Shown in pieces: positions 1-64,000 of a stretch of DNA of 64,000 nucleotides. Position 1 is the first letter of the stretch. The number at the start of each line of letters is the position of its first letter. Source of the stretch: Micromonospora sonchi (GTDB taxonomy: Bacteria > Actinomycetota > Actinomycetes > Mycobacteriales > Micromonosporaceae); contig NZ_BMNB01000024.1 of the NCBI RefSeq assembly GCF_014646235.1, positions 1 to 64,000 on the forward strand, read 5' to 3'. The notes beneath the pieces are model-generated. The model saw nothing but the letters and a program-made list of their open reading frames with translations, ran no database searches and had not been told where the DNA came from. A program made the position numbers and the translations under genes.

Positions 1-113
1 GGGCCCACATCCACTGGGCCATGATCGACAACATGAGTCGACGCCTCACCCACGAAACCACCCCGTCCTGGCGAGACGATCAACCCGAAACAGACACACC
101 ACAACACACATGA
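1..113 (+). mobile_element. 3' end of a probable transposase gene (cut by window edge)
   Basis: An open frame enters from the left edge and stops with TGA at 111-113. Its last 37 codons include IHWAMIDNMSRRLT followed by a short hydrophilic tail. A W-A-hydrophobic helix then R-R-L-T near the C-terminus is common at the ends of DDE transposases such as IS5-like elements, which is the only basis for this call. No terminal inverted repeat could be checked because the element lies outside the window. The decayed genes that follow (1.7-4.5 kb) would fit a neighbourhood disturbed by insertion. Confidence 0.4.
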
Positions 114-419
114 TCGAGATGCCCTCTTATTACTCTGCGAGCCCCAAAGGGGCCTTCCGGGTCCAAGATTCACTCCGCTCAAGGGATCACCGGTGTGGCA
201 GGTCGCCGCCGAACGAGATGCCTCCGTGGACATCACGCCCCTACACGACGGGGCCGCCGTCACCTGATGGCGCTCCCGCGCCCCGACATCGAAACTGAAC
301 CTCACCCGCCGGCGATACTGCGCCTGCTAGGCGGCGGCGTGTCGCGCCGTCCTCGGCAGGTCGTTCCCGATGACTGGCGCCCCACCGACTTAGATGCGAA
401 GCTGTCTATGTAACGAGAA
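114..419. other. Non-coding stretch, no gene seen
   Basis: About 300 bases between the transposase tail and the GTG start at 420. Short open frames exist on both strands but none has a ribosome binding site, a family resemblance or normal codon bias. No clear promoter or terminator was found. Confidence 0.5.
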
Positions 420-1337
420 GTGCACAGGAAGCCACGTTCAGCGATGATGGTGGTTCTGTTGGAACAACTTCCGTTGTGGGGACCGAGCGCGGACGAGCAT
501 CCGCCGTCGAAGCCAGTACTGACCCAACCAGCAACGCTTCGCCTCCTGATCACCGTGAAGGCGGCGCCCAACCCCTCCGCCCGCTATGGAGAGACAGTCT
601 GCGTCGGCGCGCTCAGCCTGGACCCCCCCTGGACGGGTTGGATGCGCCTCTACCCGATCCATTTTCGCGAACTGGCCGACGACAGCAAGTTCCGCAAGTA
701 TGACATCGTCCGCCTCCAGGCAGTGCCGGCCAGAAAAGACGTCCGCCGCGAGAGCTGGACGCCGATCGTGGACACCATCACCACCGAGCAGCATCTTGCA
801 GCCAACCAGCAGTCCCGCCGAAATCTCCTCGATCCACTCGTCGAGGACTCCATGTGCCGTCTCAACGAGCAGGCACGCGACGCTCCGAGCGCACGATCGA
901 TCGCCCTGATCCGCGTCGCCGATGTCTCGTCCATGCAGATCAAGCGCCATCCCGGCTGGTCGGCGGAAGACCGCAGAAAGATCGCGGGCTACCTCAACCA
1001 GCTCGACCTACTGACGCCCTCCAAGCCCATCCCTTTTCAGGCACCACGATTCACCGGCTCCTACCGCTACCGATGCGCAGACCGCCGTTGCCGCGGACAC
1101 CAGCAGACACTCTGGGACTGGGAGTTCGTCGCCCTACAACGTCACCTCACGCAGCTCACCGATGCGGAGGCCACGGATCAACTCAGGCACAAGTTCCTCA
1201 CCCAGCTCTGCGCGTCCGACCGCGACGTCGCCTTCTACGTGGGCAACCAGGCGGCAAGACCGCAGTCCTTCAGCATCGGCGGCGTCTACGCACCCAGGCG
1301 ACCTACCGCTCGATACCGACTACACGTCAGCCGATGA
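420..1337 (+). CDS. Uncharacterised 305-residue protein with WxRLYPIxFR and C-x4-C-x-GH motifs
   Basis: I recognise a family pattern but not a function. The protein has a WMRLYPIHFR segment near residues 74-83, FRKYDIV at about 91-97, a possible metal site C219-x4-C224-x-G-H followed by DWEF, and a C-terminal FYVGNQ-type segment. Similar uncharacterised bacterial proteins, as I recall them, carry these blocks in the same order. The start is taken as GTG 420; an in-frame ATG at 444 is equally possible. It is convergent with the DUF4326 gene and overlaps its end by 11 bases. The Cys/His cluster would suit a small zinc-bound fold, but this is inference. Nothing indicates a membrane or secreted location. 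Confidence 0.7.
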   Translation: MHRKPRSAMMVVLLEQLPLWGPSADEHPPSKPVLTQPATLRLLITVKAAPNPSARYGETVCVGALSLDPPWTGWMRLYPIHFRELADDSKFRKYDIVRLQAVPARKDVRRESWTPIVDTITTEQHLAANQQSRRNLLDPLVEDSMCRLNEQARDAPSARSIALIRVADVSSMQIKRHPGWSAEDRRKIAGYLNQLDLLTPSKPIPFQAPRFTGSYRYRCADRRCRGHQQTLWDWEFVALQRHLTQLTDAEATDQLRHKFLTQLCASDRDVAFYVGNQAARPQSFSIGGVYAPRRPTARYRLHVSR

Positions 1338-1623
1338 CCTCGGCCAGCACATCGGCGTGACAGGCATCCTCAACGCGGCACCAGCACGCCAACTGTTTCC
1401 CGGCGAGCTCCCGACGCGCCCGCTCGACAAGCGCCGGCTGCCCCACCAGCCACTGCCGATACAGGCGCAACGCCTCAGCCCGATCATGCTTGCGAAGACT
1501 GAACGGATTGGCCCAGGGAGAACGCCGCAACCCGAACCCCTGCCGCCCGACATAGACGGCACCGGACGGCACCACCGGATGGTAGAGATCCCCCTGCACA
1601 CGAACCCGGGACTGGACCACCAC
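1327..1623 (-). CDS. DUF4326 domain protein
   Basis: About 98 residues matching the DUF4326 pattern: an early GAVYVGR segment, then SPWANPF, a helical middle, and the closing block LACWC followed by CHADVL. The Trp-Ala-Asn-Pro-Phe and the Cys/His residues are the family's hallmark. Molecular function is unknown; the family occurs in phages and scattered bacterial genomes. I chose the GTG at 1623 because family members begin shortly before the GAVYVGR block. The frame stays open further upstream with an alternative GTG near 1692, so the N-terminus is uncertain. The gene ends 11 bases inside the 3' end of the 305-residue neighbour, and its 5' side abuts a truncated kinase remnant, so its original upstream context has been lost. 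Confidence 0.65.
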   Translation of the reverse strand: MVVQSRVRVQGDLYHPVVPSGAVYVGRQGFGLRRSPWANPFSLRKHDRAEALRLYRQWLVGQPALVERARRELAGKQLACWCRVEDACHADVLAEVIG

Positions 1624-1699
1624 GCGGTCAGCGTAACTGCCGACGACGGGCTCTGGCGGGTGCTCATCAGTGCATCGCGTCCAGGACACGCCGGCCCAG

Positions 1700-2463
1700 T
1701 CCAATGGCTTCCGAGCTGGTCCGCAGAGCGACCTGTACGTCCTCGGCTGCGTCCTGCACGAACTCCTCGCCGGGCGACGGGTCTTCGCCAGCGGCAGCGA
1801 CTTCGAACTGTGGCGCCAGCACGTCATCGAGCCGCCACCACCCCTGCGTACGCTCCGCCCCGACGTGCCCCCAGAGATCGAGGATCTGGTCCTCGACCTG
1901 CTGGCCAAGGCCCCCGAGGACCGGCCCGCAGAAGCCTACGACGTCTACGAACGGCTGCTGCCGTTCCTGCCCCTGCCCGGCTCCGCCCCGCCAGCGCCGC
2001 ACTCGGCGCCGAAAGTCCCCGCGTGCTGGCCCTGCGGTCACGACGAGCAGCCATCCTCGTCATCGGCGGGGACTTCCGGCAGGCGCTGCCCGAGTTCGAC
2101 GCCCTCGCCGCCGCGTACGCCCGCACCGCCGGCCCCACCAGCGAAGACGCGCTGGAGTGCCTGCGGCAGGCCGCCCACTGCCGAGTCGAAATCGGCCACG
2201 CCACCACCGCCCTGCGCCAATTCCGGCAGGTGCTCACCCACGTACGCGCCGCCTCCGGCGACGCCTCCCCCGCCGCCCTGGACCTACGCCGCAACATCGG
2301 CATGCTGCTGCTCACCGAAGGTAAGGCGGAGGAGGCTCTGGACGAGCTGCGGCCGCTGCACGACGACCTCTGCGTCGTCTACGGCCCACAGCACGAGGAG
2401 ACCCGGGAAGTCGCCGACGTGCTCGCCCGGCTGCGCCTCGGCAAGGTCACGGCCGACGAGTAG
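1700..2463 (+). pseudogene. Ser/Thr protein kinase-TPR remnant (5'-truncated and frameshifted)
   Basis: The frame from about 1715 encodes QSDLYVLGCVLHELLAG and following residues, the C-terminal half of a Hanks-type kinase (subdomains IX-XI), through a Pro-rich linker. The glycine loop, lysine and HRD/DFG parts are absent. Near 1980-2000 the homology jumps to another frame, which continues as a TPR-like helical region (DFRQALPEFDALAAAYART and following) to the stop at 2461-2463. Actinobacterial proteins with kinase, Pro linker and TPR in this order are known, so this looks like one gene that lost its 5' half and took a frameshift. No start codon or ribosome site is credible, so the kinase cannot be active. 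Confidence 0.75.
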
Positions 2464-2508
2464 CGGGGGCAGCTCATCCGCCCGCCGATCTAGGCCGGTA
2501 CGGTCCGG

Positions 2509-3462
2509 CTACCGGTAGCTCCAGACCACTGGCCGGGCCTTGTAGATCGCCGCTCCGGAGAGGTAGCGGTTGCCGACGTAGGAACCGTTCAGCCGGTACA
2601 GCCAGACGTTGCCGTTGCCGTAGGTGCCGTCGCTGTTCGCGCCGGCGACCTTGGTGGTGAAGACCAGCCCGCCGGAGTGGTTACCGATGCTCTTGATCTT
2701 GTTTGTGTCGATGGACCCGGGTGCCCGCTGGAATCGGTTGCGGTTGATGTCATACCGGTAAACGTGGCTGGTGTTGCTCATCCACAGGTTGGCGGAGGTG
2801 CCGTAGACCGGTGACAGGTCGTGCACGTTTCCGGTGACCGTTCGGCAGGCGGCGTTGGTGAGTTTAGGAGCGGTGGCCGTGCCGCTCACCTTGTAGCTGC
2901 ACAGCCGGGTGCCGCCGGCGGCCCAGAGGCGCTTGATGGCGCTGTCCCAGTAGACGGCGTGCGCCTTGGCGAACGCCTTCGTGGCGGCCGGGCTGGTCCG
3001 GCCCTTGCCGTAGAGGGTGAGCTTGCCGGGATCGGAAGAGGCGACCACGACAGCGCCGTTGGGCAGCAGCTCGATGGCGTGCGGGTTGCCGCCTGGCGTC
3101 ACCTGGTACCGCACCTTGCGGGTGGCGTAGTCGACAATCCCGGCCCGGCCACCGGACGCGGCCACCAGGACCACATTCCGCGAGCCCTGCTTGCGGAACT
3201 TGACGTCGGAGAGGTTCTTCCAGCCGCTGCCAGCGGGGCGCTTCCACGACCACTGGGCCGAACCAGCCGTCCACCGGCTGGCGCCGGCGCTGAAGATCCT
3301 GACCCCGTACCGCTGGTCGACCACCGCGACCCGGTCACTGGCCGCCTGCGCGCCGGTCGGCGCGACCAGCACTCCCACCATGCCCACCGCCGCCGCGCCG
3401 AGGGCTGCGCCGATCACGCGCCACCCCCGTCGCGCCCTGTCTGCCGATCGCATCATCGCCAT
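2509..3462 (-). CDS. Secreted DUF6528-like beta-propeller protein
   Basis: A 317-residue protein with a Sec signal: positively charged start, hydrophobic stretch around residues 15-35, and a probable cleavage site after AQA. The mature part has repeated short beta-strand blocks such as VAVVDQRYGVRIF and AVVVASSDPGKLTLYG, typical of DUF6528-type propeller-like extracellular proteins with a conserved Trp-rich WSW motif. Function is unknown; binding of a surface or carbohydrate ligand would be a guess. The ATG at 3462 has a strong GGGAGG six bases upstream, which decides the start over longer in-frame options. It is monocistronic, with debris on both sides. Confidence 0.8.
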   Translation of the reverse strand: MAMMRSADRARRGWRVIGAALGAAAVGMVGVLVAPTGAQAASDRVAVVDQRYGVRIFSAGASRWTAGSAQWSWKRPAGSGWKNLSDVKFRKQGSRNVVLVAASGGRAGIVDYATRKVRYQVTPGGNPHAIELLPNGAVVVASSDPGKLTLYGKGRTSPAATKAFAKAHAVYWDSAIKRLWAAGGTRLCSYKVSGTATAPKLTNAACRTVTGNVHDLSPVYGTSANLWMSNTSHVYRYDINRNRFQRAPGSIDTNKIKSIGNHSGGLVFTTKVAGANSDGTYGNGNVWLYRLNGSYVGNRYLSGAAIYKARPVVWSYR

Positions 3463-3715
3463 GAAACCTCCCGTGTGACGAGCCCCGTCGGGGGGCGTTG
3501 ACGGGTGCGGCCCCCGAAACGCCGGCCTGCACCACGACTCATGGTGTTCGAACGTATGCGAGTGGTGACCGGCCGGCAATGACGGCGTTGGATGGGCGAC
3601 AGAACGTCAGTTCGTCGCTAACGGGCGACCACCGGTTGGTCGAGAGGGAAGCGCCGGCCCCACGGCGGCAACACAGGTGAAGACCGGACCGGCAGCGCTG
3701 CCGCTAACCACAGCG
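3463..3715. other. Upstream region of the secreted protein, no gene seen
   Basis: About 250 bases. The ribosome site of the secreted-protein gene lies at its lower edge. I found no confident promoter and no coding frame with real protein character. Confidence 0.4.
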
Positions 3716-4120
3716 TCACCGACAGAATTTGGTCAGGATGCTTAACCTGATCGGCGTGGGCGTGGCCATTGCCCGGCGCAGCTCAGCGAGGTAGCCGCCC
3801 CGTGCCACTTTCATCCCGCCGCACGCGGCGCGGATGAAGTCGTCGTCCTTGACGATGGCAAGCTGGTCGCAGGCCAGGCAGCCGCGAAACCGAACGCCGT
3901 GGTGAATCCGCCGGGATGCCGCAGGCCCGCCGCCAGCCGCTCGTTCACGACGCGTAGTCGTACCACGTGGGATCAGGCCGCGAGCGGTTGGTCCAGCCAA
4001 CCTCGCCCACCCCTGGTCCAGGCTCCGCATCTGCATCGCGGGCACGGCGGCCGTGCACATCCCCGGCCGTCGCTCACCGCCAGCACCTCGCGGCAGTCGC
4101 CGATGTCGACCATCTGCCAT
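3716..4120 (-). pseudogene. Decayed gene of unknown family
   Basis: On the minus strand, protein-like pieces lie in three different frames in the right order: MVDIGDCREVLAVSDG then CPRCRCGAW in one frame, VVNERLAAGLRHPGGFTTAF in a second, and FRGCLACDQLAIVKDDDF with GGYLAELRRAM in a third. That pattern suggests one ancestral gene broken by at least two frameshifts. The Cys pairs hint at a zinc site. I cannot name the family. Confidence 0.3.
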
Positions 4121-4166
4121 TGGCGGCGCCAACCTGGCGCCTGGTCAGGCCAGCCGGTTGACGTGC

Positions 4167-4450
4167 CTACGCCGGGCGCGCGTCCACAGTGAAGGCGTCG
4201 GCGTAGTCCAGATCGTGCTGTTCCACCACGTCGAAGTTTGCCCGCAGCAGGCCATCCAGTACGGCCAACTGCTCCGCGCTGAACCCCAGGTGACGCGCTC
4301 CCCGAGCCTTGGAACGGCTGCTGTGCACCGCCACCACCATCCGCCCACCGGGCGCGGTGGGTGACCCGACGCAGCTCCTGGACACCCGCTGCCAGATCCG
4401 GCCGGCCACCCCGGACGGAGTCCCGAAAGCATCCATGCCCCCAGCATGCG
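4167..4450 (-). pseudogene. Remnant of a SAM-dependent methyltransferase (C-terminal part)
   Basis: The segment reads AFGTPSGVAGRIWQRV, then (after a probable frame slip) GGRMVVAVHSS, then LAVLDGLLRANFDVVEQHD and an acidic-to-basic end. GGRMVVAVH plus a following helix and strand resembles the last third of class I methyltransferases. The SAM-binding motif I is absent, and the stretch between WQRV and GGRM only fits if the frame changes. Low confidence; it could be another Rossmann-type protein. Confidence 0.3.
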
Positions 4451-4571
4451 GGTTCAAGTCGAATTGAAGGCAAGTCGCCAGCACATTTACCCGGACCCGG
4501 CCGGGTGCCGGGAACAGCCGCGGCGGACCCGCCGCTGGTGGGACCCGAGCCTGGGGGTGGGTCGGGCTCGA

Positions 4572-7500
4572 TCACGGGAAGTCGTCGGGCGTGATGTCGG
4601 GCAGCGTGGCCAGTAGTTGCCCGGCCAGCCGCCGTACGGTGTCGTCGTCTTCCTGTCGGCTGAGCCGGATGAGCAGCTCTCGGGTCCGGGTGTCTCGGTA
4701 GTGGTGTCGGGTCAGCGCGAGCAACGCGGTCCGACGGATCTCCCAGTCGTCGTCGTCGGCCAGCCCGAGCAGCAGCTCCGGCACTCCGGCGCGGCCGGCC
4801 AGGGTCGCGCCGAGTTGTTCCACCGCTCGGCGCCGGACCTCCAGGGCCGGGTCGTCGCGGACCAGTCCGACGAGCAGCACCTGAACTTCGGGGTCGGCGT
4901 CGAAGTGCTCGCCGAGCGCGGCGGCGATGCGGGCGCGGATCGCCGGGTCCGGGTCGGCCAGGCGGCGCATCAGCCGCAGGGTCACCGCCATGGAGGCGGT
5001 TCCCCGCTCGGTCAGGCAGCAGACTGCGGCGTCGAACACGGTCGGGTCGGTGTCCGACTCGACGCATTCCAGCAGCACGTCGGTCATCACGTCGGGGCTG
5101 CCGTACCGGCAGAGCGTCTGCACGGCAGCCAGCCGGATGCCGACGTAGCTGTCCCGGCGGGCCCGCCGGCACAGTGTTTCCACGAGGCCCTCGACCTCGC
5201 CGTGCCGGGCGAGCGTGTCGGCGGCCGCGCGCAGCACGTTGGGGTCGGGATCTCGGCTGACCTGTTCAGCCAGGCACTCCCGCACGGCGGGGTCGGGCGG
5301 TTCGGCGAGACAGGCCAGGCTGCGGGTGACCCGCAGCCGGACGAGCGCGTCCCGCTCTTGGAGGGCTCGGCTGATGAGCAGGTCGCGGGTGGCGTGGCCG
5401 AACAGTTGCCGGCCGGTGAGCAGGTCGACGGCGGTGAGCCGGACGCTCGCGGTCGGGTCGCGTCGGGCGCTGTCCAGCAGCAGTTCTCCGATGCGGGGGT
5501 CCGGGTGGGCCTCGGCCAGGGCGCGTACCGCGGCGAGGCGCACCGTGGCGTCCTCGTCGACGCGAGCCGCGTGCGCCACCACGGTCCAGCAGGTGTCGTC
5601 GGTGCTGTCCCGGTCGATCAGCGCGGTCACGGCGGCAGCCCGCACGGAGGCGTCGTCGTCCTGTTCGATCTGGTCGATCAGCCTGCTCCGGCAGCGTCCG
5701 TCCGGGTCCGGTACGAGCGCCAGCCGCTGCACGGCGGTGGCGCGGAGCCGGGCGGAGCCGTCCGAGCTGGCCAGCTTCAGCAACAGGTCGGTCTCCTCCG
5801 GGCCGGGCCGGCCCGGCAGCAGCCTGGTAACCAGGCAGCGCCGCACCTCGTCCGGGGAGTCGCCGGTCACTCGCTGCAGCGCGCGGCTGCGGGCGGTCTC
5901 GGCGTGCTCGGGCAGGGCCAGCAGGGCTGCCAGCGCGTCCTGCACGACTGCGGGATCGGGGTCGGTGGCCAGTAGTCGCTGGAGGGTGCCGGGTGCGTCC
6001 GGCAGGTCGGTGCAGCGCGCGGTGAGCACGGCGACGGCGGCTCGCCGTACTGTGGTGGCGGTGTCCTCGGTGGCCCGGAGCAGGGCGTGGCGGATGTCGT
6101 CGCTGAGTTCGGCGCGACCGCCGAGGGACTGTACGGCCAGCGCGCGGACCGCGGGGTCGGGTGAGTCGGCGAGGTCGCGGAGCTCGTCGGTGAGGTCGGG
6201 GTCGGCGCCGAAGTGGGTGATCAGGGCCCGTACGGCGGCCTGCCGGACGGCGGTGGAGACCGCGGCTCGGGCCTGGGCGATCAGGATGTCCCGGTAGCGA
6301 CGGTGGTCGCCGTCGGTGGCATCCAGCCGGCCGGCGGCTTCGGCGAGCCCGGCGACCAGGGTGAGGTGGGCTTGCCGCTCGCGGCCCTGCTGGAGTTCCC
6401 GGACGAGCAGTTCCTCCAGGTGTTCCTCGGTGGTGGACAGCGCTGCGGCGATCCGGGTGGCGAAGGCGGAGCCGGAGCGCCAGCTGGTCCGTACGCCGCG
6501 GCGGCGGTACCAGTTCAGGAAGGTGCGCCGGCTGGGCCAGTTCGGCCCGAGTGCCCGGACCGCGGAAAGCAGTTCCTGTTCGGTGAGATCGGCCAGGTTG
6601 GGGTCGTCGGCGGAGATGCCGTGTTCGATCAGCAGCACGACCTGGCGCAGCACGGCATTGCCCGCGTCGGTCAGTTCGGAGGGCTGTGGGGTTTCGGCCA
6701 CGCATTGCGCGGCCAGCACGAGGTTCCAGGGCGGGGCGGTCAGGTTCAGCGGCGGCCAGGGTTGGGTGGTCTCGGTGGCGAGCAGGGTGATCAGGTCGTT
6801 GGCGATCCGGGCGGGTAGGGCGCCGGCGACGAGCCGGAGCACCTCTCGCCAGGACGGGTCGGCCCAGTGTTCGCGGAAGAGGGCGCGGAGCCGGTCGAGG
6901 TCCCAGGCGCCGGGGTCGTTCTCGATCCTGTCCACGATCTCCTCGGCGCAGAAGAATTCCAGGAACGCGCGGTGCACGAACCCGAACAGTCGCAGTCCGT
7001 ATCGTTCCAGGATGAAGCTTCGCTGGCGCAGTTTGTCGATCATCGAGTTGGCCATGGCGAGCGCCCGCTCGTTCTCGAAACCGTAGAACGCGACGAGGTG
7101 GTCGCGGAAGACGCGGGCCAGTTCGTCGGGGTCGATGTAGTTGCCGGCCGTTTCTGGCTCCCCCCGGAACTGCATGCGGAATGCCAGGTGGCGCAGGAGT
7201 CGGCGCTTCGCGTGCAGGTCCAGCGAGGGTACGTCGCCGTGGCTCTCCCGCAGTTGTTTGGTCACGTCCCACTCGGAGATGAGGACGTCGGTGACGTGCG
7301 CGTACAGTCGGCGTCGGTTGCGGGGCAGGGGGTGGCTGCGGCCGACGATCGCCATGAGCATCAGCAGCAGTGGGTTGCCGGCGATCTCGTGCATCGCTCG
7401 GGAGTCGCGCAGCATGTCGAGGAGCTGTCGTCGTTGCCGTTGTGCTTCGACAGCCGGGGTGGGCATCACGTAGCGGTACCAGTTGTCGAGGAACTCGGTG

Positions 7501-8789
7501 ATCTGTTCGTCGTCGAGGTCTTCGAGGGTGAAGTGGTCGAAACCGGCGTTGGCGAAGGTCTGTCGCTGGTAGCCGGCCGCCCGTGAGGTGACCACCGACA
7601 GCACTCCCGGGTACTCGTTGGCGAAGGTGGCGATCTGCGCGGCCACCTCTTCGCGTTGGACCGGGTCGAACACCTCGTCGAGGCCATCGAAGAGAAAGAG
7701 GGCCTGGCCGCCCTGGCGCAGGTATGGCTCCAGCACCTCCTGGTCGATTCCGGTCAGTCCCTGTTCGTGGCAGCGGCCGACGTAGTCGAGCAAGCCGTTG
7801 CAGCGCCCGTCGCGGCGGTGCGCGGCGTAGGAGCGCAGTTCGATCAGCACGGGCAGGTACCGGTTCAGCGCCGCGAGTCGGGGTTCGTCGCAGACTCCGG
7901 CCAGTGCCAGTGCCAGGTACCGTGCGGCCGCTGACTTGCCGGAGCCGGGGTCGCCGAGCAGGACGATCGTCCGGCGGCCGGGGTCGCAGACCACGTCGAA
8001 CAACGAGAGCGCGTCCTTGGCCGCGTACTCCTCCCAGAGTCGTTCGAGCTCTTCCGGGTTCACCACGCCGGGTAGTCCGCCGGTGTCGCCGCCCGGTCTG
8101 GCGCCGGCCCACCGCCACCAGGCCAGTGGCATTTCCGGGCGGGCATCCTCGTGCACCCGGGGCTCGACGAACACTTTCGGCAGCCCGACGGTGAGGTAGC
8201 CGATGGTGGGACGTGGTGAGACAGCGTCGACCGGGACGGCGTGGTACCTGAGCGCCAGTTGCTTGTAGTAGTGGCCGCGTACGGCTTCGGGTAGGTGGGT
8301 GTCCGGGTCGGCGGGTCCGCGTGCGGGGGACCGCCCGCTGCGTACGTCGGCCAGCGCCGCGGTGACCTTGGCGGTGAGGTCGTCGACGCTGGTGAAGAAG
8401 GCGCACAGGTGTCGTTCCTTGAGCTCCCGGCGCAGTTCGACGATCCGTTCCCCGTCGGTGCCCCGGTCGACCTGGTCGACCGGCCAGGGGGTCTCCTCGG
8501 CGAGGAGGAAGACCAGGCAGGGTTTTCCGGCCGCGAGTGCCTCGCGGTACTCCAGTTCGGTGATGGAGGATTCCTGACCGGGCGGGCGGAATCCGTAGCG
8601 CCAGGCAAACAGTCCGATGTAGAGGTCGCAGCGGCGGACGTCGGCCAGGCAGCGGTCGAGCGGTCGTCGGACGTCGGCACCGTACGCTTCCATGGCGACG
8701 TCCTCGATCTCCAGGCGACGTGCCACTGCGTGTACGGCAGCGCGATATTCCAGCAGGTCTTTTTGAGTGGCCGAAATGTAGACCTTCAT
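4572..8789 (-). CDS. DUF4062-NACHT-HEAT STAND NTPase
   Basis: A 1405-residue multidomain protein. Residues 1-150 form a DUF4062 domain (KVYISATQKDLLEYR; later LYIGLFAWRYGF and SITELEYREAL). A NACHT NTPase follows, with Walker A GDPGSGKS at about 279-286 and Walker B LFLFDGLDEV at about 365-374. The C-terminal half, from about residue 830, is a long array of alpha-helical HEAT-like repeats rich in D-P-D-P and R-A-A-V turns. Proteins of this build are NLR-like sensors or conflict-system ATPases: repeats sense, NACHT oligomerises, the N-terminal domain signals. No nuclease, protease or membrane segment is visible. The ATG at 8789 has GGAG nine bases upstream. It is divergent from the SCO2521-like gene, so both may share the 278-base promoter region. 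Confidence 0.9.
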   Translation of the reverse strand: MKVYISATQKDLLEYRAAVHAVARRLEIEDVAMEAYGADVRRPLDRCLADVRRCDLYIGLFAWRYGFRPPGQESSITELEYREALAAGKPCLVFLLAEETPWPVDQVDRGTDGERIVELRRELKERHLCAFFTSVDDLTAKVTAALADVRSGRSPARGPADPDTHLPEAVRGHYYKQLALRYHAVPVDAVSPRPTIGYLTVGLPKVFVEPRVHEDARPEMPLAWWRWAGARPGGDTGGLPGVVNPEELERLWEEYAAKDALSLFDVVCDPGRRTIVLLGDPGSGKSAAARYLALALAGVCDEPRLAALNRYLPVLIELRSYAAHRRDGRCNGLLDYVGRCHEQGLTGIDQEVLEPYLRQGGQALFLFDGLDEVFDPVQREEVAAQIATFANEYPGVLSVVTSRAAGYQRQTFANAGFDHFTLEDLDDEQITEFLDNWYRYVMPTPAVEAQRQRRQLLDMLRDSRAMHEIAGNPLLLMLMAIVGRSHPLPRNRRRLYAHVTDVLISEWDVTKQLRESHGDVPSLDLHAKRRLLRHLAFRMQFRGEPETAGNYIDPDELARVFRDHLVAFYGFENERALAMANSMIDKLRQRSFILERYGLRLFGFVHRAFLEFFCAEEIVDRIENDPGAWDLDRLRALFREHWADPSWREVLRLVAGALPARIANDLITLLATETTQPWPPLNLTAPPWNLVLAAQCVAETPQPSELTDAGNAVLRQVVLLIEHGISADDPNLADLTEQELLSAVRALGPNWPSRRTFLNWYRRRGVRTSWRSGSAFATRIAAALSTTEEHLEELLVRELQQGRERQAHLTLVAGLAEAAGRLDATDGDHRRYRDILIAQARAAVSTAVRQAAVRALITHFGADPDLTDELRDLADSPDPAVRALAVQSLGGRAELSDDIRHALLRATEDTATTVRRAAVAVLTARCTDLPDAPGTLQRLLATDPDPAVVQDALAALLALPEHAETARSRALQRVTGDSPDEVRRCLVTRLLPGRPGPEETDLLLKLASSDGSARLRATAVQRLALVPDPDGRCRSRLIDQIEQDDDASVRAAAVTALIDRDSTDDTCWTVVAHAARVDEDATVRLAAVRALAEAHPDPRIGELLLDSARRDPTASVRLTAVDLLTGRQLFGHATRDLLISRALQERDALVRLRVTRSLACLAEPPDPAVRECLAEQVSRDPDPNVLRAAADTLARHGEVEGLVETLCRRARRDSYVGIRLAAVQTLCRYGSPDVMTDVLLECVESDTDPTVFDAAVCCLTERGTASMAVTLRLMRRLADPDPAIRARIAAALGEHFDADPEVQVLLVGLVRDDPALEVRRRAVEQLGATLAGRAGVPELLLGLADDDDWEIRRTALLALTRHHYRDTRTRELLIRLSRQEDDDTVRRLAGQLLATLPDITPDDFP

Positions 8790-9067
8790 AAACGGCAACT
8801 CCAGGGGTAGCTGGCGACCGCACTATTGAAACTATCAGCCGTCGTCACGTCCGTGCGGCCGGTGATCGCTTCGCCACCATGGGATTCCCGTCGAGGTCGG
8901 GCTTACGATGTCCCTCAGGGCAGATACCGATCCGCGGGTCGGTTCCCGATGTCGCGGGGTCCCGTTGCCTCACCAGGGTCGGTGTCGGCGCGGGTCACGG
9001 CGAGGGTGCATCAGCGGGGTCGCATTCCGCAGGATGATTGCGGGCGGACGGCGATGCGGAGGAAGCT
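8790..9067. promoter_or_regulatory. Divergent promoter region of the NACHT and SCO2521-like genes
   Basis: 278 bases between two outward-facing starts. An AT-richer patch around 8822-8840 (actattgaaactatcag) is the likeliest core promoter for the NACHT gene on the minus strand. No clean -35/-10 pair could be fixed for either direction. The plus-strand gene has a strong GGAGGAA ribosome site at 9058-9064. Confidence 0.35.
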
Positions 9068-10051
9068 ATGATCACGGTCGGTGAGGTGCACACCAACCTG
9101 CTGCAGCACAGCACGGCGCTGGCTCAGGAGCAGAGTTCGGAGGTGCTCAGCCTGGTCGAAGGCGAGGCCGTGCTGACCTCCCGCCGTCCGTCGCTCTATG
9201 CGGTCTCGCCCGATGTGCGCACCGGCGTGGACTGCTGGCTGCCCAGCGCCAGGCGGCGGCAGCTACGGGGGGTGGGCGCGGTGGTCACCCGGGCCATCAT
9301 CACCGGTGGCCGAATCGTGCAGGCGTCGTCGGTCATCCAGGTCGTCGCCGGCGAACGTCGCCAGCCGTGGTCGCACTATCTGGCCAACCCGGGCGTCCTG
9401 GAGACGGTCGGCAAGCTGAACAGCGCCGACCTGACCGCGGGTTTCCTGCACGGCAACGACGCGGACGTGCTGAACCTGGAGGCGATCACCGGACGGGTGC
9501 TCGACGGGGTGCAGATGTCCGACCTGCTGGATCGGCGTCCGCCACTGCGCGCGGCGCGTACCCGGCTGCGCTGGACCGCGCAGGTGGGCCAACAGCCGGA
9601 CCGGGAGGTCTCGGCCGTCGTCACCGTGGACTCCCCGACCCTGCGTACGGTTGAACTGGTGCTCGCCCCGCAGGACGTGCCGGCGGCCGTGGCCGGTCTC
9701 TGCGAGGATCTCGCGTTGCACGACTGGCTACTGACCATGCTCTCCTCCCTGATGGAGGCCGCTGTCACCCGGTCGGCCTCCGGGCAGGAGCACGTCGAGC
9801 GGTTGCGTCCCGTGCTGGAGCACCTGCTGCATCTGTGGTTGCCGGGCGCGCGGGTCAACCCGCGGCTGCGGTCGATCTGGGACCGGTTGGAGCAGGTGCC
9901 CGGATTCAGCCGGCAGTGGAACTCATCGGTGAACTGGATCCGGGATCAGATCAGCGTGGGCAACATGGCGCTGCTGCGTGACCTGGCGGGCCGCATGCGG
10001 TCGACCAGCCGTGCGGGCGCTGACCACACTCACCCGCCGATGAACACGTAA
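9068..10051 (+). CDS. SCO2521 family protein
   Basis: A 327-residue soluble protein beginning MITVGEVHTNLLQHS, with TSRRPSLYAVSPDVRTGVDCWLP and a helical C-terminal half (HDWLLTMLSSLMEAAVTRS). I assign it to the SCO2521 family from memory of that conserved actinobacterial group and from its neighbours, which match SCO2522 to SCO2525. Biochemical role is unknown; no enzyme motif or membrane segment is visible. The ATG at 9068 with GGAGGAAGCT directly upstream is preferred over a longer in-frame start. Its end overlaps the end of the convergent SCO2522-like gene by 22 bases, so it is the only member of the set on the plus strand. Confidence 0.75.
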   Translation: MITVGEVHTNLLQHSTALAQEQSSEVLSLVEGEAVLTSRRPSLYAVSPDVRTGVDCWLPSARRRQLRGVGAVVTRAIITGGRIVQASSVIQVVAGERRQPWSHYLANPGVLETVGKLNSADLTAGFLHGNDADVLNLEAITGRVLDGVQMSDLLDRRPPLRAARTRLRWTAQVGQQPDREVSAVVTVDSPTLRTVELVLAPQDVPAAVAGLCEDLALHDWLLTMLSSLMEAAVTRSASGQEHVERLRPVLEHLLHLWLPGARVNPRLRSIWDRLEQVPGFSRQWNSSVNWIRDQISVGNMALLRDLAGRMRSTSRAGADHTHPPMNT

Positions 10052-11007
10052 CTCAGTCGGTCGACGAGCTCGCTGGGCAGGTGCAGGCCTTCACCATCGG
10101 CGCGCCGGGCGACCTGTTGCGCGACCGACGGCGGTACCGCCACCTGGCCGAGGATGGTCCGTACCGCCAGCTCGACCGGCAGGTACTGGGTGTCCATGAG
10201 GGTCAGTGTGCGGTACGCGCAGAACGGCGCGGCGGTCGGGTTGAGCTGCACGACCGCCGGCAGCTCGTCCCAGTCGACGGGTAGCTCGCCGGTGAGCCGG
10301 CTCGGTTGCATCAGGGTCTGCCCGCGGTGCCGCAGCACGCCCAGCCGGGTCATCTGCCAGACCGATGCGAGCAGCGCACACGCCCACACCCGGGTGTTCG
10401 GTTCGTCGGACCACAGCTCGATGTCCACGAAGATGGAGTGCCGGGGGTCGCCGGACTGCACCGGCGGGGACCAGGGGCGAGGCAGGGTCATCGCCGGCGC
10501 GTCAACGTGCCCGGGTGAGCGCATGCCGTTGGACAGCCACCCGGATTCACTGAGCGGGGGCCGGCTTCCGGTGGTGTGCCGGGGTGGTTCCACCACGAGG
10601 GTGTCGACCACCATCTGGGCGAGCTCGACGCCGCCGTGGCGGGCGAAGCTGGATTCCCGGGCCACGTAGTCCAACACCAGGCCGAGCTCCGCCGCGGCGC
10701 CCTGCACCTGAGGGATCACCTCGCGTGGTGAGCCGAATCGGTGGAAGTAGTCGTCCACCATGAAGCAGGTGCTGATCCGCGGCTGGCGGTGTGTCGGCAG
10801 TCCCTGGCGGGCCAGGGCCGGGATCGCCGGTGACCAGTCGGCGATGCGCGCGAACCTGCGCCGCAGCTCCTGGCAGCCGGCGCCGAAGTCCTCCGCGTAG
10901 AAGTGCCCCAACTCGACCGACAGGTGTGAGTACGCCACGCTCTCTGTCCGACGCACCGCAGCTGCCTCCTGGAACCTGACATCCACGTCGATCACACGGT
11001 TTCCCAT
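10030..11007 (-). CDS. SCO2522 family protein
   Basis: A 325-residue protein starting MGNRVIDVDVRFQEAA and containing YSHLSVELGHFYAEDF, then DDYFHRFGSP, SIFVDIELWSDEPNTRVWACALLASVW and a C-terminal YRTLTLMDTQYLPVELAVRTIL. It is the fourth gene of the minus-strand set and fits the SCO2522 family, whose function is unknown. ATG 11007 overlaps the stop of the P-loop gene by 16 bases. A GTG at 10995 would give a four-base GTGA overlap and has GGGA just before it, so that start is also plausible. Either way the two genes are translationally coupled. No signal peptide or membrane helix. Confidence 0.75.
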   Translation of the reverse strand: MGNRVIDVDVRFQEAAAVRRTESVAYSHLSVELGHFYAEDFGAGCQELRRRFARIADWSPAIPALARQGLPTHRQPRISTCFMVDDYFHRFGSPREVIPQVQGAAAELGLVLDYVARESSFARHGGVELAQMVVDTLVVEPPRHTTGSRPPLSESGWLSNGMRSPGHVDAPAMTLPRPWSPPVQSGDPRHSIFVDIELWSDEPNTRVWACALLASVWQMTRLGVLRHRGQTLMQPSRLTGELPVDWDELPAVVQLNPTAAPFCAYRTLTLMDTQYLPVELAVRTILGQVAVPPSVAQQVARRADGEGLHLPSELVDRLSYVFIGG

Positions 11008-11921
11008 GCGGTCTCGTCGAAGAGCTTTTCGGTCAGATTTACGATGGCGTCCACCGTCTTCACATTCGCGATCTTGGCTTGTACGTCGTGGTCCGAGATG
11101 AGCTGTTCCCGCCACTGCAACAGCGGGTCCAGCGGCACCGTGCCGAGCAGCGTCGTGCGCCCGACGCCTCGGCGGCGGGCCAGATCCGACAGTTCCGTGT
11201 CGCACCCGCGCAGGAATGCCTGCTGCGCGAGGTCGAGGTAGCCGACCTCGGGGCCGCGGGAGTCGATCACCGCCGTGCGGATGAAGCGCAGCGACTCCTG
11301 CAGCCGCTCCGGCTCGTGGCCGTATTCCTTGCCCATGGCGAGGATGCCGCCCGCCTCGAAGGCGAGATCTGCCGCTGCGGTGACGTGCTGGGGAGTCCAG
11401 CGGTGGAAGACCAACCAGCGCGCGGTCACCTTGCGTAGAGTGGGGGTTGCCGTGGCGGCCAGCGCGATCTGGCTGGCGTACGAGCGGCCGGCGCTGAGGT
11501 CCACGAGGGTCAGGTCGAACTCCTCTTCCAGCCGGAGGAAGAGTTCGGCGCAGCGTTTGGCGATGTCGTTGGTGAAGCCGAATTCGCTGCCGTTGCGCTG
11601 GCCGGGTAGCAGCACCAGCGGGCCCGCGCCGATGGGTCGCTGGCGCAGGCCGACCTGTTCCGAGGTGCCCCAGACGTCCATCTGTTCGGGAAATGGGATC
11701 TCGCCCCGCAGGTAGCGGTGCAAGCCGCCGCTGTTGGGCCCGGCGCCCTCCACCCCGTCGACGGCGTGCGGGATCTGGAACGTGATGCCAGCGGTCGGCG
11801 AGCCGAAGTCGTAGTCCAGGTAGCAGGTGGGGCGGCCGGACAGGGCGCTGCGGTAGGCGATGTTCGCGGCGGTCACCGAGCGACCGGTGCCACCCTTGTG
11901 CGACGTGACGAAGACCAGCAT
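10992..11921 (-). CDS. SCO2523 family variant P-loop (ParA/MinD-like) protein
   Basis: A 309-residue protein with a deviant Walker A near its start: VFVTSHKGGTGRSVTAANIAY. ParA/MinD ATPases have KGGxGK[T/S]. Here the signature first Lys is kept but the phosphate-binding Lys is Arg, which matches the variant P-loop label of the SCO2523 family. Further ParA-like features are CYLDYDFGSPTAG (the A' switch region) and LTLVDLSAGRSYASQIAL. A partner-guided switch or scaffold on a surface is plausible, but ATPase activity may be reduced or absent. ATG 11921 overlaps the stop of the SCO2524-like gene as TGATG, so it is coupled to the upstream gene. Confidence 0.8.
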   Translation of the reverse strand: MLVFVTSHKGGTGRSVTAANIAYRSALSGRPTCYLDYDFGSPTAGITFQIPHAVDGVEGAGPNSGGLHRYLRGEIPFPEQMDVWGTSEQVGLRQRPIGAGPLVLLPGQRNGSEFGFTNDIAKRCAELFLRLEEEFDLTLVDLSAGRSYASQIALAATATPTLRKVTARWLVFHRWTPQHVTAAADLAFEAGGILAMGKEYGHEPERLQESLRFIRTAVIDSRGPEVGYLDLAQQAFLRGCDTELSDLARRRGVGRTTLLGTVPLDPLLQWREQLISDHDVQAKIANVKTVDAIVNLTEKLFDETAWETV

Positions 11922-13762
11922 CAGATCCCCTCGCTGGCTTTCTGCTGCCCGGTGGTGACGTCGTTGAGCAGGAGCAGCAGCGTGTTCGCCAGGGCGGCCG
12001 CCGTGCCCGGACGTTCGTCCACCAGCAGCTGCGCCCGGTGCAGGCTGGCCCGGATGCTGTGCATGCTGCGTTGCATCGCCTTGCCGGCGAACGTGCCGCG
12101 CATCAGCTCGCGGTCGAACAGGTATTCCGCCTCGTCGATCAGGTCCTGTGCGTACGCGGCGAGCCGGCCGGCGCGCGGGAAGGGACGTTCCCAGAGCAGT
12201 TGACCGGCGTTGACCAGCGCGTGCACCACCCGCTCGGTCAGGTACCAGGAGGGCGCGTCCGGTTTGGGGGCCAGCCCGGGAAAGGCACCGCCGGCATGGT
12301 CCCACAGCTCTCGGTGCCGGCCGTCGGGGATGCGGCGCAGCAGCAGATGGTCCCACACCTCGTCGGCCAACTCGAGCAGTTCGCTGCGCCGCCGGGCGTT
12401 GCTCAGCAGGCCGGCGACGGTGATCGCCCGCTGGAGCAGCACGGTGGAGAACTCGTTCACGTTCCACGTCATGATCGGCTTGGGCGTGTCGTCGTTGAGG
12501 GTGACCCGCTTACCGGGAGTGTGCACGACCAGCGCAGACTCGCCGGGCGATGCGCGTCGGGTGACGCGTGCCCGCTGCGCCAGTTCCACGAGCACCGCGG
12601 CGATGCGGCCGAGTTCCTCGTCGCCGCCGCGTCCGACCGCGAGCAGTCCCTTGACTGCCAGCGACGTCGTTTGGAGGGTGTAGTAGTCGGTGCGGTCGCC
12701 GTCGGTCGTGCGCCACGGGATGTCCTCGATGGGCCATCGCCGCCGGTTGCCGAAGGTCGCCACCGTCGCCCAGTAGGTCCGGGTCAGCTCCCAGCGTAGT
12801 TGCAGTGCCCGGGACAGCCGCTGTTGTTCCTCGTTGAGCAGGCCGAGCAGGCGGGTACGTTCGGAGTTCAGGTCTTCGATGGCGTCCATCGCGATGACCG
12901 TGAAGTAGAGGTAGGGGGCGTTCTCGGCCGAGCCTTCGCGTTGCCGGCCGATCGGCTCGCTGGTGGGGACTTCCTCGGCGCCGGCGATGATGCCCCACGA
13001 CCAGCCGCATTCGAAGAGCATGTCCCTGTTGTCGAGGTCTTCGGTGACCCGGCCCGACCCGATGATCACGCTGCGCAGGCTGGCCATGGTGTCCCGCAAT
13101 TGTCCGCGCAGCGCCGTGACGAGTTCGCGGCGCGGAAGCTCGTCCTGGTTGACCATGTCGCACAGCCGGCGGCCGTACTCGTCGGTGGAGGTGAAGACAA
13201 AGGTGCTGAAGCTGCGCAGCAGGCCCACCATGGCGGCGGTGAGCCGGATGCCGGCCATCGCCTCCAGGTCGTCCAGTTGCGCGAGCAGGTCCCGTCGCTC
13301 GGTGGCTCTGCGGTAGACCTTGACGAAACCGATCGTCGCCAACGTGAGGGTGACGGAGACGGCGAACGAGTCGACGACGTCCAGGGACCGTTGTTCGTCG
13401 GTGAGATCCGGGCCGCCCTCCACCGGGTTCAGGTAGCCGCCGCCGCTGAAGATGGGCGTGCCGTCCTCGGCGGTGTACCGCCTGAAGTAATCGATCATGA
13501 CGCCGACCAGCCGGCGGGGAATCTCGATCGCACCGCCGATGGGGCTGAGGGCCTCGACCACCTCGTCGTCGGCGCTGTCGGGGTCATCGAGCGACAGCAC
13601 GGGGACCTTGGCCATGGGAAGAAGCAGGATCAGTAGTTGCTCGGCATCACTGATGGAATTGCTACCGCTTCGGCCGCCCCAGTGCCATTCACCCTTCTCC
13701 CAACAACTCCGCATCGTGGCCCGCCAGATGTCGAGGATCTCCTGGCGCGGCTGTATTCGCAT
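11921..13762 (-). CDS. SCO2524 family protein
   Basis: A 613-residue, mostly helical soluble protein beginning MRIQPRQEILDIWRATMRSCW, with a WHWGGRSGSNSISDAEQLL block near the N-terminus, GGAIEIPRRLVGVMIDYFRRY, and ECGWSWGIIAGAEEVP and RWPIEDIPWRTTDGD in the middle. It fits the SCO2524 family, whose role is unknown. I see no metal-site, protease or nucleotide motif, so a structural or sensor part of a complex with the P-loop protein is the simplest inference. ATG 13762 is chosen because the conserved block starts there, although its ribosome site (GGTGG) is weak and the frame runs on upstream to 13843. Its stop overlaps the P-loop gene by one base. Confidence 0.75.
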   Translation of the reverse strand: MRIQPRQEILDIWRATMRSCWEKGEWHWGGRSGSNSISDAEQLLILLLPMAKVPVLSLDDPDSADDEVVEALSPIGGAIEIPRRLVGVMIDYFRRYTAEDGTPIFSGGGYLNPVEGGPDLTDEQRSLDVVDSFAVSVTLTLATIGFVKVYRRATERRDLLAQLDDLEAMAGIRLTAAMVGLLRSFSTFVFTSTDEYGRRLCDMVNQDELPRRELVTALRGQLRDTMASLRSVIIGSGRVTEDLDNRDMLFECGWSWGIIAGAEEVPTSEPIGRQREGSAENAPYLYFTVIAMDAIEDLNSERTRLLGLLNEEQQRLSRALQLRWELTRTYWATVATFGNRRRWPIEDIPWRTTDGDRTDYYTLQTTSLAVKGLLAVGRGGDEELGRIAAVLVELAQRARVTRRASPGESALVVHTPGKRVTLNDDTPKPIMTWNVNEFSTVLLQRAITVAGLLSNARRRSELLELADEVWDHLLLRRIPDGRHRELWDHAGGAFPGLAPKPDAPSWYLTERVVHALVNAGQLLWERPFPRAGRLAAYAQDLIDEAEYLFDRELMRGTFAGKAMQRSMHSIRASLHRAQLLVDERPGTAAALANTLLLLLNDVTTGQQKASEGI

Positions 13763-13994
13763 GATCCACCGCCGTCTGCATGTAGTCGCCGACTCGGAAC
13801 CGCTGGTCTTGCCGTGCGCACGATGATCCACGATGACTGGCACCGATGTGCCATGTCATGGTAGCGGGCCGGTCGAGTGCCACCGGAGACGCTCTGCCTG
13901 CCGCACGTCGGCGAGTCCCCCGGGCCTTGATGCAGGATGTCCGCCCGGCAGGCCGGGGGCGTCCACTCGGCGGCGACGATGATACGCACCGGCA

Positions 13995-14786
13995 CTATCC
14001 GCGGGTGCGGCCGGTGGCCAGCAGCATGCTCAGGTATCCGTCGCGCAACGACGGTCGGGGGCGCTCCTCGTGGACGGTCACGTCGTACGCGCCGGCCGCG
14101 ATGCCAGCCACCACCTCAGCGCGTTGCAGCGCCACGGCCGGGAAGAAGCGCGGGCCGACGCGGTAGCCGGCGGACCCGAGCATGACGGCCACGGCGAAGG
14201 GTGAGCCGGGGCGCAGCGCCCGCAGGAACCGGGCGACGGCGTGTTCGGCCTCCGCCCGGTCGGCCGAGATGGAGCAGGCCACGAAGAACATCGTGCCCGC
14301 GTCCCAGGTGTGCTGCGGCAGGTCGAAAACGCTGGTCCTGCAGACTCGGCCGACCTGTGCCAGACGCCGTCGCGGATCGGGCAGCGCCGCGTACGCCGGG
14401 TGCTCCACGCAGACCTGCCAGTACGGGTCCCAGAGTTCGTCGTAGCCGTCGACCTGCGTACGCAGCCAGCGCACATTCGACGTGGACCACTCACACAGAT
14501 CGATGGTGTACGCGAACGGCAGGAGCGTCAGGGCCGGGTAGAGGTTCGCACCCGATCCAACGTCGACACAGCGTGCGTCGGCCAGCTTCGCTCCGGCGAA
14601 GAAGTCTCGGGTTCGGCGGAGCAGCTCCCGGTCGTCGGAGCGCAGGTCCGCGTAGTTGTGCCGGACATAGGCCTGCGGGTCGAAACCGTCCCACTCGACC
14701 TCGGTGTTCACCGGCCTCGGGGACTGGATCGGCACGGATGACGCGGGCGACTCGCCACAACCGCCGGCCGCCGGGGTCAACGCCAT
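13995..14786 (-). CDS. SCO2525 family SAM-dependent methyltransferase
   Basis: A 263-residue class I methyltransferase. Motif I is CVDVGSGANLYPALTLLPFA (about residues 73-92), preceded by FDPQAYVRHNYADLR and followed by IDLCEWSTSNVRWL, where the acidic residue binds the SAM ribose. A later strand TMFFVACSISAD occupies the motif IV region. The layout recalls the small-molecule NNMT/PNMT-like class, but the substrate is unknown. It fits the SCO2525 family and is the first gene of the minus-strand set, about 230 bases before the SCO2524-like start. Starting at ATG 14786 gives a short disordered N-terminus; a later start is possible. A role as the modifying enzyme of the cassette is inference. 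Confidence 0.8.
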   Translation of the reverse strand: MALTPAAGGCGESPASSVPIQSPRPVNTEVEWDGFDPQAYVRHNYADLRSDDRELLRRTRDFFAGAKLADARCVDVGSGANLYPALTLLPFAYTIDLCEWSTSNVRWLRTQVDGYDELWDPYWQVCVEHPAYAALPDPRRRLAQVGRVCRTSVFDLPQHTWDAGTMFFVACSISADRAEAEHAVARFLRALRPGSPFAVAVMLGSAGYRVGPRFFPAVALQRAEVVAGIAAGAYDVTVHEERPRPSLRDGYLSMLLATGRTRG

Positions 14787-15055
14787 GGACGTGCCTCCAT
14801 CGGTCTCGGCGGATCACACTCGGTTGCCGCTCCGGCGCGGTCAGTACATCGAACATTGTGCATCGAACCTGTTGCCTGCTCGCAAGTGACGGCACGTCAC
14901 CGCAGACAAGGAGCGGCAACCTGGCACGGCCCCGCCTTCCCCCGATACGCAGGGCTGACCCCGTCACGGTGCCCGCTCCCCCTCGGCGGCCTACGACCTT
15001 GGAATCCCCAGCTCAACATCATGATCAAGTTGCTCTCAGGCGGCCATCGACCCTC

Positions 15056-15085
15056 TTGACACACTCCAGATTGTAGCGTTAACAT
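15056..15085 (+). promoter_or_regulatory. Probable promoter of the GH43 gene
   Basis: TTGACA at 15056-15061 is followed after 18 bases by TAACAT at 15080-15085. The first LacI-type operator overlaps the -10 element, so bound repressor would block polymerase. The predicted start is near 15092, about 225 bases before the gene. Confidence 0.6.
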
Positions 15086-15109
15086 CACCGCAACATTGTT
15101 AACGCTAAC
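15073..15109. promoter_or_regulatory. Pair of LacI-family-type operator sites
   Basis: GTAGCGTTAAC at 15073-15083 and GTTAACGCTAAC at 15098-15109 are near-palindromic TTAACGCTAA-type sites. They flank the predicted transcription start, 26 bases apart centre to centre. This core is typical of LacI/GalR-family regulators of actinobacterial sugar genes. No LacI-type gene lies in the window. Confidence 0.6.
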
Positions 15110-15278
15110 AGGGAAGCTCAGTTCATTGGCCCCGCACCGGCCGAGGCCGAGTCAAAATGGACCCGTGCGCTGGAAGTCCGCCCTTCAACACCCTCGCGAT
15201 CACCTTCGAGGACCGCCACACCATCAACCAACGAACAACACGCCGGTTACACCGGAAATCCGACACTTCCGCCCCGTT

Positions 15279-15290
15279 GTTAGCGCTAAC
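15279..15290. promoter_or_regulatory. Perfect LacI-type palindrome GTTAGCGCTAAC
   Basis: A perfect 12-base palindrome 28 bases before the GH43 start codon. With the two sites near 15.08-15.11 kb it forms a three-operator array. Its distance of about 190 bases from the upstream pair could allow DNA looping, or it may serve a second, closer promoter. Confidence 0.65.
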
Positions 15291-15317
15291 GCAGCCCAGA
15301 CGGAAGGCTATGACCTG

Positions 15318-17072
15318 ATGGCTATCGAGAAATCCGCTGGAAAGCGACGTCAAGGTTTAGCGGCTATTGGCCTTGCTCTCCTGGTAGGAGTAGGGATAGG
15401 CCAACTGACACCGATCGGGCCAGCCTCGGCGGACAAGCCCGCGCAGCCGGCGGCGCCGGGCCACAAACCCCAGACCCCGTCCGCCAAGGTGCCGCTGAGC
15501 GGTGTCGACATGGCGCAGACATATGTGAACCCGATCAATCTGCCCGGGATGGCGGTGCGCAACATCGTAGGGACGATGCCGCCCACGGACGCGAATGTCG
15601 CAAACACATCGCAAATTCCAGCCAGTTTGAACCTGGAGACGTGGACGGCAGCGTCCGGGCGGACTCTCGCGAGCCGATCCACCGTCGGTTTCACCAGGAT
15701 TTCGGAGAACTCGGCACGGACCGGGGCGGACTGGTCCGCGGTGAACGTCGACGGGACCATCTATCTCTACGCATCCGGTGCCATGCAGAGCGCGCCGAAC
15801 AACAACCGCACCGTCTGGTCCACCACCGACTACCTCACGTGGACGCCCCATGAGATGAACCTGGGCTTGGTCGCACCAACCGTCGTGCAGATCGGCAACA
15901 AGTTCTACATGGCCGGCAACAACACGCCGGTCTATCAGGCGGACTCGCCCACCGGGCCGTGGACCAGCATGGGGAACTTCCTGCGCCCGACCGGCCAGAC
16001 CCTGAGCGTCGGCGACGTGCAGTTCTTCCTTGACACGGACGGCCGGCTGTACTTGACGTACAACATCGGCTCGCCGATCATGGGCGCCGAACTCGACCCG
16101 AACAATCCTCGGCAGCTCATCAGCGACCCGGTCGTGCTCTGGACCTTCGACCCGCGCCAGGAATGGCAGCACATCGGTGACAACAAGGCGACCTACACGC
16201 ATGGGTACGTGGAGGGCGCACAGCTGTTCAAGGTGGGGAAGACCTATTACCTCTCGGTCGCGTCCGGTGGCACCGAGTACACCACGTACGCGACGGGCGT
16301 CATGACGTCGAAAAAACCGCTTTCAGGATTCAAGGAAACGCAGCAGAACCCGATCGGCTACGGGAACAACCACCCCAGTGCGGTATATCCGAACGCCGGG
16401 CACGGCAGTTTCGTACTCGACGATTCCGGTAACCTGGTGTTCTTCTACACCTACGTCATCGCATACGAGGAGTTCTTCGAGCGACGGCTGGGAATGGACA
16501 TCTGCAACGTGATTTCCACTGGTCCGCAGAAGGGAGCGATCGATTGCGAGTTGTCCAACACGCCGCAACTGGCCCCCGGCAAGAAGATCGCGGGCAGGGA
16601 CGACGTCGGGCTCTACAATGTGGCCACCAACAGCCAGGTCTACTGGGCGAGCAGCTATGCCCCCGGGCGCAACCCGTACTACGGCGGGGACCGATCACTA
16701 TCCACCTGGTGGGAGCCGGCTGACAACGACAACGCGCCCACCTACATCAGGGGCTTCGGGACCGTCTTCCACATCTCCGCTGCCCAGATCCAGTGGAAGG
16801 AGCTCGGACGGACGTTCACGAAGGACAACGCCGTGCAGTACACGCTGGAGTACAAGGACATTCCGACCAACACGTGGCGGACGCTGGTCGACAAGAGCAC
16901 GAACACCACCGCGTACACGGCTGACTACGTCACCTTCGACCGGGTGCTGACGAACGCGGTCAGGCTGAAGATCCTGGGTACGACCGAGAACGTGAAGGTC
17001 GGAGTCCACGAACTCAACGTGTTCGGCGAGAACTACCACCTGGTCGCCTCGAAGGGCATGATCACCAAGTAG
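15318..17072 (+). CDS. Secreted GH43-family glycoside hydrolase with C-terminal galactose-binding-like domain
   Basis: A 584-residue exported protein. A Sec signal lies in residues 1-38 (KRRQG, hydrophobic GLAAIGLALLVGVGIG, cleavage after ASA). The catalytic five-bladed propeller of family 43 covers roughly 90-430, with the base Asp in GADWSAVNVDGTIYLYASG (D138) and the general-acid Glu in YVEGAQLFKVGKTYYL (E299). The last 140 residues form an F5/8 type C or CBM32-like beta-sandwich ending KVGVHELNVFGE. The likely substrate is an arabinose-, xylose- or galactose-containing polymer; the exact linkage cannot be read. ATG 15318 has GGAAGG ten bases upstream. It stands alone, controlled by LacI-type operators and closed by a strong hairpin. 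Confidence 0.85.
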   Translation: MAIEKSAGKRRQGLAAIGLALLVGVGIGQLTPIGPASADKPAQPAAPGHKPQTPSAKVPLSGVDMAQTYVNPINLPGMAVRNIVGTMPPTDANVANTSQIPASLNLETWTAASGRTLASRSTVGFTRISENSARTGADWSAVNVDGTIYLYASGAMQSAPNNNRTVWSTTDYLTWTPHEMNLGLVAPTVVQIGNKFYMAGNNTPVYQADSPTGPWTSMGNFLRPTGQTLSVGDVQFFLDTDGRLYLTYNIGSPIMGAELDPNNPRQLISDPVVLWTFDPRQEWQHIGDNKATYTHGYVEGAQLFKVGKTYYLSVASGGTEYTTYATGVMTSKKPLSGFKETQQNPIGYGNNHPSAVYPNAGHGSFVLDDSGNLVFFYTYVIAYEEFFERRLGMDICNVISTGPQKGAIDCELSNTPQLAPGKKIAGRDDVGLYNVATNSQVYWASSYAPGRNPYYGGDRSLSTWWEPADNDNAPTYIRGFGTVFHISAAQIQWKELGRTFTKDNAVQYTLEYKDIPTNTWRTLVDKSTNTTAYTADYVTFDRVLTNAVRLKILGTTENVKVGVHELNVFGENYHLVASKGMITK

Positions 17073-17097
17073 TCCGGTTGCTGGGGCGGCGCAGTAA

Positions 17098-17131
17098 GGA
17101 GCGGGCGAAATCAACCGATTTCGCCCGCTCC
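17098..17131 (+). terminator. Strong hairpin terminator after the GH43 gene
   Basis: A perfect 15-base-pair stem, GGAGCGGGCGAAATC against GATTTCGCCCGCTCC, with an AACC loop. It begins 25 bases after the stop codon and is followed by only a short T-rich stretch, as is usual in high-GC actinobacteria. Confidence 0.85.
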
Positions 17132-17393
17132 TTCATGTAGCGCATCTCAGCACGCCTCGGCGGATGATCTGCTGGATGGCCGAGGCGAACGACGTCGTGG
17201 CACCCCGGCTCGGCCTTCCCGTTCTCCCCGTGGTCGACTGGCTCGACGGGCCCAGATGTGGGCCTGGCGTCACGATCTCATCGACATTCCGGCAGCTCCG
17301 CTTCCGGTCCGCGTGGCCATGGTCCAACAGTCCGTCGACCGGCTGGACCGCCAGCCGAACGTCGATCCGCCGGGGACGCCTAGGATGGTCTCG

Positions 17394-17981
17394 ATGACCA
17401 TTCCCGAAACCCGACCCGACGGCGCCCCCACCGACGGAGCCCGGGTCGAAGAGGCCCTGCGGCTGCTCTCCGGCGCGCCGGTCGAAGTCGATGTCGCCGT
17501 CAAGCGGCTCAGCCGTGGCAGCGGTGTCTACGCCTGGTGGGCTGGTCCTTCGATCCTTCCCGACCTCCCCGGGCCACCGAATGACAGCATCCCGTCGCTA
17601 CGGCTGCTGTATCTCGGACGGGCAACCAGCCTGCGGGGCCGGATCCTGCGCAACCATCTGAGGCGTTCGGGCAGCTCGACTCTGCGCCGTACCCTGGCCG
17701 GGCTTCTGGTGTCCGAGGGATACCGGACGACCTGGACCGATCGTGTCGTCCTGGTCCCCGAGGACGAGGCGCGGCTGACCGCGTGGATGTCCGCGCACCT
17801 GCGTTTGACGTGGGCGGAGGACGCGGAGCCGACGACCATCGAGGCCGAACTTGTCCGGCGTTTACACCCGCCGCTCAACGTACACGGCGTCGACCCCGAG
17901 CACATCCAGGCGGCCGTGGTCGCCGCCAAGAACTCATACAACGCCAGCAGCCGCCCGGACGAGCCCTCGCAAACGCCGTAA
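17394..17981 (+). CDS. GIY-YIG nuclease-like protein
   Basis: A 195-residue protein. The GIY-YIG-type core is seen as GSGVYAWWAGPS (GVY strand) followed after about 25 residues by LLYLGRATSLRGRILRNHL (the YIG strand with its catalytic-type Arg helix). The C-terminal part, LTAWMSAHLRLTW then IEAELVRRLHPPLN, includes the conserved acidic and Asn residues of small stand-alone GIY-YIG proteins. These are usually called putative nucleases; the target is unknown. ATG 17394 is preferred because AGGA lies eight bases upstream; ATG 17385 would add three residues. It is probably monocistronic, following the GH43 terminator. Confidence 0.65.
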   Translation: MTIPETRPDGAPTDGARVEEALRLLSGAPVEVDVAVKRLSRGSGVYAWWAGPSILPDLPGPPNDSIPSLRLLYLGRATSLRGRILRNHLRRSGSSTLRRTLAGLLVSEGYRTTWTDRVVLVPEDEARLTAWMSAHLRLTWAEDAEPTTIEAELVRRLHPPLNVHGVDPEHIQAAVVAAKNSYNASSRPDEPSQTP

Positions 17982-18219
17982 CCGTCTGCCCGACACGTAC
18001 CGGTGCGCGCTCATGGGCATCCGGATTCTCACCGAGCATCCGCGCGCATTCCAGGCACGAGTCTCTCCCGAAGAGTTGGTTGCCTCGGGACTCGGTACCC
18101 CACGCCTGGTCGGCGGCTGCAGCGATCCCACGCCACGTGTAGCCTTCAGCCCGCCATTGCCTGAACGGAGTGTGCCCGTGGCGGGCGTGCGACCGCGCCG
18201 GTGTCGGTGGCGTCACCGC
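17875..18219 (-). pseudogene. Probable remnant of a small conserved actinobacterial protein
   Basis: On the minus strand the segment FRQWRAEGYTWRGIAAAADQ followed by RGNQLFGRDSCLECARMLGEN resembles a small actinobacterial family with a WRxIAxxA helix and an SNQLxGMxLCExAAxxLGED block. The frame then continues past the usual end of that family and overlaps the GIY-YIG gene's 3' end by about 107 bases. This suggests that the normal C-terminus and stop have been lost. A short functional gene starting at GTG 18219 cannot be excluded. Confidence 0.35.
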
Positions 18220-19175
18220 TGTGACGTCGTGCTGGGTATTCGCTGCTCGGAGCCGGGTTGCGGCAGTGTCACGGCGGGACGGGTGCTGCGGTGTTCGTGT
18301 AGCGAGAGCAGGACGACCGAGCCCAGGACCAGGACGAGGCCAACCCATTGACTGGGGTTGAGCCGGCCGTTGAGCAGGGTGAGTCCGACGAGCGCGGCTG
18401 ACAGCGGGAAGGCAAGCTCGGCCAGGGTCGCGCGGGAGGCGGGGGTGTTTTGCAGGGCGTGGTAGTACAGCAGCAGGGCCAGCAGGCCCGGTACGGCCGC
18501 GAGCACCACCAGCCGGGGCAGCAGCGCTGGCGGTACGGCGACCGGCGTGCGTGTCGCCGCGGCGAAGCCAGCAAGCGTGACCAGGCCGACGGCGAACCGC
18601 AACGTGGTGACGTGCACAAAGGACAGCTCATGACTGACCATTCGTCCCAGCACAGTCCCGGCAGCCCACAGCAGGGCCGCGCCGACCGCGAGCGCCGCCG
18701 CACCCGCGCCACCGACGGTCACACCGAATGGATCAGGGAAGGCCAGCAGCCAGGCCCCGACCAACGCAGGCAGCGCGAACAAGGGAAACCGCCGGGTTAC
18801 GCGCTCGCCGAGCAGGGCGGCAGCCAGCACGAGGGCGAGTACCGGCTGCAACTTCTGCAGCACCTGCGGCGTGATCGGATCGCCTAGCCGGAAAGCTGCG
18901 GTGAAGAGTGTGGTCGCCAGCGCCGATGATCCCGCACCGATGACCAGCACACCCACCTTGGTGCGCCGACTACACCGGGCGAGGGAACGCAGCGCGGGGA
19001 TCAACCAGGGCGAGACGAGAAGTACGAGGACGATGTGCTCGACGAGGACGACACTCAACACCGGCAGTTGCCGGGAGAGGGGTTCTCGCAACAGGCTGGA
19101 GAAACCCCAGAAACTGGCGGCGACGGCGACGAGCCAGGTGCGGTCACCACTACGACCGGTGGCAGGGTGGGACAT
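18213..19175 (-). CDS. EamA/DMT-family transporter
   Basis: A 320-residue inner-membrane protein with about ten hydrophobic helices in two EamA repeats (first repeat roughly residues 15-140, second 150-290). Typical blocks are WLVAVAASFWGFSSLLREPL at the N-terminus and LYYHALQNTPASRATLAELA with PLSAALVGLTLLNGRLNP in the second repeat. The family exports metabolites or amino acids; the substrate here cannot be deduced. ATG 19175 has GAAAGAG eight bases upstream, favoured over the longer in-frame start. It is a single gene: the next genes on the same strand lie about 245 bases upstream. Confidence 0.85.
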   Translation of the reverse strand: MSHPATGRSGDRTWLVAVAASFWGFSSLLREPLSRQLPVLSVVLVEHIVLVLLVSPWLIPALRSLARCSRRTKVGVLVIGAGSSALATTLFTAAFRLGDPITPQVLQKLQPVLALVLAAALLGERVTRRFPLFALPALVGAWLLAFPDPFGVTVGGAGAAALAVGAALLWAAGTVLGRMVSHELSFVHVTTLRFAVGLVTLAGFAAATRTPVAVPPALLPRLVVLAAVPGLLALLLYYHALQNTPASRATLAELAFPLSAALVGLTLLNGRLNPSQWVGLVLVLGSVVLLSLHEHRSTRPAVTLPQPGSEQRIPSTTSQR

Positions 19176-19261
19176 CGCGCATCTCTTTCCACAGGTGTGC
19201 AGGCAACACGATGGCCCGCCGGACACATCAGTTCGTCGCCATCAGGGTTGAGGTGATCCAC

Positions 19262-19276
19262 GAGCGGTGACCGCTC
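19262..19276 (-). terminator. Small hairpin downstream of the F420 reductase gene
   Basis: GAGCGG-TGA-CCGCTC, a six-pair stem with a three-base loop, about 145 bases beyond the stop of the reductase gene (minus strand). It is short and has no T-tract, so it is only a possible terminator. Confidence 0.25.
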
Positions 19277-19420
19277 CCCCGCTTTCGATCTTCAACGAGG
19301 CCAGTTGTGCCACGGTGCCGACGACGCGGCGCAGCCCGGAGCCGGTCACCGACAGGTCGTGGAAACCGGCGGCGGTGAACTCTCGTCCCGAGCCGCGGCC
19401 CAGGAGGTGCGGCGGCCCCG

Positions 19421-20101
19421 TCAGATGTCGGTGATCCGGATCCCTGCATGCGCCTTGTACCGGCGGTTCACGCTGATGAGATTCGCGGTAAGTGCCTCGA
19501 CCTGGTGTGCGTTGCGCAGCCGCCCCCCGTACACGCCTCGCACGCCCGGGATGCAGCTGGCCAGATCCCGCACCAGGTCGACCGCCTCCCGCACATCTGC
19601 CAACACCAGAACGTCAGTGTCGACCGAGGCGGCCTCCGGGTCGTCGAGCGTGACCGCGCTCACGTTGTGGAACGCGCCGACCACGATGCTGTCCGGCAGC
19701 AGCGCCTGCGCCTGTTGGGTCGCCGATCCCTCCTCAACCGGGAGCGCATAGGCACCCTGCTTGTCGAAGCCGAGCGGGTTGACACAGTCGACCACCACCT
19801 TGCCAGCCAGGCTGGCCGCCAACCCTTTCAGCAGGTCAGCATGCCCTTCCCAGGGAACGGCGATCACCACAATGTCCCCGGCAACGGCCGCACCGGTGTT
19901 GTCCATGCCAGACACGGCACCGCCCGTCGCCCGGGCCAGCTCGGTGGCGGTGCCGGCAGCCCGCCCCGGGTCGCGGCTGCCGATGACCACCGCCAGCCCG
20001 GCGGCCGCGAATCGCCGCGCCAGGCCCCGACCCTGCGGGCCCGTACCACCCAGGACCGCGATGCTCTTGCCGACAAGCGACTCGGGCAGGAGATCTGTCA
20101 T
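19421..20101 (-). CDS. npdG: NADPH-dependent F420 reductase
   Basis: A 226-residue soluble enzyme transferring hydride between NADP(H) and the deazaflavin coenzyme F420. The Rossmann dinucleotide site is SIAVLGGTGPQGRGLARRF at about residues 13-31, followed by VVIGSRDPGRA, where S and R recognise the NADP phosphate, then DIVVIAVPWEGHADLL and KVVVDCVNPLGFDKQGAYAL. Length and order fit F420H2:NADP+ oxidoreductases. It lies about 70 bases downstream of etfA on the same strand. A supply of reduced F420 would suit the LLM-type oxidoreductase at 31.8-32.8 kb, so it may belong functionally to the catabolic island. Confidence 0.85.
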   Translation of the reverse strand: MTDLLPESLVGKSIAVLGGTGPQGRGLARRFAAAGLAVVIGSRDPGRAAGTATELARATGGAVSGMDNTGAAVAGDIVVIAVPWEGHADLLKGLAASLAGKVVVDCVNPLGFDKQGAYALPVEEGSATQQAQALLPDSIVVGAFHNVSAVTLDDPEAASVDTDVLVLADVREAVDLVRDLASCIPGVRGVYGGRLRNAHQVEALTANLISVNRRYKAHAGIRITDI

Positions 20102-20172
20102 GATGCCTTAACTCCTTCTGGTCAGTCTGTAGTCAGCTTCGCTAACGGGACACGAGCTGGTTGACTCGCCCA

Positions 20173-21132
20173 TCACGTGCGCTTGCGGATCTCCTCGACG
20201 GCCTGCGGTACGACCTTGAACAGGTCGCCGACCACGCCGAAGTCGGCCAGTTCGAAGATCGGTGCTTCGGCGTCCTTGTTGACCGTGACGATGGTCTTGG
20301 AGGTCTGCATCCCGGCCCGGTGCTGGATCGCCCCGGAGATACCCAGGGCGATGTACAGCTGGGGGGAGACCGTCTTGCCGGTCTGCCCGACCTGGAACTG
20401 GTGCGGGTAGAAGCCCGAATCCACCGCCGCCCGGGACGCGCCCACCGCACCGCCGAGCAGGTCGGCCAGTTCCTCGACGAGCTTGAAGTTGTCGGCGTTA
20501 CCGACACCACGACCACCGGACACGACGACGGAGGCTTCGGTCAGCTCCGGGCGGGAGCCCTTCTGCTCGGCGACCCGCTGCACCACCCGGGCCAGCTTGT
20601 CCGTGTCGCTGACGGTGACGGTGAGTTGCTCCACCTCCTGGCTGGCCGGAGCCGGGGTCGGGGACAGCGAGTTCGGGCGGACGGTAACCAGCGGCAGGCC
20701 ACGAGTGACCTTCGACTTCACGATGGTGGAACCGGCGAACACCACCTGGGTCGCGGTGCCGTCCGCAGCCAGGTCGGTCACGTCGGTCAGGATGCCGTTG
20801 TCCAGCTTCACCGCCAGGCGGGCGGCGATCTCCTTGCCCTCCTGCGACGAGGCCAGCAGCACCGCACCCGGGCGCACCCGCTTCACCAGATCGGCCAGCA
20901 CGGTGGCCTTCGGGGCCACCAGGTAGCCGTCGATCTCCTCTCCCTCCGCGGCATAAACCTTCGCCGCGCCGTACTCACCCAGCTTCGGGCTCAGCGCGTC
21001 GGCGGCGCCGGGACCGCCGAGCACGACCGCGGCGGGGGTGCCCAACTGCCGGGCGAGGGTGAGCATCTCCAGGGTGACCTTCTTGACGCCGAACTCCCCG
21101 GTGGCTTCGACGACGACGAGAATCTCAGACAT
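20173..21132 (-). CDS. etfA: Electron transfer flavoprotein alpha subunit
   Basis: A 319-residue subunit of the heterodimeric ETF, which takes electrons from acyl-CoA dehydrogenases and passes them to the respiratory chain. The N-terminal domain begins [18 protein letters not shown]. The FAD-binding C-terminal domain shows [14 protein letters not shown] (about residues 207-220), [21 protein letters not shown] and [17 protein letters not shown], all ETF-alpha signatures. ATG 21132 has GAGGGG eight bases upstream; a GTG three codons earlier is less likely. It follows etfB with only 12 bases between the genes. The three acyl-CoA dehydrogenases upstream are its likely partners. Confidence 0.95.
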
Positions 21133-21144
21133 GACCCGCACCCC

Positions 21145-21924
21145 TCACACGAACTTCTCGGTGGCGAGGAACTCCACCAGCTTCACGCCGCCGTCGCCCT
21201 CATCGGTGACCTTCACGCCGGCCGACCGCGGCGGGCGCTTGGCGTGCTCCAACACCGTGCTGGTCGCCCCGTCGAAACCCACCTCAGCGGCGGCGATGCC
21301 CAGGTCGGCCAGGGCCAGGGTCTGCACCGGCTTCTTCTTCGCGGCCATGATGCCCTTGAACGACGGGTACCGCGGCTCGTTGATGGTGTCCCACACGGAA
21401 ACCACAGCCGGCGTCGAGGCGGTGACCACCTCGTAGCCCTCCTCGGTCTGCCGCTCGACGGTCAGCGTCGACCCGTCGACGGTGAGCTTCCGCGCACCGG
21501 TCAGGGCGGCCACACCCAGCCGCTCGGCGATCATGTGTGGGATCACCTGCACCCGCCCGTCCGTCGACTCCGCACCACAGATGATCAGATCCGCGCCCAG
21601 CTGGCCGAGAGCGGCGGCGAGGACCTTCGACGTCGCCACCGCGCACGAGCCGTGCAGGGCGTCGTCCACCACATGCACCGCCTTGTCCGGCCCCATCGAC
21701 AACGCCTTACGGACCGACTCGGACGCCCGATCCGGACCCATGGTCAGGATCGTCACCTCGCCGCCGTGCGCCTCCTTGATCTTCAACGCCTCCTCGATGG
21801 CATACTCATCCATCTCGTTGATGACGTTGTCCGTCGAACCACGATCGACAGTGTTGTCGTCAGAACGCAGGCTGCGGTCCGCCCCCGAATCAGGCACCTG
21901 CTTGACGAGTACGACGATATTCAT
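21145..21924 (-). CDS. etfB: Electron transfer flavoprotein beta subunit
   Basis: A 259-residue subunit starting MNIVVLVKQVPDSGADRSL. It shows the AMP- and partner-binding region NVINEMDEYAIEEALKIKE, LTMGPDRASESVRKALSMG, and the recognition-loop area ADLIICGAESTDGRVQVIP typical of ETF-beta. It pairs with the alpha subunit directly downstream. It lies 113 bases after the thioesterase gene that closes the 13-gene CoA operon on the same strand. It may be read through from that operon or have its own promoter; no clear promoter was seen in the gap. Confidence 0.95.
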   Translation of the reverse strand: MNIVVLVKQVPDSGADRSLRSDDNTVDRGSTDNVINEMDEYAIEEALKIKEAHGGEVTILTMGPDRASESVRKALSMGPDKAVHVVDDALHGSCAVATSKVLAAALGQLGADLIICGAESTDGRVQVIPHMIAERLGVAALTGARKLTVDGSTLTVERQTEEGYEVVTASTPAVVSVWDTINEPRYPSFKGIMAAKKKPVQTLALADLGIAAAEVGFDGATSTVLEHAKRPPRSAGVKVTDEGDGGVKLVEFLATEKFV

Positions 21925-22037
21925 CGCGCTTCAACGACCTCCCACTACGTAATCTGCCGGCCCAGCCAGCTCCATAACACGTCCCGGTGGGGCATCAATC
22001 TCGGTCATGCTGGTTCCCTTCGTGGCGGGCGGGGCTA

Positions 22038-22787
22038 TCAGTCGACGTCGGCCGGCCAGACGACCCGACGGTTCTGGCGCGCCTGGGCGATCATTTCGCC
22101 CATCGAGGTGTATAGAGAGGTGTCGTCCATACAGAAGTCGTCGCGGGCCCAGGCCGTGGACGACACCGCGAGGTACCACCCGTCGCGAGGAGCGGGCGGC
22201 TGCGGCCGAAGGTGAAGCGTAAAGTCGATGGTGGGGACGAACGCCGGCACACGCGGGCTGAGGAAGAGTCCGGGCGGTACCGCGTCGATAAGTACCGCCG
22301 AGCGGCCGAGTGCGCCGAGCGTGGCCACCGGCCGAGCCGACTCGTTCAGCCTCATCCAGGCGCGCGTGGCCGTCCCGGCGCCCGTGTCGGGGATCAGCCG
22401 TAGCTCGAGCAGTCGGCTCCACGGCTGGTCGCGGTACGGCGGGTCGTACCTGGGGGTCTGCTCCGGCGTGGGTATGCCGGCCAGGTCGATCGGCGCTCTG
22501 AGGATCTCGGTGCCCCGGACGCGGGCCAGCTTCGCTACGGCGCGGGCCCGGGGGTGGCCCTGGAGCAGCGAGACCTCAACGCACGCGGTCCGTCCGCCCT
22601 GGTGCCGGGGGGAGACGAGCAGATCCGCATCGCCGAGGCCCACTGAGCCGCTGAACTCGACCGCCAGGGACAGCACCTCGAACCCCGGGATGCACTGAGC
22701 GGCCTCACCGAGCGCGGCGATCACGCGACCCCCGAAGACGCCGTCGAAGCCGCGCCATTCCTCGACGAAGTGCGCGCGGTCAGCCAC
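22038..22787 (-). CDS. TesB-like double-hotdog acyl-CoA thioesterase
   Basis: A 249-residue protein of the thioesterase/TesB-like group. The N-terminal hotdog has FDGVFGGRVIAALGEAAQ, where the Gly-Gly helix is typical, and a second hotdog contains AWMRLNE and a C-terminal FCMDDTSLYTSMGEMIAQARQNR. Such enzymes hydrolyse acyl-CoA to free acid and CoA, often to relieve CoA trapping. GTG 22787 is preferred since GGGTGG stands just upstream and it overlaps the cupin stop by eight bases; ATG 22817 is the alternative. It is the last gene of the long minus-strand operon. Confidence 0.7.
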   Translation of the reverse strand: MADRAHFVEEWRGFDGVFGGRVIAALGEAAQCIPGFEVLSLAVEFSGSVGLGDADLLVSPRHQGGRTACVEVSLLQGHPRARAVAKLARVRGTEILRAPIDLAGIPTPEQTPRYDPPYRDQPWSRLLELRLIPDTGAGTATRAWMRLNESARPVATLGALGRSAVLIDAVPPGLFLSPRVPAFVPTIDFTLHLRPQPPAPRDGWYLAVSSTAWARDDFCMDDTSLYTSMGEMIAQARQNRRVVWPADVD

Positions 22788-23367
22788 GAGCCACCCGTTC
22801 CCGCACCATGATGTCACCCGAGGGAGGTTCTCCCGGCCAGTCGGCGGCGGCGCGGGCCCAGCGCGTGCCAGCGAGGTCGAATGCCTCCGCTCCCTCGGGC
22901 CAGTCGTCGACCGTGGTGATCCGCCAGCGGGTCTCCGACGTCAGCAACACCTCGCCGCGCCGGCCGGAGCGAGCATCGACGGAGATGATCGGTTCAGCGG
23001 CGGTCGGGCTGATCTCCTCCGGAGTCCGGAAGATCGCCGGACCGCCGAACCACGCCAGCGCTGTGCACCCCTGCGGCGCCTGCATTCTGGTTCGCAGGAA
23101 CCGCGCTGGGACGTGTGTCAGCTCACCCGGGCCGTGGACCTCTCCCTCGAACTCGAGGTGGCCGTCGAGCACGAAGAACTCCTCGGCGGCCAGGTAGCCA
23201 CCCGGGGTGTCGCGGACGAAGCCGACGGGAAACCGGGCCAGGAGCGTGAAGGTGTCACCGTCTGACTCCAGTGGCACGAGATCCAGGCCAAGCTCGGCCC
23301 CCAGCATCGGGACCCTGCGCCAGGGGATGCTGTCCGCGGTGAGGTCGATCGCGCGTGGCCGAGGCAT
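22780..23367 (-). CDS. Cupin-fold protein (DUF4437/ChrR-like)
   Basis: A 195-residue protein with a single cupin barrel: FTLLARFPVGFVRDTPGGYLAAEEFFVLDGHLEFEG, with the family's GGxxxxxEEFFVLxG pattern, then GELTHVPARFLRTRM. The metal-ligand His residues of classic cupins are partly replaced, as in the acetylacetone-cleaving or DUF4437-like group. Cupins in catabolic operons act as dioxygenases, isomerases or sensors; the specific role is unknown. Its ATG (23367) overlaps the preceding stop as TGATG. A second, longer cupin of the same kind lies at 37.8-38.6 kb. Confidence 0.7.
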   Translation of the reverse strand: MPRPRAIDLTADSIPWRRVPMLGAELGLDLVPLESDGDTFTLLARFPVGFVRDTPGGYLAAEEFFVLDGHLEFEGEVHGPGELTHVPARFLRTRMQAPQGCTALAWFGGPAIFRTPEEISPTAAEPIISVDARSGRRGEVLLTSETRWRITTVDDWPEGAEAFDLAGTRWARAAADWPGEPPSGDIMVRERVARG

Positions 23368-24230
23368 CAGGGCTCCGCGCGAGCCGCGAGGGCCAGGATC
23401 TTGTGCGCGTTCCTGAGCACGGCGCCGTCCACGAGGCGGCCCTGGTCGTCGAGCAGCACACCGCTCCCCTCGGCCTCTGCCGCCGCCAGCCGGCTGATCA
23501 CCGTCCGAGCCTCCTCGGCTTCCTCTCGACTGGGGGTGAACACTTCGTGCACCACGGGGACCTGAGCCGGGTGGATGCATGCGCGGCCGAGGAAACCTTG
23601 GCGACGCACCCGGCGGGTGGACTCGGCGAGGGCCTTGGCGTCCTTGGTGATCCGCGAGACGGGACCCACCGGTGGGTTGATGCCCGCAGCTGCGCTGGCC
23701 AGCACCACCATCATGCGGATGCCGGCAAGCTCGGCCTCGTCCTGGCCGGGTTCGAGTCCGGTGTCACCGGCCAGGTCCACCTCACCGATCTGCATCTGGT
23801 GCACACGTGGTCCCGCGGCGATCGCCGCCACCTGCAGCATCGCGACCGCCGACTCGACCAGCGGCATCAGCACGCTGTCGTGGTCACCGAGCGACGCGAG
23901 CTGGTCGGCCACTTCGCGGACGTCCTGCGCGGACTCCACCTTGGCGAGGGCCAGTCCGCGCAGGGTGGGGATGCCCGCCAGCGCGGCCACCTCGCCGGAC
24001 CGCCGGTTCCCGCCGTTGATCCGGACCCACAGCTCGGTGCGGAGGTCGGTCGGCTGCGCGCGCAGCCAGTCCTGTACCGCGGCGAGGGCAGGGTCCTTCT
24101 CGGCGACCGGTACGGCGTCCTCGAGGTCGACGATCAGTGCGTCCGCGCCGCGGTCGAGCGCTTTGTCGAGCTTCTCCGGGGCGTTACCCGGGACGTAGAG
24201 GTAGGTGCGTGGGAGGTCGGTGACGCTCAT
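23367..24230 (-). CDS. CitE/HpcH-type CoA ester lyase (citramalyl/malyl-CoA lyase-like)
   Basis: A 287-residue TIM-barrel enzyme of the CitE-like branch: RTYLYVPGNAPEKLDKAL at the start, DALIVDLEDAVPVAEKD with the substrate-binding acidic pair, RINGGNRR, MPLVESAVA and the metal-binding QIGEVDLAGDTGLEP block. Stand-alone CitE-like proteins cleave C-C bonds in hydroxyacyl-CoA esters such as citramalyl- or malyl-CoA, giving acetyl-CoA and a 2-oxoacid. With the MaoC, CaiB and split FAS1-type hydratase genes in the operon, a C5-dicarboxyl-CoA step is plausible but unproven. Its ATG overlaps the acyl-CoA dehydrogenase stop by four bases. Confidence 0.8.
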   Translation of the reverse strand: MSVTDLPRTYLYVPGNAPEKLDKALDRGADALIVDLEDAVPVAEKDPALAAVQDWLRAQPTDLRTELWVRINGGNRRSGEVAALAGIPTLRGLALAKVESAQDVREVADQLASLGDHDSVLMPLVESAVAMLQVAAIAAGPRVHQMQIGEVDLAGDTGLEPGQDEAELAGIRMMVVLASAAAGINPPVGPVSRITKDAKALAESTRRVRRQGFLGRACIHPAQVPVVHEVFTPSREEAEEARTVISRLAAAEAEGSGVLLDDQGRLVDGAVLRNAHKILALAARAEP

Positions 24231-25387
24231 CCCACCACCGTCTCTCCGCTGATGAGCGACTTGGCCACAACCATCCGCAAGATGTCGTTGGTGCCCTCGC
24301 CGATGCTCATCAGCATGGCATCGCGGTAGAGGCGTTCCACCTCGAACTCCGTGGAGTAGCCGTACCCTCCGTGCACCTTCATCGAGTCGATCGCCGCCTC
24401 GAGGGCCACCTCGGAGCAGAAGATCTTCGCCATGCCGGTCGGGCCGTCCGCGCGCCCCTGCCGGACGGCGTCGGCGGCCCAGTACGCCATCAGGCGGGCG
24501 GCCTGTACCTGGGTGCCGAGCTGCCCCAGCTTGAGCTGGATCGCCTGGAAGTCCGAGATCGGCCGGCCGAACGCCTTGCGCTGCTTGGCGTAGGCGAGGG
24601 CCTCGTCATGGGCACGCTGGGCGATCCCAACCGAGCGGGCCGCGATGTTCACCCGGCCCCACTCGAGGGCCGACAGCACCTGCTGCATGCCCTTGCCCTC
24701 GACGCCGCCGACCAACTGGTCACGGTGCACCCGCACGTCCTGCAGTGAGATTTCGCAGGACTCGGTGCCGTTGTAGCCGAGCTTCGGGATGTCCTTGGTG
24801 ACCTCGAAGCCGGGGGTGTCCGCCTCGATGAGCAACACACTCATCCCCTTGTGCGCTGGCGAAGCGCCGGGGTCGGTCTTGACAAGAACCGGCAGCGGGT
24901 CGGCGTACCGGGCGTTGGTGATCCACATCTTGGAGCCGTTGACGACATAGTGATCGCCGTCAAGCCGGGCAGTCGTGCGGATTCCCTGCAGGTCGGTGCC
25001 GGCGTCGGGCTCCGTCAGCCCGATACCGGTACGCCGCACACCGGTCGCCAGGTCGGGCAGGTACTTCTGCTTCTGCTCCTCCGTACCGTGCATGGCGATC
25101 AATCGGCAGGCCAGCGAGTGGCTACCGAGGATGCCGGCGATACCCATCCAGCCGCGGGCGATCTCCTCGAAGACGAGAGCGAAGGAGACCGGGTCGAGGT
25201 CGAGGCCGCCGTACTCCTCGGGCACGGTGATGCCGAACAGGCCCATGTCGGCCATGCCCTTGACGATCTCCGTCGGGTATCGGCCGGACTGCTCCCACTC
25301 CCGCGCGACGGGGACGACCTCCCGGTCCACGAATTGGCGTAGGAGAGCACGGAATTCGCGCTGTTCCTCGTTGAGCTTGAAGTCCAC
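24227..25387 (-). CDS. Acyl-CoA dehydrogenase
   Basis: A 386-residue flavoenzyme with all standard blocks: KLNEEQREFRALLRQFV, the FAD/substrate loop GIGLTEPDAGTDL, WITNARYADPLPVLVKTD, the dimer-domain Arg block AYAKQRKAFGRPISDFQAIQ and the catalytic-Glu region GGYGYSTEFEVERLYRDA. It introduces a 2,3-double bond in an acyl-CoA and passes electrons to ETF, whose genes lie downstream. GTG 25387 is chosen because GAGAGG is eight bases upstream; the in-frame TTG at 25393 is too close to it. It overlaps the CitE-like gene by four bases. The substrate is unknown. Confidence 0.9.
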   Translation of the reverse strand: MDFKLNEEQREFRALLRQFVDREVVPVAREWEQSGRYPTEIVKGMADMGLFGITVPEEYGGLDLDPVSFALVFEEIARGWMGIAGILGSHSLACRLIAMHGTEEQKQKYLPDLATGVRRTGIGLTEPDAGTDLQGIRTTARLDGDHYVVNGSKMWITNARYADPLPVLVKTDPGASPAHKGMSVLLIEADTPGFEVTKDIPKLGYNGTESCEISLQDVRVHRDQLVGGVEGKGMQQVLSALEWGRVNIAARSVGIAQRAHDEALAYAKQRKAFGRPISDFQAIQLKLGQLGTQVQAARLMAYWAADAVRQGRADGPTGMAKIFCSEVALEAAIDSMKVHGGYGYSTEFEVERLYRDAMLMSIGEGTNDILRMVVAKSLISGETVVG

Positions 25388-25432
25388 GTGCAATGCCTCT
25401 CTGTGCTGGCAAGGGGGTCGGCGTGGCGCCGG

Positions 25433-25837
25433 CTAGCGGGGAGCGGGTACGAAGACCGGCAGCGCTCGCCCGTCGTCGAGCTCGACCCAGTCCACGGCGA
25501 CGCGGTCACCGATGCGCCAGGCATCGGGCTCGGCGTTCTCGAGCCGGGTCAGGCAGATGACGCCTTCGTCCAGCCGGACCCGGGCGATGACGTAGGGGAC
25601 GTCCGTGTCGGGGACCGGCGAGCGGTACACGACCGTGAACGAGTCGACGACCCCGGTGCCGGCGGCGGTGTCGAACCGGAGCGTGTCGGTGCGTCCGCAG
25701 TGGATACACAACGAACGCGGAGGGTGCTGCACGCCGGAACACTCCACGCACCGCTGCACCGTGAGTCGGTGCTCGCGGGTCGCATCCCACCAGCCGGCCG
25801 TGACGACGTCGGCGGGGGGCACGGATGGCGCCTTCAT
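25433..25837 (-). CDS. DUF35/OB-fold zinc-ribbon partner of the thiolase
   Basis: A 134-residue protein with an N-terminal rubredoxin-like zinc ribbon, CVECSGVQHPPRSLCIHCG (two C-x2-C pairs), followed by the OB-fold: GVVDSFTVVYRSPVPD, PYVIARVRLDEGV and RIGDRVAVDWVELDD. DUF35 proteins form complexes with thiolase-fold enzymes; in steroid side-chain catabolism they support Ltp2-type retro-aldolases or supply the hydratase partner. Its ATG overlaps the thiolase stop by four bases, the usual pairing. Confidence 0.85.
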   Translation of the reverse strand: MKAPSVPPADVVTAGWWDATREHRLTVQRCVECSGVQHPPRSLCIHCGRTDTLRFDTAAGTGVVDSFTVVYRSPVPDTDVPYVIARVRLDEGVICLTRLENAEPDAWRIGDRVAVDWVELDDGRALPVFVPAPR

Positions 25838-26985
25838 CGGTCGACCCCCAAGATCACAGTCGCGTGCGTGGACAGAATCCCCCCGGTGCCGTGCGCCAGC
25901 GCGGTGCGTGCGCCGGCCACCTGGCGGGGCCCGCATTCGCCGCGCAGCTGACGAACGGCCTCGACGAGCAGCAGCACCCCGTACTGACCGGGATGGCAGT
26001 AGGACAGGCCGCCGCCGTTGGTGTTCAGCGGCAACTGCCCGCCGGGGCGGATCCGGCCGTCCTGGATGAAGTCCAGCGCCTCGCCCCGACCGCAGACCCC
26101 GAGCGCCTCGAGCGTCAGCGCCACCGTGATCGTGAACGAGTCGTAGACCTCAATGACGTCGATGTCGGAGATCGAAAGGCCGGCACGGACCAGGGCGTCG
26201 GCCGAGGAACCCACCGCCCCCGTGAGCGTCAGGTCGTCCACCGCGGTCATCGAGGTGTTGGTAGTCCGCTCGCCGTAACCGAGCACCTCGACCGGCGTTC
26301 TACGCAGGTCGCGGGCCCGCTCGCTGGAGGTGAGCACCACGGCCCCGCCTCCGTCGGTGACCAGGCAGCAGTCCGCGGTGGTGAGCGGGCTGGAGATCAT
26401 CGGGGACGCGAGCACGTCCTCGACCGTCAGCGGGCCGGCGCCGTACCGGAAGGCCTTCGGGTTGAGCAGCGCCCACTCCCGGGCCGCCACGGCGATCTCG
26501 GCCAGCTGATCGCGCGTGGCGCCGAATTCGTGCAGGTACCGCTGCGCCGCCATCGCGTAGTAGGACAGCGGGTACAGCGGGGCGTACGGCGTCTCGAACT
26601 GCGCCTCGGGCGTATGGGCCTCCACCACACCGCCGAGCGAGCGGGACCGCGCCGAACGCTGGTTCGACGCGAAACTGACCAGCACGGTCTCGGCCTGCCC
26701 GGCCCGGATCGCCTGCGCCGCGCGGGCGACGTACATCTCGTACGCCGAGCCGCCGGCGAAGGTCGAGTCGGTCCACTTCGGCTGGATGCCCAGCCAGTCG
26801 GCCAGTTGGGTGGCGGAGAACCGGGAGATGCCGGTGGTGGCCAGCCCGTCGACGTCGCGCAGGGCGAGCCCGGCGTCGTCGAGGGCCCGGGTGATCGCCT
26901 GGGTCTGCAGGCCGAGGATGGGCTGATCGGTCACCCCGAGGTCGGACTCGGCGACCCCGACGACAGCGACACCGGTGCCGTTCAT
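25834..26985 (-). CDS. Thiolase-fold enzyme lacking the nucleophilic Cys (Ltp2/SCPx-like)
   Basis: A 383-residue thiolase-superfamily protein. Typical blocks are LGLQTQAITRALDDAGL, TTADCCLVTDGGGAVVLTS, DIDVIEVYDSFTITVALTLEALG and LPLNTNGGGLSYCHPGQYG. Where biosynthetic and degradative thiolases carry the reactive Cys, this protein reads STFAGGSAYEMYVARAA with Ser80 in the GGS position. Loss of that Cys, a Tyr before the C-H-P motif and a DUF35 neighbour match the Ltp2-type aldolases, which cleave beta-hydroxyacyl-CoA by retro-aldol reaction rather than thiolysis. This is inference from the family. The gene has ATGA overlaps on both sides. Confidence 0.8.
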   Translation of the reverse strand: MNGTGVAVVGVAESDLGVTDQPILGLQTQAITRALDDAGLALRDVDGLATTGISRFSATQLADWLGIQPKWTDSTFAGGSAYEMYVARAAQAIRAGQAETVLVSFASNQRSARSRSLGGVVEAHTPEAQFETPYAPLYPLSYYAMAAQRYLHEFGATRDQLAEIAVAAREWALLNPKAFRYGAGPLTVEDVLASPMISSPLTTADCCLVTDGGGAVVLTSSERARDLRRTPVEVLGYGERTTNTSMTAVDDLTLTGAVGSSADALVRAGLSISDIDVIEVYDSFTITVALTLEALGVCGRGEALDFIQDGRIRPGGQLPLNTNGGGLSYCHPGQYGVLLLVEAVRQLRGECGPRQVAGARTALAHGTGGILSTHATVILGVDR

Positions 26986-27422
26986 CGCGCCGCCTCCGCT
27001 CCTGGGCCGTCGGCCTGTCCGAGCAGGACGGTCGCCGAGGCCGGCGCCACCGCGGTGCGGGCTACGGAGGTGCCCTCGCCGACCACGACGACCCTCAGGT
27101 CGCACACGATCCGCTCGTCGCCGGCTTCGGTGACCGTGCCCTCGCAACGCACGGTCTCGCCGGCGAAGACGAGGTTGCGGAAGGTGAAGTCGAGGCGGTG
27201 CACGAACGACTTCGGACCCAGCCAGTCCTGCAGCTGCTCGACCAGCAGCGCCCCGAAGACCTGACCGTCCACGACGGGCCCGGGCAGCTTCTTCTCCGCG
27301 ACGTACTCGGGGTCGTAGTGGAGCCGGTGCCAGTCCCAGGTGGCGCCGGCGTAGGCGACCATGTCCGTGAGCCGGATGGTGCGCTCCAGGGGCGGCACGA
27401 CCTGCCCGACCGTGATGCTCAT
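26982..27422 (-). CDS. MaoC-like hydratase, C-terminal-type subunit
   Basis: A 146-residue hotdog protein with the (R)-hydratase pattern: DMVAYAGATWDWHRLHYDPEYV, where the Asp-x-x-His pair of the hydratase motif is visible as DWHRLHYD, then GPVVDGQVFGALLVEQL and LDFTFRNLVFAGETV. It would act with the adjacent FAS1-like hotdog subunit as a two-subunit enoyl-CoA hydratase/dehydratase, as in mycobacterial and mesaconyl-C4-CoA hydratase-type enzymes where these halves are fused or paired. Four-base overlaps on both sides. Confidence 0.85.
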   Translation of the reverse strand: MSITVGQVVPPLERTIRLTDMVAYAGATWDWHRLHYDPEYVAEKKLPGPVVDGQVFGALLVEQLQDWLGPKSFVHRLDFTFRNLVFAGETVRCEGTVTEAGDERIVCDLRVVVVGEGTSVARTAVAPASATVLLGQADGPGAEAAR

Positions 27423-27919
27423 GACGACTTCTCCAGTGCCACGAAGATGAGGCTCTCCTCGTTCTCGGCGAGCAGCTCGCCGTCCTGGTTGGTGTAGCTG
27501 GCCTTGGACCTGACGATGAGCATCGCGTGCCCCGAGCCGGTGACCTTCTCGGTCACGCCCTCGATACGCCAGGTGGCCGTCACCACGTCCTCCGGTCGGA
27601 TCCGCCGGTGGAAGACGTACGAGTTGCCGCCCCGCACCTGCCGGGTCCCCGGGATGTCCAGGCCCCAGGTGTGGCCGGGGTACCCCTCGTGGTCCATCGG
27701 CAGGCCGGCGTACTGGTTGGTCTCGCACACCAGCGTCAGCGGCAGGGTCACCCCCGCGAGGCCCTGCGCCCGCGCGTACTCGGCGTCGAAGTAGAGCGGA
27801 TTGTCGTCACCGATGGCCAGGCCGAAGTAGCGGCCAGCGGCGGCGCCGAACGGCTCGGGCGCGGTGTAGACCCTCGTCCGCCCCTCCAGCGCGCGGACCT
27901 TCTCGGTCAGCAGGCTCAT
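27419..27919 (-). CDS. FAS1-like MaoC N-terminal-type dehydratase subunit
   Basis: A 166-residue hotdog protein of the FAS1-like dehydratase type: AGRYFGLAIGDDNPLYFD, ARAQGLAGVTLPLTLVCETNQ and SYVFHRRIRPEDVVTATWRI. This half usually supplies binding surface while the partner (26982-27422) carries the catalytic Asp/His. Together they match the two halves of mesaconyl-C4-CoA hydratase-like or HTD2-like enzymes. ATG 27919 overlaps the RidA-type gene's stop by four bases. Confidence 0.8.
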   Translation of the reverse strand: MSLLTEKVRALEGRTRVYTAPEPFGAAAGRYFGLAIGDDNPLYFDAEYARAQGLAGVTLPLTLVCETNQYAGLPMDHEGYPGHTWGLDIPGTRQVRGGNSYVFHRRIRPEDVVTATWRIEGVTEKVTGSGHAMLIVRSKASYTNQDGELLAENEESLIFVALEKSS

Positions 27920-29139
27920 GTCCGCCCCTCCGTCTCGGCCGGGTACAGCGCCGTCGGGAGGACCTCCAGCAGGAACTCCGGACGCAGCAGTCCCTTGCAG
28001 ATCGCCCCGGTGGACGCCGGCCACGGCGGGCTGAGCAGCCGCTCGCGCACGGCGGCCACCGCGCGGTAGTCCGGCAGCGCCGACTCCACGCAGTACTCCG
28101 TGGTTTCCAGCAGGTCCGCCGGGCCGAGCCCGGCGTGCTTCAGCAGCGTCAGGATCGAGCCGTACGTCACCTCGGCCTGGGCGCCGATGTCCCCCGGGTG
28201 CAGGGCCTCCTGAGACACCATGTCGAGCGCGGCGAAGCCGGACATGAACAGCATCCGGCCGGCCTTGATCCCCGGCGAGTAGGTCAACGTGTCGTAGCGC
28301 TTCCAGCCCGGGTTCACCAGCTCCAGGGAGTGCCGGGAGGCAGTGACGTCGATGGCGACCAGCTGCTCGGGGAGGTGCAGCCGGCTCATCAGGATGCCGC
28401 CCGCGCCCGGGTACACGCCAGCCCCGCCGAGCCGCTCCTTACGGATCCGGTGGCTCTTGCGGTAGACGTCGCGGGTCTCGGGGGTCGAGTAGTCGTAGGT
28501 GGTGACAGCGTTGTCCAACGACAGCCCGGCCTGCTCGAGGAGCTGGCCCGCCCGGTCGAGGCAGTAGGCGTACTGGCCGACGAAGTCGCCGGGGTGGATG
28601 ACGTCGCCGTTCTCATCGATCGGCACGATCGTGGGCAGGTAGACGACGCCGTCGTAGCCCTCGGTCACAGGGGAGCGCCGCCAGGTGCCGGCCTCGCGCG
28701 CCTCGCTGGCGATCCGCAGCTGCTTGCCACCGCCGCCGACCGCGTGCAGCTCGACCTCGAGGAACGCGGTACGCCGGACCAGGCGCTCCACGACGACCGT
28801 GCGGACGGTGGGCGTGTGCTCACCGAAGAGCTCCCGGCGCACCGCGGCGGCCGCCTCGTATTCGGGCAGGCCGGAGAGCGTGACGTTCTCGCTGATCCGG
28901 GTGACGTCCGCGGTGCTGAGACCGGCGCCCTCGAGGATGGTGAGCACCTTCTGGTAAGCGGTCCGGGCCTGCTCCTCCATGCTGCCCTTGACCACCATCT
29001 TGCCGACCGCCGCGTCGTGCGCCGCCGCGGTGTGGCCGGAGGTCCAGGCCACGTCCCCCTCCGCCAGGCCGAGGCAGAAGGTGAAGCCCTCGTAGGGGAA
29101 CCACGGGAAGGATTCAGGCTTGATGGCGTGCAATGTCAT
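27916..29139 (-). CDS. Tandem RidA/YjgF-family protein
   Basis: A 407-residue protein, three times the usual RidA length. An N-terminal RidA-like domain covers about residues 1-130 (LAEGDVAWTSGHTAAAHD, YQKVLTILEGAGLSTADVTRISENVTL), and another covers about 270-400 (SPGIKAGRMLFMSGFAALD, YGSILTLLKHAGLGPADLLETTEYC). The stretch between also contains a RidA-like helix (FVGQYAYCLDRAGQLLEQAGL). RidA proteins hydrolyse reactive enamines/imines or bind small ligands; catabolic members act as deaminases or hydrolases of amino-substituted intermediates. The Arg that marks true imine deaminases is not obvious, so the role is open. Overlaps of four bases on both sides. Confidence 0.75.
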   Translation of the reverse strand: MTLHAIKPESFPWFPYEGFTFCLGLAEGDVAWTSGHTAAAHDAAVGKMVVKGSMEEQARTAYQKVLTILEGAGLSTADVTRISENVTLSGLPEYEAAAAVRRELFGEHTPTVRTVVVERLVRRTAFLEVELHAVGGGGKQLRIASEAREAGTWRRSPVTEGYDGVVYLPTIVPIDENGDVIHPGDFVGQYAYCLDRAGQLLEQAGLSLDNAVTTYDYSTPETRDVYRKSHRIRKERLGGAGVYPGAGGILMSRLHLPEQLVAIDVTASRHSLELVNPGWKRYDTLTYSPGIKAGRMLFMSGFAALDMVSQEALHPGDIGAQAEVTYGSILTLLKHAGLGPADLLETTEYCVESALPDYRAVAAVRERLLSPPWPASTGAICKGLLRPEFLLEVLPTALYPAETEGRT

Positions 29140-30509
29140 GGGCGTTCCTTCGCAGAGCTGGGCAGGAGGAGGGCCAGGGCGTCGAGCAGGGGGGCCAGGT
29201 CGGGGTGCCGGTCGAGTTCCCGTACCGCGTCGAACAGGGGCGTGGCATCCCGGCCGGCCAGCCCCGTCGCCTTGGCGACCAGGCCTTCGTCGGTGAGCGG
29301 GTTGTCGGGTCCGCCCGCGCTGCGGGGCACCGACCCGTGGATCTCGGCGCCGTCGCGCAGGACGACCCGCACTGCGCCGGGAGCGTCGGCGGCGACGCCG
29401 TCGCTCGGGCTGATCTCGACGTGGACCCGGCCCGCGAGCTCGGCGACCTCCGGGCGGCGGATGGAGTCCGGCTCGAAGGTGTCCAGCCCGAGCCGGCCGT
29501 CGACGACCAGCGCCGCCACGCTCCACGGCAGCGAGAACTTGGCGGCGTAGTCGCTCGCCGGGCGGGTCAGGTCGCGGCTGGTGTCGCAGACCACCGAAGC
29601 CGAATCCGGGTGCACGCGCGCCACGATGTGGTCAACGTCGCCGGGCCGGAACGGCCGCGTCGCCAGCGCCGCCGCGGTCGCGTCGAGCGTGGCGTGGGAC
29701 AACTGGCAGGCCGGGTACGGCTTGATCCCGATGCGGGTGGTCTCCCACCGCTGCCCCAGGTCGCGCACGATTGAGGCCCGGTCGGCGTGCCCCTCCGCGA
29801 GCGCGTCGTAGATGCCGTGTGGACCATCGAACACCGTTTCGGGTCCGGTCGCCCCGGCGGCGGCGAGCCGGGCGGCGAGGATGCCGGCGTGCGAGGCGAA
29901 GCCGGGGTGCAGCTGCTTGGTGGAGGCGCCGGTGCCCAGGAAGGCGAGCAGCCCGCCCGCCTGGCTGCCGGCGATGCCGAGCGCGTGGGTGGTGCGCTCG
30001 GCATCCAGCCCGGACAGGCGTGCTGCCACCAGGGCCGACGAGAAGACACCGGCCACCATCGTCGCGTGCAGGCCGCGGGCGTGGAACCCGTGTGGTACCG
30101 CGGCCGCGATCCGGCAGGCGGCCTCATACCCGACGATCGCCGCGTCGAGCACCGCCGGGCCCGACGCGGCGGTCTGCTCGCCGACGGCCAGGGCTGCCGG
30201 CAGCACCACCGCGGTGGCGTGGATGAGGCCGCCGGCGTGGGTGTCGTCGAAGTCCAGGGCGTGCACGAGCGACCCGTTCGCGAGGGCCGCCGCGGGCGCG
30301 GAGACCCGCAGCCCGCGGCCCAGGATCGTCGCCCCCTGCGGGCCGCCCAGCTCCGCGGCCACGGTGACCGCCGCCGACACCGCGCCGGTGCGCACCGCGC
30401 CGGCCACGTTGGCCAGCCCGTCGAACAGGTGCCGCTGCGCCGCCCGGCGAACCTCCGCCGGGAAGGCCCGGGCCGAGAGTCCCCATTCGGCCAGCGTTTG
30501 AGCGATCAT
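29136..30509 (-). CDS. MmgE/PrpD family protein
   Basis: A 457-residue protein with the all-helical N-terminal domain and smaller alpha/beta C-terminal domain of the 2-methylcitrate dehydratase family. Marks are ANGSLVHALDFDDTHAGGLIHATAVVLPAAL split across the active-site region, GIAGSQAGGLLAF, LHPGFASHAGILAARLA and IKPYPACQLSHATLDA, where Lys and Cys line the active site. The family dehydrates citrate-like acids or isomerises and decarboxylates itaconate-type acids. Next to CaiB and CitE-like genes, a branched dicarboxylate is a reasonable guess. Four-base overlaps on both sides. Confidence 0.85.
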   Translation of the reverse strand: MIAQTLAEWGLSARAFPAEVRRAAQRHLFDGLANVAGAVRTGAVSAAVTVAAELGGPQGATILGRGLRVSAPAAALANGSLVHALDFDDTHAGGLIHATAVVLPAALAVGEQTAASGPAVLDAAIVGYEAACRIAAAVPHGFHARGLHATMVAGVFSSALVAARLSGLDAERTTHALGIAGSQAGGLLAFLGTGASTKQLHPGFASHAGILAARLAAAGATGPETVFDGPHGIYDALAEGHADRASIVRDLGQRWETTRIGIKPYPACQLSHATLDATAAALATRPFRPGDVDHIVARVHPDSASVVCDTSRDLTRPASDYAAKFSLPWSVAALVVDGRLGLDTFEPDSIRRPEVAELAGRVHVEISPSDGVAADAPGAVRVVLRDGAEIHGSVPRSAGGPDNPLTDEGLVAKATGLAGRDATPLFDAVRELDRHPDLAPLLDALALLLPSSAKERP

Positions 30510-31756
30510 CGGGAGCCGGTCTCCGGGCCGGGGGCGTCGGACTGGCCGGTCGCCGGTTCGGCACCGAACGCGCCGTCGCGGCGCAGCTCGGCGATCTTCC
30601 CGTCGTCGAGGCCGGCGATGTCGCGCAGCACCTCGTCGAAGTGCTCGTTGCGCAGCGGCGCCCGGCGGTACTGTGGGAGCTCCGCCCCGACGCGCACCGG
30701 CGAGGCGACCTGCTGGACGGTGCCGAACCGCGGGTGCTCGGTCGTCACGACCAGGTTGCGGGCGAGGGTGTGCGCCTCCTTGAGCGCCGCCGGCACGTCG
30801 TTGATCGGGCCGCAGGGGATACTCGCGGGGTAGAGCACCGACAGCCACTCGTCGACCGTGCGCTGCCGGAAGATCTCCTCCAGCTTGGCCAGCAACTCCT
30901 CACGGTGCTGCTGACGCCCGGAGAAGTTGGCGTACGGCGACCCGTGCGCCGCCCACTCGGGGTGGCCGATCACCTCCGCCAGGCGGGCCCAGAACTTCTC
31001 CTTCGCGCAGCCGACCACGAGCCAGCCGTCGCTGGCCTGGAACGCCTGGAACGGCACCAGCGAGGGGTGCGCCGAGTGGCGGGTCCTGGCCGGCTGGTAG
31101 CCGGCGTTGAGGTGCCACGCCGCGGGGTAGGTCAACATCGCGATCGCGGTGTCGTAGAGGCTCACGTCGCAGTCCATGCCCACGCCGTCCCGGCGCGCCG
31201 CGTGCAGCCCCGCCAGCAGGGCGATCGCCGCGACGTAGCCACCGGAGAAGTCGACCAGGGACAGGCCCGACTTGGTCGGCGGACCGTCCGGCTCACCGGT
31301 GAGGTCCATCCAGCCGGCCAGGCCCTGCAGCACGTAGTCGTAGCCGGGCTCGTTCTTCCGCGGCCCGGTCATGCCGAACCCGGTCAGCGAGCAGCAGACG
31401 ATCGCCGGGTTGAGGTGCTTGAGCTGGTCGTAGGTGATGCCGATCTTCTCCGGCACGTCCCCGCGCAGGTTGGAGTAGACGGCGTCGGAGACCTTCACCA
31501 GCTCCTCGAAGACCTCGCGGCCGGCGCGCGTGGTCAGGTCGAGAGAGATGCTCTTCTTGTTGCGGTTGAAGGTCTCGAAGAAGAGCGAGTCCTCGCCCTC
31601 GGCGTACGGCGGAACGTAGCGGCCGACGTCTCCGCCGACCCGGGGATCCTCGATCTTGACGACCTCGGCCCCGAGATCGGCCAGGTGCACGCTGCCGAAG
31701 GGGCCGGCCCCGTACTGCTCGAGCGAGATGATCCGCACGTCCTCCAGCGGTCTCAT
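30506..31756 (-). CDS. CaiB/BaiF family CoA-transferase
   Basis: A 416-residue class III CoA-transferase. The N-terminal Rossmann-like part reads EDVRIISLEQYGAGPFG and HLADLGAEVVKIEDPRVGGD; the catalytic Asp lies in DYVLQGLAGWMDLTGEPDGPP; later blocks are VDFSGGYVAAIALLAGL and GSPYANFSGRQQHR. It moves CoA between carboxylates without ATP. The CoA donor may be succinyl-CoA, or this may be an intramolecular mesaconyl-CoA-type transferase; the sequence alone does not decide. ATGA overlaps join it to the LLM oxidoreductase and MmgE genes. Confidence 0.9.
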   Translation of the reverse strand: MRPLEDVRIISLEQYGAGPFGSVHLADLGAEVVKIEDPRVGGDVGRYVPPYAEGEDSLFFETFNRNKKSISLDLTTRAGREVFEELVKVSDAVYSNLRGDVPEKIGITYDQLKHLNPAIVCCSLTGFGMTGPRKNEPGYDYVLQGLAGWMDLTGEPDGPPTKSGLSLVDFSGGYVAAIALLAGLHAARRDGVGMDCDVSLYDTAIAMLTYPAAWHLNAGYQPARTRHSAHPSLVPFQAFQASDGWLVVGCAKEKFWARLAEVIGHPEWAAHGSPYANFSGRQQHREELLAKLEEIFRQRTVDEWLSVLYPASIPCGPINDVPAALKEAHTLARNLVVTTEHPRFGTVQQVASPVRVGAELPQYRRAPLRNEHFDEVLRDIAGLDDGKIAELRRDGAFGAEPATGQSDAPGPETGSR

Positions 31757-32796
31757 GCCTTGCCTCCGGTCAGTTCTGCGATCAAGGCCAGAATCTCGTT
31801 CTGCGCCACGCGGACGTCCTCGGCGCCGATGCCGTGGGTGGGCGGGCTGAGCTTCACCGAGTCGGCCTTCCCCTCGTACGCGGCGATCCGCGCGGCCACG
31901 TGGTCGCGGTCGCCGGCGAGGGTGAGCGCGTCGACCATCTCGTCGCTGACCTGGTCGGCCAGGTAGTCCGCGCCCTGACCGGCGCGGAACGCGTCGATCA
32001 CCGCCTGCTGCTGCTCGCTCAGCCCGTGGAAGTCGAAGAAGTCGGCGTAGGTGCGCACGCTGGCGTAGAAGCCGACCAGGCCCGCCACCCTCCGGCGCGC
32101 CTGCACGGGATCGGGGTCCACCGAGCAGCAGGCCGAGACGACGACGTCAACGTCGGGGCGCGTCTTGCCCTCGGTGCGGGCGATCCCGGCCTCCAGCTCG
32201 GGCAGGATTCGCTCGACGAGGTAGCGCGGCGAGCAGAGCTCGTGGCTGATCCAGCCGTCGCCGATTTGACCGGTCAGCCGCGTCATTGCCGGCCCCATCG
32301 CGGCGAGGTAGACCGGGATCTGCTGCCGCAGGACCGGGAACGGCCGCTCGTAGCCGCGGATGTGCATCGGCTCGTACTCGCCGTCGAGGGCGATCTGCTC
32401 GCCGGAGGTGCAGGTCCGCCAGAAGTGCCGGATGTTGCGGACCGTCTCCCGCATGTGCGGCACCGCCTTGCCGAAGCGTGCGTTGTGCCACTGCTCGTTG
32501 AGTCGCTGCACACCGGACCCCAGCCCGAGCACGAAACGCCCGTCCGACAGTTCGTCGATATCCAACGCCTCAAGGGCGGTGATCATCGGGCTGCGGGTGA
32601 ACGCCAGGGCGATCGAGGTGCCGATCTTCGCGCGGCTGGTGCCCTGCGCCAGCGCCGCCGCGGTGATCGTGGCGCTGCGGTGCAGCTCCGAGACCCACAG
32701 GACCTCGGCGCCGGCCTCCTCCGCGCGCCGCCCCGCGTTGACGAACTCCTCGAGGGTTTCGCCCCAGGGCTGGTAGGTGATGCGCATCCGACTCAC
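31753..32796 (-). CDS. LLM-class (luciferase-like, probably F420-dependent) oxidoreductase
   Basis: A 347-residue TIM-barrel protein of the bacterial luciferase-like family: TLEEFVNAGRRAEEAGAEVLWVSELH, KIGTSIALAFTRSPMITALEALDIDELSDGRFVLGLGSGVQ (read as two adjacent blocks), VYLAAMGPAMTRLTGQIGDGW. The GLGSG turn and the WVSEL strand match F420-dependent or FMNH2-dependent members. No NADH site is present. The F420 reductase gene downstream of the operon makes F420 the likelier cofactor. GTG 32796 gives a GTGA overlap with the MaoC gene; ATG 32787 is also possible. Confidence 0.85.
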   Translation of the reverse strand: MSRMRITYQPWGETLEEFVNAGRRAEEAGAEVLWVSELHRSATITAAALAQGTSRAKIGTSIALAFTRSPMITALEALDIDELSDGRFVLGLGSGVQRLNEQWHNARFGKAVPHMRETVRNIRHFWRTCTSGEQIALDGEYEPMHIRGYERPFPVLRQQIPVYLAAMGPAMTRLTGQIGDGWISHELCSPRYLVERILPELEAGIARTEGKTRPDVDVVVSACCSVDPDPVQARRRVAGLVGFYASVRTYADFFDFHGLSEQQQAVIDAFRAGQGADYLADQVSDEMVDALTLAGDRDHVAARIAAYEGKADSVKLSPPTHGIGAEDVRVAQNEILALIAELTGGKA

Positions 32797-33317
32797 TCCT
32801 GGTCCAGCGTCAACGGTGCCTTGCCCTCGGGGAAGATTCCTTCGATCTGCTCGGCCCCCCGCTTGTAGACGTAGAACGTCCGCTTGAACGAGCAGACCTC
32901 GTCGCCGTGCTGGTTCAGCGTGCGGGTGCGAACGGTGACGATGCCGGCGTGCGGGCGGCTGCCCGACTCCCGCTTCTCCAGCACGATCGACTCGCTGAAC
33001 AACGTGTCGCCGGCGAAGACCGGGTGGGTCATCCGGATCTCGTCCCAGCCGAGGTTGGCGAAGGCGTTCTGGGTGATGTCCGTGACGCTCTGGCCGACCG
33101 CAATCGCCACGGTCAGCGTGGAGACCACCAGTGGTTTCTTGAACTCCGACTGCGACGCGTAGAGGGAGTTGAAGTGCATCTGGTTGGTGTTCATGGTCAA
33201 CAGCGAGAACCAGATGTTGTCGTTCTCGGTGACTGTGCGGCCCAGCGGGTGCTTGTAGACGTCACCCAACTCGAAGTCCTCGTAGAAGCGACCCGTCCAC
33301 CCCGGCTTGACTGTCAT
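32793..33317 (-). CDS. MaoC-family hydratase (mesaconyl-CoA hydratase-like)
   Basis: A 174-residue hotdog hydratase, first gene of the 13-gene operon. Blocks are RFYEDFELGDVYKHPLGRTV, TENDNIWFSLLTMNTNQMHFN, FANLGWDEIRMTHPVFAGDTL and ESGSRPHAGIVTVRTRTLNQ. This spacing matches the mesaconyl-C1-CoA/2-methylfumaryl-CoA hydratase-like branch. The usual Asp of the Asp-x-x-x-x-His dyad is Asn in NTNQMHFN, so the active site may be altered. ATG 33317 has GAGAGG six bases upstream. It lies about 28 bases from the predicted transcription start and is probably repressed by the GntR protein. Confidence 0.8.
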   Translation of the reverse strand: MTVKPGWTGRFYEDFELGDVYKHPLGRTVTENDNIWFSLLTMNTNQMHFNSLYASQSEFKKPLVVSTLTVAIAVGQSVTDITQNAFANLGWDEIRMTHPVFAGDTLFSESIVLEKRESGSRPHAGIVTVRTRTLNQHGDEVCSFKRTFYVYKRGAEQIEGIFPEGKAPLTLDQE

Positions 33318-33351
33318 ACCGCGCCTCTCAAGCGATCATCCCGTAGGCCCG

Positions 33352-33380
33352 AGGTTAAACCTCAGACGTTTGAATGTCAA
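33352..33380 (-). promoter_or_regulatory. Promoter of the 13-gene CoA operon with an operator in its spacer
   Basis: On the minus strand TTGACA (33375-33380), exactly 17 bases, then TAACCT (33352-33357), a near-consensus promoter. The spacer holds TCAAACGTCTGA (33362-33373), a near-perfect palindrome of the motif repeated elsewhere in the island. Repressor bound there would cover polymerase contacts. Confidence 0.75.
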
Positions 33381-33475
33381 CCACCGGAAGGGCGTTCCAC
33401 GCGGTTCGTCTAAGCAGGTGAGAGCAGGGATGAGCGCCCGCTGAACAATCCGCACGCGAGGTCTCGCTGCTATAT

Positions 33476-33488
33476 GTCAGACGTTTCG
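33476..33488. promoter_or_regulatory. Second copy of the GTCAGACGTTT operator motif
   Basis: GTCAGACGTTTCG lies in the 177-base gap between the end of the GntR gene and the MaoC operon, 115 bases upstream of the copy inside the promoter. It shares TCAGACGTTT with that copy. It may be an auxiliary operator for looping, but it overlaps no visible promoter. Confidence 0.45.
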
Positions 33489-33494
33489 GCGGGC

Positions 33495-34244
33495 CTAATC
33501 GCTGTACGCTTCGCGCAGGGCAATCAGATGCTTCAGCATCTCGGCCGCCGCCGCCTCACCGTCACCGTTCTCGATCGCGGCGAGGATCGCCTCGTGCTCG
33601 TGGTCCACGCCGGCCCAGAACTCGTCGGGGACGCTCGGCGAGAGGAACTTCGCTTGGAGCACTCGGAAGACTGGCTCGGTCATCATGCTCAACAGGCGGT
33701 TGCCCGCGGCCTCGACGATGATGGCGTGGAAGTTGCGGTGCTCGCGGAACCGGCCCCCGCGGCCCCGGGTAAGCATCTCCCGCTCGATCGCCTCGCGCAG
33801 CGCCTTGAGATGGTCGTCCCCGCGGCGCAGCGCGGCCAGCCGCGCCGCGGGCACCTCCAGCACCTCGCGCGCCTCGAGCATCTCGCCGACGGTGACCGAG
33901 GCGCTGCCGGACATCAGCCCGATGCTGGTTTCGAGATAGTCGCTGACCTGCTCGAAGTTCACCGTGCTCACGAAGGTCCCGCCGGTGGTGCCCCGCGTCG
34001 TGCGGATGAGGTCCCGCGAGGCCAGGACCCGCAGTGCCTCCCGCACCGTGCTCCGGCTGACGCCGAACGTCGCGGCGAGCTCCGCCTCGGACGGCAATCG
34101 GTCCCCTGCGGAGAGGGAGCCCGTGAGGATCAGCTCCCGCAGTTGGTCGGCCACCTGCTGGTAGGCGGTCCGCACCCTGCTCACCGGCAGGTTGCCGGAG
34201 CCGCCCCGGGCGCCCTGGATCTCTTTCAGGGGATTACCGGTCAT
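33495..34244 (-). CDS. FadR/GntR-family transcriptional regulator (FCD type)
   Basis: A 249-residue repressor. The winged helix-turn-helix covers about residues 25-90, with the recognition part RLPSEAELAATFGVSRSTV and then REALRVLASRDLIRTTRG. An all-helical FCD ligand domain follows, with VGEMLEAREVLEVPAARLAA, FREHRNFHAIIVEAAGNRLL and a His/Asp metal-site arrangement including DHEHEAIL. FCD-type members usually respond to carboxylates or CoA esters. It closes the 11-gene ABC/ligase operon (ATGA overlap with the ligase) and sits directly before the promoter of the 13-gene operon. It is the natural candidate to bind the CAGACGTTTG motifs. Confidence 0.9.
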   Translation of the reverse strand: MTGNPLKEIQGARGGSGNLPVSRVRTAYQQVADQLRELILTGSLSAGDRLPSEAELAATFGVSRSTVREALRVLASRDLIRTTRGTTGGTFVSTVNFEQVSDYLETSIGLMSGSASVTVGEMLEAREVLEVPAARLAALRRGDDHLKALREAIEREMLTRGRGGRFREHRNFHAIIVEAAGNRLLSMMTEPVFRVLQAKFLSPSVPDEFWAGVDHEHEAILAAIENGDGEAAAAEMLKHLIALREAYSD

Positions 34245-35803
34245 GGCTGACCCTTCTCCTTCGCCGTTGACGCCCGTGTTCCGGCGCGGGCGACGTACTC
34301 GTCGCGTAGCTGCCGCTTGAGAATCTTGCCGCCCGCGTTGCGGGGGAGGTTGTCGATTACATGCCACTCGCGCGGAACCTTGTACCGCGCCACGCTGGCC
34401 CGCACGTGCGTCTCCAGGGAGTCGAGGTCCACCTCGCGCCCCCCGGCGGGCACCACGAACGCCGCGATCCGCTCGCCGTACGTCTCGTCCGGCACACCGA
34501 TGACGGCGACCTCGTTGACGTCGTGGTGTCGGACGACCACCTCTTCGATCTCCCGTGGGAAGATATTCACGCCGCCGGCGATGATCATATCCTTCTTGCG
34601 GTCCACAATGGAGATGAAGCCCTCGTCGTCACGCACCGCGATGTCACCCACCGTGATGAAGCCGTCCGTGGTGGTCGCCTGCCGGGTGGCGGCCTCGTCG
34701 CCGAGGTAGCCGGCCATGAGCATCGGCGAGCGCGCGAACAGCTCACCGGGCACGCCGGGCGGGACCTCTCGGCCCTCGTCGTCGAGCAACCGCACGTCGT
34801 TCATGAACCACGGATGCCCCACGCTGCCAGCCTTGCGCATCGAGTCCTCCGGCCTGAGGTTCGTCACGATCGAGCACTCCGTCGAACCGTACAGTTCGTG
34901 GACCCCGACCCCAGGGAAGGCTTCGTGCACCCACTCCTTCAGCTCGACCGGCAGCGCGGCCGCGTTGAAGTAGAGGGTCCGCAGGGCGGACAGATCGTAG
35001 GCCCCGGCGGGCTCGGCGACGAGCCGCCGGATCTGCTGGGCGTGCGTGGGGACCAGGAACACCGTGCTGGTGCGGGACCGTTCGAGCATACGCAGGAACT
35101 CCTCCGGGTCCCACTTGCGCAGCACCCACGTCTCTCCACCCAACTGCGGGCCGGCGTAGCCGAACGAGAATCCTGCGCCGTGGTACAGGGGCGCCACGGC
35201 CATGGTCACCCGCGAGGGTCCCAGCCCGTACTCGATCGCGGTGCCGTACGCCGTCAGCACCCGCCCACGGTGGGTCAGCACGACCCCCTTGGGCACGCCC
35301 GTCGTGCCGGACGTGTAGGTGATGCAAAAGGTGTCCCGCTCGCCCACGGCCACCCGCGGGTCACGGGCGGCAGCCCGATCGAGGAACGCCTCGTAGTCGC
35401 GCCCGACCTGGCCGTCGAAGCTGAGCACGAGGTCCAGTCCATCCACGATCGACTCGATGTTGCCGTGCAGCGCGGAGTCCATGATCAGGGCCCGCGCTCC
35501 CGAGTGCCCGACGATGTACTCGTTGTCCGCGGCGGCGTTCTTCGAGTTCAACGGCACCATCGGTAGGCCGGCCTTGGCCAGCCCCGTGGCGACCTCGAAA
35601 TACTCCATGCGATTCGCCGACAGCACGGCGACGGCGTCGCCCGGGCGCAGGCCCGAGGCGAGCAGGCCGGCGGCCAGCCGGCTGGATCGCTCGTGCAGCC
35701 CCGCGAATGTGAGGCTACGGTCGCCGTCCACGACGGCGACGCGGTTCGGAGCGGACCGGGCGAACTCCCGGACGCCGTTTGCCATGTTCAGTTCGGTGCC
35801 CAC
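34241..35803 (-). CDS. AMP-binding acyl-CoA ligase
   Basis: A 520-residue acyl/aryl-CoA synthetase of the ANL superfamily: P-loop YTSGTTGVPKG at about residues 163-173, VHELYGSTECSIVTNLRP for adenylate binding, GDIAVRDDEGFISIVDRKKD at the domain hinge, and the catalytic Lys in NAGGKILKRQL near residue 500. It activates a carboxylic acid with ATP and CoA, the expected first step for the imported substrate. Translation probably starts at GTG 35803, three bases after the upstream stop, or at ATG 35785. It overlaps the GntR gene by four bases. Confidence 0.9.
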   Translation of the reverse strand: MGTELNMANGVREFARSAPNRVAVVDGDRSLTFAGLHERSSRLAAGLLASGLRPGDAVAVLSANRMEYFEVATGLAKAGLPMVPLNSKNAAADNEYIVGHSGARALIMDSALHGNIESIVDGLDLVLSFDGQVGRDYEAFLDRAAARDPRVAVGERDTFCITYTSGTTGVPKGVVLTHRGRVLTAYGTAIEYGLGPSRVTMAVAPLYHGAGFSFGYAGPQLGGETWVLRKWDPEEFLRMLERSRTSTVFLVPTHAQQIRRLVAEPAGAYDLSALRTLYFNAAALPVELKEWVHEAFPGVGVHELYGSTECSIVTNLRPEDSMRKAGSVGHPWFMNDVRLLDDEGREVPPGVPGELFARSPMLMAGYLGDEAATRQATTTDGFITVGDIAVRDDEGFISIVDRKKDMIIAGGVNIFPREIEEVVVRHHDVNEVAVIGVPDETYGERIAAFVVPAGGREVDLDSLETHVRASVARYKVPREWHVIDNLPRNAGGKILKRQLRDEYVARAGTRASTAKEKGQP

Positions 35804-35806
35804 CAG

Positions 35807-36226
35807 TTACCGTTCCTTCACCGGGTCAGCCATCAACATCACTGCCGTCGCCTCGGCCACCGCCGCCCCCGCCCCGTCGACGACCTGCCAGGCGAACTCC
35901 TGGATCGCCTTGCCGCTGCGGGTGTGCCGCACCGGCCCGGGGGTGAGCCGAACGCGAAGCCACGCACCGGCACGCACCATCGAGTGGAACACCACCGACC
36001 GCAGCTCGAGCAGGGCGATGGCGCGGTCGAGAATCCCCGACTGCTCGACGAGGCCGCCGGCCAGCAGCAGCACGCCCTGGCCCGGCAGCGGCGCGTCGAC
36101 GCCCTCGGCGCGCTGCCAGGGCGTCGGGTTGAACAGCGGATGCGTGTATCCGCCGCTCGACACGATCGTCCTGATCAGCTCGTCGGTGACCTCGACGGCC
36201 GGGGTCTCAACGTAGCTGTCGGACAT
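35807..36226 (-). CDS. Hotdog-fold protein (MaoC/thioesterase-like)
   Basis: A 139-residue single-hotdog protein: GGYTHPLFNPTPWQRAEG, GQGVLLLAGGLVEQSGILD, LLELRSVVFHSMVRAGAWLRV and a C-terminal strand AVAEATAVMLMAD. THPLF in place of the usual N/D-P-x-H resembles hydratase-like MaoC members with altered active sites. ATG 36226 has GGGGGAG about six bases upstream and overlaps the crotonase gene's end by 20 bases. It could be an enoyl-CoA hydratase or a thioesterase; the sequence does not decide. Confidence 0.65.
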   Translation of the reverse strand: MSDSYVETPAVEVTDELIRTIVSSGGYTHPLFNPTPWQRAEGVDAPLPGQGVLLLAGGLVEQSGILDRAIALLELRSVVFHSMVRAGAWLRVRLTPGPVRHTRSGKAIQEFAWQVVDGAGAAVAEATAVMLMADPVKER

Positions 36227-37013
36227 CGGCACTCCCCCAGTGCGGATCGCGCCGCTCGACGTACGCGCGAAAACCCTCGTCGGCGTCCGCCGCGCTGACC
36301 TGCATCTTCTCGAAAAGCTCACGCTCGTAGCGCAGCCCCTCCTCGAGCGTCAGGTTCTGCGCCGCCCCGACCGCCAGCTTGGTCACCGCGATGGCCGGGC
36401 GCGACCGCCCCCGCACCGCGGCCACCAGGCGCTCGACCTCGTCGTCCAGCCGTTCGCGGGGGACAGCCGAGAACGCCAGTCCCCACTCGACCATGGTGGG
36501 ACCGTCCAGCCACAACGAGGTCAGCAGGAGCGCCTTGGCCTTCTGGTCGCCGAGCTTGCGCGCCGCCCGCTGACTGGCGCCTGCCCCCGGTGGGACGCCG
36601 AACTGAAGGTGGATGTCGCCCACGCGCGCGTTCTCGGCGGCGACCACGAGGTCGCAGGCGAGCAGCAGCTCGAAGCCGCCGGCGCGGGCCAGACCGTTCA
36701 CCCGCGCGATCACCGGCACCGGAAGCAGCTCGATCCGGCGCAGCAGGGCGTGCAGCCGGTCGAGGAACGGCAGGAACACCCCGTGCACGTCGGCGAAGCA
36801 GGACTCCAGAAAGGTGATGTCCATGCCGACGCTGAACGCCTTCTCGCCGGCGCCGGTGACCACCACCGCCCGCAGGTCCTCGTCCACCTCCGCCGCGTCC
36901 AGCGCCCGCTCGAAGTCGTCCAGGGTCGACGGGATCAGGCTGTTCATCGTGGCCCCGCCGTCGAGCAGGAGATACATCACCTGGTTCTCCGTGCGTACGT
37001 GCACCGCGGTCAT
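36207..37013 (-). CDS. Enoyl-CoA hydratase/isomerase-family (crotonase) protein
   Basis: A 268-residue crotonase: LRAVVVTGAGEKAFSVGMDI for the CoA-binding strand, PVIARVNGLARAGGFELLLACD with the oxyanion-hole Gly, and VGDIHLQFGVPPGAGASQRAA. In hydratases the last block reads PEx-LG and a second Glu sits about 20 residues on. Here the positions hold Asp (VGD) and Leu (AKALLLTS), so ordinary hydration is unlikely. Isomerase, lyase or hydrolase chemistry is more probable. ATGA overlap with the alpha/beta hydrolase gene. Confidence 0.8.
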   Translation of the reverse strand: MTAVHVRTENQVMYLLLDGGATMNSLIPSTLDDFERALDAAEVDEDLRAVVVTGAGEKAFSVGMDITFLESCFADVHGVFLPFLDRLHALLRRIELLPVPVIARVNGLARAGGFELLLACDLVVAAENARVGDIHLQFGVPPGAGASQRAARKLGDQKAKALLLTSLWLDGPTMVEWGLAFSAVPRERLDDEVERLVAAVRGRSRPAIAVTKLAVGAAQNLTLEEGLRYERELFEKMQVSAADADEGFRAYVERRDPHWGSADVRQLR

Positions 37014-37810
37014 CGCGCCGCCACCTCCCGGAGAAACTCGGCGATCTGGTGGGCGTACTCCGCCGGCGCCCGCAGGTGGGGTTGGCCGGGCAGCCCCGGC
37101 AGCGTCACCAGGCGCGCCTGCTTCGCCAGTTCCAGGGCGACCGGGTCCTTGTCGGCCAGCAGGTCGAACTCGGCGTCGAGCAGCAACACCGGGATGTCGA
37201 GGGCGGCCAACGGCAGGCCCGGGTCGTGGCGGAACGCCGCCTGGTACCCCCAGTCGTAGCGGTCGACGACACGCATCAGCTCGGTGACGGCGAGCTGCAA
37301 CATGTCCGTGGTCAGATTCGGCCAGATTCGTCGGTACCGCTCGACCGCCCAGGCGAACTGGCCTCCCTCGACGTCGTACGGCGCCTGGGGCGTCCAGTTG
37401 GCCAGGAAGTCCGCGCGCTCCTCGGGCGTGAACAGAGCGACACCGGAGAGCACCACCGCCCGGGCCCCGCGGTCGAACACGTGGGCGGCCTCGATGGCCA
37501 GCGAGGCGCCGGTGTGCACGCCGCCGAAGACGACATCCGCCATGCCCAGCGCGGACGCCGCCCGGGCCAGCACCGCGGCGTACTCGGGAATCTCGAAGCC
37601 GTTACGCGGGGGCGGGTCCGAGGCGCCGTACCCCGGGGTGTCGAAGGCGACCACCCGGGCGTGCCGTCCCAGAATCGGCAGCACCTGCTGATAGACGCGG
37701 CTGGACAGCGGGGACTCGTGGAACAGCGCCACCCAGGGTCCGCTCGTGCCGGCGGTGAGGTAGTGCACCTGTCCCCAGTCGGACTCGACGTAGCCGCCAC
37801 GCACCCTCAT
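37010..37810 (-). CDS. Alpha/beta-hydrolase-fold protein with His at the nucleophile elbow
   Basis: A 266-residue protein with the hydrolase core: oxyanion area GPWVALFHESPLSSRVYQQV, RVVAFDTPGYGASDPPP, nucleophile-elbow region VVFGGVHTGASLAIEA, and a C-terminal LLDAEFDLLADKDP with a later PGLPGQPHL carrying the His. The elbow reads G-V-H-T-G, so the central nucleophile position is His and not Ser, Asp or Cys. It belongs to a subgroup with HTG elbows, whose chemistry I cannot name. In the pathway it may open a ring, remove an acyl group or cleave a C-C bond. Four-base overlaps with both neighbours. Confidence 0.8.
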   Translation of the reverse strand: MRVRGGYVESDWGQVHYLTAGTSGPWVALFHESPLSSRVYQQVLPILGRHARVVAFDTPGYGASDPPPRNGFEIPEYAAVLARAASALGMADVVFGGVHTGASLAIEAAHVFDRGARAVVLSGVALFTPEERADFLANWTPQAPYDVEGGQFAWAVERYRRIWPNLTTDMLQLAVTELMRVVDRYDWGYQAAFRHDPGLPLAALDIPVLLLDAEFDLLADKDPVALELAKQARLVTLPGLPGQPHLRAPAEYAHQIAEFLREVAAR

Positions 37811-38646
37811 CGCGGGCCTCCCACCTTCACCAGCAGCTCGGTCTCGCTCGCGACGGCTATCTGTGGTCCGCCGGCGCCGGCGGGGATGCGCACCAGGCTG
37901 GGCTGCGCCAGCGTCCGGCCGTCGACGACCACGGCGCCCGAGACGTTGATGATGAACCGCTCCCGATCCACCGTCTCCGGCCGGGCGACCCAGTCGGCCG
38001 CCACGGAGCGCACGAGCACCGAGGCCGACCGGGTGTCCACGTTCTCGCTGAGCACCTTGGACCGGAGCGGGCCGGACCCACCGAGCCGGGTGACCGAATC
38101 GTCGTGCGGGCGCCAGACCATGAACCGCGTCTCGGCGCGCCGGACGTAGCCGCGGGGGCCGACCGTCCCGACGTCGCCCGCCCGGGCTTGCCGCCCGGCC
38201 TCCTCGTCCGGGCGCACCACCCGGGAGACCCGGTCGCTGCCCTCGTCGGCGTCCTCGCCCTCCATCATCAGGATGGCTTCGAAGCCGACCGGGGAGGCGG
38301 CCGAGTGCACCCAGCCGGGCGGCCGCCAGAAGTAGTCACCGGCCACGAACCGCCCCTCGGCGGTGAGGTCCACCTCGCCGCCCATGAAGTAGGCCTCCTC
38401 CACGCTGTCGTGGTAGGCCTCGCTCAGGTCGCGGTAGCCGGCGTCGGTGCGGATGTGGTCGATGCGGCGCGAGGTCTCCGGATCGAGCCACAGGTTGCGC
38501 ATGTGGTAGCGGGACAACAGGTCGAGCGCGGCCTCCTGGCTGCTGCCGATGTTCTCCCGGAACGCCGGCTCCATGCTCTCCCAGACGGACCGCCCGTTGA
38601 CCCACGGCAGGCTCGACCCGTCCACGACACTGGCACTGGCACTCAT
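37807..38646 (-). CDS. Cupin-domain protein (279 residues)
   Basis: A bicupin-like protein. The first barrel contains YHDSVEEAYFMGGEVDLTAEGRF (read in two parts) and AGDYFWRPPGWVHSAAS, where Glu, Asp and the W-V-H segment are the likely metal or substrate site. A second, weaker barrel ends PSLVRIPAGAGGPQIAVAS. The WRPPGWVH motif is found in DUF4437/ChrR-like cupins in catabolic clusters. A non-heme dioxygenase or isomerase is possible; binding only is the alternative. It overlaps the ABC ATPase gene by four bases. Confidence 0.7.
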   Translation of the reverse strand: MSASASVVDGSSLPWVNGRSVWESMEPAFRENIGSSQEAALDLLSRYHMRNLWLDPETSRRIDHIRTDAGYRDLSEAYHDSVEEAYFMGGEVDLTAEGRFVAGDYFWRPPGWVHSAASPVGFEAILMMEGEDADEGSDRVSRVVRPDEEAGRQARAGDVGTVGPRGYVRRAETRFMVWRPHDDSVTRLGGSGPLRSKVLSENVDTRSASVLVRSVAADWVARPETVDRERFIINVSGAVVVDGRTLAQPSLVRIPAGAGGPQIAVASETELLVKVGGPR

Positions 38647-39497
38647 GCGGGCTCCTGGTTCTCGACGGCGTCGCGCACGGTTTTATGGCCGGCAAACGCC
38701 TTGTAGGCGTGGGGTTCCCGGGGGTCGGGCGACAGCCGGGCGGAGAGCAGCGTCTGCGTGTACGGGTGCTCCGGCGCGTCGAACAGCTCCCGGGTCGGCT
38801 TCGTCTCGACGATCTCGCCCAGGTACATCACCGCGATGCGGTCGCTCACCCACTCGACCGTGTGCATGTCGTGCGAGACGAACAGGTACGCCATCGAGTA
38901 CTCGCGCTGCAGCTCCGCGAGGAGGGCGAGGATCTGGGCGCGGATCGACAGGTCCAGCGACGACGTCGGCTCGTCGAGCACGACGAACCGCGGCCGACTG
39001 ATGATCGCCCGGGCGATGCCCACCCGCTGCTGCTGGCCGCCGGAGAGCTCACCGGGGAGCCGGTCGGCGAACGACTGCGGCAGACCGACGTGTTCGAGGG
39101 TGCTCAGCACCTGCCGGCGGATCTCCGTCGTGCCGAGCTGCGGCTGGTGGATCTGCAGCGGCTCGGCGACGATCGCCCCGATCGCCATCCGCGGGTTCAG
39201 CGACTCGAACGGCTCCTGGAACACGAGCTGCATGTCCGCGCGCTGCCGGCGCAGCGTGTTGGCGTCCATCGCCCCGAGGTCCTTGCCGTCGATGCGGACC
39301 GCGCCCGAGTCGACGTCGATCAGCCGCAGGGCGACCCGGCCCAGCGTCGACTTGCCGGAGCCGCTCTCGCCGATCACCGCCAGCGTCTCGCCCTCGTTGA
39401 CGTGGAGGGAGACCCCCTTGAGGGCGTGGACCGGCTCGCCTCCGCGCTGGCGCGCGGGGAAGACCTTGTGGACATCTTCGATCTCAACGAGAGACAT
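38643..39497 (-). CDS. Peptide-type ABC importer ATP-binding protein (OppF/DppF-like)
   Basis: A 284-residue ATPase: Walker A GESGSGKS at about residues 43-50, Q-loop region MQLVFQEPFESLNPRMAIG, signature LSGGQQQRVGIARA, Walker B RFVVLDEPTSSLDL and the switch His in FVSHDMHTVEW. The C-terminal HPYTQTLLSARLSPDPREP tail is typical for OppF/DppF. It couples ATP hydrolysis to import through the two permeases upstream. ATG 39497 overlaps the partner ATPase by 14 bases. Confidence 0.95.
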   Translation of the reverse strand: MSLVEIEDVHKVFPARQRGGEPVHALKGVSLHVNEGETLAVIGESGSGKSTLGRVALRLIDVDSGAVRIDGKDLGAMDANTLRRQRADMQLVFQEPFESLNPRMAIGAIVAEPLQIHQPQLGTTEIRRQVLSTLEHVGLPQSFADRLPGELSGGQQQRVGIARAIISRPRFVVLDEPTSSLDLSIRAQILALLAELQREYSMAYLFVSHDMHTVEWVSDRIAVMYLGEIVETKPTRELFDAPEHPYTQTLLSARLSPDPREPHAYKAFAGHKTVRDAVENQEPA

Positions 39498-40314
39498 CGA
39501 GCTTCTCCCCTGGCTTCGGCACGGAGGCGATCAGACGCTGCGTGTACGGGTGCTGCGGCTCGACCATCACGTCCATGACGGATCCGTGCTCGACCACCTG
39601 GCCGTCGTACATCACGACCACCCGCTGGCAGTACTGGGCGATGACGCCCAGGTCGTGGGTGACCAGGACCATCGACCGTCCCTCCTGATGGACAAACCCG
39701 GAGATCAGGTCGAGGATCTGGGCCTGCACCGTGGCGTCGAGCCCGGTTGTCGGCTCGTCGGCGATCAACAGCTGTGGCGACAGGGTGGTCGCCAGGGCGA
39801 TCACGACCCGCTGGGCCATGCCGCCGGAGAGCTGGTGGGCGTAGCCGTCGAGCACCCGGGCCGGGTTGACGATGCCGACCCCGTCCAGCATTCGCAGCGC
39901 GATCTCCCGCGACTCCTTGCGGGAGACTTTGGTCTTGTGGGCCTTCTGCAGCTCGTAGAACTGCCGCTCGATCTTGTAGATCGGGTTGAGGGACCCGAAG
40001 GGGTTCTGCGCGACGAAGCCGATCTTGGCCCCGCGCACCTCGCGCATCCGCCGCACCGGCGTGGCGAGCAGGTCGCCGTAACCGGCGAGCTGCGCCTTGT
40101 CGGCGGTGACGGTGCTGTTGGCCGGAAGCAGCCGGAGCAGACCCTTGATCGTGGTCGACTTGCCGCAACCGGACTCGCCGACGATGCCGACGATCTCTCC
40201 CTTGTGCACGGTGAGGTCGACGCCCTTGACCGGGTGGACCACGCCGTGGGGAGTCTTGATGCTGACGGCGAGGTTGCGCACCTCCAGCGCCAGCTCTTCG
40301 GACTGCGCGTTCAT
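39484..40314 (-). CDS. Peptide-type ABC importer ATP-binding protein (OppD/DppD-like)
   Basis: A 276-residue ATPase: Walker A GESGCGKS at about residues 46-53, KIGFVAQNPFGSLNPIYKI around the Q-loop, signature HQLSGGMAQRVVIALA, Walker B LLIADEPTTGLDATVQAQIL and switch His LVTHDLGVIAQYC. The end has the Opp/Dpp motif HPYTQRLIASVPKPG. It forms the nucleotide-binding pair with OppF-like protein. ATG 40314 overlaps the permease stop by four bases. Confidence 0.95.
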   Translation of the reverse strand: MNAQSEELALEVRNLAVSIKTPHGVVHPVKGVDLTVHKGEIVGIVGESGCGKSTTIKGLLRLLPANSTVTADKAQLAGYGDLLATPVRRMREVRGAKIGFVAQNPFGSLNPIYKIERQFYELQKAHKTKVSRKESREIALRMLDGVGIVNPARVLDGYAHQLSGGMAQRVVIALATTLSPQLLIADEPTTGLDATVQAQILDLISGFVHQEGRSMVLVTHDLGVIAQYCQRVVVMYDGQVVEHGSVMDVMVEPQHPYTQRLIASVPKPGEKLDVSR

Positions 40315-41162
40315 CGGTAGGTCCTTGCGGTGCGGTCGCCGATCGCGTCGGCGAGCTGGTTGAAAGCCAGGACACAGAGCACGACGGCCAGGCCGGCGAA
40401 CCCGGCGATCCACCACTCGCCCGAACTCATGTTCCCGGCGCCGTCGCGGATCATCGAGCCCCACGAGGGGGTCGGCGGGCTCACGCCGATGCCCAGGAAC
40501 GACAGCGAGGCGATCACCACGATGGCGTTGGCGACGGTCAGCGAGGTCTGCACCAGCACGATGCCCCAGACGTTCGGGAGCAGGTGCCGGAAGATGATCC
40601 GCCGGGGCGAGGCGCCCGTGGCGGTCGCGGCCTCGATGAACCGCGATTCGCGCAGCGAGAGCACCTCGCTGCGCAGCAGCCGCATGAACCGGGGCACGTT
40701 GATCAGCGCGATCGCCACGACGACCATGTAGAGCTTGTTGCCCGACAGGGAGACCAGGGCGAGCGCCAGGATCAGCAGCGGGAAGGCCTGGAAGGCGTCC
40801 AGCCCCCGGACCAGCCGCTCGCTGCCCTTGCCCTTGCTGCTGGCGGCCAGGCCGAGCAGGACGCCCACGACCAGCGACAGCACCGTGCCGGCCAGGGCGA
40901 GCGACAGGTCCACCCGCGCCGCGTAGATGACGCGGGAGAAGACGTCGCCGCCGGCGCCGTCGGTGCCGAACCAGTGCTCGCCGCCGGGCGACCGCAGGGT
41001 GGCCCCGCCGTCGATGCCCATCGGGTCGTATGGCAGGGGCGCGAAGAGGCTGGCCAGCAGCAGGACCAGGATGAAGAGCACGCCGAGCGCCGCTCCCGGG
41101 TGCTGCCGGAGCATCCGGCGCATCTGGACGCCCCGCCGTGCTGCAAAGACGTCGTCATGCAT
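40311..41162 (-). CDS. Peptide-type ABC importer permease (DppC-like)
   Basis: A 283-residue integral membrane protein with about six helices, first at residues 25-47 (ALGVLFILVLLLASLFAPLP). The DppC pattern is clear: HWFGTDGAGGDVFSRVIYAA in the periplasmic-side loop, the EAA coupling loop EAATATGASPRRIIFRHLLP, and SFLGIGVSPPTPSWGSMIRD near the end. It forms the translocation channel with the DppB-like permease, whose gene it overlaps by eight bases. Confidence 0.95.
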   Translation of the reverse strand: MHDDVFAARRGVQMRRMLRQHPGAALGVLFILVLLLASLFAPLPYDPMGIDGGATLRSPGGEHWFGTDGAGGDVFSRVIYAARVDLSLALAGTVLSLVVGVLLGLAASSKGKGSERLVRGLDAFQAFPLLILALALVSLSGNKLYMVVVAIALINVPRFMRLLRSEVLSLRESRFIEAATATGASPRRIIFRHLLPNVWGIVLVQTSLTVANAIVVIASLSFLGIGVSPPTPSWGSMIRDGAGNMSSGEWWIAGFAGLAVVLCVLAFNQLADAIGDRTARTYR

Positions 41163-42219
41163 GCGAGATCCTGGGGTCGAGGAGCCCGACGACGATGTCG
41201 AGCAGCGTGTACGTGATGAGCGTGATGGCGCCGGCGATGAGCACCATCCCTTGGACCACGGGGACGTCGAGCCGCAGGATGCCCTGCAGCGCCCAGGCCC
41301 CCAGTCCGTCCCAGGCGAAGACCCGTTCGACGATCGCCTCGCCGCCGAGCAGCGACGCGAAGATCACGCCGGCGTAGGTCACGATCGTGGTGCGGGACTC
41401 GACGAGCGCGTACCGCAGCACGGTCCGCTCCGGCAGGCCCATGGCCCGGGCGAAGAAGACCTGCTGGGAGTGGAGGGCCCGCCCCAGGGTCGCCCGCGCG
41501 GTCTTGGCGAAGTACGCCGCGTAGACCAGCCCCAGGGTGAGCACAGGCAGCGCCAGGTGCTGGAGGGCGGAGCCGGCCAGCGCCGGGTCACCGGCGATCA
41601 GGGCGTCGATCGGGATGAACCCGGTGACCTTCGGTGGCGTGCTCTCCGTGAACCCGATCTGCCCCGCAGGCGCCGGCGCCCAGCCGAGCAGGAAGAACAC
41701 GACATAGATCAGCAGCAGTCCGAGGAAGAAGTCGGGGATCGCCTGAAAGACCCCCGTGAACAGCCGGCTGATCCAGTCGGGCGCCCGGCCCCGAAAGTAG
41801 GCGGCGATCGCTCCGAAGGCGATGCCGACCATCGCCGCGAAGAGGACCGCCAGGATGATCAGCTCCAGCGTCGCCGGCAGCTTCTCGAGGATCTCGGTGG
41901 CCACGGGACGCTTGGAGTAGTAGGACTCGCCGAGGTCGCCCCGCAGGAGTCCGCCCATGTAGTCGACGTACCGCTCCAGGATCGGTTTGTCGAGCCCCAG
42001 CTCCTGCGAGATGGCCTCGACCTGCGAGTTGCTGGCCATCGGCCCGGCGATCAACCTCGCCGGATCGCCGGGGGTGACGCTGACCAGCAGGAAGGACAGC
42101 GTCACCACCCCGAACGTCGCGGCGATGAGGAACCCGAGGCGCTCCAGGACCAGCCTGACGGGTCCACGGGCCTTGCGGGCCTTGCGGACCGGCAAACCGG
42201 GCGTGGCGCTCAGGGTCAT
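41155..42219 (-). CDS. Peptide-type ABC importer permease (DppB-like)
   Basis: A 354-residue integral membrane protein. The first helix is LGFLIAATFGVVTLSFLLV, followed by the DppB periplasmic signature TPGDPARLIAGP and LGLDKPILERYVDYMGGLLRGDLGESY (in two parts). The EAA loop reads FFARAMGLPERTVLRYALVE. It starts five bases after the stop of the binding-protein gene, as expected for the first permease of the operon. It carries an extra loop after AIPDFFLGLLLIYVVFFLL. Confidence 0.95.
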   Translation of the reverse strand: MTLSATPGLPVRKARKARGPVRLVLERLGFLIAATFGVVTLSFLLVSVTPGDPARLIAGPMASNSQVEAISQELGLDKPILERYVDYMGGLLRGDLGESYYSKRPVATEILEKLPATLELIILAVLFAAMVGIAFGAIAAYFRGRAPDWISRLFTGVFQAIPDFFLGLLLIYVVFFLLGWAPAPAGQIGFTESTPPKVTGFIPIDALIAGDPALAGSALQHLALPVLTLGLVYAAYFAKTARATLGRALHSQQVFFARAMGLPERTVLRYALVESRTTIVTYAGVIFASLLGGEAIVERVFAWDGLGAWALQGILRLDVPVVQGMVLIAGAITLITYTLLDIVVGLLDPRISHA

Positions 42220-42224
42220 GGAAT

Positions 42225-43844
42225 TCAGCTCCGCTTCAGCTCGTCGAACTTCACGCCACCGGTCGGCAACGCGACGTAGCCCTTGACGCTCTCGGCGACA
42301 CCGACCAGGTCCGGCACCTCGACCAGCGAGATGATCGGCTCCTCCCCGACCAGGAACTCGATTGCCTGGTTAACGACCTGATCGCGCTGCGGCCCGGCCG
42401 ACTGCTTGAGCGCGGCGGTGACCAGCCGGTCGAACTCGGCGTTGTTGTACCCGCTCTTGTTCAGCGCCGAATCGCTGTAGAGGTACAGGAACAGCGAGAA
42501 GCCCGGGTCCGGCTGCGAGGGGCGCTCGCTGTACAGGTAGGCCTGGTACTCCTGCTTCGACACCGCGGCCTCGAAGTCCGCGGCCGACGGGATCGCCTTG
42601 AGGTTGACGTTGATCCCGACCTTCTGGAGGTCGGACTGGATCAGCCGGCCGAGGTTCTCCGCGAACGGGCCCGGCCGCGCGGTGTTGAACGCCACGGTCA
42701 TGTCGAAGCCGTTGGGGTGCCCGGCCTCGGCCAGCAGTTGCTTGGCCCGGTCGGGGTCGTAGCTTCCGGTCTTCGGCTGGTCGGCGAGCAGCGCGCTCGC
42801 CTGCGGGCTCAGCGCGGACTGCGCGTAACCCTGGTAGATGGAGTTGACGATGGCCTCGCGGTTGATCGCGTGGCTGATCGCCTGCCGCACCTTGGGCTTG
42901 CCCAACGCCGGGTCCTTCACGTTCACCGACAGGTTGTGCCGGTTGGAGTCGGGCTGGCGCGACACGGCCGCGTTGGCGCTCTCGTCGATCTTCTTGAGCT
43001 GGTCGATCGGCGGCTCGGAGATCATATCCACGTCACCGGAGATCAGCAGCTGGGCGCGGGACGACGCGTCGGGGACCGCCTTGATCACGATCTCCTCGAA
43101 CGCCGGCCTCGGCCCCCAGTAGTTCGGGTTGTACTCCAGGCGCAGCTCCCGGCCCGGGTCGAGGGACTTCAGCTTGTAGGCGCCGAAGCTGGCGCTGTTC
43201 GTCTTCAGCCACTCGGCGGCCCAGGGGTCCTCCTTCGTGGCGTGCTTCTTCGCCTCGTCGGAGTCGATGATCCCGTCAATCGGGTAGGCCAGGACCGACA
43301 GGCTCACCGCCGACGGGCTGGTGAGGTTGTAACGGACCGTGTACTTGTCGATCTTTGTCCACGGCTCCTGCTTGTCGACGTTCGCGGCCGGGAGCAGCAC
43401 GCCCGCCTGCAGGGACCGCGGGTTCGTGTACATCCGCTGGAAGGACCAGATGACGTCGTCCGCGTCGAGCTCGTTACCCCACTCGCTCTTGACGCCCTGC
43501 CGCAGCTTGAAGGTGTACTGCGTCTTGTCCCCGTTGGCCTCGAAGGACTCCGCGAGCGCGGGCTTCAGCGCGTCCACACCGAGGGCTCGGTCATCCGAAG
43601 CCTTGCTGGTGTCGTAGTCCAGCAGCGTCTCCATGAACCCGTCCAGACCGTAGACCCAAGTGAGCCCGGTGAACTCATTGGGGTCCAGCTGGGTGGGCGT
43701 GGACGCCCAGGCGATCCGCAGGGTCGCCGACGACGCCGAGCCCTTGCCGCTGGCTCCCCCACCGCCACCGCAGCCTGCAAATCCCAGCGCTAGCGCGGAT
43801 GCTGCGGTCACTGCCGCGACCCGGCGCGCAATTCGCGAACGCAT
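42225..43844 (-). CDS. Family 5 ABC substrate-binding lipoprotein
   Basis: A 539-residue exported lipoprotein that captures the substrate outside the cell. The signal reads RSRIARRV then a hydrophobic stretch to GFAGC near residue 25, where the Cys would be lipidated. The mature protein shows the family 5 blocks LNEFT-like QLDPNEFTGLTWVYGLDG, ALAESFEANGDKTQYTFKLR and KVRQAISHAINREAIVNSIYQG. This family binds peptides, opines, sugars or aromatic and lipid-like acids, so the ligand is not readable. ATG 43844 has a perfect AGGAGA seven bases upstream and is preferred over the in-frame start at 43865. It is the first gene of the 11-gene operon. Confidence 0.9.
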   Translation of the reverse strand: MRSRIARRVAAVTAASALALGFAGCGGGGGASGKGSASSATLRIAWASTPTQLDPNEFTGLTWVYGLDGFMETLLDYDTSKASDDRALGVDALKPALAESFEANGDKTQYTFKLRQGVKSEWGNELDADDVIWSFQRMYTNPRSLQAGVLLPAANVDKQEPWTKIDKYTVRYNLTSPSAVSLSVLAYPIDGIIDSDEAKKHATKEDPWAAEWLKTNSASFGAYKLKSLDPGRELRLEYNPNYWGPRPAFEEIVIKAVPDASSRAQLLISGDVDMISEPPIDQLKKIDESANAAVSRQPDSNRHNLSVNVKDPALGKPKVRQAISHAINREAIVNSIYQGYAQSALSPQASALLADQPKTGSYDPDRAKQLLAEAGHPNGFDMTVAFNTARPGPFAENLGRLIQSDLQKVGINVNLKAIPSAADFEAAVSKQEYQAYLYSERPSQPDPGFSLFLYLYSDSALNKSGYNNAEFDRLVTAALKQSAGPQRDQVVNQAIEFLVGEEPIISLVEVPDLVGVAESVKGYVALPTGGVKFDELKRS

Positions 43845-43888
43845 CTCGTCTCCTGCCATGTCCACCGACCTGACGGCCAGGCCAATAC

Positions 43889-43895
43889 GTCAGAC
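43889..43895. promoter_or_regulatory. GTCAGAC half-site upstream of the ABC operon
   Basis: GTCAGAC lies 45 bases upstream of the binding-protein start, between the divergent operons. It repeats the left half of the operator motif seen at 33.36, 33.48 and 44.04 kb but lacks the right half. A seven-base match alone is weak. Confidence 0.3.
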
Positions 43896-44037
43896 AACGG
43901 TAGGTGAGGGCCCTCACACCCGCAAGAGCCGAAGCGGCAAGTCTTACCCTGGCCTATCGCCTGACCGGCGGCTAGCCTGTGCGAACAGCGCGCCGCCACC
44001 CGTTGCCGACCTCCGGCGCAGGGGCGGGGCTTCAATC

Positions 44038-44051
44038 CACAGACGTTTGTG
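44038..44051. promoter_or_regulatory. Operator motif CACAGACGTTTGTG before the plus-strand operon
   Basis: A near-perfect inverted repeat with the same CAGACGTTTG core as the site inside the 33.36-kb promoter. It ends 11 bases before ATG 44063, so bound repressor would cover the ribosome-site region or block elongation. Confidence 0.55.
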
Positions 44052-44062
44052 TGGCAGGTGCG

Positions 44063-45235
44063 ATGCAGATGCTCGGCACGGGTCCGATCAATGAGCCCGA
44101 CACGCGGCGAGAGCTACGCGAGATGACCGCTGGGCTCCTCGGCAGGCACCTGCCGACGGAGCAGGCGCTGATTACGGACCGGGAGGGCAGCTTCGACCGC
44201 TCGCTGTGGCTCCGGCTCGGCGAGGCAGGCCTGCTCGGAATCGGCGCCGAGGAGCGGGTCGGCGGCAGCGGCGGCACCGTCGGCGACGCCGTCGCGGTGA
44301 CCGAGGAACTGGCCCGGGTGCTGCCCAGCCTCGCTGTGGACTACGTGCTCAGCGGCATGGCCATGCGGATGCTCGCGGAGCCGGACTGCGGACCGGTCGC
44401 GGACTGGCTCCCGGAGGTGGCCGCCGGGCGCATGATCTGCTCGTACGGACTCAGCGAGCCCGGCGGTGGCACCGACCTACTCGCCCTGCGCGCCCGGGCC
44501 ACCGAGGTCGACGGCGAGTGGCGGGTGAGCGGCCAGAAGACGTGGATCTCGCTGGCCGGCGAAGCCGATCAGGTGTTCGTGCTCTGCCGAACGGACCCTG
44601 CCGAGAAGGGACGACGGTCCCGCGGCCTGAGCCTCATCGCCGTACCGACCGACCAGCCTGGCGTCGCCGTGCGACGCGTCCGCCTCGCGGGCATGCGCGC
44701 AGCGATGACATACGAGGTCTTCCTCGACGACGCCGTTGCGCCCCTGGCGAACCTCGTCGGCGCACGAGGCCGTGGCATGCAGGTGCTGTCCAAGGCGCTC
44801 GACGTGGAGCGGGTGATGGCCGCGGCGATCAGCCTCGGCCTCGCACGGGGGGCGCTGGACCTGCACATCGCCTACGCACGGGAGCGGGAGGCGTTCGGCA
44901 CACCGATTGGGGCCTTCCAGGCAATCCAACATCCCGCGGCCGACAGCATCGCCGAGCTCTCGGCGGCCCGCGCGCTGATCAACTCCACCGTAGCGATGAT
45001 CGAGGCCGGACAGGATGCACTGGCGTACTCCGCCATGGCCAAGCTGTTCACGGCGGAGACGGCGGCGCGCATCGTCGACCGAGGGATGCGCGCGATGGGC
45101 GCGATGGGCCTCGCTGACGAGTCGGCCATGCAGATGTACTTCCGCGATGCTCGGCTGCAACTGTTCAGCCCGATCAGCAACGAGATGGTTCGCAACCTGC
45201 TGGGCGAATCGCTGGGCCTGCCGAGGAGCTACTGA
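44063..45235 (+). CDS. Acyl-CoA dehydrogenase
   Basis: A 390-residue acyl-CoA dehydrogenase. Visible blocks are LGEAGLLGIGAEERVGGSGG, CSYGLSEPGGGTDLLALRA in the FAD loop, QKTWISLAGEADQVFVLCRT, AYAREREAFGTPIGAFQAIQ and MRAMGAMGLADESAMQMYFR, where the ADES Glu is a candidate catalytic base. It would hand electrons to ETF. ATG 44063 has AGG five bases upstream. It heads a plus-strand operon and overlaps the VOC gene by one base (TGATG). The sequence differs clearly from the other two dehydrogenases here, so different substrates are likely. Confidence 0.9.
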   Translation: MQMLGTGPINEPDTRRELREMTAGLLGRHLPTEQALITDREGSFDRSLWLRLGEAGLLGIGAEERVGGSGGTVGDAVAVTEELARVLPSLAVDYVLSGMAMRMLAEPDCGPVADWLPEVAAGRMICSYGLSEPGGGTDLLALRARATEVDGEWRVSGQKTWISLAGEADQVFVLCRTDPAEKGRRSRGLSLIAVPTDQPGVAVRRVRLAGMRAAMTYEVFLDDAVAPLANLVGARGRGMQVLSKALDVERVMAAAISLGLARGALDLHIAYAREREAFGTPIGAFQAIQHPAADSIAELSAARALINSTVAMIEAGQDALAYSAMAKLFTAETAARIVDRGMRAMGAMGLADESAMQMYFRDARLQLFSPISNEMVRNLLGESLGLPRSY

Positions 45236-46143
45236 TGTTCGACGGAATCGACCACGTGGTGCTGCCGGCCGCCGACGTCGAGCCGCTGCGCCGGCTCTAC
45301 GTCGAACTTTTCGGGTTCACCGAAGTCGCAGTGGACGACGACCCCGATCCCGCCTGGCAGCAACTGTGGCAACTCCCGGCTCCTCCGACACGATCCGTGA
45401 TGCTCGGCAAGCCGCGCAGCGCGGGGGGCTGGATCCGGCTCGTCGAGGTACCCGGGCTGCCCCCTGCGTCGCCGGCCCGGCGCCCGAACCGGGTCGGGCC
45501 CTACGCGCTCGACTTCTACCTGCGGGATGCAGACGCCGTGGAACAGCGGATCGAGGAAGGAGGCTGGGAGTTCCGGACACCTGCGGTGTACTACAACCTC
45601 CCAGGAACCGACATCCCGGTACGGGAGCGGATGCTCGATCAACCCCTCTCCGGGCTACTGCACGCGGTCGTGCAGTATCGCCCGCGCGGCACCAGGTGCG
45701 TCATCGACCAGGACCGGCAGGAGGACACCAGCGAGGTCGTCGCCGTGGTCTTCATGACCGACCGGTTCGAGGAGGCCACGGCATTCGCCCGCGACGTGCT
45801 CGGCGCACGGCAGTACTTCACCGGCAGGTTCGACGGGCCGGCCGTCGAACAGATGCTCGGTATGGCACCCGGGGAGGGGTTCGCGGCGGCGCTCTTCCGC
45901 GGCCCGGGCTCGCGCAACGCGCGCCTCGAGTTCGCTGAGGTACTACCGGACGGCGAACCCCGCACCGACCTGGTGCGGAGGGTCGTCGCCACGTGCGCTG
46001 TGCCCGACCTCGACGCACTGCACACCCTGGTGAAGAGCGGCGATCACGGTGAGACCATCGGTCCGGTCACCGTCGACGGCGTACGCCACCTGGGCCTCGC
46101 CTCGTCCTACGGTGCCGCGTTCGACTTCTTCGAACCGCTCTGA
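45235..46143 (+). CDS. Two-domain VOC (glyoxalase/extradiol-type) protein
   Basis: A 302-residue protein with two vicinal-oxygen-chelate modules: IDHVVLPAADVEPLRRLYVELFGF at the start (His6 as a typical first metal ligand) and VVFMTDRFEEATAFARDVLGA from about residue 160. A strand GYALDFYLRD-like segment (GPYALDFYLRDAD) closes the first half. VOC proteins act as lyases, isomerases, dioxygenases or binding proteins. The reaction is unknown. ATG 45235 is preceded by GAGGAG and shares its A with the upstream stop. Confidence 0.7.
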   Translation: MFDGIDHVVLPAADVEPLRRLYVELFGFTEVAVDDDPDPAWQQLWQLPAPPTRSVMLGKPRSAGGWIRLVEVPGLPPASPARRPNRVGPYALDFYLRDADAVEQRIEEGGWEFRTPAVYYNLPGTDIPVRERMLDQPLSGLLHAVVQYRPRGTRCVIDQDRQEDTSEVVAVVFMTDRFEEATAFARDVLGARQYFTGRFDGPAVEQMLGMAPGEGFAAALFRGPGSRNARLEFAEVLPDGEPRTDLVRRVVATCAVPDLDALHTLVKSGDHGETIGPVTVDGVRHLGLASSYGAAFDFFEPL

Positions 46144-46144
46144 C

Positions 46145-47320
46145 GTGGCTTCGGCGCGGCGGGATCCCCTGCTGTGGGCAGCCTGCCTCTTGCTGGTCAT
46201 CGCGATGATGGCCAGCCTCACACCAACCCCGCTCTACCCCAGGTACCAAGCGGAGTGGGGCATCGGAGACGACCAGGTGGGCCTGGTGTTCGCCGGCTAT
46301 CCCATCGGGGTGGTGCTGGTGCTCATCGGCCTCGGCGGCCTCTCGGACCGACTCGGACGCCGCGATACGCTCCTGCTCGGACTGGCGGTGCTGCTTGCCG
46401 CCATGCTCGTCCTCGGGTTCGCCAGCAACCTGGTCGCCCTGATCAGTGGCCGCCTTGTCCAGGGCGCAGGCGCCGGACTACTGGTCAGCTCGGCGGCGGC
46501 CGCTCTGATGGAGTCCCATCCCGACGGTCCGGACCGGGGCTCCTTCGTCAACACATTGTGCGTGTCGCTCGGGGTCGCCATCGGGCCATTCGTCGCAGGC
46601 AGCCTGGCCAGTACCTCTGATCGCCCGCTCCTGGTCCCCTACCTGGTGATCGCCGTCCTGCTCCTGCTTCCGCTCGCGCCGCTGGCGCGCTCCCGGACCG
46701 ACCGGACGGCCCCGGGGTCCGTACGTGTCGTGCAGGCCGTGCGCGTCCCTCGACTCCTCCTGCGTCGCTTCTCCGTCGCCGCGGCGGCCGTCTTCTCCAC
46801 CAACATGTGTTTTGGCCTGTTCGGTGCGTTCGGCCCGCAGATCGCGCACCGGATGGGTTGGACATCGGAGGCCGCGAGCGGTCGCCTCGTCTCGCTGACA
46901 CTGGTCGCGGTCATAGCGGCTCAGCTCGGCGGCCGGCGGCTGTCGCGGTCCGCGGCGATGGCACTCGGCGTGGTCCTCGCCCTCCTCGGATGGAGCGCCA
47001 CGGCGGCCGGTGTCGCCAACCTCTCCCCCGTCGCCGTGATGCTGGGATCGGCGCTGCTCGGCCTCGGCGCTGGGCTGTGCCTGCTCGGGAGCGCCGCACT
47101 CGTCGGCGTGATCTCCCCACCGGGCCGAGAAGCAGAGATCTACTCGGCGTACCTGGTCGTCGCGTTCAGCACCCTCGCGGGCACCGCCCTGGCGGCCGGC
47201 CCGGTGCTGACCCGGTTCCCGCTGGCGGCCGTGCTGGTCGCGGCTGTCGTGGTCTCGTCGCTCGTGGCTGCCTGGGTGCTTCCCGGCGTCCGCCGCATCG
47301 CAACGGAGGAGCTCGCTTGA
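46145..47320 (+). CDS. MFS transporter
   Basis: A 391-residue membrane protein with about twelve hydrophobic helices. The MFS signature between helices 2 and 3 reads GLGGLSDRLGRRDTLLLGLA, and the N-terminal helix contains SLTPTPLYPRYQAEWGI. It is probably a proton-driven exporter or importer of a pathway compound; the operon also has an ABC importer on the opposite strand. GTG 46145 begins one base after the VOC stop, which decides the start over upstream in-frame codons. Its stop overlaps the amidase TTG start. Confidence 0.85.
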   Translation: MASARRDPLLWAACLLLVIAMMASLTPTPLYPRYQAEWGIGDDQVGLVFAGYPIGVVLVLIGLGGLSDRLGRRDTLLLGLAVLLAAMLVLGFASNLVALISGRLVQGAGAGLLVSSAAAALMESHPDGPDRGSFVNTLCVSLGVAIGPFVAGSLASTSDRPLLVPYLVIAVLLLLPLAPLARSRTDRTAPGSVRVVQAVRVPRLLLRRFSVAAAAVFSTNMCFGLFGAFGPQIAHRMGWTSEAASGRLVSLTLVAVIAAQLGGRRLSRSAAMALGVVLALLGWSATAAGVANLSPVAVMLGSALLGLGAGLCLLGSAALVGVISPPGREAEIYSAYLVVAFSTLAGTALAAGPVLTRFPLAAVLVAAVVVSSLVAAWVLPGVRRIATEELA

Positions 47321-48690
47321 CACCCCGTACGATCACCCAGTCGCTCCACGACCTTCAGTCCGGGGCCCTGACGGCGGTGGCACTCCTCGACGAGGTCGAG
47401 GCCGCGGCCGACCGCTGGGATTCGTCGTTGGGCGCTTACCTGTACCGAAGCGGGCAGGCCGCCCGGGCAGAGGCCGAGCAGGTCGACGCACGACGGGAAC
47501 GCGGTGAAGTACTGGGCCCGCTGGCCGGCATACCGCTCGGGATCAAGGACGTCATCGCGACGTACGGCGCTCCCACGACCGCACAGAGCCTCATCGCGCG
47601 TGATGCGAAAGTCGACGCACCGACGGTCGCGCGGCTGCGAGCGGCTGGTGCCGTCCTCACAGGCAAGACCAGCACCATGGAGTACGCGCTCGGCTTCAAC
47701 GATCCCGACAAGCCATTCCCCATGCCACGCAACCCGTGGGATCCGCGCCGCTGGACCGGTGGGTCGAGCTCCGGTACCGGCTCGGGCATTGCCGCCGGCT
47801 TCTTCCTCGGCGGGCTAGGCACCGACACCGCGGGATCGGTACGGATGCCTGCTGCCTGGTGCGGCGTCACCGGGCACAAGCCGACGTACGGAATGGTCCC
47901 CCGAACCGGTGTCTTCCCGCTGGGCTGGACCTACGACCACGTGGGACCGTTGGCGCGGACCGCGGAAGACTGTGCCCTGCTTCTGTCGGTGATCGCGGGA
48001 CCCGACGGGCAGGACCCGACCACGACCGGTTACGGCTTCGCGTACTCACCTGAACCGGTGCGGCCGTTGCGGGGACTGCGCATCGCGCTGGCGGTGGACC
48101 CGCTGGAGATGTCGACAGCCGAGGTGTGCCGGCTGACGCGGGAAGCGGCGGAGGTGTTCGCCGCGGCCGAAGCGGTGGTCACCGAGATCAGGCTGCCGCA
48201 CTACGCCGAGGGCGTGGACGTCACGATGTTGGGCCTCGCCGCCGAGGCGCTGACCTACCATCGCACCGATCTGCGCCGCCGATGGGAGGACTACGGCCGC
48301 CCGACCAGGTCGGCGCTCATCACCGGTGCCTTGCTGTCGGCGGCCGACTACGTGCAGGTACAGCGGGTACGCCGCCATCTCGTGCGAGCCGTGGCCGACC
48401 TGTTCGACGGCATCGACTTGGTGTTGTCGCCCACCGCCTCACGGGCGGCACCGCTGGTCGACGGGCTCGACTTCGACGAGGTCGTGGCGATGCTGCAGAC
48501 GGCGTACTGGAACGCCACCGGAAACCCGGCGCTGTCTGTGCCCATGGGTCTTACCGACGGCATGCCGGTCGGCCTGCAGATCGTCGGCCGCCCGCACGCC
48601 GACCAGCTGGTCCTGGACGCGGGACGGCACTTTCAGGACCTTACCGACCATCACCTGCGGACACCCGACCTGACAGAGGACGAGCGATGA
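47317..48690 (+). CDS. Amidase-signature family amidohydrolase
   Basis: A 457-residue enzyme with the complete Ser-cisSer-Lys triad: Lys77 in GIPLGIKDV, cis-Ser150 in WTGGSSSGTGSG and nucleophile Ser174 in LGTDTAGSVRMPA. The spacing Ser150 to Ser174 is that of the family. It hydrolyses an amide or transfers ammonia; pathway context suggests release of a carboxylate from an imported amide. TTG 47317 is chosen because GGAGGA lies six bases upstream and the start overlaps the MFS stop as TTGA. It is followed by a small protein with ATGA overlap, resembling the AtzE/AtzG and GatA/GatC pairs. Confidence 0.9.
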   Translation: MTPRTITQSLHDLQSGALTAVALLDEVEAAADRWDSSLGAYLYRSGQAARAEAEQVDARRERGEVLGPLAGIPLGIKDVIATYGAPTTAQSLIARDAKVDAPTVARLRAAGAVLTGKTSTMEYALGFNDPDKPFPMPRNPWDPRRWTGGSSSGTGSGIAAGFFLGGLGTDTAGSVRMPAAWCGVTGHKPTYGMVPRTGVFPLGWTYDHVGPLARTAEDCALLLSVIAGPDGQDPTTTGYGFAYSPEPVRPLRGLRIALAVDPLEMSTAEVCRLTREAAEVFAAAEAVVTEIRLPHYAEGVDVTMLGLAAEALTYHRTDLRRRWEDYGRPTRSALITGALLSAADYVQVQRVRRHLVRAVADLFDGIDLVLSPTASRAAPLVDGLDFDEVVAMLQTAYWNATGNPALSVPMGLTDGMPVGLQIVGRPHADQLVLDAGRHFQDLTDHHLRTPDLTEDER

Positions 48691-48956
48691 GGTTTCCGGA
48701 CCCCGACGAGTGTGTACGGGCGCTGCTTGCCGTCGCTGGTCTCCAGCCGTCCGAGGAGGAGATCCGGGCAGCGGTCAAGGGATACCGGGCCCTGCGGTCG
48801 GCGCTGCAGCGGCTTCACGATTTCCCGATCGACCACGAGGAGGAGACGGCGCTCGGATTCCGGCTCACGGCCGACCTGGATGCTCAGACCCGGCGACGCC
48901 CGGCTGAGTCGTGGCCGACCAGCAGCGCCACAGACGCCGCCACCTCGCGTTCGTAG
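48687..48956 (+). CDS. Small AtzG/GatC-like partner of the amidase
   Basis: An 89-residue protein starting MRFPDPDECVRALLAVAGLQ, with PSEEEIRAAVKGYRALRSAL and a Glu-rich EEETALGF motif before a disordered tail. Length, an early helix, Y-x2-L-R and a closing acidic block recall AtzG and GatC, which wrap amidase-family partners. This is structural analogy, not a firm family match. ATG 48687 overlaps the amidase stop by four bases with GAGGA upstream, so the two are coupled. Its last 73 bases overlap the convergent crotonase gene. Confidence 0.55.
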   Translation: MRFPDPDECVRALLAVAGLQPSEEEIRAAVKGYRALRSALQRLHDFPIDHEEETALGFRLTADLDAQTRRRPAESWPTSSATDAATSRS

Positions 48957-49600
48957 GCGCTTGCCGCTCGCTCCCGCTCGTCGTCTCCCCATAGCCGACG
49001 GGCTACCGCCCTCCGGCCGGGATCGAGGTGACAGAGCGCGTCCACCACCTGCGTGACGGTTGCGTCGAGGTCGCTTCGCGGCACGACGCGGGCAGCGCCG
49101 GACGAGCCGAGCATGCGCGCTTCCACGTGTTCGCCGGTGAGCATCATCCGTCGCACCAACGGGGGCGGGAGGAGCCGTTCGGCCACCGCCGCGCCGAGTG
49201 GGAGCCCGAGTTCGAGCTCCGGTAGCCGCAGCCAGCCGTCCTCCGCGAGCACCGCCACGTCGGCGCAGGCCACCAGCAGCGCCCCCGCCCCGACGCACGC
49301 GCCCTGCGCGGCCACGACGACGGGGCCACGGCAGCGCAGGACCGCCAACACGGCGGAGGCACCGTGTCGCAACTCCTCGATGAAACGCCCTTCGGCTACG
49401 GCGGCCTCATGCTGGTGGAGGTCTTGGCCGGTGCAGAAGTGCCGGCCAGCGCTACGCAGGACCAGCACCTGGTCGGCCGTGACCGACTCGGCAGCCGCGC
49501 GTAAGCCGGCGTACCGCTCGTGGTCCAGAGCATTGCCGCGGCTGCCGTCGAAGTGGACAGTGACCACAGCTCCGACGGTGGTGACGGTGAGCCCGCTCAT
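48884..49600 (-). CDS. Enoyl-CoA hydratase/isomerase-family protein
   Basis: A 238-residue crotonase: RGNALDHERYAGLRAAA, VLVLRSAGRHFCTGQDLHQH, PVVVAAQGACVGAGALLVACAD and WLRLPELELGLPLGAAVAER. The first catalytic Glu region is kept (LPELELGLP), but the second Glu position reads Met (LVRRMMLTG), so hydration may be impaired and isomerisation is possible. It is coupled by a four-base overlap to the upstream acyl-CoA dehydrogenase and converges on the amidase operon. Confidence 0.8.
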   Translation of the reverse strand: MSGLTVTTVGAVVTVHFDGSRGNALDHERYAGLRAAAESVTADQVLVLRSAGRHFCTGQDLHQHEAAVAEGRFIEELRHGASAVLAVLRCRGPVVVAAQGACVGAGALLVACADVAVLAEDGWLRLPELELGLPLGAAVAERLLPPPLVRRMMLTGEHVEARMLGSSGAARVVPRSDLDATVTQVVDALCHLDPGRRAVARRLWGDDERERAASAYEREVAASVALLVGHDSAGRRRV

Positions 49601-50754
49601 CGGTAGGAGCGGGGCAGCTGCAGGGCCCGGTGGGCGATGTGGTTGAGAAGCATCTCCGTGCTCACCGGAGCGATCCGGAACAGTCGGACCAGGCCGGAGA
49701 GTGTGGCCAGGCCGTACTCCCGGGCCATCCCATTGCCACCGTGCGTCTGGATGGCTACGTCGAGGGCGTAGGACGCCGTCTCGGACGCCTCCACCTTCGC
49801 CATCGCGGCCGCGACGCCGCCGGTCTCCCCGCGGTCCACGGCCCGTGCCGCCTCGAGGGTGAGCAGCCGAGCCGCGGCCAGGCGGGTCTCCGCTCGTGCC
49901 AGTGGGTGCGCGATGGCTTGGTGGGTGCCGATCGGCTCGCTCCAGACGACTCTCGTCCTGGCATAGTCGGCGGCCTTGTCGATCGCGTAACGCGCGATCC
50001 CGTTGAGCAGGGCGGCGCTGAGGATGCGCTCGGGGTTGAGCCCGGTGAAGAGCACGCGCAGGCCGTGCTCGCCTCCAACGATGGCGTCCGCGGGCACCCG
50101 GACCGCATCAAGGAACAGGGAGTACTGCCGCTCCGGCGAGATGATCTCCACAGGGATCGGGGTGCGGGCCAAACTCGGCGCGTCAGTGGGTACCAGGAAG
50201 GCCTTGGGGCCGGGCGGAAGGTTGTCGGGACCTCCCGCGGCATTGGCGATGACTACCATCGCGTCCGCGTTGTCGACGTGGGAGACGTAGTACTTCTGGC
50301 CGGTGATGATCCAGTCGCCGTCCTCGAAAACGGCGCGCGTGGAGATGTTGTGCGCGTTGGAGCCTGCGTCAGGTTCGGTGATGGCAAACGCGAGCACGCG
50401 GGAACCGTCGGCGAGGCCGGGGAGCCAGAACGCACGCTGCTCGTCGGACCCGTAGTCGATCAACATCTTCGCGCACACCGCTGGTGACAGTGCGATGAGC
50501 ATGAGAGGTAGGCCGCAGGCGGCGATCTCCTCGGCGACGACGGCGAGGGCCTCGATTCCTTGCCCTCCGCCGCCGTACTCCTCCGGAATCGCGACGCCCA
50601 GCGCACCGAGGTCGCCGAGTTCCTCCCAGAACTCGCGGGCATTCCCCGCCTCCTCGCTGGTCCGTAGGTAGTAGTCGTGGCCGTACTTCTCGCACAGCCT
50701 GCGTACGGCGACCCGGAGGGCGTCGAGCTCCTCGGTTCCTGCGGTGGCGGTCAC
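49597..50754 (-). CDS. Acyl-CoA dehydrogenase
   Basis: A 385-residue dehydrogenase with GDLGALGVAIPEEYGGGGQG, AFAITEPDAGSNAHNISTRA in the FAD loop, ITGQKYYVSHVDNADAMVVI, a partner-helix segment ARTRVVWSEPIGTHQAIAHP and the catalytic-Glu block THGGNGMAREYGLATL. GTG 50754 is chosen because AAAGGATC stands six bases upstream; an ATG at 50772 would overlap the preceding small gene and has a weaker site. It is the second gene of a three-gene operon (small protein, dehydrogenase, crotonase). Confidence 0.9.
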   Translation of the reverse strand: MTATAGTEELDALRVAVRRLCEKYGHDYYLRTSEEAGNAREFWEELGDLGALGVAIPEEYGGGGQGIEALAVVAEEIAACGLPLMLIALSPAVCAKMLIDYGSDEQRAFWLPGLADGSRVLAFAITEPDAGSNAHNISTRAVFEDGDWIITGQKYYVSHVDNADAMVVIANAAGGPDNLPPGPKAFLVPTDAPSLARTPIPVEIISPERQYSLFLDAVRVPADAIVGGEHGLRVLFTGLNPERILSAALLNGIARYAIDKAADYARTRVVWSEPIGTHQAIAHPLARAETRLAAARLLTLEAARAVDRGETGGVAAAMAKVEASETASYALDVAIQTHGGNGMAREYGLATLSGLVRLFRIAPVSTEMLLNHIAHRALQLPRSYR

Positions 50755-50764
50755 GGGGATCCTT

Positions 50765-51028
50765 TCAGGCATGCTTGCCGATGACGCAGACGTCACAGAT
50801 GTCGGATTCGGTCGCCGCGGTGTCGTGCCGCAGCCAGAGGTCGACAAGGTCGCGGGCTTGGCCCCAGCGGGTGGTGCGTGGCCGGGCACTCAACCGGTCG
50901 TAGGGCGTTCGGGCGAGCACGCGCGCCCTCAAGTCGACCAGAGCCGTCTTGACGCCGGCAGGGTCCCTGAGCGGCGGACGGGCCTTGCCGTCGGAATTCA
51001 GCATCGCGAGGTGCTTCAGATCTGCCAT
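50765..51028 (-). CDS. Small uncharacterised protein with C-terminal CDVC motif
   Basis: An 87-residue protein starting MADLKHLAMLNSDGKARPPL and ending DICDVCVIGKHA. A central RYPYDRL-like segment (RTPYDRLSARPRTTRWGQAR) is rich in Arg. I do not recognise the family. It begins at ATG 51028 with AGGGG seven bases upstream and ends ten bases before the acyl-CoA dehydrogenase start. The CxxC near the C-terminus could bind metal or form a disulfide. Its place at the head of the operon suggests a pathway role. Confidence 0.55.
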   Translation of the reverse strand: MADLKHLAMLNSDGKARPPLRDPAGVKTALVDLRARVLARTPYDRLSARPRTTRWGQARDLVDLWLRHDTAATESDICDVCVIGKHA

Positions 51029-51134
51029 GCGGCCGCCCCTCACGCTGTGGGGGCGAATGCGGATGGCCGACTGCATGACCGCGCCGCAACGTGGATGGGG
51101 GTCGTCACGACCATGGATGGTCACCTCCGCGAAA

Positions 51135-51164
51135 AGTATGATGTATTGACTCTGGGGCAGTCAA
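51135..51164 (-). promoter_or_regulatory. Probable promoter of the small-protein/dehydrogenase/crotonase operon
   Basis: On the minus strand TTGACT (51159-51164), 18 bases, then CATACT (51135-51140), with a start expected near 51128. A GTCTGAC half-site of the island motif lies at 51214-51220, about 50 bases upstream. Both elements deviate by one or two bases from consensus. Confidence 0.5.
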
Positions 51165-51299
51165 GATCCCGCCAACCGCCACTTTTCGCTGGCAATCTAA
51201 CCCGCCACCAGAGGTCTGACGAATCCGTACGGGGCGAGCGCTTGCCGTAGCCCTGGCGCTTCACGCCAGCCGGCTCGTCACGACAGGACTCTGCCGGCT

Positions 51300-52163
51300 T
51301 TACCAGGTGGCGAGCACGCGGGCCTGACCACCGGAACCGCGCTCGTACGGGATGAGACCCACGAAGATCGTCGCGCCGTTCCGTGGAATGCGATCGAGGT
51401 TGGCGAGGTTCTCCAACCCGTAGCGGTCGGCGCCGGTGAGGATCAGATGCGTGTCGAACGTCGCCGAGTTGCCCGGGTCGATGCTGAGCGTATCGACGCC
51501 GAGGCTGCGGATCCTGCGATGGCGCAGCAGCCACTCGCACGCGTCCTGGCCGAAGCCGGGGAAATGCAGCGTGCCCGCCGCGTCGGTGCCCCGATACGCA
51601 TCCGGATCACTGACCTTGGCACCCCAGCCGGAGTACATCAGGACGGCCGCGTCGTCCGGGATGCGTCCGTACTGGCGCTCGAACGCCCGGATGTCATCCA
51701 CGGTCACCACCGCATCGGAGTTTCGGGCAGCGCGGACCGCGATGCCGATGACCACGGCCGGGGTGACCAGTTCGGACGGCTGCAGCTCCGGCGCCGTGCG
51801 GCCGCCCGCCGTGAAATGAGCGGGCGCGTCGACATGCGTGCCGGCGTGCTCGTTGATGCGCCATTCCTGCTCGTAGTACCCGTCGTTCTCGATTGTGCCG
51901 GCGGTGCGGCGCACCGCTTCCTGGCCGGCCAACGTTGAGGCTGCCGGGAATAGCGCAGCGAGCCTGCCTCCCTCGCCGCAGTGGATCCGGATCCGGAGCC
52001 CGAGGACGAGGTCTTGCTGGGCGGGGTGTGGCAGCCGGTTCTGGGGCAGGCGGCGGGGTGCTGTGGCTGTCTTGAGCGGTGGTGGTGGCCCTGTTCCTGA
52101 TGCGCCGCAACGAGTCGCAAGCGGCAGCCGGCAAGTTAGAGCGGAATTCGCCCAATCGATCAC
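51300..52163 (-). CDS. Cyclase-family (kynurenine formamidase-like) metal hydrolase, N-terminus uncertain
   Basis: The C-terminal 215 residues are a cyclase/kynurenine-formamidase-type protein: metal motif INEHAGTHVDAPAHF, with the H-x-G-T-H-x-D and P-A-H residues, AVLMYSGWGAKV, FPGFGQDACEWLL, SLGVDTLSIDPGNS and LENLANLDRIP. Such enzymes hydrolyse amides or lactones. The first about 70 residues (encoded from 52163) are Pro/Arg rich and unlike the family. No start with a ribosome site lies just before the family's first block ALFPAASTLAG, so the gene may be 5'-damaged or start further in. It lies upstream of the dehydrogenase operon on the same strand. Confidence 0.65.
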   Translation of the reverse strand: MIDWANSALTCRLPLATRCGASGTGPPPPLKTATAPRRLPQNRLPHPAQQDLVLGLRIRIHCGEGGRLAALFPAASTLAGQEAVRRTAGTIENDGYYEQEWRINEHAGTHVDAPAHFTAGGRTAPELQPSELVTPAVVIGIAVRAARNSDAVVTVDDIRAFERQYGRIPDDAAVLMYSGWGAKVSDPDAYRGTDAAGTLHFPGFGQDACEWLLRHRRIRSLGVDTLSIDPGNSATFDTHLILTGADRYGLENLANLDRIPRNGATIFVGLIPYERGSGGQARVLATW

Positions 52164-52336
52164 CGGATCACCCGAAGCCGATCCACGGATCGAGGCTTAT
52201 TCGGATGTTCGCCGGCCACGCTCTCGCGGGTCAACAGCCGGCTGCGACCGTTGCTGGGCCAGGCCACCGTCCTGACCGGCTCGGGTATCGCTGAACGTTG
52301 GACCGGGCACCGCGAGTCGTCACGTACAGTATCGAA

Positions 52337-52714
52337 ATGTCGATGACCGAAGCAGGTATGTTCCACCCGGCGCCAATCAAGCCCACGATGTCCTACGAAA
52401 CGCTGGCGCAGATCGATGTCAGGGTAGGCACCATCGCCAAGGTGGAAGACGTCGAGAAGTCGGACAAGCTGGTGCGCCTCATCGTGGATTTCGGCGACCA
52501 CCAAAGAAACGTCCTCGTCGGAATGAAGAAGGAACGCGACAACCCAGCGGAGATCGAGGGGCTGCAGGCGCTCTTCGTCGTCAACCTCGAACCTCGGAAA
52601 ATGATGGGCGAGGTATCCGAGGCGATGATGTTCGACATCGGGTATGCCGACAAGGTCGTCCCAGTGCTCGCGGTGCCGGAGCGATCCGTGCCGAACGGCA
52701 CTCGCGCCGGCTGA
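52337..52714 (+). CDS. tRNA-binding (CsaA/EMAPII-like) domain protein
   Basis: A 125-residue OB-fold protein of the CsaA/MetG-C group: TMSYETLAQIDVRVGTIAKV, DKLVRLIVDFGDHQRNVLVG, GLQALFVVNLEPRKMMGEVS and a closing VPVLAVPERSVPNGT. Known members bind tRNA or act as chaperones. The family core begins around residue 18. ATG 52337 gives the compact length; a longer in-frame start at 52298 lacks support. It stands alone. Confidence 0.8.
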   Translation: MSMTEAGMFHPAPIKPTMSYETLAQIDVRVGTIAKVEDVEKSDKLVRLIVDFGDHQRNVLVGMKKERDNPAEIEGLQALFVVNLEPRKMMGEVSEAMMFDIGYADKVVPVLAVPERSVPNGTRAG

Positions 52715-52884
52715 CGCCACCCCGCCGAGGTATGCGAGGACGGCCCACTGGTAGCCCCCACAGTGTCGTGCTCCTCATCAATGCGCCTCGTTTTTCTGGT
52801 GACCGGTTCCCGTCACGCTTGAAGGCGAAGGGGAAGTGGGTCTGAAGTACCGGAGCTTCGGCGTGACGTGGGTTGTCTGCGGCG

Positions 52885-53508
52885 TCATGGAACCGTCGCC
52901 TCTGCGGCATGTGGTTGTGCGGATTCGCGGGCACAGTGGCGGCAGCGCCGGGGGCAGGGCGTCTGCGGGTCGACGGTGGTGAGGCCGCTGGTGTGCAGGA
53001 TGGTGGTGACGGTCTGTTCGAGGGCGCTGGTCTCGCTGATGAGGGTTTCGTTGGGGATGCCGAGCAGGTCGCGGTGGGTGTACCAGGTGCGCATCTCGTC
53101 GGGGGTGACGGGGATGGGTTCGTTGCGGTTGAGGTGGCGGTTGACGGTTTCGTCGAAGGACACGTCCAGGTAGAACACGGCGACCGGCCCGGGGTGGTTG
53201 TCGATGAGGTGGTGCAGGGCGGTGCCGTAGCGTTCGGTGTGCAGGATGCCTTCGAGGATGACGTGGTAACCGAGGTCGAGCGCGGTGCGGGCGGCCGCGG
53301 TGATGAATGCGGGGGCGACCGGTTGGATGTGGGCGCTGTCGTGTTCCCGGAGCAGGGTTCTGCGTAGGTAGTCCTGTTCCAGCAGGGCGGCGCCGCGTCC
53401 GAAGCGGCGCCGGACCTCGCGGGCGGCGGTGGTCTTTCCGCTGGCGGAGTTGCCCCTGAGGATGACCAACGTGGGTGAGGTCGGTCGTGTTGGATTCGAC
53501 GTCGTCAT
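52885..53508 (-). CDS. P-loop kinase-like ATPase (zeta-toxin/AAA-like)
   Basis: A 207-residue NTPase with Walker A GNSASGKT at about residues 19-26, LLEQDYLRRTLLRE, GYHVILEGILHTERYGTAL (a Walker B-like strand) and VAVFYLDVSFDETVNRHLNR. The P-loop-Asp-Leu-Glu layout is that of small phosphotransferases such as zeta-toxin-like or gluconate-kinase-like proteins; the substrate is unknown. A C-terminal CPRRCRHC pair may bind zinc. No partner antitoxin gene is adjacent, so a toxin role is not supported. ATG 53508 is preceded by GAAAGAG. Confidence 0.7.
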   Translation of the reverse strand: MTTSNPTRPTSPTLVILRGNSASGKTTAAREVRRRFGRGAALLEQDYLRRTLLREHDSAHIQPVAPAFITAAARTALDLGYHVILEGILHTERYGTALHHLIDNHPGPVAVFYLDVSFDETVNRHLNRNEPIPVTPDEMRTWYTHRDLLGIPNETLISETSALEQTVTTILHTSGLTTVDPQTPCPRRCRHCARESAQPHAAEATVP

Positions 53509-53607
53509 GGCGTGCTCTTTCAGGCGGTTGCGGTCCGTCGGGGCAGTGGTGCGGCGGATTCGCTCCGGCTGCCGCGTATGCCGGTGGGCCGAACGGGACG
53601 TGTGCGG

Positions 53608-54117
53608 CTATGACCAGCCGCTGAGCGCGAAAGGTGCCCGGTCTCGGAATGCTCGTACGCAGGCGGCGGTATAGGGGTAGGTGTTCGACGGCAGGAGGTC
53701 AGCGGGAAACCATTCGATCTGGGCGCACTTGTGCGGCTCGGCATTGACCGGCTCGCCGTGCAGGATCGGGTCGAAGGCCACGGCGAAGGCGAGGCCAATT
53801 CGGGCGAGGCCGCCGGAATTGCGGTGGTGCACGGTCGTGACCATCAGCGGCTCCGAAGGATCGAGGCACACGCCGATCTCTTCGCGTGTCTCGCGGACGA
53901 TGGCGGTGATGGCATGTTCACCGTGTTCCAGCTTGCCGGATGGCAGGTTCCACTGCCCATCCGCGTAGCCGGTGCCCTCGCGGAGTGCGAGCAGGATGTA
54001 ATCGGCGTGGGTGAGCAGGAGCAGCACGTCTACCGGGTGCGTAGGTGGGAGGGCCACGCCGGCCGAGGTTAGCCGGACAATCCCGGAAGCAGCGGGTCGA
54101 CCCGCCAGACAATCCAT
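53608..54117 (-). CDS. NUDIX hydrolase
   Basis: A protein of up to 169 residues with the complete Nudix box at about residues 61-83: GKLEHGEHAITAIVRETREE then IGV, matching G-x5-E-x7-R-E-x2-E-E-x-G. It hydrolyses a nucleoside-diphosphate-linked substrate. The core starts around VDVLLLLTHADYILLALREG, so the first 25 residues may be non-native and a GTG start further in is possible. It lies about 100 bases upstream of the P-loop kinase on the same strand. Confidence 0.85.
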   Translation of the reverse strand: MDCLAGRPAASGIVRLTSAGVALPPTHPVDVLLLLTHADYILLALREGTGYADGQWNLPSGKLEHGEHAITAIVRETREEIGVCLDPSEPLMVTTVHHRNSGGLARIGLAFAVAFDPILHGEPVNAEPHKCAQIEWFPADLLPSNTYPYTAACVRAFRDRAPFALSGWS

Positions 54118-54315
54118 GCCACGCGCGCGGCGGTGTCGAGTCCGCCGGGTACGTCGACTGACAGCGGGTACGTGACAAATCCCAGCTCATAGGCACCGCT
54201 GATCAACTACGCATCGCCCTGAGGGCGAGACGGAGACGAGCACCATGATTCGCTGCTGCCGAGTGTGCTTGTGGGCGGGATGCGCCGAGAACAGTGATGT
54301 TCGGAGCCCCGTAAC

Positions 54316-55056
54316 ATGTGGCCAATGGGGTGGGAGGCACTCGGGCAATGGGGTGACGACGTCGCTCGCATCGAACCGCTCGCTGGCGGAGTCGCTAACG
54401 ACGTGTGGAGCGTACGCGTCAACGGGCACCTCGCGGTCGGTCGTCTCGGCACCAGGAGCGACGCTGATCTTGCCTGGGAGACAGCGCTTCTCCAACACCT
54501 CGACCGTGAAGGTCTGACCGCGCCGGTCCCGATCCCGACTACGGACGGCCGGCTGTTCGCCGACGGTCTGGTGGTGATGACCTACCTGGATGGCGGACCG
54601 CCCGAGACGCAGGCCGACTGGCATCGCGTGGCCGGCACGCTCCGCAAGCTGCATCGGCTGACGCAGGGCTGGCCGCAGCGCCCAGGCTGGCGATCGTCGA
54701 CCGACCTCCTGCACGCCGAGACCGGGACGAAGATCGACCTCGGCGCGATGCCCCCTGAGAGCGTTGCTCGATGCCGGGCAGCGTGGGCGCGGCTCGCCGG
54801 GCGTCAGACATGCGTCGTGCACGGCGATCCCAACCCTGGCAACATCCGCATGACCGCGAGCCAGGTCGGGCTGATCGACTCGGACGAGGCGCATGTCGAT
54901 GTTCCCGACCTCGACCTCGTGCTGCCCGACAACGCCGCCGGCCTCGACGACGGCGCGCTCGATATCGCCGGGCAAGCGTCGGCCGCATGGGAGGCCGCTG
55001 TCTGCTGGGACGACGAGTACGCCGTCAGGCGGCTCGCCGAAGTTCGAGCGGTCTGA
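54316..55056 (+). CDS. Aminoglycoside-phosphotransferase-like kinase
   Basis: A 246-residue APH/ChoK-fold protein: LAGGVANDVWSVRVNGHLAV with the nucleotide strand, LFADGLVVMTYLDGGPPETQ, the catalytic loop TCVVHGDPNPGNIRMTAS and the magnesium-binding VGLIDSDEAHVDVPDLDLVL, where SDE replaces the usual DFD/DWE. The family phosphorylates small molecules including aminoglycosides, homoserine or choline, so resistance should not be assumed. ATG 54316 or an ATG four codons later starts it. Confidence 0.8.
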   Translation: MWPMGWEALGQWGDDVARIEPLAGGVANDVWSVRVNGHLAVGRLGTRSDADLAWETALLQHLDREGLTAPVPIPTTDGRLFADGLVVMTYLDGGPPETQADWHRVAGTLRKLHRLTQGWPQRPGWRSSTDLLHAETGTKIDLGAMPPESVARCRAAWARLAGRQTCVVHGDPNPGNIRMTASQVGLIDSDEAHVDVPDLDLVLPDNAAGLDDGALDIAGQASAAWEAAVCWDDEYAVRRLAEVRAV

Positions 55057-55113
55057 CAGGTGGTCTGGCCTGCCGCGCTCAGCGATAGCGGTCGTGGCGG
55101 TCGGACGTTGGGG

Positions 55114-55840
55114 TCATCCGAGCCACCGGTCGAGCCATGCGTGGGTGCGGCGGAGCACGTCGAGCTGGTGGTTGCGTTCGCGGATCGAGTGGTTCTCCCG
55201 CGGGTAGACGACGTACTCGTGCTCGACTCCGAACCTACGTAGCGCGCGGTGGAAGAACTCCGCCTGTGATACCGGAACGTTGGTGTCGTTCTCGCCGTGC
55301 ATGATCAGCATCGGCGTGCGGACCCTTGAGGCGTACGAGATCGGGCTGAGCCGGTCGTGGCGGTGTGGATCCGGTCCTTCCCAGCCGCTGCTGCCGCCGA
55401 GGGCAGCCTCGAACGGCCCCTGCTCTCCGGTTGCGGCGAGCATTCCCCAGTCGCTGATTCCGGCGCCGGTCAGTGGGAGGTGCCCGGACACACCACCGGC
55501 CCAGCACGTGACCGCCTGCACAACACCGTCGACCAGCCCCACCCGGTGCAGTTGCGCCGTGCCACGCTCGGCGCGGTCGGAGAGAAAATAGATCAACAGC
55601 GAATCCCCGGCCCACCGGGGCGCCGAATCGTACGCCTCACCCGAAGTCAATCGTCGCGGAGACCCGGTCCCGTCGACGGCGACGACCCAAAGTTCGCTGA
55701 CCGGATGATCACCAACCCGCCCGACCGGGGCGACCACGTAGGCCGCCCACCTACCTCCGGCGACAGCGCCAATGCCTGCGGAACCCGACCGTCAACCACC
55801 AACTGGGCGGTGAGCTGTGTACGGGCCACCGACGCACAGT
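55114..55840 (-). pseudogene. S9 prolyl-oligopeptidase-like peptidase, decayed
   Basis: On the minus strand the gene begins in one frame (LTAQLVVDGRVPQALALSPE) near 55.8 kb, slips frame near 55.75 kb, continues as VAPVGRVGDHPVSELWVVAV with later APRWAGDSLLIYFLSD, and then joins directly to a C-terminal part GAGISDWGMLAATGEQGPFE. About 300 residues normally lying between, including the G-x-S-x-G nucleophile, are missing. The Asp (HGENDTNVPVSQ) and His (YPRENHSIRER) of the catalytic triad remain. The protein cannot be active. Confidence 0.75.
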
Positions 55841-56120
55841 ATCGATCAACTCCTACGGCGGCCAACCGCAGCCGCAACACGCCGCAGCATGTCTACGGTG
55901 CCCTCCCAGGGCTATCCCGGTCTCGACCACCCGCCCCGGCGTCTATCACCAACACGACGCCCGATTGGCGGCAAATGAGCACATTCATCGACCGGCTCGC
56001 CAGAGGCTGTCGAGTGCGTACACCGACCCTGACCGGGATCATGCATGCCGCGTGGCTGCTGTTCTTCTGCGCGGTATTCTTCGCGTGCCGCTCCGAAGCC
56101 GTATTGCCTACTCTGGTCGT

Positions 56121-56570
56121 ATGGAAGCTCGGAAGACCAGCGTCTGGCGGAGCCGTTACAGCGTGACGGACCGAGGCCGAGAGATCACGGTGTGGGACCG
56201 CTCGATGTGGAAGAGCGGTGGCGAGTTCGAGTTGGACGGGCAGCGTTTTCAGGTCCGCTCCAACGCCTGGGGCAACAAGTACACGATGGTCGACGACGCG
56301 GGGGCTATGGTCGCCGCAGCCGACCGGGTAGGCCGCAAGCGGTGGACCGTCGAGGCGGCCGGGCAGACCTACCATTTCCGGCGTAAGTCCTTCTGGGGCG
56401 AGGAGGAACTGATCCTCGGCGACACGCCGGTGGGCTCGGTGCGCAAGACCAGCTTCTGGCGCGGCGACGTAGCCATCGAACTGCCGGGTCTCGCGACAGC
56501 GTTGCAGCTCTTCGTGTTCGGCGTGGTCATCAGCATGTGGGACGCGCAGGCCGCAGCGGCAGGAAGCTGA
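56121..56570 (+). CDS. LURP-one/tubby-like small protein
   Basis: A 149-residue protein with repeated beta-hairpin units: RSRYSVTDRGREITVWD, GQRFQVRSNAWGNKYTMVDD and TYHFRRKSFWGEEELIL, matching the LURP-one-related or tubby-like barrel pattern where W and K-T-S/F-W recur. A hydrophobic C-terminal segment LATALQLFVFGVVISMW could anchor it in the membrane. The family binds lipids or is of unknown function. ATG 56121 fits this length; the upstream frame is not similar to the family. Confidence 0.55.
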   Translation: MEARKTSVWRSRYSVTDRGREITVWDRSMWKSGGEFELDGQRFQVRSNAWGNKYTMVDDAGAMVAAADRVGRKRWTVEAAGQTYHFRRKSFWGEEELILGDTPVGSVRKTSFWRGDVAIELPGLATALQLFVFGVVISMWDAQAAAAGS

Positions 56571-56750
56571 GCTGTTACTAGTGCGGTGTCCGCATGAGGG
56601 AATGACGCCTGTGATCCGGGTAGGCCGAGCGGCCGCCTGAGTGCCGACCACGCGACGGATGGTCGTCGCGCGGCTCTATGCATGGTTGAGCGGTCCAACG
56701 CTTCACTCGTCCACCGCAGCATCTCTCATGCATCGAGGCTTACGTTGATC

Positions 56751-57036
56751 ATGGATGTCCGCATCCAGCAGTCCGTCGTCGCCAACCTTTCCAACCGACC
56801 CGCGCCCGTCGAGGTTGGTCGCAGCCTTCCGCGCGGCTGATCGCAAACCCCGCCTGGAGTACGTCACCAGCTGTGCACCCGCCCTGGAAGCGATCACCGC
56901 CGACATCACCCGGCGGCTGTTCACCGCAGGTGCGGAAATCGCCTGGCTTGAGGCCTCCGGGGAGGAATCGTGGCGGGTATATGAGCGCGTCGGCTACCGA
57001 CCCGCCGGTCAACGGCTCCACATCGCCCTGAACTGA
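56751..57036 (+). pseudogene. GNAT acetyltransferase remnant with internal deletions
   Basis: ATG 56751 begins a frame MDVRIQQSVVANLSNRPAPV that soon leaves the reading frame. Another frame continues with RLVAAFRAADRKPRLEYVTS, then CAPALEAI, then joins directly to TADITRRLFTAGAEIAWLEA and SWRVYERVGYRPAGQRLHIA. In intact relatives a middle segment of about 150 residues lies between the two and includes the acetyl-CoA site. Two deletions, one frameshifting, are the simplest reading. Confidence 0.7.
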
Positions 57037-57342
57037 GGTCCGACGCAGAACCCGGGCCGAGGTCACCGACCAAGGCCCGGGCCACCCCTGCTGGTTCACC
57101 ACGGAACAACCGCTCATCGGCAGCTCAGGATGCCCGCTCCACTCAGAAGCCAGTTACCGGCCGTGACCGCTCGCGATCAATCAGCGGGCACGGACGGCGG
57201 CATGTCCGCACACCGGATCATGATGCGATCATCAGTTCGGCGGCTGCGGGGCGCCTCACAGTTTCGGGCAGGCACGGAGCCACATGCAGCACGCGGTCGG
57301 GCACGGTGACAGTACGGACCACCGCTCCTACGATCGACGCAA
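57037..57342. other. Gene-free stretch
   Basis: About 300 bases after the GNAT remnant. Short open frames show no family resemblance or start signal. I see no regulatory site worth naming. Confidence 0.4.
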
Positions 57343-57600
57343 ATGAGAAACGCATTGTGGATCGCAGTCTCTGGAACGGCGCTGGTACTTGTGGCTCTCG
57401 CGTTGGTCGCACTGCTCCGACGGCGGCGAGCGACCGAAGGCAGAGCCAGCGCAATGCTCGCGGCCCGCCGAGCCATCCGAAGGAACGCAGACGAGCGGCG
57501 TCGTCGAGGTCGCGGCAGCATCCGCGGCCAGGGGTACGGCGGGGACACCAACCGGGCCTACGATGCCGGCGTTACCAGCGATAGCGGCGGCATGCCGTAA
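57343..57600 (+). CDS. Small single-pass membrane protein
   Basis: An 85-residue protein: MRNALWIAVSGTALVLVALALVALL is one membrane helix (written here as residues 1-25), followed by a strongly basic segment RRRRATEG and a Gly-rich tail. It would sit with its positive side in the cytoplasm. I cannot assign a family. The start has no strong ribosome site, so its status is moderately certain. Confidence 0.45.
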   Translation: MRNALWIAVSGTALVLVALALVALLRRRRATEGRASAMLAARRAIRRNADERRRRGRGSIRGQGYGGDTNRAYDAGVTSDSGGMP

Positions 57601-58021
57601 TCCGACTGCGCTGACCGACGGGACCACGGCAGAGACCCAGCAAGTCGCGCCCCACGCGGCAGATGAGCGTGCCGGTCCTCGATCCGTGCACAGCACGATC
57701 GAGCCGCGGCAACCGGTAGATCGCCATCACCCATCACGTCTATGCGTGGGCGTCATGCTGGCCGTGAGCGTCATGCTGGTCGGCGTGTCGGAGCAGAAAC
57801 CAGGTCTTCGTCCTGCGGCAATACCTCGGATCACGGTCCGTCATGTCGCGTTGATCGGGTAGCCCGTCGTTCTGGCGCTGATCAGGTTCTGTTTCGACGT
57901 GGCGGGACTGGTGCATCCCGCCGAGGCTGTCCGGATCCGCTTGGGTTCGAGCGGCTCGATGCCGGATGATCGTCTCGGGCACCTGGCTGGCGTGCGGGGA
58001 GCGGTGGTCGTCAGGATGCTG

Positions 58022-58055
58022 ATGTCACCGTGACATGAATATGTCAGGGTGACAT
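58022..58055. repeat. Two adjacent ATGTCA-N3-TGACAT palindromes
   Basis: ATGTCACCGTGACAT (58022-58036) and ATGTCAGGGTGACAT (58041-58055) are separated by GAAT. Each arm is six bases with a three-base centre, and the two copies repeat at 19 bases. This looks like a paired binding site for a dimeric regulator. No gene start is close downstream. Confidence 0.7.
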
Positions 58056-58692
58056 GACGCCTGTTCGGGACGTGCCTCTGGCAGGGCGACCCGGCGTACG
58101 GCCGATGTCCGGCCCTTCCACGCGTTACCCCGATCAACGTTGGTAGAGACGGCACTAGCAGACCGGAGACCGCGAATCCGGAAAACTGCGATGCGATTCG
58201 CCGGGGCCCGGCCACGGACTCGTCGATCAGACGTGGCCTCGCCCCATGGTCTGGACGAGGAGGTTGCCGACCGCATCATCGCCGACTTCACCCCCGAGAC
58301 ACCCGCCCTCTACCGAGACCGGACCGCTCACCGGTCGTGGAACGGGTGGCGGGGCTACCTGCGCACCACCGACGACCATGAGCTGCCTGGCGCTGCAACA
58401 ACGATGCGCCCAACGCCTCGGCGCCGCCTGGCAGAACGACCTGAATACGGGACACCTACCGATGCTCGAAGACCACCAAGCCGTCGCGGCCGCAATCCGG
58501 CATGGCGGCGTGGGCCGCGGCTCCACGATCGACGGAGATGAGAGGCGCGCAGTCACCGGGACGGCAGCGACATTGTCGAGCACCCGGAAGGCTGATCACT
58601 CGATACCGCGCCGGGGCGGCGCACACCCGGGCGTCCTGCATGCACCGTCTTGTGGGGACGATCAGGTCAACCGGCCACGGTGCACGGTCACC

Positions 58693-58722
58693 TTGGCTAG
58701 ATACTCATGGAGCTTGTATATT
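58693..58722 (+). promoter_or_regulatory. Promoter of the PadR operon, probably leaderless
   Basis: TTGGCT (58693-58698), an 18-base spacer and TATATT (58717-58722). The expected transcription start is about 7 bases beyond the -10, at or next to the ATG at 58730, so the mRNA would lack a leader. No ribosome site lies upstream of the ATG, consistent with this. Confidence 0.6.
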
Positions 58723-58729
58723 CAAAACC

Positions 58730-59113
58730 ATGCGATCGACTTCGCGTCCCGCGCTGCGGGAACCGTCGTACTTCGTCCTTGCTGCCCTGCTCGGTGGCCC
58801 GCTCCACGGTTATGCCGTGATCAAGCGGGTGACTGAGCTGTCCGATGAACGGGTGACACTCGCTGCCGGCTCGCTGTACTCGGTGATCGACCGGCTGCTC
58901 GGCGAGGGGCTCATCACCGCCGACGGTGAAGAGATCGTCAACGGGCGTGCCCGTCGCTACTACCGGCTCAGCGACGAGGGCTACCGCGTACTCGCCGAGG
59001 AAGCCGACCGGCTCGCCCGGGCCGCCCGGGTGGTCATGGACCGCCTGCCGCACCGGAGTTTCCCGCAGGGAAGCACCCATCAACCTTCTATCGTGAGGAT
59101 CAGACCAGCATGA
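58730..59113 (+). CDS. PadR-family transcriptional regulator
   Basis: A 127-residue regulator: PSYFVLAALLGGPLHGYAVI starts the winged helix, then VTLAAGSLYSVIDRLLGEGL, with the recognition helix, and RARRYYRLSDEGYRVLAEEA in the wing. PadR proteins repress their own operons and respond to antibiotics, phenolics or membrane stress. It overlaps the membrane-protein gene by four bases, so it probably senses the state of that partner. It is likely translated from a leaderless mRNA. Confidence 0.9.
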   Translation: MRSTSRPALREPSYFVLAALLGGPLHGYAVIKRVTELSDERVTLAAGSLYSVIDRLLGEGLITADGEEIVNGRARRYYRLSDEGYRVLAEEADRLARAARVVMDRLPHRSFPQGSTHQPSIVRIRPA

Positions 59114-60006
59114 GTTCTGATGTTCTGGAGAAGCGCTACCGCATGCTGCTGCGGGCCTATCCGGCCGGTTACCGCCGCGAACGCGCCGACGAACTGATCG
59201 ACACGTTGATCGGCGACGAACCGACCACCCGCCGCTGGCCCAGCATCCGGCAGGCAGCCTCGCTGATCCGGGGCGCCCTACAGGTGCACGGTGGCAGCAC
59301 CGCGGCCCGGCCCACCGCCGTGCTGCTCTGGCAGGGCATCCACCTGGGCGCCATGGCGGTGCTGGCGCTGGGGGCGCTCATCGGCCTGGACGACCTCGTC
59401 GAGGCGTTCCAGTTCGGCGGACTCTCGGACCCCCTGGCCGTCCTGCGGAATCAGGGCATCCACGCGGTCATGGTGAGCGCGGCGCTGGTGGCGCTCGTCG
59501 CGGGCCGCACCCGCACCGCTGCCGTCCTGGTGGTGGCTGCGGCGGTGGTGCCGACCGTCATCTCCCCGTACCTGCTCTCCAACAGCCTGCCGCAGTGGTG
59601 GGCACCGGTTGTCGCCACGCCTTTGATCATGGTGGGCCTGCGGCGTCCGGCGGACGTGCCGCCGGCGCCTCGAGCCAACGCCGTTCTGGTCACCGCCGGC
59701 ATACTCGCCCTGCATCTGATCCCTGCGGAAGGCTTCCGCATGGTCGGCATGAGCTCGCAGATCGTTGCCGCCACCATGGTGATCGCCGGGGCAGGCGCCT
59801 TCCTGTGGGTGGCGACGGCCGACCAGCGACTGCTGATCGCCGTCGCCCCCACCCTCCTGCTGGGCACGCTCTACCAACTGGGCAACGCCGGGCCGACGGG
59901 GGAACTGCTGCACCGGCCCGACGCCCTGCCGTCCCTGGTCGTCGCGGTCCTCATGGCAGTCGGCGCGGTCGTCTCGACCCGGATGCGGCAGCGCACCCGC
60001 GCCTGA
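59110..60006 (+). CDS. Membrane protein paired with the PadR regulator
   Basis: A 298-residue protein. An N-terminal soluble part (YRMLLRAYPAGYRRERADEL) precedes about seven to eight membrane helices, from VLLWQGIHLGAMAVLALGAL to VVAVLMAVGAVVSTRMRQ. This layout is standard for the membrane partner encoded with PadR regulators in actinobacteria, of unknown function. ATG 59110 overlaps the PadR stop by four bases. It is followed by a bidirectional hairpin. Confidence 0.75.
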   Translation: MSSDVLEKRYRMLLRAYPAGYRRERADELIDTLIGDEPTTRRWPSIRQAASLIRGALQVHGGSTAARPTAVLLWQGIHLGAMAVLALGALIGLDDLVEAFQFGGLSDPLAVLRNQGIHAVMVSAALVALVAGRTRTAAVLVVAAAVVPTVISPYLLSNSLPQWWAPVVATPLIMVGLRRPADVPPAPRANAVLVTAGILALHLIPAEGFRMVGMSSQIVAATMVIAGAGAFLWVATADQRLLIAVAPTLLLGTLYQLGNAGPTGELLHRPDALPSLVVAVLMAVGAVVSTRMRQRTRA

Positions 60007-60016
60007 CCAACCGACC

Positions 60017-60042
60017 GGCGGTCCGGCCACGGCCGGACCGCC
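60017..60042. terminator. Bidirectional hairpin between convergent genes
   Basis: GGCGGTCCGGCC (60017-60028) and GGCCGGACCGCC (60031-60042) form a perfect 12-pair stem around a two-base gap. It lies between the convergent stops at 60006 and 60047 and has no T-tract. It can terminate either transcript. Confidence 0.75.
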
Positions 60043-60046
60043 CGGG

Positions 60047-61294
60047 CTACGGCGCTGGTACCGAGATCGGTGACCACGTCACCCCGCCGTCCAGCGACGT
60101 CGAGTAGGACCCGTTGCCCTTCTGGGCCGTGATTATCCCGCTGCGTTCGATGAAGTAGGAGACATTGGGCCCGGCCCCCGGTCTCGTAAAGGTGCGCCCC
60201 CCGTCGGCGCTGGTCATCGGGCCGTTGAGCTCCGTGCCGATCAGAAGACGTCCATCCGGTCGGACGATCGCGCCCAGGATCGAGGCGGGTTGCTCTTCGC
60301 CGTTCCGGATCCGGGTCCACGTTCGGCCCGCGTCCGTGCTGGCGTACATGGGCCCGAAGCCGTTCTTGGCGTCCTCGCGCTGGACGGAGAACACCGCGTA
60401 CCAGAGGCTGCCAGGTCCCACCAGCAGCCTGGGCCCGTACAGCAGCTTGTCCGGCTTGGGGAATCGCGACACCGACCAGGTACGGCCGCCGTCGCGCGTA
60501 GTGGCCAGAGCGGGAACGTCGCCCCGGGCGGTGCCGGAGATCCATCGGGTGCCGTCAGGGGCGATCGTGGACTCCGACGAGCCGTGGACCCGCTCCAACG
60601 GCACGTTGGGCACCTTCAGGCGCAGGCCGGTGTCCGGGTCGATCACCGTCAGTTCGCGGATTTCGCAGTTCGTATCGCGACAACGAACGTGTAGACGCCC
60701 GGCGGCTGGGATCTCGGCGACGTTTCGCGCCACGGAGTCGGGTGCCGAACGCCACGTACGGCCGGCGTTGATGCTCACCCACCACTTTCCGCGGTCTTCG
60801 ATCACGACGGTATCTGTGGTGACAGCGTGCAGGTCGGCGCTATAGCCCTCGGTCGGTGGAACCTTCGCCAACGGAAGCGCCCGATGCTGGTAGGTGCGAC
60901 CACCGTCGATGCTGACTGCCAGGCCGTACGAGCAATGCTGCTTACCGTCGGGGCAGGTCGCGGTCAGCGCGAACCCGTGATCCCGGTCGACGAACTGAAC
61001 GAACAGGGCATCGAATCGCGCCCTGTTCACCTCGCCGGCATCCACTCCGGTAACGGCATTATCGGAGTACGTCGCGTTCGCCGCCGCGGCGCTGCCCCGG
61101 CTGACCTTCCCGTCAGGTGCCCGGTGCGTAACCGAAACGCCGATCGTCGCCAGCAACGCCGCCACAACGAAGGCGCTACCAACTCGGCGGCGCCACCAAT
61201 CTGCGGTCTGCGGCCGCCGGTCAGACGGTAGCTCGTCATGAGGTGGGTTGGGCTCACTCCAGACGATCAGCTCGCGGCGCGGTGTGACGGGCAT
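60047..61294 (-). CDS. Membrane-anchored BNR/sialidase-like beta-propeller protein
   Basis: A 415-residue protein. One N-terminal membrane segment (RRVGSAFVVAALLATIGVSV, about residues 36-55) is preceded by a cytoplasmic basic tail. Outside, the chain has several BNR/Asp-box motifs: SIDGGRTYQ, SINAGRTWR, TRDGGRTWS, STDAGRTWT, SADGGRTFT and SLDGGVTWS. These match the VPS10/BNR-type propeller fold of sialidase-like sensors and enzymes; no catalytic set is clear. ATG 61294 has AGGAG eight bases upstream. The function is unknown, possibly an extracellular sensor. Confidence 0.8.
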   Translation of the reverse strand: MPVTPRRELIVWSEPNPPHDELPSDRRPQTADWWRRRVGSAFVVAALLATIGVSVTHRAPDGKVSRGSAAAANATYSDNAVTGVDAGEVNRARFDALFVQFVDRDHGFALTATCPDGKQHCSYGLAVSIDGGRTYQHRALPLAKVPPTEGYSADLHAVTTDTVVIEDRGKWWVSINAGRTWRSAPDSVARNVAEIPAAGRLHVRCRDTNCEIRELTVIDPDTGLRLKVPNVPLERVHGSSESTIAPDGTRWISGTARGDVPALATTRDGGRTWSVSRFPKPDKLLYGPRLLVGPGSLWYAVFSVQREDAKNGFGPMYASTDAGRTWTRIRNGEEQPASILGAIVRPDGRLLIGTELNGPMTSADGGRTFTRPGAGPNVSYFIERSGIITAQKGNGSYSTSLDGGVTWSPISVPAP

Positions 61295-61391
61295 ACGGCC
61301 ATCTCCTCCCGGTAGGTGCATGAACGATCGACACCGCCGGGACGAGAAGGGTTCCAAACCAGGGCTGGAGGCACGGGGCCAGATTCAGACG

Positions 61392-61736
61392 CTACAGACC
61401 GTTGGCTTGACGGAGTTCGGCAGCCATCTGCGATGAGCTGTGGTCAGGCTCCACACCTTCGACAAGAATCACCTCGCCGGCGAGGTGCATCGTCCGTAGC
61501 GGCTTGATCTCCTGATAGTTGCTGGAGTCGTACCAGGAGCGGGCCTTGGTCATGTCAGGAAACTCGATGATCACCACGTCGCCCGGCCAGCTGCCCTCCA
61601 GTACGTCGATGGTTCCTCCGTGGACGATGAACCGCCCACCGAAGGGGGCGAGGGTGACCTGGACGCGCTCCATGTACTCCAGCACGTCGGCGTGGATGGG
61701 TTCCCTGCGCAGGTGAGCAAGCGCGTACGCGGTCAT
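61392..61736 (-). CDS. DUF1330 domain protein
   Basis: A 114-residue protein: MTAYALAHLRREPIHADVLE, GRFIVHGGTIDVLEGSWPGD, VVIIEFPDMTKARSWYDSSN and YQEIKPLRTMHLAGEVILVE. These are the two halves of the dimeric alpha/beta-barrel DUF1330 fold, of unknown function. ATG 61736 has GGAGAAG three bases upstream. It is divergent from the XRE regulator gene with a shared promoter region holding a palindrome. Confidence 0.85.
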   Translation of the reverse strand: MTAYALAHLRREPIHADVLEYMERVQVTLAPFGGRFIVHGGTIDVLEGSWPGDVVIIEFPDMTKARSWYDSSNYQEIKPLRTMHLAGEVILVEGVEPDHSSSQMAAELRQANGL

Positions 61737-61843
61737 GACTTCTCCGTTCGTCAGGTCGGTTCCCGGGCGCTGTTTCGCGGGAACGGCGCAGGGTTGCCGC
61801 CGCACCTGGAAGAGATGATCTCCGGCGCCTTGGCGCGCTGTCG

Positions 61844-61860
61844 ATTACCCCGCAGGTAAT
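61844..61860. promoter_or_regulatory. Palindrome ATTACC-N5-GGTAAT between divergent genes
   Basis: ATTACC (61844-61849) and GGTAAT (61855-61860) with a five-base centre. It lies between the DUF1330 gene and the XRE regulator, directly upstream of the likely -10 of the regulator (TAGGGT, 61884-61889). A site for the adjacent regulator is the natural reading. Confidence 0.65.
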
Positions 61861-61896
61861 GATCTGTGCGCCAGCTCGGCAACTAGGGTCGGCGGC

Positions 61897-62706
61897 GTGA
61901 CGACTATGACCAGGATGGTGCGGCCAGTCGGGGATCTGCTGCGCGACTGGCGCCGAACTCGCGGGATGAGTCAGCTTGACCTATCGATCGAGGCGGGGGT
62001 GTCGGCCCGGCATCTGAGCTTCGTAGAGACCGGCCGAGCCCGGCCGAGCCCGGAATTGATCCTGCGGCTGGCGGAGCAGCTTGACATGCCGCTGGCGGAG
62101 CGCAACAGGATGCTGCTCGCCGGCGGCTACGCGCCCGCCTACCCCAGCCACGAGCTGAGCGACCCAGAACTGGCTCCGGTACGTGCCGCCGCACGGCACG
62201 TCCTCGACGGACACAGCCCGTACCCCGCAGTCCTCATCGACCAGCACTGGCGTCTCGTCGAAGCCAACCCTGCCGTCGCCCTGCTCACCGCCGGCGCCGA
62301 GCCCCACCTCCTCACCCCACCGATCAACGTGCTGCGGCTCAGCCTGCACCCCGACGGCATGGCTCCGCGAATCCTCAACCTGCCCGAGTGGCGCGCCCAC
62401 CTGCTCCACCGGCTGCGCCAGCAGGCCGCGACAACCAACGACCCGGCCCTGTACGAACTACACGAGGAGCTTCGGGGCTACCCCGGCGGCAACGGCCATG
62501 CGGCACCGATCAATGACGCCGTTTCGCGCGTCGTCATCCCGCTCCGGTACCGCCACAACGACCAGGAGCTGTCCTTCTTCAGCACCACCACCCTCTTCGG
62601 TACGCCACTGGACGTCACCGTCGCCGGGCTGGCCATCGAGGCCTTCTTCCCTGCCGACCCGACGACCACCGAAACGCTCCACACTTTCGCCCTCGCCAAG
62701 GCATGA
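61897..62706 (+). CDS. XRE-family regulator with MmyB-like ligand domain
   Basis: A 269-residue regulator. The N-terminal helix-turn-helix reads LLRDWRRTRGMSQLDLSIEA then GVSARHLSFVETGRARPSPE (about residues 12-52). The rest, with AARHVLDGHSPYPAVLIDQH, WRLVEANPAVALL and VIPLRYRHNDQELSFFSTTT, is the MmyB-like PAS-related domain, which binds fatty acid or similar ligands. It probably controls the divergent DUF1330 gene and itself through the palindrome at 61844-61860. GTG 61897 lies 7 bases after the likely -10, so the transcript may be leaderless; ATG 61906 is an alternative. Confidence 0.9.
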   Translation: MTTMTRMVRPVGDLLRDWRRTRGMSQLDLSIEAGVSARHLSFVETGRARPSPELILRLAEQLDMPLAERNRMLLAGGYAPAYPSHELSDPELAPVRAAARHVLDGHSPYPAVLIDQHWRLVEANPAVALLTAGAEPHLLTPPINVLRLSLHPDGMAPRILNLPEWRAHLLHRLRQQAATTNDPALYELHEELRGYPGGNGHAAPINDAVSRVVIPLRYRHNDQELSFFSTTTLFGTPLDVTVAGLAIEAFFPADPTTTETLHTFALAKA

Positions 62707-62711
62707 GTTGG

Positions 62712-63764
62712 TCAGACCGGGGTGGGCGCCGCCAGAAGAGCGCGCAGCTCGCGGACCGCTGCCCGCCCGGCACGGTTCGCCCCGACTGTGCTCGCGGACG
62801 GTCCGTAGCCGACCAGGTGGATCCGCGGGTCGGCGACCACCCGGGTGCCGTCCACGACGATGCCGCCGCGGGACCCCCGCAGCCGCAGCGGGGCCAGGTG
62901 GTCGAGCGCCGGCCGGAAGCCGGTGCACCAGAGGATGACGTCCACGTCCTGCGCCGCGCCGTCGCGCCACTGGACGCCGTCGGGAACGATCCGGTCGAAC
63001 ATCGGCCGGCGTAGGAGAAGACCGCGTTCCCGGGCTTCGAGCAGCTGCGGTGTCCACGACAGTTCGGTCGCGCTGGCGATGCTTCCCGGGGGCAGGCCGG
63101 CCCGGACCCGTGCCTCCACCTTGGCGACCACCTCGCGTCCGTAGTCGGGCGTGAACGGCCCGTCCCGGAAAACCGGCGGCCGGCGGGTGACCCAGGCCGT
63201 CGTCGCCGCGACGTCGGCGATCTCGACCAGGAGCTGCACCGCTGACGTTCCGCCCCCGACGACAACCACCCGCTTCCCGGCGAATTCCGCCGGCCCCCGG
63301 TAGTGGGCGGTGTGCAGCTGCCGCCCGTGGAACGTTTCCTGTCCCGGGTAGTACGGCACGAACGGCCTGGTCCACGTTCCAGTGGCGTTGATCAGTGCCC
63401 GGGTGGTCCAGGTGCTGTTGCCGGCTTCGACGAGGAGTCGTCCGTCGGGGGCGTTCCGGACGGCCGTGACGGCGACTGGCCGCTGCACATCGATGCCGTA
63501 TTTGCTCTCAAAGGCGGCGAAATAGGCCGCCACCGCGTCAGCGGCTGGTTCGTCGGGCGACGGAGGCGTGAAGTGCATGCCGGGCAGGTCGAAGATCCCG
63601 TGCACGGTCGCCATGCGCAGCGTCGGCCACCGGTGCTGCCAGGCCCCGCCAGGTGCCGGGTTGGCGTCCAGGACGGCGAAGTCAAAGCCGGAGGAGCGCA
63701 GGTGGTACCCGCTGGACAGCCCCGCCTGTCCGGCGCCGATAACCACCACATCCGTCTCCCGCAT
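62712..63764 (-). CDS. FAD/NAD(P)-binding flavin monooxygenase-like protein
   Basis: A 350-residue flavoprotein: FAD site VVVIGAGQAGLSSGYHL (about residues 6-22), FDLPGMHFTPPSPDEPA, ALINATGTWTRPFVPYYPGQ as the FMO-like Baeyer-Villiger or thiol-oxidation type block, and a second Rossmann site VVVVGGGTSAVQLLVEIA for NADPH. It ends with DVILWCTGFRPALDH. Members oxidise amines, thiols or ketones; substrate unknown. It converges on the XRE regulator gene with a 5-base gap. Confidence 0.85.
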   Translation of the reverse strand: MRETDVVVIGAGQAGLSSGYHLRSSGFDFAVLDANPAPGGAWQHRWPTLRMATVHGIFDLPGMHFTPPSPDEPAADAVAAYFAAFESKYGIDVQRPVAVTAVRNAPDGRLLVEAGNSTWTTRALINATGTWTRPFVPYYPGQETFHGRQLHTAHYRGPAEFAGKRVVVVGGGTSAVQLLVEIADVAATTAWVTRRPPVFRDGPFTPDYGREVVAKVEARVRAGLPPGSIASATELSWTPQLLEARERGLLLRRPMFDRIVPDGVQWRDGAAQDVDVILWCTGFRPALDHLAPLRLRGSRGGIVVDGTRVVADPRIHLVGYGPSASTVGANRAGRAAVRELRALLAAPTPV

Positions 63765-63944
63765 GTGCGGGATAACGTCTCAGGCTAACCCGGGCCTTCC
63801 CACCGGCGATGGATCTCACACCGCCCGGACGTACCCTGTGGCTGTCGAAAATGCGATCTGACCTGCTCAGGGCCGAGTCGTGGGCCATGACGACCGATCG
63901 TCGCTGGTTCGGCTTGTCACCCTGTCTGCTTAGGCTTCGCAGTC

Positions 63945-64000
63945 ATGGCCGGGACTTCCGAGATGTCGATGTGCGCCGCGCTGCTGGACCGGTCGGTGGC
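63945..64000 (+). CDS. Start of an unidentified gene running off the window
   Basis: ATG 63945 opens a frame MAGTSEMSMCAALLDRSV that continues to the edge. TAGGCT at 63931-63936, eight bases before the ATG, could be a -10 for a leaderless transcript, but no good -35 is seen. The fragment is too short to identify. Confidence 0.3.
   Translation, partial: MAGTSEMSMCAALLDRSV

Follow-up and report, generated by a model that had tools for sequence, protein, structure and literature searches.

DUF4062 was recently reported to be a TIR-like NADase family that is toxic on activation (PMC13174449). In the parts of that report considered here, the Swarozyc protein KpSwz is short, joins a DUF4062 domain with a catalytic glutamate to a portal-binding auxiliary domain, and uses its NADase activity in abortive infection. 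The same parts describe the animal proteins TEP1, NWD1, NWD2 and NPHP3, in which DUF4062 stands beside a NACHT ATPase, several of them with C-terminal repeats (WD40 in several) and none with a partner operon; of the four human proteins, TEP1 hydrolysed NAD+ whereas NWD1, NWD2 and NPHP3 did not (PMC13174449), so the DUF4062–NACHT architecture alone is no proof of activity. The NLR-related antiphage bNACHT proteins, such as EruA and bNACHT25, have a central NACHT domain with a Walker A motif in the descriptions considered here, and we know of no obligate five-gene partner set for them. As far as its main text goes, an account of conflict systems of multicellular prokaryotes names STAND NTPases, FGS domains and predicted-inactive MinD/ParA-like domains among their components; DUF4062 and methyltransferases are absent from that text, and aminoacyl-tRNA synthetase appears in the reference list only (PMC7159879). 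The NCBIfam families SCO2521–SCO2525 carry names that state no function, and the literature passages that name these genes mention no link between them and an exchangeable NACHT or membrane-protein slot.

The window analysed here, a 64-kb stretch of Micromonospora sonchi DNA, contains a block that matches all five SCO2521–SCO2525 models and a sixth gene whose product shares features with the DUF4062 and NACHT proteins above. Its DUF4062 domain has the catalytic glutamate of KpSwz and its NACHT domain the Walker A motif of the bNACHT proteins, but the 1405-residue DUF4062–NACHT–HEAT protein does not have the short two-domain build of Swarozyc and is tied to five other genes. It likewise differs from the animal proteins in its HEAT repeats and its partner genes. 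Similarity to EruA was weak (28.9 bits against an NCBIfam cut-off of 1000). PADLOC HMMs compared with the five block proteins other than SCO2523 recognized no family, the best match being at E 0.004 for the NACHT protein, and no vWA or MoxR-type family, as in the vWA–MoxR ternary conflict systems, was among the Pfam matches of the six genes.

NCBIfam and Pfam matches bear out the six-gene cassette that the original prediction had drawn. The gene for the DUF4062–NACHT–HEAT STAND protein, the output gene of this lineage, lies on the minus strand (4572–8789) and begins at an ATG at 8789, at or near which its homologues also start. Across a divergent intergenic region (8790–9067) lies the SCO2521 family gene on the plus strand (9068–10051, ATG 9068; NF040565, 365 bits, cut-off 150). 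The remaining four genes are on the minus strand and encode a SCO2522 family protein with an aminoacyl-tRNA-synthetase-like predicted fold (10030–10995, GTG 10995; NF040566, 458 bits, cut-off 200), a SCO2523 family variant P-loop protein with the motif KGGTGRS (10992–11921, ATG 11921; NF040564, 418 bits, cut-off 200), a SCO2524 family protein predicted to be an (alpha/alpha)6 toroid (11921–13762, ATG 13762; NF040567, 800 bits, cut-off 300) and a SCO2525 family SAM-dependent methyltransferase (13995–14786, ATG 14786; NF040568, 305 bits, cut-off 240; PF01234 NNMT/PNMT/TEMT, 38 bits). All five SCO2521–SCO2525 products thus pass NCBIfam equivalog cut-offs. The 3′ ends of the convergent SCO2521 and SCO2522 genes overlap (10030–10051). 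The expected coupling of the minus-strand core genes held for three of them: SCO2524 and SCO2523 overlap by 1 base and SCO2523 and SCO2522 by 4 bases, so SCO2524–SCO2523–SCO2522 are coupled, but SCO2525 stands apart by a gap of 232 bases. All six genes are under purifying selection, with dN/dS of 0.03–0.38 in five pairwise comparisons; genes in the compared loci were called with a custom codon-based caller.

This six-gene block travels between genomes as one unit (4558–14961). In blastn comparisons with 21 related loci, DNA similarity ran from about the stop codon of the NACHT gene to just upstream of SCO2525 and then ended, with a left edge at 4554–4572 and a right edge at 14818–14961, depending on the relative compared. 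The whole block was matched in 17 of the 21 loci, and the flanking DNA in none of them. No repeats of 9–12 bp were shared by the two edges (4450–4650 and 14801–15060), no tRNA genes were found in the 64-kb window, and no Rfam families were found in 3500–15500. Searches by tblastn (E 1e-5) found no relatives of SCO2524 in plasmid and phage collections and no relatives of the DUF4062 domain in phages. Of the eight same-genus genomes sampled, two carry SCO2524, and the places where the unit is found are unrelated, so it is dispensable in that genus.

We then compared the block across two non-overlapping genome sets, 121 genomes of the window's family and 394 of its class, and across named loci, the best 80 of 433, which lean to Micromonosporaceae and overlap with both sets. 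The searches for NACHT homologues scored four candidates per genome in the family set and two in the class set, and a close homologue was defined by a 480-bit cut set after the hits were inspected. A close, DUF4062-bearing homologue was present in 23 of the 121 family genomes, and all 23 have a copy at a SCO2524 cassette (24 linked copies); SCO2524 itself was present in 65 of the 121 (p ~7e-8, ignoring phylogeny). The NACHT gene is divergent from SCO2521 both in 24/24 family loci and in all 33 loci having both genes among the best 80 of 433. Window-type NACHT genes (at least 100 bits) occur in 33 of these best 80, including L069 and the shortened L103. Pairwise distances of the NACHT protein and SCO2524 correlated at r = 0.987, and NACHT–core correlations ranged from 0.981 to 0.987. 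The NACHT gene therefore belongs to the SCO2521–SCO2525 set beyond position alone, as its place in one DNA unit, its fixed divergence and this correlation indicate. Half of what was originally said to refute the proposal is nonetheless observed, in that most loci are without the gene: window-type NACHT genes are found at 24 of 67 family loci and at none of 34 loci in the rest of the class.

Most SCO2521–SCO2525 loci do without a window-type NACHT gene because another protein often fills its slot. At the 67 family loci the slot held the NACHT protein in 24, c4, a membrane protein ending in a DUF6879-like region, in 30, neither in 13 and both in none; most of the 13 lack any recognized filler. 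Outside the family, c4 was present at 29 of the 34 class loci. Further occupants are two other membrane proteins, one at L156–158 and L168 and one at L207/L235, and a second, different NACHT protein at L142 (54 bits against the window NACHT), a locus that is included in the named count of 33 with NACHT alone. We take the protein of L156–158/L168 to be channel-like and, presumably, c14 to be SLOG-like. A profile search of PDB sequences with c4 gave only a weak best match (E 0.19). In a FastTree tree of SCO2524, which has long branches, the NACHT-type cores fall in one starred set (46 NACHT rows and 3 others, of 157). By the names given in the records, slot type did not follow genus, with 3 NACHT against 5 c4 in Actinoplanes and 1 NACHT against 6 c4 in Paractinoplanes. 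The SCO2524 core is found in 65/121 family and 35/394 class genomes, and c4 is its commonest partner outside the NACHT clade. The SCO2521–SCO2524 core, often with SCO2525, thus passes both vertically and horizontally together with a single output gene out of several types, and NACHT is a lineage-specific option in its slot.

The NACHT protein has the build of a STAND/NACHT receptor, with an N-terminal effector-type domain, a NACHT domain with Walker A and a C-terminal repeat array. The N-terminal domain is a predicted TIR-like NADase of the DUF4062 family (8538–8786, minus strand; PF13271, 71.4 bits) whose profile matched KpSwz (10wc_A, 2.2e-8) and TEP1 (11gz_A, 9.9e-8). The predicted catalytic glutamate, E78 of SITELEY (codon GAA, 8556–8558, minus strand), aligns with the SFTE glutamate of KpSwz; provided that residue 16 is the first of the KpSwz chain, that glutamate corresponds in our numbering to the published E97. 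Among 48 distinct NACHT proteins this position is glutamate in 43 and histidine in 3, the Actinoplanes homologues L098, L099 and L115; the motif was not found in 2. The NACHT domain (7476–7973, minus strand; PF05729, 43 bits) contains the Walker A motif GDPGSGKS, a pattern present in 54 of 55 NACHT calls longer than 1200 residues. It is followed by 11 HEAT_2 stretches (PF13646; approximate limits 4575–6278, minus strand), the predicted sensor part. HEAT was the least conserved part, with a mean pairwise identity of 0.35–0.41 compared with 0.65 for DUF4062, and within the protein dN/dS was lowest in DUF4062 and highest in HEAT in 5/5 comparisons.

AlphaFold models pointed to folds for two of the core proteins. 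SCO2522 (pLDDT 84.8) is predicted to have a class I aminoacyl-tRNA-synthetase-like catalytic-domain fold without KMSKS: its model matched ArgRS 2zue_A (VIA Z 12.0, 209 residues, rmsd 3.6), MshC 3c8z_B (Z 9.7) and, as the sole Foldseek match below E 0.001, 1iq0 (E 3.2e-4), with low TM-scores of 0.31–0.40 by query length and no viral match below E 0.001. Compared with class I synthetase-like ligases such as MshC, SCO2522 stops at roughly the point at which a KMSKS loop should begin and has ELGH in place of HIGH, with both motif positions placed by our own assumption. E28, G30 and H31 of ELGH are invariant in 45/45 homologues, and equating it with HIGH is our reading of the fold match. KMSK[SR] occurred in 0 of 175 homologues, with no looser form within the last 80 residues, and most of the 175 stop 1–4 residues past the last strand. 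The SCO2524 model (pLDDT 93.6) has the fold of AGE and related (alpha/alpha)6 toroid enzymes: it matched 4z4l across 337 residues (VIA Z 20.2), and its best Foldseek match reached no better than E 0.015. At E up to 1, no one Pfam family was matched by more than 2 of 45 aligned SCO2522 members, more than 2 of 19 aligned SCO2524 members or more than one of 45 SCO2521 homologues, every member of the three alignments being scanned. Profile searches of PDB sequences gave no match for SCO2521 or SCO2522 and only a weak best match for SCO2524 (E 0.024), and no profile similarity was found between SCO2521 and either SCO2522 or SCO2524.

The proposed ParA-like switch was weakened by the P-loop of SCO2523. 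ParA/MinD ATPases carry both P-loop lysines of KGGxGK; in the KGGTGR of SCO2523 the second is replaced by R14, which is invariant in 29/29 aligned homologues, and the match to the KGGVGR domain model NF047398 was under its cut-off. Given this arginine, we rate a ParA-like patterning role low.

Together, these data suggest that the block is a defence or stress system of bacteria so far undescribed, and the DUF4062 NADase precedent makes an immune or stress role plausible by analogy. Our main reading, to which we give a probability of roughly 45%, is a conserved core with an exchangeable output, here NAD depletion, acting in defence or stress. The core (SCO2521–SCO2525) would make or monitor a small molecule or complex; when phage or another stress disturbed it, the HEAT repeats would register the change, the NACHT domain would swap nucleotide and oligomerize, and the clustered DUF4062 domains would hydrolyse NAD+, so that growth of the infected or damaged cell would cease. 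Where relatives carry c4 or either of the two other membrane proteins, this core would act through that protein, for example to damage or depolarize the membrane. Five curated function-less families, found in several actinobacterial families, are now linked with an NLR-like protein that is predicted to be an NADase, which gives a testable core-plus-effector system and a bacterial protein of human TEP1/NWD1 architecture with defined genetic partners. It is also conceivable, if unlikely, that SCO2521–SCO2525 form a new signal-generating or guarding core, in which the synthetase-fold enzyme, the sugar-enzyme-like toroid and the methyltransferase would make a small aminoacyl-type messenger read by interchangeable effectors (a NAD-depleting NLR, a DUF6879-type membrane protein or a channel-like protein). 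Such a design would parallel CBASS or Thoeris, with non-nucleotide chemistry. Any signal made by the core would be chemically unlike the nucleotide signals known so far.

The main counter-evidence to a defence or stress role comes from Streptomyces coelicolor, where the passages considered report that the sco2521–2526 operon is controlled by HupS, that SCO2525 is needed for normal growth and that this gene, targeted by HrdB, plays a part in morphogenesis; development fits these reports as well. The core could be a metabolic or envelope module for growth and development of filamentous actinobacteria, with the slot protein as no more than its guard, so that an attack on the core or loss of its product would lead NACHT to kill the cell, and immunity would be secondary. 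The spread of the core through both genome sets, with c4 its most frequent companion beyond the NACHT clade, agrees with such a module, but its presence in a quarter of the same-genus genomes, at unrelated sites, does not, and exchange at a slot is typical effector behaviour; we regard a developmental core as possible but doubtful. An addiction-type unit, in which the core restrains an always-poised NADase and its loss kills the cell so that the mobile unit is retained, would suit a discrete mobile element with divergent genes, no recombinase among the six and an output domain from a family reported, in the parts considered, to be toxic on activation (PMC13174449). Against it, L191 (G001) keeps an intact NACHT gene although SCO2524 and SCO2523 look broken, perhaps through sequencing error, core genes without a recognized slot protein exist, and a four-enzyme antitoxin would be unusual, which makes addiction distinctly improbable. 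The reading in which a free-standing STAND defence gene landed by the core, linked by position only, is already largely refuted, and we consider it very improbable. Five extra close copies in the family set do lie away from the cassette, and distant NACHT–HEAT relatives are on separate contigs, which alone are no proof of distance, or more than 700 kb from SCO2524 in 7/7 class genomes with both. The 24 cassette-linked copies nevertheless cover all 23 family genomes with a close NACHT homologue, and their strict geometry is kept through two block orders, with matched distances and edges.

All six genes of the original prediction were found in place. They are a large gene (4572–8789, reverse strand) whose product carries DUF4062, NACHT and HEAT repeats; SCO2521 (9068–10051, forward strand); and SCO2522, SCO2523, SCO2524 and SCO2525 (10030–14786, reverse strand). 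The five SCO2521–2525 products all scored above curated NCBIfam cut-offs, and the 95% identity of SCO2524 to its M. qiuiae counterpart suggests a Micromonospora host. As had been described, SCO2521 runs towards SCO2522 and away from the NACHT gene. The proposed coupling of the reverse-strand genes holds for SCO2524, SCO2523 and SCO2522, which overlap, but not for SCO2525, which lies 232 bases upstream and is not translationally coupled. Near the unit, at 1162–2463, a TPR-rich reading frame has partial likeness to the TPR protein of FxSxx-COOH systems (48.8 bits; cut-off 300).

The attachment of the NACHT gene to this set had been inferred from position; co-occurrence and shared block edges now show that the two are linked. 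Of the 121 genomes of the window's family, 65 have SCO2524 (2/8 of its genus). Close NACHT homologues, defined as matches that include DUF4062 and reach at least 480 bits, a cut chosen after seeing the hits, occur in 23 of the 121 (in genome G063 a contig end truncates the copy). Every one of these 23 genomes has SCO2524 and carries a NACHT copy at the cassette, the SCO2524-bearing locus; the chance of this is approximately 7e-8, phylogeny ignored. Cassette-linked copies number 24, as G115 has two, and five further close copies lie away from it (G020, G058, G104, G113 and G120). Those in G020, G058, G104 and G113 are longer DUF4062-NACHT-HEAT paralogues (open frames of 2018–2193 amino acids). 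Among 394 genomes sampled from the class, relatives at 237–507 bits were found in 10 other genomes; seven of these also have SCO2524, on a different contig from the relative or over 700 kb from it. The linkage is thus specific to the window's NACHT subfamily, whose probable origin is recruitment from a larger family of free-standing genes.

The block is one unit. Comparison of window positions 1–22000 with 21 related loci by blastn (19 from Micromonospora or Verrucosispora) placed the left edge of shared DNA at 4554–4572, level with the NACHT stop codon or slightly beyond it, and the right edge at 14818–14961, just upstream of SCO2525. The entire block was recovered in 17 of the 21; SCO2525 is displaced in L073 and L084 and absent from L075, and L076 retains SCO2524 only. 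No match to the window's flanks outside the block (more than 150 bases, E 1e-10) was obtained in any of the 21 loci. G082, the sole other same-genus genome in the family sample with a cassette, has it at 1.03 Mb and its copy of a conserved window flank (20173–21940) at 4.13 Mb. No repeats were found at the block edges, and none of the six genes encodes a recombinase. One cassette, L137 of Sphaerisporangium sp. TRM90804, which is of the c4 type described below, is on a contig whose title says plasmid; another, L133:4565-16812 of Paractinoplanes toevensis, appears partially duplicated (two SCO2525, two SCO2524). In L191 (genome G001), SCO2524 and SCO2523 are broken into several frames beside an intact NACHT gene, through decay or sequencing error.

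The position beside SCO2521 is exchangeable. Its other main occupant, which we call c4, is a protein of approximately 320 amino acids for which hydropathy indicates one or two membrane segments at the N-terminus (109/110 copies). Of four scanned copies or relatives, three gave a weak DUF6879 match (19, 22 and 28 bits; cut-off 23.9). Of 67 loci in the family, 24 have NACHT, 30 have c4, 13 have neither and none has both; of 34 loci from the rest of the class, none has NACHT, 29 have c4 and five have neither. The best 80 of 433 loci, a set that overlaps the other two, contained window-type NACHT in 33, c4 in 44 and neither in three; L069 was the single locus with both, its c4 relative being weak (54 bits) and lying beyond SCO2525. 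NACHT and SCO2521 diverge wherever both are present, in 24 family loci (19 directly, five with a DAO-family oxidase gene between) and in 33/33 of the best 80 (29 and four, respectively). Where c4 and SCO2521 were both called, c4 adjoins SCO2521 in the same direction in 27/27 family loci (30 with c4) and 39/39 of the best 80 (44 with c4). The same holds for 26 of 29 class loci; SCO2522 intervenes in two, and c4 lies across the core (SCO2521–2524) in one. SCO2525 accompanies the cassette in 36/67 family and 23/34 class loci.

Loci with neither protein sometimes hold another candidate. In L156–158 and L168, SCO2521 is followed by a homologous protein of approximately 275 amino acids that has two membrane segments at its C-terminus, L207 and L235 have another membrane protein where c4 would be, and in Planotetraspora thailandica (L142:14630-17377) a different NACHT protein with an FGE-sulfatase domain adjoins SCO2521. 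No filler was recognised in most of the others. A DAO-family FAD oxidase gene is at or near many cassettes of both types (37/67 family loci; for example L098, L099, L115, L124 and many c4-type loci). Eleven of the best 80 loci, from two genera, have a two-gene pair next to the NACHT-type unit, on differing sides: after NACHT in L070 (19281–21579), L071, L072, L074, L078, L084, L085 and L086, and after SCO2521 in L098, L099 and L115. It encodes a TrkA_N and RyR protein (L070 copy scanned) and a protein of approximately 165 amino acids with no Pfam hit, apparently SLOG-like. The pair could be a further linked module or part of a shared island.

On a FastTree phylogeny of 157 SCO2524 proteins, which has long branches, the 46 NACHT-type loci form one starred set with L076, L100 and L107. 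Slot type does not track genus as named in the records (NACHT/c4: Actinoplanes 3/5, Paractinoplanes 1/6, Micromonospora 20/1). This is most simply explained if NACHT replaced c4 once and the typed unit then passed from one genus to another. The pairwise distances of NACHT correlate with those of SCO2524 at r = 0.987 over 45 loci (core pairs 0.968–0.985), and those of c4 with the core at 0.71–0.84 (81 loci; core pairs 0.84–0.90). Five comparisons show purifying selection on all six genes, with dN/dS of 0.03–0.13 for DUF4062 and 0.27–0.38 for HEAT.

In modular bacterial immune systems, effector positions vary while the rest stays constant. Since the slot likewise varies between membrane and NACHT proteins beside a constant core, the core may be a sensor or signal maker and the slot protein its output. 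In the window, this output would be NAD+ depletion by oligomerised DUF4062. The comparisons above show linkage and exchange; that the HEAT repeats do the sensing is inferred, as are the trigger and what the core makes. A 2026 preprint (PMC13174449) shows that DUF4062 is a family of TIR-like NADases at work in phage defence (Swarozyc). It shows the same activity for human TEP1, in which DUF4062 neighbours a NACHT, and reports no activity in its assay for the similarly built NWD1, NWD2 and NPHP3. The window's DUF4062 matches the chains of KpSwz and TEP1 and carries Glu where the catalytic residue falls in the alignment; from its family it is predicted to be an NADase. That Glu is present in 43 of 48 distinct NACHT proteins; three, from Actinoplanes, have His, and two (L103 and L142) lack the motif. 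Counting against a pure defence role, literature passages report that the S. coelicolor operon is controlled by HupS and, second-hand, that normal growth or morphogenesis requires SCO2525. An effector set free when SCO2525 is lost could produce this phenotype as well. The passages naming SCO2521–2525 give no mechanism, and no description of this core-plus-slot system was found in literature mostly outside subscription journals.

The analysis gave no lead to the identity of SCO2521. The AlphaFold model of SCO2522 (pLDDT 84.8) structurally matched class I aminoacyl-tRNA synthetases best, ArgRS first (Z 12.0, 209 residues, rmsd 3.6; Foldseek E 3.2e-4 and TM-score 0.31–0.40 by query length), and S26, E28, G30 and H31 of its ELGH segment are invariant (45/45). 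We rejected the synthetase label because KMSKS is absent from all 175 homologues. SCO2524 (pLDDT 93.6) is predicted to form an (alpha/alpha)6 toroid (Z 20.2, 337 residues, rmsd 4.1) near those of GH76, sugar 2-epimerases and kindred enzymes; its best Foldseek E-value, 0.015, was not significant. SCO2523 is MinD/ParA-like and, as its P-loop Lys is replaced by Arg in 29/29, probably a weak or inactive ATPase. SCO2525 is an NNMT/PNMT/TEMT-type methyltransferase.
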